Virus record (IMG/VR): IMGVR_UViG_3300046791_000312
Span: 1 to 24,620 of that record
Source: a virus
Strand: one strand, 5' to 3'
Length of the DNA: 24,620 bases
Shown piece after piece: positions 1 to 24,620 of this stretch (position 1 is its first letter; each line of letters opens with the position of its first letter). The notes below the pieces were generated by a model. That model was not told where the DNA came from and did no database searches. It saw only the letters and a list, made by a program, of their open reading frames with translations. The position numbers and the translations under genes were made by a program.

Positions 1-2
1 CG

Positions 3-239
3 GAGCCGGAACGGGCCCGGGACCCCCGGACGCTCCTGCGGTGGTTCGGCCTCTGCCGGCGGGCCCTGCGTGTAGGACGCAACCCCGGGGCGTTATTTCG
101 GACGTTGCTTGTCGGGAAGCGCTGGGATTGGATCAGCCAGGAGGACGAGGACGGAGCCCGCCGGGACGTCGCGGCGTTCCTGCACGGGATCGACCGGCGC
201 CGGCGGGAGACCCCGGCGCTTGAGGAGGCGATGGATTGA
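3..239 (+). CDS. C-terminal part of a truncated hypothetical protein (5' end outside window)
   Basis: An open frame runs from the left edge to TGA at 237-239 and encodes at least 78 residues. The visible part is rich in Arg and Trp, with a predicted helical stretch (LLRWFGLCRRALRVG) and an acidic patch (ISQEDEDGARRD). I do not recognise the family. The frame is supported by its good codon usage and by the next gene, which starts TTG inside its stop (ATGGATTGAAC), a coupling seen throughout this block. It probably belongs to the DNA-metabolism operon. A replication or regulatory role is only suggested by position. Confidence 0.6.
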   Translation, partial: EPERARDPRTLLRWFGLCRRALRVGRNPGALFRTLLVGKRWDWISQEDEDGARRDVAAFLHGIDRRRRETPALEEAMD

Positions 240-526
240 ACAAGGACCCCGAGCACATCCAAAAAGTAATGGCGATGGTCATCGACGCCACGCAGGAGCT
301 CGTCGAAGCGGGACTCGTCGAGTGGGACGGTCCGAAGGTATCGCCGCGCGGCGTTGGCTGGCTCGATCAGGCCAAGGCCTCGGGGTTCACCGTGACCGAC
401 GAAGATCGCGAGCTCGCGGCGCGGGTCCTGGCCCGGGAGTACGGGACGCCCCGGATTACCCCCAAGGGCGAGGCCGCCGCAAAGGCAATGGCCGCCGAGC
501 GGTCTCGCCGGGAGACTCCCGATTGA
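236..526 (+). CDS. Hypothetical protein, 96 aa
   Basis: This small, soluble, mixed-charge protein begins at TTG 236, which overlaps the upstream TGA. A GAGGAG ribosome binding site at 222-227 lies 8 nt before it, which decides this start over the later in-frame ATG at 269. No signal peptide or membrane segment is present. The middle (GLVEWDGPKVSPRGVGWLDQ) and the C-terminal helix rich in Ala, Lys and Glu are compatible with a compact DNA- or protein-binding fold, but I do not recognise a family. The next gene starts inside its stop codon (GATTGAC). Confidence 0.6.
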   Translation: MNKDPEHIQKVMAMVIDATQELVEAGLVEWDGPKVSPRGVGWLDQAKASGFTVTDEDRELAARVLAREYGTPRITPKGEAAAKAMAAERSRRETPD

Positions 527-951
527 CACGCGCGACCGTCTTCAACCGCCCCCCCGTACCACCCAAGCCCCTCCGGCTCTCGCCCGCGGCGCCGCCCCCC
601 GGCATGACCCCAGTGCGCGCGGCGATGCTGGGCATCTTGGAGCGGCACGGGCTCACCGCGGCGATCTTCGTCCGCTACCCGGTCGGCCGGATCCTCTACC
701 GCGGCACGGTCGCCGAGAACCGCCGCCCGGTCGGCCTGGGGCGGATCAAGTGCCCGACGCAATACTCGCGGCGGCGCGACCGATGCCACGCCCGGGACCT
801 GGTCTGGTGGGAGCTCCACCGGATGCTGCCCGGGGCGTCCTTCCCGACGCTCGCCCGGGAGACCAACGCCCGGAGCCACGCGACGATCATCGTCGGCATC
901 CGCCGCCACCAGAAGCGGCTCGACGCCGCCAGCCAGGAGCCCGCGCCATGA
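523..951 (+). CDS. Protein with DnaA domain IV-like DNA-binding region, 142 aa
   Basis: The N-terminal third is Pro-rich and probably disordered. Residues about 86-133 read as a helix, turn, helix pattern (ARDLVWWELHRML, then SFPTLARETNARSHATII, then a basic helix). This resembles the C-terminal DnaA-box-binding domain of bacterial DnaA, where an Arg-rich helix precedes a conserved 'grDHsTV' loop. Here that loop is ARSHATII. No AAA+ ATPase domain is present, so this is not a full initiator. Inference: it binds DnaA-box-like sites, either to help start phage replication or to compete with host DnaA. I chose TTG 523, which overlaps the previous stop and follows GGGAG. ATG 604 is a shorter alternative. 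It ends ATGA-coupled to the next gene. Confidence 0.6.
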   Translation: MTRATVFNRPPVPPKPLRLSPAAPPPGMTPVRAAMLGILERHGLTAAIFVRYPVGRILYRGTVAENRRPVGLGRIKCPTQYSRRRDRCHARDLVWWELHRMLPGASFPTLARETNARSHATIIVGIRRHQKRLDAASQEPAP

Positions 952-1289
952 GCCAAGCCCCCGCCCCGGACGACGCCATGAAGCCCGCCGACATCGAGAT
1001 CATGCTCGAGGCCGGCAGGCTCGCCGAGCGCTTCGGCGCCCTGGTTGTCGTGTGCCGATGCCGGGAGACCGCGCACTTTGTCGGCAGGCTCGAGGGGACC
1101 CCGGCGGAGATGCTCGAGGCCCTCGGGGTCCTGAACGCGATCGTCGCGAGCGGGTGCCTCGACACCATCAAGAGCATCGCCCGGAGCCAGGGCCTCGACG
1201 TCGGTGAGATGGTTCGGCTCGTCAAGGAGGCTGCTGTGCTCCACCGGGCCGGCAACTCGGGTACCGTCCGCGTGACCCGCGCAGAGTGA
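948..1289 (+). CDS. Hypothetical protein, 113 aa
   Basis: The start ATG overlaps the previous stop (ATGA), so the pair is likely translationally coupled. The protein is soluble and mostly helical. A central segment (ALVVVCRCRETAHFVGRL) looks like a beta hairpin with two close cysteines, followed by a helical region (TPAEMLEALGVLNAIVA). No family is recognised. Its place between a DnaA-like protein and a recombination nuclease suggests a DNA-metabolism accessory role, but nothing in the protein shows this. Confidence 0.6.
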   Translation: MSQAPAPDDAMKPADIEIMLEAGRLAERFGALVVVCRCRETAHFVGRLEGTPAEMLEALGVLNAIVASGCLDTIKSIARSQGLDVGEMVRLVKEAAVLHRAGNSGTVRVTRAE

Positions 1290-1312
1290 ACCCCATTCCA
1301 GGAGCATCGAAC

Positions 1313-1777
1313 ATGGCAAAGAAGCAGAAGAAGGCCGCCAAGCCCGCCCGCGCCGCCAAGCCCAAGGGCCGGCGCTCCAAGGCGATCGACATGCAGAGCT
1401 GGGCGCACATCAGCGACCTGGCCCTGCGGCACAAGGCGATCAAGGTCCGGATCGGAGACCTGAACACAAAGCGCCTCGACCTCGCCAAGCAGATCGAGGA
1501 GGAGGGGCACCGCAAGACCGCCAAGCGCGATCGGCTCTGCGCCGACCACTACGACACGGTCGAACAGTGGGAGGCCGCCAAGGGCCGGCGGAAGGTCCTG
1601 GCCGACAAGCTCGAGAAGGCGATCGACGACGTCAACCAGGGCAAGATCGCCGGCGTGCTCGACGAGCCCGAGGAGAAGCCGGCGAAGAAGAAGGCCGCGA
1701 AGGACGACGCCAAGCAGGGCGATATGTTCGAGGGCAGCGAGAACGGCCAGGCCGAGGCCGCGGGCGCGGTCGGATGA
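1313..1777 (+). CDS. Lysine-rich protein with basic tails and possible clamp-binding motif, 154 aa
   Basis: The N-terminus is a run of Lys, Ala and Arg (first about 24 residues) resembling the basic tails of histone H1-like bacterial proteins. The middle is a charged helix likely to form a coiled coil (RIGDLNTKRLDLAKQIEEEG). The C-terminus has another Lys/Ala stretch followed by an acidic tail containing QGDMF, which fits the loose Q-x-x-(L/M)-F pattern of sliding-clamp-binding peptides. ATG 1313 is chosen because GGAG lies 8 nt upstream. A longer frame from GTG 1286 overlapping the previous stop is possible. Function is unknown. A DNA-coating or replication-accessory role is inference. Confidence 0.6.
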   Translation: MAKKQKKAAKPARAAKPKGRRSKAIDMQSWAHISDLALRHKAIKVRIGDLNTKRLDLAKQIEEEGHRKTAKRDRLCADHYDTVEQWEAAKGRRKVLADKLEKAIDDVNQGKIAGVLDEPEEKPAKKKAAKDDAKQGDMFEGSENGQAEAAGAVG

Positions 1778-2481
1778 GCTTCGCCCCGATCACCCTGACG
1801 ATCCCCGGCGAGCCCTGCGGCCAGCCCCGGCCGCGGGCCTCTGTCGTCCAGGGGCGGGCGAGCGTGTACCAGCCCAAGCGCGCCCGCGGCACCGACGGCA
1901 TCGTCCGCGACCTGCCGATCACCGTCTGGCGCCGCCGAGTGGAGGAGGTCGGGCGTTCTAGCCGCCCGGCCTCCCCACTGGCGGGCCCGCTCTCTGTGCA
2001 CGTCCAATGCTTTTTCTCGAGGCCCCAGAGGCTCCTCGGCAAGAAACACCCCGACGGGCCGATCCCGCACACCGACCGCCCCGACCGCGACAACCTCGAC
2101 AAGCCGATCCTCGACGTCCTCGCATGGAACAAAGAGCGCGGCTGGGGCTTCTGGCCGGTCGACGCGCACGTCTGCCAGGGTCCGGTCGAGAAGTGGTATT
2201 GCCGGCGGGGCGGGTCGCCCGGGGCGATCGTGCGGATCTCGCCGGCGGTCCCGGCGCCCGGCGGGCTCTTTGACATCGTGCCGCCCGCGACGCCGGCGGA
2301 GATGCTCGAGCGTGAGGAGGGCGACAGCCTTCTGGGCGAGCTCTTCGACCTGGTCGAGAACCCCGCCAACCGGCGGGAGCTCACCCTGCACAACGCCCTC
2401 CTCGAGTTCATGCGGATCCGCGGGTTCGGCAGCGAGCAGGGGTTCCAGCGCCGGCTCGCCCGGCAGGGGGCGGCGACATGA
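1774..2481 (+). CDS. rusA: RusA family Holliday junction resolvase (endodeoxyribonuclease)
   Basis: RusA enzymes are dimeric metal-dependent nucleases that cut four-way DNA junctions formed in phage recombination or before packaging. Visible family features are the N-terminal GEPCGQPRPRAS segment (PxgKqRPR-type), the catalytic DRPDRDNLDK motif with Asp104 and Asp106, and a downstream WPVDAHV segment supplying a third acidic residue (Asp130) followed by Lys140. The core occupies residues about 5-155. At 235 residues the protein is roughly twice the usual RusA length because of a C-terminal extension (about 165-235), which begins PATPAEMLEREEG and is helical. The start overlaps the upstream stop (ATGA), and the gene is also ATGA-coupled to the PolX-like gene. 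Confidence 0.85.
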   Translation: MSFAPITLTIPGEPCGQPRPRASVVQGRASVYQPKRARGTDGIVRDLPITVWRRRVEEVGRSSRPASPLAGPLSVHVQCFFSRPQRLLGKKHPDGPIPHTDRPDRDNLDKPILDVLAWNKERGWGFWPVDAHVCQGPVEKWYCRRGGSPGAIVRISPAVPAPGGLFDIVPPATPAEMLEREEGDSLLGELFDLVENPANRRELTLHNALLEFMRIRGFGSEQGFQRRLARQGAAT

Positions 2482-3113
2482 GCACCGGCGATCGGATCGA
2501 GCTCGGAGCGGCCGAGGCCTTCGCCGGCTGGCTCTTCAATCGGTGGAAGCTCGACCCCGCGGTCTGCTTCGTGGTCGGCAGCGTGCGCCGGCGCCGCGAG
2601 ACCGTCGGCGACCTCGAGATCGTGCTCCCCCTCCGCCCCGCCGACCAGGACCCCGAGCACGCCTCGATCGCCGCCACCATGCGCGGCACGGGGCCGGCGC
2701 TCGGGCTCTTCGCCCCCGCCAAGCCGGACGATAAAGACGCGATCGGGACGGCCCTCCGGGGCCTGCGCCCGGGGTTCAAGGCCTGCGCCCTCGAGATCGA
2801 GCGCCGCCAGGGCGGGACCTTCCCCGTCCAGCTCTACCGCGCGGGCCCAGAGGCCTTCGGCTGGCTGATGCTCATGCGCACCGGGCCGGCCGAGTTCGGC
2901 GAGTGGTTCCTGGGCGTCTGGAAAGACCGATGGAAGATCCCCCGCGGGAGCGCCGAGCACCCGGCGAGCAAGGACGGGCACCTGGTCGACTCCGCGGGGA
3001 GCGTGGTCCCAGTCGGCACCGAGGCCGAGTGTTTCAGGCTGGCCGGGCTTGCGGAGATCGGGCCGACCGAGCGGCAGGCCTTCATCGAGCGGCGCAACAA
3101 GGCGCGCCGATGA
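2478..3113 (+). CDS. PolX-like (DNA polymerase beta family) nucleotidyltransferase, catalytic residues altered
   Basis: Residues 33-51 (VGSVRRRRETVGDLEIVLP) match the pol beta palm signature GS(Y/V)RRG-ETVGD-D-I. Residues about 134-200 match the thumb: RTGPAEFGEWFLGVWK, then VPVGTEAECFRLAGL and GPTERQ. The family adds nucleotides to short gaps and uses three carboxylates. Here the pair is Asp45 and Glu47 rather than Asp/Asp. The expected third Asp in the 'V-D-L-(F/Y)' strand just before the thumb appears as Gln118 in FPVQLYRAG. The N-terminal 8-kDa and fingers domains are absent. It may be a minimal phage gap-filling enzyme, an enzyme with rearranged metal ligands, or a non-catalytic DNA-binding relative. 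It is ATGA-coupled on both sides. Confidence 0.75.
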   Translation: MSTGDRIELGAAEAFAGWLFNRWKLDPAVCFVVGSVRRRRETVGDLEIVLPLRPADQDPEHASIAATMRGTGPALGLFAPAKPDDKDAIGTALRGLRPGFKACALEIERRQGGTFPVQLYRAGPEAFGWLMLMRTGPAEFGEWFLGVWKDRWKIPRGSAEHPASKDGHLVDSAGSVVPVGTEAECFRLAGLAEIGPTERQAFIERRNKARR

Positions 3114-3523
3114 GCCACCGCTCCGCCCAGACCAGCCTCGAGGCCTACCACACCCACCGGCCCGAGCCGGCCCGCGCGAGGGTCATCGCCTACCTGGTGC
3201 GCTGCGACAACGGCGCCACGCACGAAGAGATCAGCGCCGGGAGCGGCGTCCGCCACGATACGGTCAAGGCGACGATTCACCACCTGGGACAGGAGGGCGT
3301 CGTCGCCGCGCTCAAGAAGACGCGCCCGACCTCGACCGGGCGCCGGGCGATGGTCTTCGTGCTCGTGTCGGGGACGTCCGAGGGCCTCGATCCGTCCTGG
3401 CCCCCGCCACACCGCGACTCGTGGAAGGAGCGGGCGCTGCGGGCCGAGGCCCTGGCCCTCGAGCTTCGCGCCGAGCTGGACGAGCTCAAGAACATCGAGC
3501 CGCGGAAAGGACTCTTCGAGTGA
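3110..3523 (+). CDS. Winged-helix DNA-binding protein with C-terminal coiled coil, 137 aa
   Basis: Residues about 20-88 look like a winged helix-turn-helix: a first helix (ARARVIAYLV), then THEEISAGSGVRHDTVKATIHHLGQEG as helix, turn and recognition helix, then a basic wing ending in AMVFVLV. Residues about 105-130 are an amphipathic, Glu/Leu/Arg-rich helix (ERALRAEALALELRAELDEL), a likely dimerising coiled coil. Inference: a small transcription regulator or replication accessory protein. The start overlaps the upstream TGA as ATGA, and the end is TGATG with the next start inside it. Confidence 0.65.
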   Translation: MSHRSAQTSLEAYHTHRPEPARARVIAYLVRCDNGATHEEISAGSGVRHDTVKATIHHLGQEGVVAALKKTRPTSTGRRAMVFVLVSGTSEGLDPSWPPPHRDSWKERALRAEALALELRAELDELKNIEPRKGLFE

Positions 3524-4005
3524 TGTACGACACCCCTGTCCTGAGCCACCCCGCCGCGTTCTATACCCCGGCCACCAATCAGGTCTGCGTCGTCGGAACC
3601 TTCCGACCCCTGGTACACGTCGGCCGCGTCGTCGGCGATATCGAGTCCAACTATCAGGCGATGCTCTGGCCCGGCGCCGGCGGCGACCCGCCCGGGCAGG
3701 CCAGCTACCAGGGCGTCGTGCTCGACGCGCAGGACCCCGCCGAGGTCGACTTCTGGCTCATCACCGACACCGGCGACACCATGACGCCGATGCACCGGAT
3801 CCGCGTCTTCTGGGACACGGCGAGCCTTCACATCACCGGGACCCCCGACTTCATCCCAGACGGCTTCATCAACGGCGACGACGCCGACGCGTTCGCGCTG
3901 GCCTGGCAGCTCGGAGACCAGGCCGCCGACTACAACGGCGACGGCTTCGTCAACGCCGACGACCGGGATCGCTTCGAGGACGACTTCGCGGGGGGGCGGC
4001 CATGA
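3523..4005 (+). CDS. Protein with C-terminal dockerin type I-like calcium-binding repeat, 160 aa
   Basis: The first 105 residues are a beta-rich domain of unknown family without a signal peptide. Residues about 109-155 contain two EF-hand-type loops typical of dockerins. The second, DYNGDGFVNADD, has ligands Asp136, Asn138, Asp140, Asn144 and Asp147 at loop positions 1, 3, 5, 9 and 12. The first (DFIPDGFINGDD) has Ile at position 3 and may be weakened. Dockerins normally bind cohesin modules on secreted or surface proteins. GC-rich dockerin-like repeats are abundant in Planctomycetes. On a phage protein the module could attach to a host cohesin-like surface protein, but this is inference. The start lies inside the previous stop (TGATG). 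Confidence 0.7.
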   Translation: MYDTPVLSHPAAFYTPATNQVCVVGTFRPLVHVGRVVGDIESNYQAMLWPGAGGDPPGQASYQGVVLDAQDPAEVDFWLITDTGDTMTPMHRIRVFWDTASLHITGTPDFIPDGFINGDDADAFALAWQLGDQAADYNGDGFVNADDRDRFEDDFAGGRP

Positions 4006-4217
4006 TCGCGCACATCGAACCAGCCGAGGGCGATCACGCGGACTTCAGCGCGGACGCATGGGGCGTCATCGGCAACAGCGCCGACCGCCGGTTCACCTTC
4101 GTACGGAGCGACTTCCCCTTCACGGGCCGCCCCCCGAGCATCTTCATCATCGACTGGAAGTACAACGAAGAGCTGATCTGCGGCATCTACCGCGGGCCCT
4201 TCCTGTCCCCCGTGTGA
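4002..4217 (+). CDS. Hypothetical protein, 71 aa
   Basis: A small, aromatic-rich soluble protein (RFTFVRSDFPF, FIIDWKYNEE, ICGIYRGPF) that starts ATGA-coupled to the dockerin-bearing gene. The pattern of short beta strands suggests a compact beta fold. No family is recognised. It is the last gene of the continuous coupled block and is followed by a 104-base gap holding a promoter candidate. Coupling to the dockerin gene suggests the two may act together. Confidence 0.6.
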   Translation: MIAHIEPAEGDHADFSADAWGVIGNSADRRFTFVRSDFPFTGRPPSIFIIDWKYNEELICGIYRGPFLSPV

Positions 4218-4270
4218 CCTACTCCAAAGGTCCGAATAACACCAATCCGCGCCCTCTCCGGGGGAAATGC

Positions 4271-4300
4271 TTGGGCGAGCCACCATCCGCGCGGTAGGGT
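4271..4300 (+). promoter_or_regulatory. Promoter candidate, -35 TTGGGC / 18 bp / -10 TAGGGT
   Basis: This lies in the only sizeable intergenic gap of the first 5 kb (4218-4321). TTGGGC at 4271-4276 is separated by 18 bp from TAGGGT at 4295-4300. The same 18-bp spacing occurs in the candidates at 8305 and 14519. A start about 7 nt later would give a short leader carrying AGGAG before ATG 4322. It fits sigma70-type geometry but is not tested. Confidence 0.45.
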
Positions 4301-4321
4301 CGAAGGGAAGGAGATCCCACC

Positions 4322-4435
4322 ATGAGCGACCTCGCCTTCGGCTTCCTGATCGGCTTCTGCCCCCTCTTCCCCATCGCCGCCGCCTGGTGGCCGATCGTCG
4401 CCGACGGTCGCGTCACGGTCGGCGCCACCGGCTGA
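4322..4435 (+). CDS. Small membrane protein, 37 aa
   Basis: ATG 4322 follows a strong AGGAG with a 7-8 nt gap. The product is 37 residues, almost entirely one hydrophobic helix (FGFLIGFCPLFPIAAAWWPIV) with a short polar tail. The good ribosome binding site and promoter upstream make a real gene likely despite its size. Small single-span proteins next to one another in phages are often holins, antiholins or other envelope effectors. Nothing here is specific enough to choose. Confidence 0.5.
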   Translation: MSDLAFGFLIGFCPLFPIAAAWWPIVADGRVTVGATG

Positions 4436-4466
4436 GCCCGCCCCCGCACCCCGAGAGAGAGAGCCC

Positions 4467-4718
4467 ATGCAGCCCATGACGATCATCGTCGCGCTCTTTG
4501 CGCTGGCCCTCGTGCTCGCGCTGGTCCTGTTGTTCCTGATGCACCGATGGCAGAGGGAGAACTTCGAGACCGCTCGGATCGTCGGCAAGGCCGCCGGCGA
4601 AGCTCAGGCACTCAGGGCCCTCGCCGCCGAGCGAGAGCGCGCCCGGGAGCTCGGCTATGGAGTTTCTCCTGTGGTTCCTTCCCTTCCTCTGGACCCAACC
4701 GAGGCTCCGACCCGGTAA
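4467..4718 (+). CDS. Membrane-anchored coiled-coil protein, 83 aa (spanin-like layout)
   Basis: Residues about 5-25 (IIVALFALALVLALVLLFL) form one membrane helix. They are followed by a charged helix (residues 27-65, rich in Arg, Glu and Ala) likely to form a coiled coil, and a Pro-rich tail. This is the architecture of an inner-membrane spanin (Rz), and a second small gene (4657-4785) is nested in another frame at its 3' end, as Rz1 is in Rz. However, no lipobox is present in the nested product, so the spanin idea is only a hypothesis. A purine-rich GAGAGAGAG lies before ATG 4467. An in-frame ATG at 4476 is an alternative start. Confidence 0.55.
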   Translation: MQPMTIIVALFALALVLALVLLFLMHRWQRENFETARIVGKAAGEAQALRALAAERERARELGYGVSPVVPSLPLDPTEAPTR

Positions 4719-4785
4719 CGGGGGGCCGATCGACGTCGACCCCTGGGACCCGGACGTGACCGAGAGCCCGCGGGAGATCCGCTAA
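4657..4785 (+). CDS. Nested small hydrophobic protein, 42 aa
   Basis: This frame starts inside the 3' end of the 83-residue coiled-coil gene and extends 67 bases beyond it. ATG 4657 is preceded by CCCGGGAGC (4642-4650), the start-associated block seen before several genes here. The product has a hydrophobic, Trp-rich N-terminus (MEFLLWFLPFLW) and a polar, Pro/Asp-rich rest (GPIDVDPWDPDV). It has no Cys, so it cannot be a classical lipoprotein o-spanin. It ends TAA 23 bases before a strong terminator, consistent with the end of a transcript. Confidence 0.45.
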   Translation: MEFLLWFLPFLWTQPRLRPGNGGPIDVDPWDPDVTESPREIR

Positions 4786-4807
4786 ACCAAGGTCTCTCTC
4801 TCCTCCT

Positions 4808-4842
4808 GCCCCCGGGCGCGTGCGTGCCCGGGGGCCCTTTTC
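4808..4842 (+). terminator. Rho-independent terminator
   Basis: A perfect 10-bp GC stem (GCCCCCGGGC 4808-4817 pairing with GCCCGGGGGC 4826-4835) with an 8-nt loop is followed by CCTTTTCT. It sits just after the small membrane gene cluster and before the SH3-like and terminase genes. It probably ends transcription from the upstream block. Confidence 0.8.
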
Positions 4843-4852
4843 TGCGCGGACC

Positions 4853-5059
4853 ATGATCTACGCCCCCAAGCCCGGCGACCGCGTCCAGCTCCACTACGCC
4901 GCCCGCCGGATGCCCCACCACGGGAGGACGGGCACGGTGCGGGCGTTCAACCCAAAGGCCAGGGGCCCGCGGAACGCGCTCGTCGAGCTCGATGGGATCG
5001 GCCTCCGCGTCGTCGTGCCTCGCGGCAACCTCCGGCGCCCGCTATCCTCTCCCCCATGA
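4853..5059 (+). CDS. Small SH3/KOW-like protein, 68 aa
   Basis: The pattern PGDRVQL, GRTGTVRAF, ALVELDGIGLRVVVP and a basic C-terminus follows the five short strands of KOW or SH3-like barrels, which bind RNA, DNA or partner proteins. ATG 4853 was chosen over a longer GTG at 4820 because the latter would run through the terminator. There is no clear Shine-Dalgarno sequence. The stop overlaps the next start (ATGA at 5056), coupling it to the putative small terminase gene. Confidence 0.55.
   Translation: MIYAPKPGDRVQLHYAARRMPHHGRTGTVRAFNPKARGPRNALVELDGIGLRVVVPRGNLRRPLSSPP
5043..5048 (+). promoter_or_regulatory. -10-like TATCCT upstream of the putative small terminase
   Basis: TATCCT ends 7 nt before ATG 5056. 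It fits the TANNCT consensus found before other genes here and would give a leaderless or nearly leaderless transcript. No -35 box is evident. It is weaker than the other cases because the gene is also translationally coupled to its upstream neighbour. Confidence 0.3.
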
Positions 5060-5661
5060 AGACCACGCGACCAACGCGCGGCCCTCAGCGTCGACGCAAG
5101 AACGCCGGGACCGGCTCGTACAACAAGCCCCTGACCGACCAGCTCGTCGCGACGATCTGGACACTCACCGAGGAGGACCGGAGCCAGCGCGCGATCGGCG
5201 AGCTCCTCGGCGTCGCGCCCTCCCAGGTCTCCAAAGAGCTCGGCCGCGACCCCATCCGCCTCGAAGCGCTGCGAGCGCGCCAACGAGAAGAGCGGGCGAA
5301 GCGCTGGAAACGCCTCGAGACCGTCGGCGTCGACGAGCTCCTCGAGTGGGCGAAGGTTCTCAAGGACGCCCGCCCGGAGTTCACCAGCACACGCAAGCAC
5401 ATCAGCCAGCGCCGCATCGAGCGCCTCGCCGTGCTCCCCCGCATCCTGACCGCCCTCCGCGGCGTCGCGGCCGAGGGCTCCAAGCAGACCCAGCTCCTCA
5501 CCGGCGGCGCCACCGAGCGCGTCGGCCAGGAGCAACCGTCGGAGTTGAGCGCCGAGCAGCTCGTCGCCCAGGCGATCGAGCGCGGGCTCGTCGACCGGCT
5601 CCCGGAGCGTCTCCGGGAGTACGCGAAGACTGTGCAGAGAACCGGGAGCAAGGAAACATGA
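5056..5661 (+). CDS. terS: Putative small terminase subunit
   Basis: This 201-residue protein has a very basic N-terminus, then a helix-turn-helix region (residues about 28-65: TDQLVATIWTL, SQRAIGELLGVAPSQVSKELG). A long helical central region rich in Arg, Glu and Leu follows, with a C-terminal helical region (LSAEQLVAQAIERGLVDRLPER). This matches the usual plan of small terminases: DNA-binding domain, oligomerisation core and large-subunit contact tail. The large terminase lies 860 bp downstream. Small terminases recognise the packaging site and feed DNA to the motor. Sequence alone does not exclude a HTH regulator. ATGA overlap sets the start. Confidence 0.6.
   Translation: MKTTRPTRGPQRRRKNAGTGSYNKPLTDQLVATIWTLTEEDRSQRAIGELLGVAPSQVSKELGRDPIRLEALRARQREERAKRWKRLETVGVDELLEWAKVLKDARPEFTSTRKHISQRRIERLAVLPRILTALRGVAAEGSKQTQLLTGGATERVGQEQPSELSAEQLVAQAIERGLVDRLPERLREYAKTVQRTGSKET
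5639..5650 (+). repeat. Direct repeat copy 1 (GAACCGGGAGCA) flanking atypical gene
   Basis: This 12-bp sequence recurs exactly at 6010-6021, bracketing the 123-residue gene at 5658-6029. It contains the GGGAG ribosome binding site of that gene. The repeat may be a recombination joint. Confidence 0.8.
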
Positions 5662-6029
5662 GCGACATCAGGCCGGCGATGGACCGACTCAATGAGGTGG
5701 TGGAAAATGCCGAGGCGGCTTTCCTCTTCACCGGCGGCCCCGTCTGGGCCGAGATAGAGAGCGACGGCCTGGCCTTTTCGTACGACAGAGCGGGGAAGCA
5801 ATGGGGCCTGTTCATAAGACGGCCTCCGGCGGGGCCAACCCGATGGAGAGAACACTCCGTCGAAAACAAATGCGCGATGGTGGCCGCCTTCCCCGCGCTC
5901 AGGCTCGCGATGATCGAGGCGCATCAAAAAAGAGAAAAACTGGTCGACACCGCCACACTGGCGGCGACTCGGTTCGTCAAAGACCACTCGGCCGCAATGG
6001 ACAGCCACGGAACCGGGAGCAGAGCATGA
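5658..6029 (+). CDS. Hypothetical protein, 123 aa, possible inserted moron
   Basis: The start overlaps the previous stop (ATGA) and follows the ACCGGGAGC block and AAGGA. The protein has an alpha+beta pattern (AAFLFTGGPVWAEIES, LAFSYDRAGKQWGLFIRRPP, then helices) of no recognised family. Base use differs from its neighbours. It contains four AGA arginine codons, several AAA codons and AT-richer third positions (around 5690-5995), while flanking genes use almost only G- or C-ending codons. With the flanking direct repeats, this suggests recent acquisition. A role in packaging is not implied by its position between the terminase genes. Confidence 0.6.
   Translation: MSDIRPAMDRLNEVVENAEAAFLFTGGPVWAEIESDGLAFSYDRAGKQWGLFIRRPPAGPTRWREHSVENKCAMVAAFPALRLAMIEAHQKREKLVDTATLAATRFVKDHSAAMDSHGTGSRA
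6010..6021 (+). repeat. Direct repeat copy 2 (GAACCGGGAGCA)
   Basis: Exact copy of 5639-5650. It supplies the ribosome binding site of the following gene (ATG 6026). It also overlaps the last codons of the atypical 123-residue gene, reading as the tail GTGSRA. Confidence 0.8.
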
Positions 6030-6526
6030 ACGTCCACGACATCATCAGCGAGGCCCTCGCCCTGGGCGTCTTCGGGGTCGGCCTGTGGTTCATGGGGTAC
6101 TGGCGCGGGCGCACGGTCGGGACCAGGACCGAGCGGGAGCGGTGGGAGGCCGCCGCGAAGCGGTGGAGCGACGAGAGCATCGCCGAACTGCACTCCAAGC
6201 TCAGCCCTCTCCAGGTCATGCGCGCCGAGCAGGAAAGAACCGCCGAGCCTGGCCCCATCTCGCGGTACACGATCGGCGTCGACTTCGCCGCCGGCACGCG
6301 CGAGGTGACGCGCATCGTCGAGCCCACGCCGGACCGCGACCGCTTCGGCGTGCCCAAGAACATGGTCCCCTGCGGGACCAAGGGCTGCGGCGCCGAGGCC
6401 ATGTTCGATGTTCACTGGCCGGCCCAGCGCCTCAACCTCTGCCTCGCCTGCACCGAGCGGGCGAAGATCGTCGCGAGTCACATGGGCTTTGAGCTATCCT
6501 GCACGGTGCTCCCGGCGGCGACGTGA
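6026..6526 (+). CDS. Membrane-anchored protein with C-terminal zinc-cluster-like Cys motif, 166 aa
   Basis: Residues about 8-25 (SEALALGVFGVGLWFMGYW) are a membrane helix. A basic/acidic helix and a central strand-rich domain follow. The C-terminal part carries CX4C (Cys116, Cys121) and CX2C (Cys139, Cys142), spaced as in a treble-clef or zinc-ribbon site. The family is not recognised. It sits between the two terminase genes, with ATGA coupling on the left and GTGA overlap with the large terminase on the right, so it is co-translated with the packaging genes. A role at the membrane during packaging or early infection is speculation. Confidence 0.6.
   Translation: MNVHDIISEALALGVFGVGLWFMGYWRGRTVGTRTERERWEAAAKRWSDESIAELHSKLSPLQVMRAEQERTAEPGPISRYTIGVDFAAGTREVTRIVEPTPDRDRFGVPKNMVPCGTKGCGAEAMFDVHWPAQRLNLCLACTERAKIVASHMGFELSCTVLPAAT
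6495..6500 (+). promoter_or_regulatory. -10-like TATCCT before the large terminase
   Basis: TATCCT lies 22 nt before GTG 6523, inside the end of the upstream gene. It fits the TANNCT pattern of the window, and a start at about 6507 would leave a short leader. No -35 box or good Shine-Dalgarno sequence is visible, so support is weak. Confidence 0.25.
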
Positions 6527-8331
6527 CCGCCCCCCGCTTCACCGCCGACGAGCTCAAAGAGGCCGCCAGCCTCATCGGCTTCGACCAGGCCCTCGAGGCC
6601 TGGAAGGTCCGCCGGCCCTCGGACTGGTACGAACCAAGCCGCCCCGGCCAGCGCTCCGTCGACGGCCGGCTCCTGGGATGGACCGCCAACCAACTCGCGT
6701 TCCACAAGGCCCCGCACCCCGTGCGCGCGCTCTTCCCGGGCAACGGATGGGGCAAAACTACAGCCCTCGGCGCCGAGGTCAACGCCTGGGGCATCCACTC
6801 AAACCAATGGCAGGAGACGCCGGCGACGCCGGTCCTCATGCTCTGGTTCACCAAGCTCTACGACCAGTTCGAGATGATCCTGACCCAGCTCCGTGCCGAC
6901 GTCTTCGGCTCGGACGTGCGGTACAGCGAGGGTGACGGGTTCACCTGGCCCGACGGCTCGCGCATGCTCGTCGGCTCGGCCGACCGCCCGCGGGACTGGC
7001 ACAAATGGCAGGGCGTTCCGGTCGACCTGGTTGTCTTCGACGAGGAGCCCCCGCTCTCCCTCTGGCGCGAGATGATGCAGCGCCGCCGCGTGCGCAAGAC
7101 GCGGTTCATCCTGGGCGCCACCGCGACCGAGTCGGGCTCGTGGATGGAGTCGGACATCTACGCGCCCTGGCTCCAGCACCACCAGGCCCAGGGGCTCGAC
7201 CTCGAGGGCTCGGCTAGAGCGCAGAACCATCCCGAATACTTCGTCTGGCCCCGGGGCGGCCTGCACGACAACCGCGCCGCCGACGCCGCGGACATCCTCT
7301 GGTACGAATCGCGGACCTGGTCCAGCGCCAAGGAGCGGGAGGTTCGCCTCTTCGGCGGGTTCCAGAACTGGGTAGGCGACCCCGTCTTCGGGGACGCCGG
7401 GCTCGAGAAGCTCCGCGCCCGGTGCCGCGTGCTCACGCGCGAGAGCCCGCCCCCGGTCTCGGGCATGTTCGAGCTGGATCCCAAGGTCGAGCCCCGGCAG
7501 AGCGCCCCGCCCGACCCCGCCCGGGCCTCGCTCTTCGGCCGGCCCGTGACCGAGCTCACGCCCCTGGAGATGCGCGGCGGCCGGTTCATCCTGGGGCCCG
7601 CGGACACAAAAGGCCTGGTGCGGATCTACGTCCCGCCGTCGATCGGGCAGACCGCCGTCATCGGGGCCGACTTCGCCTACGGGCTCGAGGGCCGCGACCT
7701 GGACACGGCGATCGTCCTCGACAAGAGCGTCACGCCGGCCCGGTACCTGGCGACCGCGGCCGGGCGCTGGGGCGAGACCTTCGACCGCGTGCTCTACGCC
7801 CTGGCGGTGTTCTACGGGGGCGCGTTCATCCTCGGCGAGCGGCAGGTCGGCCTCCCATCGCTCCGCCGGCTCCTCGCGGAGTTCCAGTACACGTATCTCT
7901 ACTACGGCCGCCAGGAGCAGGACCGCCGGCGCCCTGTCACTGACAAGCTCGGGCACCCTCGCACGTATGACGACGTCACGCTCCGGAACCTGCGGCGGGC
8001 CGTCATCGACGAGACCCTTGAGGTCCGCGACGACTCGGTCATCGACCAGATGGGCCGGCTCAAGTACCACAACCCGACCGAGATCACCCAGGGGCAGCGC
8101 CTCGAGGACTTCCGGCTCAAGATCAAGCTCTCGGGCGGCGGGAGCCCCGACCTGGTCATGGCGCTGTGCTACGCCTGGCACGCGTTGAGCGAGGTTCATC
8201 ACTTCGAGAAGCCCGAGCCTCTCTTCCCGCCGGGGTCGATGGGCGAGGCCCTGGGGTATGAAAAGCTGTTCACGGAGGAGGCCCGGCCGATCGTGGGCAT
8301 CCCCTTGGCACGCCGGCCGCGGCGGCGGTAG
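6523..8331 (+). CDS. terL: Terminase large subunit (packaging ATPase/nuclease)
   Basis: The large terminase is the motor that cuts concatemeric DNA and pumps it through the portal. The 602-residue protein has an N-terminal ATPase with Walker A GNGWGKT (73-79), Walker B LVVFDEE (169-175) and coupling motif LGATAT (197-202). The C-terminal RNase H-like nuclease supplies acidic residues in GADFAYG (Asp383), GERQVGL (Glu439) and SPDLVMALCYAW (Asp543). The length is normal, although residues about 300-350 form a Pro-rich linker. GTG 6523 overlaps the previous TGA and has no strong ribosome binding site, so coupling is likely. It ends with TAG, which is also the start of a TAGACT promoter-like hexamer. 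Confidence 0.93.
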   Translation: MTAPRFTADELKEAASLIGFDQALEAWKVRRPSDWYEPSRPGQRSVDGRLLGWTANQLAFHKAPHPVRALFPGNGWGKTTALGAEVNAWGIHSNQWQETPATPVLMLWFTKLYDQFEMILTQLRADVFGSDVRYSEGDGFTWPDGSRMLVGSADRPRDWHKWQGVPVDLVVFDEEPPLSLWREMMQRRRVRKTRFILGATATESGSWMESDIYAPWLQHHQAQGLDLEGSARAQNHPEYFVWPRGGLHDNRAADAADILWYESRTWSSAKEREVRLFGGFQNWVGDPVFGDAGLEKLRARCRVLTRESPPPVSGMFELDPKVEPRQSAPPDPARASLFGRPVTELTPLEMRGGRFILGPADTKGLVRIYVPPSIGQTAVIGADFAYGLEGRDLDTAIVLDKSVTPARYLATAAGRWGETFDRVLYALAVFYGGAFILGERQVGLPSLRRLLAEFQYTYLYYGRQEQDRRRPVTDKLGHPRTYDDVTLRNLRRAVIDETLEVRDDSVIDQMGRLKYHNPTEITQGQRLEDFRLKIKLSGGGSPDLVMALCYAWHALSEVHHFEKPEPLFPPGSMGEALGYEKLFTEEARPIVGIPLARRPRRR

Positions 8332-8334
8332 ACT
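8305..8334 (+). promoter_or_regulatory. Promoter candidate TTGGCA / 18 bp / TAGACT
   Basis: TTGGCA at 8305-8310 is separated by 18 bp from TAGACT at 8329-8334. The first three bases of the -10 are the stop codon of the large terminase. A transcript would start about 18 nt before ATG 8360 and include the GGGAG site. It is the best promoter-like sequence in the window. Confidence 0.55.
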
Positions 8335-8340
8335 TCGCCT

Positions 8341-8354
8341 CAACACCGGGAGCC
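8341..8354 (+). repeat. Start-associated repeat CAACACCGGGAGCC, copy 1
   Basis: This 14-bp sequence is identical at 12475-12488 and 13534-13547. Each copy lies 5-8 nt upstream of an ATG and contains the GGGAG ribosome binding site. The shorter core ACCGGGAGC also precedes ATG 5658 and 6026. Confidence 0.8.
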
Positions 8355-8359
8355 CACAT

Positions 8360-9043
8360 ATGCCGACGTTCCGACGTAAGCCAGGCGACACCATCGAGGC
8401 CGATCTCTACTCCGGCCAGCAGGACAACATCAAAGCGATCTGCGAGGCCTCGGGGGGGCTCGCCTACGTCGACGGCACGGGCCGCCTCGCGTGCAAGACC
8501 CTGCAGGGCATCGTCTACGCCAACGTCGGCGACTGGATCATCAAGGGCAACGGCGAGGTCTACCCCTGCGGCCCCTCTCACATGGCCGAGAAGTACCAAC
8601 GAACCTTCGGACTGACGACCGGAGACCTCGCGGCCCCGTTCGAGGCCACCGGCCGCACCACCGAGGCCGTCGACATCAACTTCCCGAGCCTCGACGCCGT
8701 GCTCGAGTGCCCGGACAACTGCATCGCGATCCGGCAGCTCAAGATTTCCGAGCGGACCGAGAGCGGGCTCTACCTCGAGAAGACCGAGGACATCAACCGC
8801 GACAGCAAGATCGGCGTCGTCATCGCCGCCGGACCCGGGAAGCTCCTGGACGACGGGACGCGGGTCCCCATGCGCTGCAAGGTCGGCGACGTCGTCATCC
8901 TGGCGAAGATGATGTACGTCTATCCCTGGGGCGTCGCGGGCCCCAAGGTCCTGATGAGCGAGGATCACGCGGTGCTTGGGTTCGTGCGGCGGGCGGAGAA
9001 GCCTGAGGATTGCAAGCCCGTTCCCGAGGGCGGTCTCGACTAG
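8360..9043 (+). CDS. Fusion of phage PGDYG-like domain with GroES-like co-chaperonin domain
   Basis: Residues about 1-78 match a common small phage domain: a KxLQGIVYANVGDWIIKGNGE core ending in VYPCGPSHMAEKY. Residues about 120-210 align well with GroES/Hsp10: CIAIRQLKISERTESGLYLE, then IGVVIAAGPGKLLDDG, KVGDVVILAK, and VLMSEDHAVLGFV. GroES caps the GroEL folding chamber through a mobile loop; the matching loop here is about residues 132-150. Phage co-chaperonins such as T4 gp31 serve capsid folding. ATG 8360 follows ACCGGGAGC. Position after the large terminase and before portal fits a role in head protein folding, with host GroEL as the inferred partner. Confidence 0.8.
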   Translation: MPTFRRKPGDTIEADLYSGQQDNIKAICEASGGLAYVDGTGRLACKTLQGIVYANVGDWIIKGNGEVYPCGPSHMAEKYQRTFGLTTGDLAAPFEATGRTTEAVDINFPSLDAVLECPDNCIAIRQLKISERTESGLYLEKTEDINRDSKIGVVIAAGPGKLLDDGTRVPMRCKVGDVVILAKMMYVYPWGVAGPKVLMSEDHAVLGFVRRAEKPEDCKPVPEGGLD

Positions 9044-9046
9044 ACT
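9041..9046 (+). promoter_or_regulatory. -10-like TAGACT overlapping stop codon
   Basis: TAGACT begins with the TAG stop of the GroES-fusion gene and lies 28 nt before ATG 9075. The leader would contain GAGGAGCCCC. No clear -35 at 17-18 bp is visible. Confidence 0.4.
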
Positions 9047-9074
9047 TCCCGCACCCCCTCGAGGAGCCCCACGC

Positions 9075-9272
9075 ATGGCCGGCAACTTCATCAAGAAGGC
9101 GATCAAGCGCCCCGGCGCGTTCCGAGCCAAGGCCAGGGCCGCCGGCGCCGTGAAGGGCTCGGCCCCGATTCCCCGCTCCTACGTCGAGGCCGCCGAGAAG
9201 TCCACCAACCCGACCACCCGCCGGCAGGCCAACCTGGCCGAGACCCTGGGCAAGCTCCGCCCCCGGCGATGA
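9075..9272 (+). CDS. Small basic protein, 65 aa
   Basis: ATG 9075 follows GAGGAG with a suitable gap. The product is strongly basic (IKKAIKRPGAFRAKARAAG and a C-terminal RPRR) with a helical tail. It could bind nucleic acid or the capsid interior. No family is recognised. It lies in a run of very small genes between the co-chaperonin fusion and portal. Confidence 0.6.
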   Translation: MAGNFIKKAIKRPGAFRAKARAAGAVKGSAPIPRSYVEAAEKSTNPTTRRQANLAETLGKLRPRR

Positions 9273-9275
9273 GCC

Positions 9276-9365
9276 ATGCGCCGGCCCTCGGCCCTGTGCG
9301 TCGTCGTGCTGGTGTGCGTCGTCCTGATCGTTGTCGGGATCGTGGGTATGCTGTGCATCGGTTGA
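9276..9365 (+). CDS. Possible 29-aa single-span membrane peptide
   Basis: ATG 9276 opens a 29-residue frame of which residues about 6-28 (ALCVVVLVCVVLIVVGIVGML) form one uninterrupted hydrophobic helix after a basic start (MRRP). Such an inside-positive single span is unlikely by chance, but no good ribosome binding site is seen. A longer overlapping frame beginning ATG 9269 and joining the downstream 79-residue gene is the alternative reading. Confidence 0.4.
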   Translation: MRRPSALCVVVLVCVVLIVVGIVGMLCIG

Positions 9366-9400
9366 ACCCCTGCCCCATCATCCCCGAGGAGCCCCCACCC

Positions 9401-9640
9401 ATGAGCACCTGGACCCCGACCGACTCGAGCGACGTCCTTTCCTTCGACCAGGTCGCCGCCTCCGTCGGCGTGTACGGCTCGGGCGATCCGACGCCCAAGC
9501 TCGTGACCCGCGTCGCCGGGACCACGTTCACGCTTGACAGCAGCCTGAACGACCAGGCCGTCGCCGGCGCCGACCAGTTCCCCACCGATCAGAAGTGGCG
9601 CCGCCTCTCGGGCGTCCTCCAGACCAGCCTCACGTCCTGA
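9401..9640 (+). CDS. Hypothetical protein, 79 aa
   Basis: ATG 9401 has GAGGAG 9-10 nt upstream and gives a product with Thr, Ser, Asp and short beta segments (TPKLVTRVAGTTFTLDS). The in-frame ATG at 9269 would add a Cys/Arg/Pro-rich N-terminus of low quality, so the shorter start is preferred. No family is recognised. A small structural role is possible from its position. A terminator follows. Confidence 0.6.
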   Translation: MSTWTPTDSSDVLSFDQVAASVGVYGSGDPTPKLVTRVAGTTFTLDSSLNDQAVAGADQFPTDQKWRRLSGVLQTSLTS

Positions 9641-9665
9641 ACCGCTCTCTCCGTTCTCGTGCATG

Positions 9666-9703
9666 CGCCGCCCCGTGCCCTCCGTGCGGGGCGGCGTTGT
9701 CTT
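9666..9703 (+). terminator. Rho-independent terminator before the portal operon
   Basis: A 10-bp stem (9666-9675 with 9687-9696, CGCCGCCCCG pairing with CGGGGCGGCG) and an 11-nt loop are followed by TTGTCTTT. It separates the packaging genes from the head genes. Confidence 0.7.
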
Positions 9704-9710
9704 TGGCGCG

Positions 9711-9716
9711 TACGCT
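9711..9716 (+). promoter_or_regulatory. -10-like TACGCT, 6 nt before ATG 9723
   Basis: TACGCT ends exactly 6 nt before the ATG, the same spacing as at 9849, 11676 and 14543. It sits directly after a terminator, where a new promoter would be expected. A leaderless transcript is inferred. Confidence 0.4.
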
Positions 9717-9722
9717 CGGTCC

Positions 9723-9851
9723 ATGGCGCACAAGTCCAAACGCGCGAGGCTCCTCCGCCAGCTCCGGGCGATGCGCGCCGAGGAGCGCCGCCTGCACCGG
9801 GCGATCGAGCTCGTCCGCCGCGGATCCGCGCGCCGCCGCCGCACGCGGTAG
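9723..9851 (+). CDS. Small Arg-rich helical protein, 42 aa
   Basis: The 42-residue product is mostly one basic amphipathic helix (RARLLRQLRAMRAEERRLHRA) ending in an Arg cluster. A coiled coil or nucleic-acid contact is plausible. There is no ribosome binding site; the gene has a TACGCT hexamer 6 nt before its ATG, suggesting leaderless expression. An in-frame ATG at 9663 would start inside the terminator and is rejected. Its TAG stop forms part of the next TAGACT. Confidence 0.5.
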   Translation: MAHKSKRARLLRQLRAMRAEERRLHRAIELVRRGSARRRRTR

Positions 9852-9854
9852 ACT
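9849..9854 (+). promoter_or_regulatory. -10-like TAGACT, 6 nt before portal ATG
   Basis: TAGACT combines the TAG stop of the 42-residue gene with a -10-like hexamer. The intervening TGCCGC leaves no room for a ribosome binding site, so the portal mRNA may begin at its own ATG. Confidence 0.45.
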
Positions 9855-9860
9855 TGCCGC

Positions 9861-11678
9861 ATGGCCCTTGACACCAGCGCCGACAACCTCCGCCGCGAGT
9901 TCGACTCCGCGATCAAGCTCCGCGAGGAGATCACGGACCTCTCGGCCGAGTTCGTCAAACGCCTGGCCGGCCCCGACTACCGCACCGGCTGGGAGGCCGT
10001 CGAGGACCAGCAGGAGAACTACCCGCACGAGCTCGTCCACAACACGGTCCCGGCGCTCTTCTACTCCAACCCCGGCATCGGCTTTGATTCCAGCCTCCTG
10101 CCCCCCGACCACCCCTTCATCCGCGCCGAGCGGATCGGCCTGAACGAGTGGGCGAAAGAGAACCGCCGGCTCGAGCGGCAGATGACGCTCATCGCCTACG
10201 ACGTCTGCGTCGACTTCGGGGTCGCGATGGTGACGCTCGAGAAGATGCCCGGCTACGACACCGCGGGGGAGTACGGCTACGGCACGCCCCCCGTCCCGCT
10301 CTGGCCGGCCGTCCGCCGCGTGTCCCCGGCCCGCTTCTTCACGGACCCCCAGGCCAGCGACGACGAGCTCTTCCGCTTCCGCGGCCACATCTGGATCCGC
10401 GACAAGGCCGACCTCCTGGCCGCCAAGAACGCCGACGGATCCCCGAAGTTCGACCGCAAGATCGTCGAGGGCATGAGCGCCGACGCCGACGTCAAGCGGG
10501 CCCACCGCGAGATCGTCGGCCAGGTCGGCAAGGAGTTCGTCACCCGCAACCAGATCGTCGGCTTCGAGGCCTACGTGCCCGAGACCGGCCAGATTTACAC
10601 GCTCGCGCTCGCGATGTCCGGCGGCGGGGACGGTCAACACGAGTTCATCCGCGCGCCCCGCCCCTACTTCGGCCCCCGGTGCGGGCCCTACGTGATGTTC
10701 GGCGTGCACATCGTTCCCGACCAGGTCTACCCCGTCTCGCCCCTGGCCCTCTCGATGGGCCTGATCCGCGAGCTCAACGCGCACGCCGGCCAGGCCTCGA
10801 GCGACGCCGGGAGCGCCAAGCGGCTCGTCATCGTCGACAGCACGAACAAGCAGCTCGTCGAGACCGTGACCAACGCCCTCTCCTCGAGCGTGGTCGGCGT
10901 GCCCGGCTTCGACGGGAAGGCCATGAACATGGACATCGGCGGCGCCAGCCCCGAGACCATCAACCACATCCAGCGCCTGCGCGAGACCCTGGACCGCCAG
11001 AGCGGGCTCACCGAGACCAAGCGCGGCAACCTGACGGGCGTCACGGCCCGCGAGGTCGCCGAGGCCTCCGCCGGCGAGGACACGCGTACCAAGTTCCTGC
11101 AGGCCCGCTTCCGGGCGAGCGTGGTCGACGCCCTCTCGATCGTCGCGGAGCACATTTGGGAATCGAGCGCCGTCACCTTCGACGTCGCCTACGACGACCC
11201 GACCACCGGGGAGCGGGTCTACGAAATCTTCCGCGGGGGCGACCCAGGCATCCCGGGGATGCCGCACATCCCGTACAACCGGATCCGCGGGAGCGTGTCG
11301 ATCGACCCCTACTCGATGGAGATGGTCGATCAGGGGGTGCTGCAGCGGCGCCTGCAGGCCGCCGTCACGATCACGACCTCGACCCTCTCGGCGGCGCGGA
11401 TGTTCCCCGAGCTCAAGGTCCGCGAGGTCCTGAACGACGCGTACCAGGCCCTCAACATCACCGAGGGCGCGACGCGGTACGTGGACATGGGGATCCTCGC
11501 CGTCGAGCGCGAGCGTGCCCGGCTGATGATGGGGATGCAGCCCGGCGGCGGCGCCCCTGGGCAACCGCCCGAGGGCCCCGAGTCGCTGATGGCCGGCGGG
11601 CCGAGCCCCGGGATGCAGCCGCCCGGGATGAAGGGCCCGGGCGCGATGCCGGCGGCCGAGCCCGTGCTGGCGGCGTAG
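9861..11678 (+). CDS. Portal protein (putative)
   Basis: The portal is the dodecameric ring at one capsid vertex through which DNA passes. The 605-residue size, the place between large terminase and scaffold/capsid genes, and the sequence style all fit. An N-terminal helical part and a segment HNTVPALFYSNPGIGFD ('vPal...nPki') are followed by a beta-rich clip/wing region. Residues about 370-410 (RLRETLDRQSGLTETKRGNL and ARE) resemble the helical stem region of portals. The C-terminus is a Met/Gly/Pro-rich low-complexity tail (about 555-605). No ribosome binding site precedes ATG 9861, which lies 6 nt after TAGACT. Confidence 0.75.
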   Translation: MALDTSADNLRREFDSAIKLREEITDLSAEFVKRLAGPDYRTGWEAVEDQQENYPHELVHNTVPALFYSNPGIGFDSSLLPPDHPFIRAERIGLNEWAKENRRLERQMTLIAYDVCVDFGVAMVTLEKMPGYDTAGEYGYGTPPVPLWPAVRRVSPARFFTDPQASDDELFRFRGHIWIRDKADLLAAKNADGSPKFDRKIVEGMSADADVKRAHREIVGQVGKEFVTRNQIVGFEAYVPETGQIYTLALAMSGGGDGQHEFIRAPRPYFGPRCGPYVMFGVHIVPDQVYPVSPLALSMGLIRELNAHAGQASSDAGSAKRLVIVDSTNKQLVETVTNALSSSVVGVPGFDGKAMNMDIGGASPETINHIQRLRETLDRQSGLTETKRGNLTGVTAREVAEASAGEDTRTKFLQARFRASVVDALSIVAEHIWESSAVTFDVAYDDPTTGERVYEIFRGGDPGIPGMPHIPYNRIRGSVSIDPYSMEMVDQGVLQRRLQAAVTITTSTLSAARMFPELKVREVLNDAYQALNITEGATRYVDMGILAVERERARLMMGMQPGGGAPGQPPEGPESLMAGGPSPGMQPPGMKGPGAMPAAEPVLAA

Positions 11679-11681
11679 GCT
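11676..11681 (+). promoter_or_regulatory. -10-like TAGGCT, 6 nt before methyltransferase ATG
   Basis: The hexamer starts with the portal TAG stop and ends exactly 6 nt before ATG 11688 (spacer TGGTTC). A leaderless start is inferred. Confidence 0.4.
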
Positions 11682-11687
11682 TGGTTC

Positions 11688-12467
11688 ATGCCCGACGCCT
11701 TCCGAGTACTCCTCGGTGACTTCCTCGACGTCTCCCGCGAGATGGAGCACGGCGCGAGCCTGGTCCTGGCCGATCCGCCCTATTCGTCGGGCGGGATGTT
11801 CCGCGGCGACCGGATGATCGACACCGCCAGCAAGTACCAGCAGAGCGACGTCGTCACGCGGCACGCCGGCTTCCCCGGCGACAACCGCGACCAGCGTTCT
11901 TGGCTCCTGTGGTCGGCGCTCTGGCTCGGCGAGTGCCTCAAGCTCTCCGCGCCCGGGGCGCTCCTCTGCGTCTTCACCGACTGGCGGCAGCTCCCCCAGA
12001 CCACCGACGCCGTCCAATGCGGCGGATGGGTCTACCGCGGCATCGTGCCCTGGAACAAGGTGGTCGCCCGCCCGACCGCCGACCGCTTCCGGGCCCAGTG
12101 CGAGTACATCGTCTGGGGCACCAACGGCGCCCGCGACCAGGAGCCCGGCCCCGGCTCGGTCTACCTGCCCGGGTTCTTTGAGGTCCGCACCGTGCCGACC
12201 GCCGACCGCGAGCACGCCACCGAGAAGCCTCTCGAGCTCCTCCGGCAGATCGTCAGGCTGTGCCCCGAGGGCGGCCTGGTGCTCGATCCATTCTGCGGGA
12301 GCGGGTCGACCGGCGAGGCTGCGGTCTCGATGGGACGGCGGTTCGTCGGGTCGGAGATCGACGAGCATTGGGCCGGCGTCGCCCGAAAGAACATCGGCGA
12401 CGCGGCCTCGCACTTCTGGACCGACCCCGAGCCCCAGGAGACCCAGCGGGAGATGTTCAGCGCCTAG
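11688..12467 (+). CDS. Beta-class DNA methyltransferase (DPPY type)
   Basis: The enzyme transfers a methyl group from SAM to the exocyclic amino group of adenine or cytosine. Motif IV DPPY (residues 29-32, followed by SSGG) precedes motif I DPFCGSGSTGEA (from Asp200), the motif order of the beta class. The region between, about 40-180, would hold target recognition. The 259-residue length is normal for phage methyltransferases. The C-terminus ends TQREMFSA, where Q-R-E-M-F fits a loose sliding-clamp-binding pattern. No restriction enzyme is nearby, so it more likely protects phage DNA or alters its packaging or expression. It is leaderless-type, 6 nt after TAGGCT. Confidence 0.88.
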   Translation: MPDAFRVLLGDFLDVSREMEHGASLVLADPPYSSGGMFRGDRMIDTASKYQQSDVVTRHAGFPGDNRDQRSWLLWSALWLGECLKLSAPGALLCVFTDWRQLPQTTDAVQCGGWVYRGIVPWNKVVARPTADRFRAQCEYIVWGTNGARDQEPGPGSVYLPGFFEVRTVPTADREHATEKPLELLRQIVRLCPEGGLVLDPFCGSGSTGEAAVSMGRRFVGSEIDEHWAGVARKNIGDAASHFWTDPEPQETQREMFSA

Positions 12468-12470
12468 CCT
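12465..12470 (+). promoter_or_regulatory. -10-like TAGCCT overlapping stop codon
   Basis: The hexamer begins with the stop of the first methyltransferase, 26 nt before ATG 12497. The following repeat carries the ribosome binding site. Confidence 0.35.
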
Positions 12471-12474
12471 TCCC

Positions 12475-12488
12475 CAACACCGGGAGCC
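12475..12488 (+). repeat. Start-associated repeat CAACACCGGGAGCC, copy 2
   Basis: Identical to 8341-8354 and 13534-13547. It lies 8 nt before ATG 12497. Confidence 0.8.
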
Positions 12489-12496
12489 TCGACAAC

Positions 12497-13525
12497 ATGA
12501 ACGATGCAACGTGCCGCATCATCGTCGGCGACGCGCGGACAGTGCTCGCGCAACTCCCCGCCGGCTGCGCTCGGTGCTGCGTGACCAGCCCGCCCTACTG
12601 GGGCCTGCGCGACTACGGGATCGACGGGCAGATCGGCCTCGAAGCAACGCCCGAGGCATGGGTCGCGGACCTGGTTCGGGTGTTCGCGGAGGTTCGGCGC
12701 GTGCTCGCCGACGACGGGACGCTGTGGGTCAACTGCGGGGATGCGTACTCGGCGAGCGGGCGCGGCGGCAATCCAGGCGGACCGACGAGCACGCTCGAGG
12801 GGTCGCAGGACTCACAAGAGGCGTCGATGGTGAAACAGCGCGCGACCGCGATCGACGGTCTCAAGCCCAAGGACCTGATCGGCCTCCCCTGGCTCCTCGC
12901 CTTTGCGCTCCGCGCCGACGGCTGGTATCTGCGCTCGGACATCATCTGGCACAAGCCAAACCCCATGCCCGAGAGCGTGACGGACCGGCCGACCAAATCG
13001 CACGAGTACGTGTTCCTGCTGTCGAAGTCGCCGCGGTACTACTTCGATGCGGGGGCGATCGCGGAGCCGATCCGCAGCGACCCGGGCAGTTGGAAAATGC
13101 CGGATGGGTTCGCCACGCACGAAGGCGCGCATGGGTCCTTTCACCGCGACGGCCGGGAGAAGGGCCGCAAGCGCATGCTCCCTATCGGAGGCGTGAAGGC
13201 GGTCGGCGTCAACGGCAACGCCACGTACAGCGGCAACACGCCCGAGTTCGGCGACACCCGCAACGCCCGCACCGTCTGGACCATCCCGACCCAGGGCTAC
13301 AGCGGCGCGCACTTCGCCACCTTCCCGCGCGAGCTGGCGGCACGCTGCATCAAGGCCGGGAGCGCCGCCGGCGACCTGGTGCTCGACCCGTTCCTGGGCA
13401 CCGGCACGACCATCGGCGAGGCCCTGATGCTGGGGCGGCGCGGCGTGGGCGTCGAGCTGAACCCCGAATACGCACGCCTGGCCGAGAAGCGGATCGCGGA
13501 AACGTGCCCGCTGTTCTCCCGCTAG
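12497..13525 (+). CDS. Beta-class DNA methyltransferase (SPPY type)
   Basis: This second SAM-dependent methyltransferase has motif IV SPPY (residues 31-34, in TSPPYWGLRDYG) and motif I DPFLGTGTT (from Asp297), again in beta-class order. Further family features are IGLEATPEAWVADLVRVF, LWVNCGDAY and SDIIWHKPNPMPESV. Family knowledge associates SPPY with N4-cytosine methylation more often than N6-adenine, but this is not a rule. It has a long central insertion (about 95-115 and 200-260) typical of phage orphan enzymes. It is a distinct protein from its neighbour rather than a recent duplicate, as the two differ in length and central sequence. Confidence 0.9.
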   Translation: MNDATCRIIVGDARTVLAQLPAGCARCCVTSPPYWGLRDYGIDGQIGLEATPEAWVADLVRVFAEVRRVLADDGTLWVNCGDAYSASGRGGNPGGPTSTLEGSQDSQEASMVKQRATAIDGLKPKDLIGLPWLLAFALRADGWYLRSDIIWHKPNPMPESVTDRPTKSHEYVFLLSKSPRYYFDAGAIAEPIRSDPGSWKMPDGFATHEGAHGSFHRDGREKGRKRMLPIGGVKAVGVNGNATYSGNTPEFGDTRNARTVWTIPTQGYSGAHFATFPRELAARCIKAGSAAGDLVLDPFLGTGTTIGEALMLGRRGVGVELNPEYARLAEKRIAETCPLFSR

Positions 13526-13528
13526 ACT
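13523..13528 (+). promoter_or_regulatory. -10-like TAGACT overlapping stop codon
   Basis: The hexamer begins with the stop of the second methyltransferase and is 25 nt before ATG 13554, the same distance as at 8329-8360. Confidence 0.4.
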
Positions 13529-13533
13529 CACCC

Positions 13534-13547
13534 CAACACCGGGAGCC
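13534..13547 (+). repeat. Start-associated repeat CAACACCGGGAGCC, copy 3
   Basis: Identical to copies at 8341 and 12475. It lies 6 nt before ATG 13554 and contains its GGGAG ribosome binding site. Confidence 0.8.
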
Positions 13548-13553
13548 CCACGC

Positions 13554-14312
13554 ATGAAGTTCGCCCCCCTCGATCCCTCCATCGGCGCCGAGGTCCTCTT
13601 CTACGACCCCCAGCGCCGCGAGCCGATGACCCTCCGCCGCGCCCAGCTCGCCGGCAAGTCGACGACGTCGACCGGCTGGCACCTCCTGGTGTTCAACGAC
13701 CCCGAGATCGACGTCAAGAGCGACCGCCGGGACCCGACGGAGATCGCCTACGACGTCGAGCTGATCGCGAGCGCCGAGAAGGTCCCGAGCCCGATCGCGC
13801 GGTGCTGCTGGCCGGATGATCGGCCGGAGCCGACGCGGGGCGTGCCGCCGAAGACTCTCGCCGACCTGCCGATCGGTTCGCACACGATCAAGACGGACAT
13901 CGAGCTCAACATACCCGTGCGCGTCATCGAGGATCGGCGGACTCCCGTCACCGAGGCCGACCTGGCGGCCCCCGCCTCCGCCGACATCCGCGCCATGTTC
14001 AGCGCCGGCCGCCTCGAGCCCTTCATGCCGCCCCCCGACGGCCGTCCGCACGTCCTTGAGGCCCCCGGCGGCCGGTGCCTGGTCGCCGCCGCCAAGGAGT
14101 CGACCGAGATCGAGGGCACGCGCTTTGCCGCGCTCGACCAGGACGGCGAGGCCGGCGCCCTGCGGTGGACGACGACCGTCGACGGGGCCCACGTCTTCAA
14201 GGACCGCGCTCAGGCCCGCAAGGCGGCCGGCATGATGCCCGCGGCGTTCATCGGGCCGATCACCGTGCCGAGCCGCGGGAAGGGCGGGAACCAGCGCCGT
14301 GCCACGCGCTAG
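13554..14312 (+). CDS. Hypothetical protein, 252 aa
   Basis: A soluble alpha+beta protein with no recognised family. Visible elements are an N-terminal beta segment (EVLFYDPQRREPMTLRRAQL), a Trp-containing strand (TGWHLLVFNDPE), a central Pro-rich linker and a C-terminal helix with a basic tail. The start is fixed by the start-associated repeat and its GGGAG. Its position between methyltransferases and scaffold fits a minor head or accessory protein, but no motif supports that. It ends TAG within TAGCCT, though no gene starts at the expected distance. Confidence 0.6.
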   Translation: MKFAPLDPSIGAEVLFYDPQRREPMTLRRAQLAGKSTTSTGWHLLVFNDPEIDVKSDRRDPTEIAYDVELIASAEKVPSPIARCCWPDDRPEPTRGVPPKTLADLPIGSHTIKTDIELNIPVRVIEDRRTPVTEADLAAPASADIRAMFSAGRLEPFMPPPDGRPHVLEAPGGRCLVAAAKESTEIEGTRFAALDQDGEAGALRWTTTVDGAHVFKDRAQARKAAGMMPAAFIGPITVPSRGKGGNQRRATR

Positions 14313-14517
14313 CCTCGAGGACTTCGAGTGTTGGCTCCGGGCCACCAGCGGACCCCGGGGCATCGTGGGCACTCCCGAGTGGCTCGCCAAGCAGGAGGAG
14401 GACCGCAAGGACCTTGCCGCCTTCCGCGAGAGCCGGGACAGGGCCCGGGCCGCGAGGCACGCGCCCGGGGGAGCGCGGAACGGTGCGACACGCGACCCCT
14501 CCCCCGGGCGCTCCTGA
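14299..14517 (+). CDS. Hypothetical protein, 72 aa
   Basis: GTG 14299 starts 14 bases inside the preceding gene. The product has a helical N-terminal half (LEDFECWLRATSG, WLAKQEEDRKDLAAF) and an Arg/Gly/Pro-rich tail. The tail is encoded by a large inverted repeat, so its sequence may be set by DNA or RNA structure. No ribosome binding site is clear. The gene is plausible because the frame is open across the gap, but small. Confidence 0.4.
   Translation: MPRASLEDFECWLRATSGPRGIVGTPEWLAKQEEDRKDLAAFRESRDRARAARHAPGGARNGATRDPSPGRS
14461..14511 (+). repeat. 13-bp perfect inverted repeat, possible terminator-like stem
   Basis: GCGCCCGGGGGAG (14461-14473) pairs perfectly with CTCCCCCGGGCGC (14499-14511). 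The 25-nt loop contains an inner CGCG/CGCG pairing. No T-tract follows, so ordinary Rho-independent termination is uncertain. It lies at the end of a gene and just before the promoter of the scaffold-like gene. Confidence 0.6.
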
Positions 14518-14518
14518 C

Positions 14519-14548
14519 TTGCGTCCGGTAACTCGTTCGGCCTAGACT
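14519..14548 (+). promoter_or_regulatory. Promoter candidate TTGCGT / 18 bp / TAGACT before scaffold gene
   Basis: TTGCGT at 14519-14524 and TAGACT at 14543-14548 are 18 bp apart, and the -10 ends 6 nt before ATG 14555. This promoter would give a leaderless scaffold mRNA. Unlike most others, the TAG here is not a stop codon of the preceding gene, which supports selection for the hexamer itself. Confidence 0.5.
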
Positions 14549-14554
14549 CGCGGC

Positions 14555-15631
14555 ATGGTCAACGCCCCAGAGGCCCCGGCGACCAACGCCGCGGCCCCCG
14601 AGAGTCCCCAGCCAGCGCCCGCGGCACCCAGCGCCCAGCCGAACCCCTCGGCACCCACTACGCCGGACCCGGAGCGAGCGGCCTTCGAGAAGTCGATGGC
14701 CCAGGCGGGGATGAAGCCCGACGGATCGGCCCTCAAGAACCCAGAGTCAACCACCGGCACCACCGAGAAGAAGGGCGACCCCGCCGCCGAGGGGACAGAG
14801 GGGCAGACCACGACGGACGGCGCGGCGGCGCCGGACGGGAAGAAGCCCGAACCTGCCGCGACCTCCGCGGCCGATCGGGCGAAGCAGATCACGGCCACCC
14901 GCGCTTTGCGTCGCGACGGGTGGACGGACAAGAGCATCGCGGCCCTGCCGGCCGACATGCTGCTGGAGGAGGGTGCTCGACGCGCCTCCGCCCAGGCCAA
15001 GCTCGACGCACGGATGGAGACGCTCAAGGCCAACGGCCAGGCGCCGACCCGCGAACCACTCGCGGACGATGATTCGGGTTCGACCGACGAGCCCACGACA
15101 GAGGACGACGGCACCCAGCCGACCGACCTCGACGAGCTGCTCGAAGAGATCGCGGATCCCGACCGCGCCGAGAAGGTCAAGGCGCAGGTCAGCCAGGCGG
15201 AGAAGCGGGCCCAGCAAGCCGAGGCCCGCCTCGTCACCGCCAACATCGGGACCGCCCGCGAGCTGCTCGGGTCAGAGTTCCCCAAGCTCAAGAACCAGGG
15301 CGACTTCGAGAAGGTCATCAAGTACATGGACCGTCTCGACCCCGGGTACACGCTCGCCGGCGACCGCGCCGCCGTGCGGGAGCTGATGCGGGACGCGTGT
15401 TTCGTCGTCTTCGGACCCGACATCAAGGCCCAGGCCAGCAAGAACGCGATCGCCACCGCCAACCGGCAGCTGGACGGACAGCCAGACGCCGCGACCGACA
15501 ACGCCCAGCCGAGCAAGCGCCTGACCGACGACGAGATCGAGCGCGCCGCCTTCGAGGCCGCGACCACGACGACGTCACGGGAGGAGTCGCTCAAAGAGTT
15601 CCAGCGCCGGACGGGCAAAGCATCGAGGTAG
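14555..15631 (+). CDS. Putative scaffolding protein, 358 aa
   Basis: Scaffold proteins guide capsid shell assembly and then leave the head. This product has the usual composition: a long disordered N-terminus rich in Ala, Pro, Thr and Glu (residues about 1-110), an acidic central part (DDDSGSTDEPTTEDD, DELLEEIADPDRAEK), and long charged helices (about 200-235). A basic C-terminal helix (ERAAFEAATTTTSREESLKEF, then RRTGKASR) could contact the shell. It lies between the portal/methyltransferase genes and the capsid gene, the usual place. It starts 6 nt after TAGACT without a ribosome binding site. Confidence 0.7.
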   Translation: MVNAPEAPATNAAAPESPQPAPAAPSAQPNPSAPTTPDPERAAFEKSMAQAGMKPDGSALKNPESTTGTTEKKGDPAAEGTEGQTTTDGAAAPDGKKPEPAATSAADRAKQITATRALRRDGWTDKSIAALPADMLLEEGARRASAQAKLDARMETLKANGQAPTREPLADDDSGSTDEPTTEDDGTQPTDLDELLEEIADPDRAEKVKAQVSQAEKRAQQAEARLVTANIGTARELLGSEFPKLKNQGDFEKVIKYMDRLDPGYTLAGDRAAVRELMRDACFVVFGPDIKAQASKNAIATANRQLDGQPDAATDNAQPSKRLTDDEIERAAFEAATTTTSREESLKEFQRRTGKASR

Positions 15632-15681
15632 CGGGTTGAGCGCGAGAAGCCGGCCGGGCCGCAGCAAAGCGAGCCCGTCCC

Positions 15682-16869
15682 ATGTCCACCTTTCCATCGT
15701 CAGTGTCCGGGTTCCTCAACTACCTGGTGAACACCAGGGAGACCCGGGTCTTCAGCGCGACCAAGATCATCAACGCGCTCGCCCTGCAGGCCTACATGCT
15801 GGGCGAGATGATCCGCGGATCCAACGGCGAGATGGCAAAGGCCAAGTCGTCGGGCCGCGAGTTCCGCGAGACCGTGAAGCTGGTCCCGTTCAGCAACACG
15901 CGGACCTTCCTCCCCGGCGATGAGCGCACGCCCACGCGGGGGACCGAGGACACGCCGATCATCGCCCCCTGGCGGTTCCACGAGACCAACCGCCCCATCA
16001 ACGACTACGAGATCGACACCAACGAGGGCGATATGTACGCCCAGTTCAAGGACCTGAAGACCTCGATCATGCAGGGGCTCTACACCGACCACATCAACTT
16101 CATGGAGGCGCAGCTGTGGGCGGTCCCCGACGGGCCCAACATGGAGAACCGCAACCCCAGCCCCACGAACAAGATGTACTCGCTCCCCGTGACGATCACC
16201 GAGAGCGGGCGCCAGCCCCCGACGTCGGTCTGGGGCGCGGCCGCGGCGACCGTGACCATCCAGGCGGCGAGCCCCTTCACGCTCACCAACTGGCGCAACC
16301 CGGTCGCGACCTACGACTCGACCCAGCTCGACGACCCCCAGACCGGCCTGTTCAGCGCCTTCGACGAGCTGATGGCCCGGCTCAACTTCACGCCGCCCCC
16401 GGGGTACGAGAAGTACATGGAGAACGACGATCTCCGGGCGCTGAAGATCTGCACCAACCTCGACGGGCTCAACGCCTTCCAGGCCCTGCTCCGCGACTCC
16501 AACAACTCGACCCGCGCGGGCCCGCAGGACCCGGCGTACGGGATGCCGGTCTTCAAGGGGATCCCGGTGAAGTGGATCCCGCAGCTGGACCTCTCGCTCC
16601 TGGACGAGACGGGGGCGGTCTCGAGCCCGCTCGCCAGCGTGGCAGAGGGCACCTACACCGGCCAGGCGTACCCGGCCGGCAAGCCGCGGTTCTTCTTCGT
16701 GAACGCGCGGTACCTGAAGTCCATCTTCCACCCGCAGCACATGATGCGCGAGACCGACCCGATCACGGGCGGCGCGCGTCAGCGTGACGTGAACACGGTC
16801 TTCCTCGAGTCGGTGATGAACCCGATGAACTTCGACCGCCGTCGCTCCGGGCTCATCCGGCCGGCCTGA
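15682..16869 (+). CDS. Major capsid protein (putative)
   Basis: The 395-residue size, position right after the scaffold-like gene, and features such as an N-terminal helical arm and extended loop (FSNTRTFLPGDERTPTRGTE) suggest the main head shell protein. A long helix follows (DLKTSIMQGLYTDHINFMEAQLW). There are also beta-rich stretches and a C-terminal segment (ARQRDVNTVFLESVMNPMNF). It is probably HK97-fold, as in tailed phages generally, but that cannot be seen from primary sequence. ATG 15682 has only a weak upstream GCGAG. The 50 bases between it and the scaffold gene hold no TANNCT hexamer, so it may depend on read-through from 14543. Confidence 0.7.
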   Translation: MSTFPSSVSGFLNYLVNTRETRVFSATKIINALALQAYMLGEMIRGSNGEMAKAKSSGREFRETVKLVPFSNTRTFLPGDERTPTRGTEDTPIIAPWRFHETNRPINDYEIDTNEGDMYAQFKDLKTSIMQGLYTDHINFMEAQLWAVPDGPNMENRNPSPTNKMYSLPVTITESGRQPPTSVWGAAAATVTIQAASPFTLTNWRNPVATYDSTQLDDPQTGLFSAFDELMARLNFTPPPGYEKYMENDDLRALKICTNLDGLNAFQALLRDSNNSTRAGPQDPAYGMPVFKGIPVKWIPQLDLSLLDETGAVSSPLASVAEGTYTGQAYPAGKPRFFFVNARYLKSIFHPQHMMRETDPITGGARQRDVNTVFLESVMNPMNFDRRRSGLIRPA

Positions 16870-16945
16870 TCGACCCCCTGACCGATGAACGGCCCGGGAG
16901 ACCGGGACAACAGCAGAGCCTCGAGAACCTTTCGGAGTTCCCTCC

Positions 16946-17596
16946 ATGTTCACCAAGCCTCAGACTCTCGGCGCCGGCGACTGGCTCGCCCGCGACGAGA
17001 TCGGCGCCAAGCTCGGCGCCTCGACGACGATCCTCCAGTCGACCGGAGCCCTCACCAATCCCAGCCTGATCCGGGTCGGTCGCGTGCTCGTGCCCGACCT
17101 CGGCAACCTCCGCGGCGAGACCCCCGTCGGCGCGATCGCGGCCGGCGGCGTGCTCGGGAATCGGAGCGGCCTCGGCGGCGTGGTAAGCGACCTCGGAGAC
17201 CTGGCGACCTGGGTTCTCCCCGCCACGCTCGCGGAGGCTCGCCGCCGGTGCGGCGTCGTCGTCAATCAGGACGGCACCCCCGGCGGCCCGGTTGTTCTCC
17301 AGCTTGCCGGCCCGACGAGAGTCCTCTGCTCCTCGACCGTCGCCCTCATGCAGGTCGGGACGCGCGTCGCGATCGAAGTCGGCGGCAACAACGGGAGAGG
17401 CACCGTCCGGCCAGCCGCCACGATCGCCACGCCGAACCAGGAGACCGTCGTCGGCGTCGTTCTGGACGTCCCCCGCAACACCGCGGGCGTCGCGACCGAC
17501 GCGGGTACCGCGGCCGACGGCGCGGCCCTCTCGCCCCTGTTCTGCGTCGTTGACTTCTTCGGACTCGGCAGCCTGGTTACGGGCCTGCTGACCTGA
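16946..17596 (+). CDS. Possible head decoration protein, 216 aa
   Basis: A Gly, Ala, Val and Thr-rich protein with many short predicted strands and few charges (GNLRGETPVGAIAAGGVLG, VVLQLAGPTRVLC, TRVAIEVGGNNGRG). Beta-rich small proteins next to the capsid gene are often decoration or cement proteins that stabilise the filled head. No direct motif proves this. GGAG precedes ATG 16946. The 76 bases upstream of it have no promoter-like hexamer. Confidence 0.5.
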   Translation: MFTKPQTLGAGDWLARDEIGAKLGASTTILQSTGALTNPSLIRVGRVLVPDLGNLRGETPVGAIAAGGVLGNRSGLGGVVSDLGDLATWVLPATLAEARRRCGVVVNQDGTPGGPVVLQLAGPTRVLCSSTVALMQVGTRVAIEVGGNNGRGTVRPAATIATPNQETVVGVVLDVPRNTAGVATDAGTAADGAALSPLFCVVDFFGLGSLVTGLLT

Positions 17597-17602
17597 TCGA
17601 CG

Positions 17603-17618
17603 CCGGGCCTCGGCCCGG
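17603..17618 (+). other. Short GC hairpin in the 17597-17655 gap
   Basis: CCGGGC (17603-17608) pairs with GCCCGG (17613-17618) around a CTCG loop, followed by a pyrimidine-rich stretch lacking a T run. It could be a weak terminator or attenuator between the head and neck genes. Confidence 0.35.
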
Positions 17619-17655
17619 TATCAGTCCGCCTCTTCCTCCCGGTTGGGGCGGGCCT

Positions 17656-18369
17656 TTGCTCACGCAAGCGCAGTACATCGACCTGATGACGCACTGCCTC
17701 GGGAAGACCCCCGACTCGCGTCACTCCCTCCCGGAGACGTTCAACCGCGCCGGGCGGGCGCTCGTCACCGCGCGCCCCTGGTCCTGGCGCATCCGCGGCC
17801 CTGTCACGCTCTCGACGGTCGCGAACCAGGCGTACATCGAGCTCCCCGCCGACTTCTGCGAGGTCCGGACCGTCTACATCCCCTCGGCCGGGGCGGTCCA
17901 GCGGGTCGAGCTGGCCACCCTCGAGACCCTCGCGCAGATCCGGGCGCTCTCCTCGAGCTACGTCGGGACGGGCATCATCTACGCGTTCTTCCCCTCCTGG
18001 AGCTCGCTCCAGCAGGGCATGACCCGGCGGGTCGAGCTGGCCCCGATCCCCACCACGAACGCCACGCCGAGCTTCCAGCTCATCTACAACGCCGGGTGGA
18101 AGGAGATCGACTCGGGCGACGGCACCGCGACGCCGCAGGTCCCGCTCGAGTTCGAGCACGCCCTGGTGCTGATGGCGCGGGCCTTTGCCAACAACATCGA
18201 GAACCAGGACAGCGCGATCGAGGACGTCGCGGTGCAGAACGAGATCGCGCGGCTCGACAAAGAGGACAGCCGGATCCAGCCCACCTATGGACGCATGTCG
18301 GGGGGCGCCGCCTCCCGCATGACGACCACCATCGCCAGCCGGCGCGTCGTCGGCATGGCCCAGCTTTGA
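17656..18369 (+). CDS. Head-tail adaptor / tail tubular A-like protein, 237 aa
   Basis: Proteins of this type join the portal to the tail. The sequence has the familiar pattern: N-terminal helix (TQAQYIDLMTHCLGK), 'FNRAGRALVTARPWSWR', then QAYIELPADFCEVRTVYIP (the 'Y-I-L-P-x-D-F-x-E' feature of this class). A beta region and a helical C-terminal half follow (FEHALVLMARAFANN, NEIARLDKEDSRIQP). The start is TTG 17656, with only a weak GGGGCGGG upstream; an in-frame ATG is much further downstream and would cut into the first helix. It is immediately upstream of other neck/tail genes. Confidence 0.65.
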   Translation: MLTQAQYIDLMTHCLGKTPDSRHSLPETFNRAGRALVTARPWSWRIRGPVTLSTVANQAYIELPADFCEVRTVYIPSAGAVQRVELATLETLAQIRALSSSYVGTGIIYAFFPSWSSLQQGMTRRVELAPIPTTNATPSFQLIYNAGWKEIDSGDGTATPQVPLEFEHALVLMARAFANNIENQDSAIEDVAVQNEIARLDKEDSRIQPTYGRMSGGAASRMTTTIASRRVVGMAQL

Positions 18370-18379
18370 GGGTTTCACC

Positions 18380-19162
18380 ATGACCATCGGACAAGAGCGC
18401 CGCGCGGGACTGAACGCCGTCCGCAAGTTCGGACTCGGAAACTCGGACCGCGACTGGGTCGCCTACAACAACTTCCAGGCCGTTCCCGCCGCCGCGATCG
18501 CGGCCGGCAACAACCAGGACGTCCGATTCATCGGGACCGGAACGCCGACGTGCATCCTGGCGACCGCCGCCAACGCCGGCCAGCCGGGCGGCGCGCTCCT
18601 GGGCACGACCGCCGCGGCCGGCCCCGACACCTGCGTTCTGGACCCGTACGCCACCTCCGGATTTACCGGCCCATTCACGCCCGCGCTTCTCTCGCAGACC
18701 GTCTTCGACGCCGTCGTCCGGACGGTCGCGTCGATCGCGACCATGAGCATCGTCGCGGGCCTCAAGCTCACGACCGCGGCGGCCGGAACGGTTGTCGCTA
18801 CGGACGCGAATCAGGCCCTCTTTGTCTTCGACACCGACGCGATCGCCGGATGGAACCCCGGCAGCACGGCCCCGGCCGCGAGCCCGAACTGGCTCTGTGT
18901 CGTGTCGGTCGCCGGCGCCGACTTCTTCATCGACAGCGGCGTGCTCGTGCAGGCAAACAAGGATTACCGTCTCAAGATCCTCATCCGCCCGGACGGCGTC
19001 CCCCAGTTCAGCATCAACAACCTGCCGGGGAAAGTCACCAACGCCGGAGCCATGACGGCGGCGTCGGCGCTCCGCCCGGTGTTCGGAATCGCCAACCGCG
19101 CGGCGGCCACCGTCAACGCCGCGATCCGGATGAACCGCATCCAGCGCCTCATCCCCTCGTAA
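18380..19162 (+). CDS. Hypothetical structural protein, 260 aa
   Basis: Ala, Thr and Gly-rich with many short strands, such as YRLKILIRPDGVPQFSINN near residue 200, which resembles one sheet of a jelly-roll/LamG-like fold. A similar 'YTLRLFVDPADG' strand occurs in the following 1055-residue protein. The N-terminus (ERRAGLNAVRKFGLGNSDRDW) is helical. ATG 18380 follows the adaptor stop closely (10 nt). It is probably a virion protein of the neck or tail, perhaps carbohydrate-binding, but this is inference. Confidence 0.5.
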   Translation: MTIGQERRAGLNAVRKFGLGNSDRDWVAYNNFQAVPAAAIAAGNNQDVRFIGTGTPTCILATAANAGQPGGALLGTTAAAGPDTCVLDPYATSGFTGPFTPALLSQTVFDAVVRTVASIATMSIVAGLKLTTAAAGTVVATDANQALFVFDTDAIAGWNPGSTAPAASPNWLCVVSVAGADFFIDSGVLVQANKDYRLKILIRPDGVPQFSINNLPGKVTNAGAMTAASALRPVFGIANRAAATVNAAIRMNRIQRLIPS

Positions 19163-19177
19163 CCCGGGGGGCCCCGC

Positions 19178-22100
19178 GTGCAGAGGTCCACCCCGATCAA
19201 GCTCGCGTTCCCCGCCAAGGGCACGGCCCAGGGGACGCCGCTCGCCGAGCAGGCGCCCGACACCTGCCCGAACCTCCGGAACGTCCGGCTCGTCGACTGG
19301 CGGGACCGGCGGGGCGGGGGCAAGCGGCCGGGGCACTCCAAGGCGCTCTCCGGCCTAGCCGGCACGGCCGGAGCGCGCCGGATCCAGGGGCTTTGTCTCT
19401 ACCTTCCGCCGACCCCGACGGCGGCGGGAGCGGGGACATTCGTCGACGTGACGGCACTCTTCGGAACCGGCGCGGCCGCCGGCTTCACGGCATCGGCGAA
19501 CCCGGTCCTCGATGGGAACTGGGCGCTCACCCGGGAAGTGGTCGGAACGTCGGGGTGCTGGCGGGCCGACATCGACGGCGGCACGGCGGGCGCGGACATC
19601 GGCGCCAACACGACCGCCACCTTCGACGCGCTGCGCTTCGGAGGAGCCAACTCGGGGACGGCCCTGGGGGGGAACGGGCTCATCTGCATGTTCGGCACGA
19701 CCAACGACGTCACCTGTGACGTCAAGGCCAACGGCATCGTCACCGCCAACGAGCTCGTCGCCGAGGAATGCACCCGCGTAGGCCCCGCGATCCGCTTCGA
19801 GAACCAGGGGCTCAGCGGGCTCCATTGCTGGCTCCGATCCAACGGGGCGAACTCGGTCACGCTCCAGATCACCGAATGCAACACCGCGCACGCCAACCCC
19901 GTAGCGCCCCTGGCGACCAGCGCGGCCGCAGCAACGACCGGCCTCGCGGGCTTCCTGACCTACACGCTCCGGCTCTTCGTCGATCCCGCCGACGGGCTCG
20001 TGACAGCCACCTGCAGCGGCGCCCTGACCATGTCGGTCAAGCTCAACTCCACGCAGACCCAGCTCTACGTCAGCCAGACCAGGGCCGGCGTCATCTCGCA
20101 CCCCCTCGGCGGATCGGCCGCCGTCCAGGGGTTCAGGTACGTCTCTCGGTGCGTGCTCACCAAGTTCGTCCCCGCCACCCCGGCGATCGCCCAGGACGCC
20201 GCGACGCCCGTCGGGAACGTGCTGGACTGGTCGGGGACGATCGCGGGTGCCGCCTTTGACATTCCGGCCGGCGCGACCTCGAGGAAGCAGGTCATCGCCA
20301 CGGGCGCCGACGCCGTCGCCGAAGTGGCCGGGCCGAGCACCAACGGCGCCGCGACCGCCGTCCCCAGGATCGACACCGGCAACAACCGATGGGCCTCGAC
20401 GGCGATCACCGCCGGCACAAACCGCGTGTACGTGGTCGCCTCGACGCCCCAGGCGACCCGCCCATCGGTCCGCTTCTTCATGTCCGCCGGCAACCTGCGC
20501 GCGAACCTCGGGATCTCCGGCGTCATCACGGACACGGACTGTGTCGGCGGCCTCTGGTTCGTCTCCGCCGACCACAAGGCTTGGTTCGGGATCACCCGAT
20601 TCTCGCGCCGCGTGGGCGCGGCCGACGCCAACGAGGCCAGGCTGATTACCGACATGGGGACGCTCTACGCGCAATGCCGGCTCTCAACCGGAGGAGAGGT
20701 CGACGTCTTCGCTAACTCATTCTCAGGGGGCCTCAGCGGCAACTCGGGCGTGCTCATGCGCCGCGACCTCCCGACGGCCGCGGTCCCGCAGCTCATGGTC
20801 TGGGCCTTCGACGGGAACGCCGTCACGCTCACGATCAACGGCCTCCTGATGCAGACCATCACACTCTCGAAGGACGCCGGGGGCCTGTACAACGGCGCGG
20901 GCGCGGCCGTGCTCAACGCGATCAGCGCGAATATCGGCTTCGGGATGACCGTCGGCGCCGAGCTCGCCGGCGCCAACGGCTCGCGCGGGTTCGGCGGGTA
21001 CATGGTGCCAGCGACGCCGAGCGCGGTCGACTACTCGCAGTTCCGCGCCCAGATCCTCGAGGCCTGCCCCGGCGTCTTCACGATCGGGGACCTGGTCGCC
21101 GATACCCAGACCCCGGTCGTCGGCCCCGGGCTCACGGGCTCGCTTCCCCAGATGACGGTCGCCTTCGGGAAGTGGTACTGCACGGACGGGCTTAGCTACA
21201 CCGAGGTCGACCCCGTCACAGCGGTTTCAATCCCCTGGATCACGACCGCGGGCAAGGGATCTCTCCCCGTCGGCGCCAAGTACATCTGCACCTACCGCGG
21301 GCGCGTAGTCCTCGCCGTCGGCACCGTCTGGTACATGAGCCGCGCCGGCGACCCGCACGACTACCAGTATGGGACCAGCCCGCTCTCGACCAGCGCCTAC
21401 AACGGCAACGACGCCAACTATGGCGGCCCCGCCGACGTCATCACCGGCCTGATCCCCTTCGGCGATGACTTCCTCCTGATCATGTGCGCCGGGTCCATTT
21501 GGCGCATGGACGGCGACCCCGGCTACCAGGGACTCCTGACCTGCCTCACGCGGAAGACCGGGATGCTCGGACCCCGGGCCTGGTGCTTTGACGAGAAGGG
21601 GAACCTCTACTTCCTGGGCGGCGGCGGCGGGCTCTACGTGCTCCCGCGCGGGGCGACCGAGCCCCTCAACGTCTCCGAGGAGTCGATGGCGACCTTCTTC
21701 GATCGCCAGGACTTCGCGACCAACCTCGTCCAGATGGGCTACCACGCCTTCCGCCGCGAAGTGCGGATCTACCTCACCAACGGCGACGGCACCACCAACA
21801 ACGTGCACGCGGTCTACCGGCCCTCCGATGGCGCCTACTGGCTCGACACCATCCCGATCCGCTTCGGGCCCTGGGCGGTGTGCGACGGCCTGGGGACCAA
21901 GTTCTACAACCGCTCGGTGCTCCTGGGCGGGGCCGACGGCTTCCTCCGCCAGCCCGACCCGCGCCGCAACGACGACGACGCCGACGCGATCGACGCCTGG
22001 ATCGAGTTCGGGCCCTTCCAGCTCTCAGACGGCCAGGAGGAGAGCATGGCGACCGAGCTGCAGGCGATGATCGGGGCGGGCTCGGAGCCCCTGACCTGGT

Positions 22101-22345
22101 ACTGGTTCACCGCCCGCAGCCCCGAAGAGGTCGCGGCCCAAGACTTCCCGGCGGCCGTCGCGACCGGCACGTTCAACACGCCGCCCGAGGTCGCGTTCAA
22201 CACGCCGGTCGGGCTCCGCCAGGCCGGCGGGGCGCACAAGCTCCGGATCCGCTCCAACACCGCCTCGGGGACGTGGGCCCTCGAGCAGATCGTCGCGTAT
22301 CTCCGCCCCACCAGCCGCCGGCGCTCCTCAAGCGCCCAGGTGTAA
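19178..22345 (+). CDS. Large tail nozzle-like protein with internal insertion, 1055 aa
   Basis: The N-terminal about 60 residues (CPNLRNVRLVDW and RGGGKRPGHSK) and the C-terminal part from about residue 645 resemble podovirus tail nozzle (tail tubular B) or P22 gp10-like proteins. The C-terminal part has repeated blades such as VAFGKWYCTDG, YICTYRGRVVLAVG, VITGLIPFGDDFLLIMCAGSIWRM and NLYFLGGGGGLYVL. These suggest a beta-propeller platform. Between them, residues about 85-640 form a Gly/Ala/Thr-rich region with two jelly-roll-like parts (around 85-330 and 340-640), which I infer to be an insertion. GTG 19178 is the chosen start; the ribosome binding site is weak. Confidence 0.6.
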   Translation: MQRSTPIKLAFPAKGTAQGTPLAEQAPDTCPNLRNVRLVDWRDRRGGGKRPGHSKALSGLAGTAGARRIQGLCLYLPPTPTAAGAGTFVDVTALFGTGAAAGFTASANPVLDGNWALTREVVGTSGCWRADIDGGTAGADIGANTTATFDALRFGGANSGTALGGNGLICMFGTTNDVTCDVKANGIVTANELVAEECTRVGPAIRFENQGLSGLHCWLRSNGANSVTLQITECNTAHANPVAPLATSAAAATTGLAGFLTYTLRLFVDPADGLVTATCSGALTMSVKLNSTQTQLYVSQTRAGVISHPLGGSAAVQGFRYVSRCVLTKFVPATPAIAQDAATPVGNVLDWSGTIAGAAFDIPAGATSRKQVIATGADAVAEVAGPSTNGAATAVPRIDTGNNRWASTAITAGTNRVYVVASTPQATRPSVRFFMSAGNLRANLGISGVITDTDCVGGLWFVSADHKAWFGITRFSRRVGAADANEARLITDMGTLYAQCRLSTGGEVDVFANSFSGGLSGNSGVLMRRDLPTAAVPQLMVWAFDGNAVTLTINGLLMQTITLSKDAGGLYNGAGAAVLNAISANIGFGMTVGAELAGANGSRGFGGYMVPATPSAVDYSQFRAQILEACPGVFTIGDLVADTQTPVVGPGLTGSLPQMTVAFGKWYCTDGLSYTEVDPVTAVSIPWITTAGKGSLPVGAKYICTYRGRVVLAVGTVWYMSRAGDPHDYQYGTSPLSTSAYNGNDANYGGPADVITGLIPFGDDFLLIMCAGSIWRMDGDPGYQGLLTCLTRKTGMLGPRAWCFDEKGNLYFLGGGGGLYVLPRGATEPLNVSEESMATFFDRQDFATNLVQMGYHAFRREVRIYLTNGDGTTNNVHAVYRPSDGAYWLDTIPIRFGPWAVCDGLGTKFYNRSVLLGGADGFLRQPDPRRNDDDADAIDAWIEFGPFQLSDGQEESMATELQAMIGAGSEPLTWYWFTARSPEEVAAQDFPAAVATGTFNTPPEVAFNTPVGLRQAGGAHKLRIRSNTASGTWALEQIVAYLRPTSRRRSSSAQV

Positions 22346-22348
22346 CCC

Positions 22349-24064
22349 ATGCCCGGGGTCGACAGAGCAGCCGAGGAAACCGTCCGGATCCGGCGGGCGC
22401 TCCAGCGCCTGTCCATGCCGGGGGCGCTCGGCGGCGCCACGCTCGGCCCGATCAGCGGCCTCGAGATCGACGTCGACGGCTTCCTGCGCATCGACATCGC
22501 GCAGAACCCTTCGATCCTCTTCCTCAACGCCGCGGGCCTGAACACCCAGTACGTGACGGTCTCGGGCGCCGTGCCGAACATCTCGATCCTGGTCGAAGCC
22601 ACCGGCACGGGGCAGGCGCTCGTCGAGGCCGACGCCGGCGGCACGGTCCGGCTCCAGGTCCCGGGGACGTTCCTGAACATGAGCGCGACGCAGGCGGTCT
22701 TTGGGTCGGGCGCTACGAGCTTTGAGATTTCCAGCGCGACCGGCCTGATCGGAACCGTCGACACCAGCCTCGCCCTCATCTTCAAGATCGACGACGCCAA
22801 CACCGGGTCGACCGGGATCCAGATCGACGGCACGCTCGCCTCGTTCCGGGGCTTCTACGCCAGCTTCGCCGACGGCACGCCCATCCTGATCCAGCCGCAG
22901 ACCTCGAGCGGGGCGGCCCCCGAGAACCGCGTGCAGGGCGCGACCGGGGACAGCGTCGTGGGCGGCAATGTCATCGTCCAGGGCGGCGACGCGATCAACT
23001 CGGTCAACACCGAGGGCGGCGCGGTGTACATCATCGGCGGCCTGCCCACCGGCAACGCGCACAGCCATGTCTACATCCAGGCCCAGAACTCGACCCCGGC
23101 GACCGTGACGATCATCGAGTGCAAGGCCAACACGATCGGCCTGCCGGCGCTGGGATTCTTTGGAACCTCCCCGCAGATCCTCCAGACCGCCGACCGCACG
23201 GCCGCGTCGATCCTCGCCGGCCTGGCCCTGTACGGGCTCCTGACCGACTCGGGCTCCCCCACCGAGCCCCAGGCCGACCTGATCACCAGCACGGGGGCGA
23301 ACACCTGGAACAAGCCGGCGGGCGCTCAGTGGGTGCTCGCCCTCATCATCGGCGGCGGGTGCGGCGGGGGCGGGGGCCGGCGCGGCATCGTCGCCAGCGC
23401 CCGCCTAGGCGGGACCGGCGGGGGCGGCGGCGCGGTCACGCTCTGGTCGGGGCCCGCGTCGCTCCTGGGCGGGAGCGAGACCGTCACGATCGGGGCCGGG
23501 GGCAACGGCGGCGCCAACGCGACCGTCGACGACACCGACGGCGGCGCGGGCACGGCGGGGGGCGACACCACCTTCGGGGCGATCGCAACCGCCAAGGGCG
23601 GCCAGGGCGGCGCGGCGGGCACGGCCACAGCGCCGGCGGCCTCGGGCTCCTTCGAGTCGGCCGGCACCCACCCCGGCGGGTTCGGGGCGCTGGCGACGGC
23701 CGCCGTGGCCGGGGTCACACCCCCCAGGACCTCGGGCGGCGCCGGGGGCGGCGGCGCGGGCGCGTCGATCTCGGCCGCGGGGGCCACCGTCCAGGCTTCC
23801 AGGGGCGGCCACGCCGGCGGGAACGGGCTCAGCGGCGGCGCGGCGGGCGCGGGCTCGGCGGGCGGCGCGGGCAGCGACGCGACCACCGACGGCTACCCCG
23901 GGTCCGGCGCGGGCGGGGGCGCGACCACCTTCGACGGCGGCCAGGGCGGCTACCCGGGCGGCGGCGGCGGGGGCGGTGGCGCCAGCACCAACGGCACCAA
24001 CTCGGGCGCAGGGAAGGCCGGGCGCGACGGCCTGGCGCTCATCATCACGTACTTCTCACCGTAA
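22349..24064 (+). CDS. Tail fibre with glycine-rich receptor-binding domain
   Basis: Tail fibres attach phages to the cell surface. The 571-residue product has a short helical N-terminus (DRAAEETVRIRRALQRL), then a beta-helix-like central part (EIDVDGFLRIDIAQNP, GGAVYIIGGLPTGNAHSHVYI). From about residue 315 to the end it carries the signature of Gly-rich adhesins: NTWNKPAGAQWVLALIIGGG, many GGGG runs, and the closing GKAGRDGLALIITYF. In related phages the Gly-rich loops form a polyglycine II sandwich whose exposed loops set receptor choice. Start ATG 22349 lies 4 bases after the previous stop, so coupling is likely. Confidence 0.8.
   Translation: MPGVDRAAEETVRIRRALQRLSMPGALGGATLGPISGLEIDVDGFLRIDIAQNPSILFLNAAGLNTQYVTVSGAVPNISILVEATGTGQALVEADAGGTVRLQVPGTFLNMSATQAVFGSGATSFEISSATGLIGTVDTSLALIFKIDDANTGSTGIQIDGTLASFRGFYASFADGTPILIQPQTSSGAAPENRVQGATGDSVVGGNVIVQGGDAINSVNTEGGAVYIIGGLPTGNAHSHVYIQAQNSTPATVTIIECKANTIGLPALGFFGTSPQILQTADRTAASILAGLALYGLLTDSGSPTEPQADLITSTGANTWNKPAGAQWVLALIIGGGCGGGGGRRGIVASARLGGTGGGGGAVTLWSGPASLLGGSETVTIGAGGNGGANATVDDTDGGAGTAGGDTTFGAIATAKGGQGGAAGTATAPAASGSFESAGTHPGGFGALATAAVAGVTPPRTSGGAGGGGAGASISAAGATVQASRGGHAGGNGLSGGAAGAGSAGGAGSDATTDGYPGSGAGGGATTFDGGQGGYPGGGGGGGGASTNGTNSGAGKAGRDGLALIITYFSP
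23346..24005 (+). repeat. Glycine-codon-rich low-complexity tract inside the fibre gene
   Basis: Imperfect repeats of GGC/GGG/GGCGCG encode runs of glycine. Such tracts promote slippage and recombination, which is one route to receptor-specificity change. It is a low-complexity domain, not a tandem repeat with fixed unit length. Confidence 0.7.
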
Positions 24065-24076
24065 GGAGTTCCCCCG

Positions 24077-24403
24077 ATGCCTCTCGACATCACCAGCAAG
24101 GCCCAGTGCTCGAAGTACATCAACGGGCTCACCAAGGCCGCCAACGCGCTCTTTGCGCTCCAGGACGCGCTCCAGGAGTTCGCGACGATCTCCGACGTGA
24201 ACGACATCCAGAACGTGCTCGGAGCCGCCGGCGCGGACTTCCCCGACGGGATCACCGTCACGCCGAGCGAGGTCAACGACGCCCGCTTTGCGATGATCCT
24301 CATCCAGCAGGATCTCGACGTCTCGATCGCCGCCGGCGACGGGGGCCGCAAGCTGGGGATCGACAAGGTCCGCCTCTCCCTCGGCGTGCTCAGCGGCACC
24401 TGA
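24077..24403 (+). CDS. Hypothetical protein, 108 aa
   Basis: AAGGAG lies about 8 nt before ATG 24077. The helical, soluble product (CSKYINGLTKAANALFALQDAL, then SEVNDARFAMILIQQDL) has no recognised family. Placement directly after the fibre suggests a fibre chaperone or tail accessory protein, but no motif shows this. It is 12 bp from the fibre stop, so the two are probably co-transcribed. Confidence 0.6.
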   Translation: MPLDITSKAQCSKYINGLTKAANALFALQDALQEFATISDVNDIQNVLGAAGADFPDGITVTPSEVNDARFAMILIQQDLDVSIAAGDGGRKLGIDKVRLSLGVLSGT

Positions 24404-24419
24404 TACCCCGGGGGGGACG

Positions 24420-24425
24420 TACACT
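24420..24425 (+). promoter_or_regulatory. -10-like TACACT before last gene
   Basis: TACACT is 17 nt before ATG 24443 and matches the TANNCT consensus. The leader would contain CCCGGGAGC. No -35 box is visible. Confidence 0.35.
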
Positions 24426-24442
24426 GGTTCCCGGGAGCAACC

Positions 24443-24620
24443 ATGTCACGCATGACGGTCGACCAGATCCTCGAAGAGCTCCGCGCCGGGAACGAGCGGG
24501 CGCGTACCGCGAATGAAACGCGATACGCCGACATCCTCAAGCTCCACGAGGGCCAGGGCGAGACCACCAAGGCCGACATCGAAGACGCCACGCGCGAGGA
24601 GCAGGCCCGCATCGCCCAGG
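24443..24620 (+). CDS. N-terminal part of a coiled-coil-like protein (3' end outside window)
   Basis: ATG 24443 follows CCCGGGAGC, the start-associated block. The first 59 residues are highly charged and helical (VDQILEELRAGNERA, ADIEDATREEQARIAQ), as in coiled coils. No family can be named from this fragment. The gene continues beyond the right edge. Confidence 0.55.
   Translation, partial: MSRMTVDQILEELRAGNERARTANETRYADILKLHEGQGETTKADIEDATREEQARIAQ

What the first reader, a model, noticed from the sequence alone, without database searches (positions are those of the whole stretch)
8329..14548. TAG stop codons built into a TANNCT -10-like hexamer
Six junctions (8329, 9041, 9849, 11676, 12465, 13523) have the TAG stop of one gene continuing as TAGACT, TAGGCT or TAGCCT. 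The same hexamer type also occurs without a stop codon at 14543 (TAGACT), 9711 (TACGCT), 5043 and 6495 (TATCCT) and 24420 (TACACT). Three of the eight genes in 8.3-14.6 kb would need only a T at position 6 by chance, yet positions 5-6 are CT in all of them. At 8305, 14519 and 4271 a TTGNNN box lies exactly 18 bp upstream. This suggests each head gene has its own compact promoter sharing a codon with its neighbour.
Basis: partly seen in the sequence, partly recalled or inferred. Interest (0 to 1): 0.62.

Follow-up and report, generated by a model that had tools for sequence, protein, structure and literature searches.

The report
Stop codons doubling as phage promoter halves
In a stretch of a bacterial virus genome (its host is probably a planctomycete), the TAG that ends one gene is also the first half of the "start transcribing here" signal for the next gene, a space-saving version of a known kind of promoter that often makes messages with no leader.

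Summary
Of 8 TAG stops in the window, 7 continue as TAGNCT. This compares with 2 of 25 other stops (Fisher 6e-5) and 1 of 13 non-stop TAGs, and that one is itself an intergenic promoter-like site. The hexamer is best read as a TANNNT (here TANNCT) -10 element. Five sites lie exactly 6-7 nt from ATG, so +1 would be the A of ATG (leaderless). Six others lie 21-28 nt away, before a Shine-Dalgarno leader (CCAACACCGGGAGCC in three). TTG lies exactly 18 bp upstream at three sites and at no other spacing. TANNNT is the most avoided of 64 comparable motifs inside genes. Six Phycisphaerales (Planctomycetota) genome samples show the same signal: TANNNT peaks sharply 6 nt before starts (106 of 1,769 genes, about 8 per position elsewhere), with C at position 5 in 53%. 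The phage also carries a domain common in that order. Placing the -10 on the stop codon is not a host rule and was not seen in the sampled relatives. It looks like a compaction device of this lineage, used in the terminase-to-scaffold block. The major capsid and tail genes have no such promoter. New variant of a known kind; no RNA data were available.

The parts
8329..8334 (+). -10 hexamer TAGACT; TAG = stop of large terminase gene 6523-8331; leadered start at 8360
8305..8310 (+). -35 box TTGGCA, spacer 18, inside the terminase reading frame; its TTG is one of only 6 TTG among 609 Leu codons
9041..9046 (+). -10 hexamer TAGACT; TAG = stop of Cpn10-domain gene 8360-9043; leadered start at 9075
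9849..9854 (+). -10 hexamer TAGACT; TAG = stop of small gene 9723-9851; 6 nt to ATG 9861 of portal-position gene (leaderless)
11676..11681 (+). -10 hexamer TAGGCT; TAG = stop of portal-position gene; 6 nt to ATG 11688 of DNA methylase gene (leaderless)
12465..12470 (+). -10 hexamer TAGCCT; TAG = stop of first methylase; leadered start at 12497 (second methylase)
13523..13528 (+). -10 hexamer TAGACT; TAG = stop of second methylase; leadered start at 13554
14310..14315 (+). TAGCCT; TAG = stop of gene 13554-14312, inside the overlapping gene 14299-14517; promoter role doubtful (no start at a usual distance)
14543..14548 (+). -10 hexamer TAGACT in an intergenic region (not a gene stop); 6 nt to ATG 14555 of scaffold-position gene (leaderless)
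14519..14524 (+). -35 box TTGCGT, spacer 18, partner of 14543
9711..9716 (+). -10 hexamer TACGCT without stop codon; 6 nt to ATG 9723 (leaderless); directly follows an intrinsic-terminator-like hairpin
5043..5048 (+). -10 hexamer TATCCT inside the 3' end of gene 4853-5059; 7 nt to ATG 5056 (HTH_38 gene, terminase-small-subunit position)
4295..4300 (+). -10 hexamer TAGGGT, leadered start with GGAG at 4322
4271..4276 (+). -35 box TTGGGC, spacer 18, partner of 4295
24420..24425 (+). -10 hexamer TACACT, leadered start with GGGAG at 24443
6495..6500 (+). TATCCT 22 nt before GTG 6523 of the terminase gene; possible -10
8340..8354 (+). leader copy TCAACACCGGGAGCC (Shine-Dalgarno GGGAG)
12474..12488 (+). 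leader copy CCAACACCGGGAGCC
13533..13547 (+). leader copy CCAACACCGGGAGCC
9665..9697 (+). intrinsic-terminator-like hairpin, 14 pairs, followed by TGTCTTT; just upstream of -10 9711
4808..4835 (+). intrinsic-terminator-like hairpin, 12 pairs, followed by CCTTTTC

Best explanation
The hexamers are -10 elements (TANNNT, here mostly TANNCT) of promoters read by the host's housekeeping RNA polymerase. The host is most likely a Phycisphaerales-type planctomycete. Between 8.3 and 14.6 kb the phage gives most genes their own promoter. There is almost no spacer, so the -10 is laid over the TAG stop of the upstream gene: TA of the stop supplies positions 1-2 and the first bases of the spacer supply the final CT. 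Anything further upstream, including the -35 box at 8305, lies inside the upstream coding sequence. With the hexamer 6-7 nt before ATG (5043, 9711, 9849, 11676, 14543), transcription should start at or next to the A of ATG and give leaderless mRNA. With it 21-28 nt away (4295, 8329, 9041, 12465, 13523, 24420), it should give a short leader with a GGGAG/GGAG ribosome-binding site. Shown here: motif, positions, statistics, host signal. Inferred: use by RNA polymerase, start sites, leaderless translation, host.
For: Seven of 8 TAG stops read TAGNCT, against 2 of 25 other stops and 1 of 13 non-stop TAGs. Hexamer gaps to starts cluster at 6-7 and 21-28 nt. TTG lies at exactly 18 bp for three sites and at no other spacing from 14 to 22, with TTG at 0.0027 per base; the box at 8305 uses a TTG leucine codon that is 1% of leucine codons. 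TANNNT inside genes, both strands, is 11-12 against 38-42 expected under synonymous shuffling, the most depleted of 64 XYNNNZ classes; avoidance of intragenic TANNNT is documented for Mycobacterium tuberculosis (PMC10653884). In six Phycisphaerales samples TANNNT has a peak of 106 of 1,769 genes at gap 6, with position 5 C 56, A 38, G 8, T 4, close to the phage form. Hexamers of the same class at the same spacing that are not gene stops (5043, 9711, 14543) indicate that the promoter, not termination, is the conserved function. A strong terminator-like hairpin lies just before the promoter at 9711. Host: a domain of gene 3523-4005 is found in 20 of 61 Phycisphaerales genomes, up to 24 places per genome, against 0 of 58 relatives of G009, and a terminase relative lies in a Phycisphaeraceae assembly.
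Against: No RNA data. Eight of eleven sites lack a recognisable -35 box. The closest relative (L034, terminase 44%, portal 37%, capsid 36% identical) has no TANNNT at these junctions, so the sites are not conserved across the family. The total of TANNCT on the + strand is not above shuffles. TANNNT avoidance is also seen in the G009 assembly and is not specific to this host. Host assignment is indirect.
Confidence: 0.82

Rival explanations
1. Translation-termination context: TAGNCT is a favoured stop context and has nothing to do with transcription.
For: Seven of 8 TAG stops share it.
Against: The same hexamer class with the same distance to ATG occurs without being a gene stop at 5043, 9711 and 14543, and at 4295 and 24420 with leaders. 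TGA and TAA stops do not show NCT (2 of 25), and in six probable host samples TAG is rarely followed by N[AC]T (21 of 370). Position to the next start is fixed, which termination does not need.
Confidence: 0.05
2. Binding site or spacer repeat of a phage regulator or cassette: the junctions are copies of one mobile or duplicated spacer (TAGACT...CCAACACCGGGAGCC) rather than independent promoters.
For: Three spacers share 14-15 of 15 bases of the leader.
Against: The leaderless junctions share only the hexamer and its spacing, not flanking sequence. The stop is part of a different upstream gene each time. Probable hosts use the same gap-6 signal.
Confidence: 0.07
3. Chance plus composition: at 70% GC, TA is rare outside stops, so any T-ended hexamer found near stops will look stop-embedded.
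For: The overall number of TANNCT is what shuffles give.
Against: Placement is not: TANNCT 5-40 nt before starts is 10 against 1.1 expected, maximum 6 in 2,000 shuffles. TTG at exactly 18 bp occurs for three sites. TANNNT is depleted elsewhere in genes.
Confidence: 0.04

Closest known systems
Leaderless genes with TANNNT -10 signal about 12 bp before the start (PMC3160421; Deinococcus, PMC12340547; M. tuberculosis, PMC3898074)
   Same: Same hexamer class, same 6-7 nt gap to the start codon, same high-GC setting.
   Different: Here in a phage of a probable planctomycete; C preferred at position 5; [quoted passage not shown] only about half of the sites are leaderless.
Stop codon overlapping the next gene's Shine-Dalgarno (PMC2784483)
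   Same: Stop codon choice adapts because the stop doubles as a signal for the next gene.
   Different: There the shared signal is for translation (SD); here it is a transcription promoter, and the stop chosen is TAG.
Phage morons and multi-promoter late regions (general knowledge)
   Same: Genes with no match in the relative L034 (Cpn10-domain gene, two methylases) sit between conserved head genes and carry their own promoters; one further small gene has a terminator-like hairpin before its promoter.
   Different: Conserved genes (portal, scaffold position) also carry the promoters, so this is not only cargo.
Thermus phage P23-45
   Same: Considered as a phage comparator for leaderless transcription (the primary paper is not held; its leaderless mRNAs rest on general knowledge).
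   Different: No gap-6 clustering of TANNNT on its late strand, only 3 cases on the early strand, and stop-embedded hexamers show no such pattern.

Membership tests
TANNNT (sigma-70/SigA-type) -10 promoters | Hexamer TANNNT at fixed distance from the start codon or start site | tested here: met
   Gaps 6-7 and 21-28 nt
TANNNT (sigma-70/SigA-type) -10 promoters | -35 TTG at 16-19 bp spacing | tested here: inconclusive
   Exactly 18 bp at 3 sites, absent at the others; the gap-6 sites of the host samples also show no clear TTG enrichment
TANNNT (sigma-70/SigA-type) -10 promoters | Avoidance inside coding sequence | tested here: met
   11 against 37.8 expected, rank 1 of 64
TANNNT (sigma-70/SigA-type) -10 promoters | Mapped 5' end about 7 nt downstream of the last T | not testable with these tools
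   No transcriptome for this phage or host
Leaderless genes | TA-like signal about 12 bp before the start codon and no SD between | tested here: met
   Five sites, no room for a leader
Leaderless genes | mRNA beginning at the start codon | not testable with these tools
   Needs 5'-end mapping
Phycisphaerales promoter type (as defined here from six samples) | TANN[A/C]T with 6-nt gap to the start | tested here: met
   106 of 1,769 host genes at gap 6, position 5 C or A in 94 of 106; the phage sites fit; the G009 sample shows no such peak
General host habit of stop-embedded -10 | TAG at close junctions followed by N[AC]T more often than elsewhere | tested here: not met
   4 of 56 against 17 of 314, p = 0.54

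The most novel reading that the evidence does not exclude
In this phage lineage stop-codon identity is selected by the kind of junction that follows: TGA where the next start overlaps (ATGA), TAG where a promoter follows, TGA or TAA where only a ribosome-binding site follows. Stop codons would then be a transcription-initiation resource in a genome where TANNNT is otherwise purged, and nearly every gene of the head block would be separately transcribed, about half of them as leaderless mRNA.
Probability: 0.35. Interest if true: 0.6.

Novelty: new variant of a known kind. Interest (0 to 1): 0.42.

Why it matters
If true, stop codon usage in compact GC-rich phages is partly set by transcription, not only by termination or Shine-Dalgarno overlap. 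It also gives a practical marker: a TAG stop followed by NCT at a short junction predicts a promoter and often a leaderless mRNA. As a by-product, the work finds a strong leaderless-type promoter signal (TANN[C/A]T, 6 nt before the start) in Phycisphaerales; no planctomycete start-site map was found in the library searched, so this is directly testable by mapping RNA 5' ends in any cultured member.

Tried and rejected
Relatives by single-protein scans of viral contigs (major capsid, terminase, portal) and genome contigs (capsid) found nothing. An exact leader-plus-hexamer pattern in viral contigs gave no match. A terminase Walker-motif pattern and alignments found remote relatives, none with a stop-embedded hexamer at a promoter-like distance: one TAGACT in L022 at 10158 is only 1 nt from the called ATG. 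For several low-GC relatives my gene caller returned no genes, so they are uninformative. The methylase protein was too widespread to tell the host. The idea that stop-embedding is a host-wide habit was tested and rejected. P23-45 as a phage with the same device: rejected. Simple count enrichment of the hexamer is not significant, so the argument rests on placement. Literature searches for a promoter overlapping a stop codon with leaderless mRNA, and for planctomycete leaderless promoters or start-site maps, found no prior description; the library is open-access only.

Full report
WHAT THE WINDOW IS. A 24,620-bp, 70% GC virus record from IMG/VR with no close kin in the collections. All genes called lie on the + strand. 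By family matches it holds RusA, an HTH_38 gene in the small-terminase position, large terminase, a Cpn10-domain protein, a head-tail connector (portal position) and two N6/N4 DNA methylases. Scaffold and major capsid positions are inferred from gene order and from relatives found later.

THE OBSERVATION. TAGNCT occurs eight times, all on the + strand between 8.3 and 14.6 kb. The eighth, 14543, is intergenic. My gene list has 33 genes: TGA 21, TAG 8, TAA 4. NCT follows TAG in 7 of 8, other stops in 2 of 25 (p = 6e-5), and non-stop TAGs in 1 of 13 (p = 5e-4). A codon-order shuffle never gave more than 5 stop-embedded TAGNCT in 2,000 trials. TANNCT 5-40 nt upstream of starts was 10 observed against 1.1 expected, maximum 6. 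The plain count of TANNCT on the + strand is not remarkable (13 against 10-11), so the case rests on placement. On the minus strand there is none, where a codon-order shuffle gives about 10 and never 0 in 2,000 trials.

ANATOMY. Aligned on the hexamer, the sites fall into two groups. In five (5043, 9711, 9849, 11676, 14543) the hexamer ends 6-7 nt before ATG. For a sigma-70-type promoter the start site is about 7 nt after the last T of the -10 (general knowledge), i.e. the A of ATG: leaderless. In the others (4295, 8329, 9041, 12465, 13523, 24420) it lies 21-28 nt before ATG and is followed by a short leader with GGGAG or GGAG; three of these share CCAACACCGGGAGCC. TTG lies exactly 18 bp upstream at 4271, 8305 and 14519, and at no other spacing from 14 to 22 bp. 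The box at 8305 is inside the terminase frame and uses a TTG leucine codon, 6 of 609 leucine codons. A 14-pair terminator-like hairpin at 9665-9697 sits just before the promoter at 9711.

EVIDENCE THAT IT IS READ AS A PROMOTER. If TANNNT starts transcription it should be avoided inside genes. Under synonymous-codon shuffling it is 11-12 observed against 38-42 expected on both strands, the most depleted of all 64 XYNNNZ classes. The same avoidance is seen in relatives and in the sampled bacterial assemblies, so it is generic and not a host marker; it is described for M. tuberculosis (PMC10653884).

HOST AND HOST DIALECT. A terminase relative lies in a Phycisphaeraceae assembly. The C-terminal domain of gene 3523-4005 matches places in 20 of 61 Phycisphaerales genomes, up to 24 in one genome, and none of 58 relatives of the assembly G009, whose record is titled Pseudomonadales. 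I took samples of six Phycisphaerales genomes, 1,769 genes by my own simple caller. TANNNT peaks at exactly 6 nt before starts: 106 genes, against roughly 8 per position further upstream; position 5 is C in 56, A in 38, G in 8, T in 4. This matches the phage hexamers. The G009 sample shows no such peak.

IS STOP-EMBEDDING GENERAL? No. In the host samples TAG at close same-strand junctions is followed by N[AC]T in 4 of 56, elsewhere 17 of 314 (p = 0.54). Single clear cases exist (TAGAAT-6-ATG at 9-nt junctions in G466 and G432). The closest relative L034 keeps terminase, portal, scaffold and capsid order but has no TANNNT at these junctions. G002 and G006 have stand-alone gap-6 hexamers, e.g. 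TAGGAT before their terminase gene. So per-gene promoters laid over stop codons appear to be a feature of this lineage. Upstream, where genes overlap as ATGA, no hexamers occur except 5043 and 6495; downstream, from the capsid gene on, starts lack a hexamer until 24420.

MECHANISM. RNA polymerase of the host recognises a minimal -10 with little or no -35. In a 70% GC genome purged of intragenic TANNNT, the TAG stop supplies the TA step at no cost, so a promoter can be built with a spacer of only 9 nt (leaderless) or about 28-31 nt (leader with SD). Steps shown: sequence, spacing, statistics, host signal. Steps inferred: polymerase use, start sites, leaderless translation, host identity.

COMPARISON. 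It works like the TANNNT leaderless promoters of Deinococcus and actinobacteria (PMC3160421, PMC12340547, PMC3898074) and, in economy, like stop codons overlapping Shine-Dalgarno sites (PMC2784483). I found no description of a -10 built on the upstream stop codon, nor of a planctomycete leaderless promoter map, in the library searched; PMC5397173 noted a possible leaderless or S1 bias for the single planctomycete it examined.

LIMITS.

Noticed in passing
window 3523-4005: Protein ends in a calcium-loop/dockerin-like stretch (DYNGDGFVNADDRDRF) whose relatives occur many times per genome in some Phycisphaerales; a probable host-derived domain in a phage protein.
   Followed up: partly
window 8360-9043: Protein with a C-terminal Cpn10 (GroES) domain behind another N-terminal domain, placed between terminase and portal.
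   Followed up: no
window 948-6526: Most genes here overlap as ATGA/GTGA with TGA stops (948, 1774, 2478, 3110, 4002, 5056, 5658, 6026, 6523), suggesting translational coupling, in contrast to the TAG block.
   Followed up: partly
L034:6744-8611: The large terminase of the closest relative is split into two overlapping frames (6744-7757 and 7754-8611): frameshift, sequencing error or real split gene.
   Followed up: no
L061-L138 and L142-L181 (six Phycisphaerales genome samples): Sharp TANN[C/A]T peak exactly 6 nt before start codons: leaderless-type promoters appear common in this order, and no description was found in the searched library.
   Followed up: yes
window 14460-14517: Inverted repeat GCGCCCGGGGGAG...CTCCCCCGGGCGC at the end of the small gene before promoter 14519-14548; possible terminator or attenuator.
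   Followed up: no
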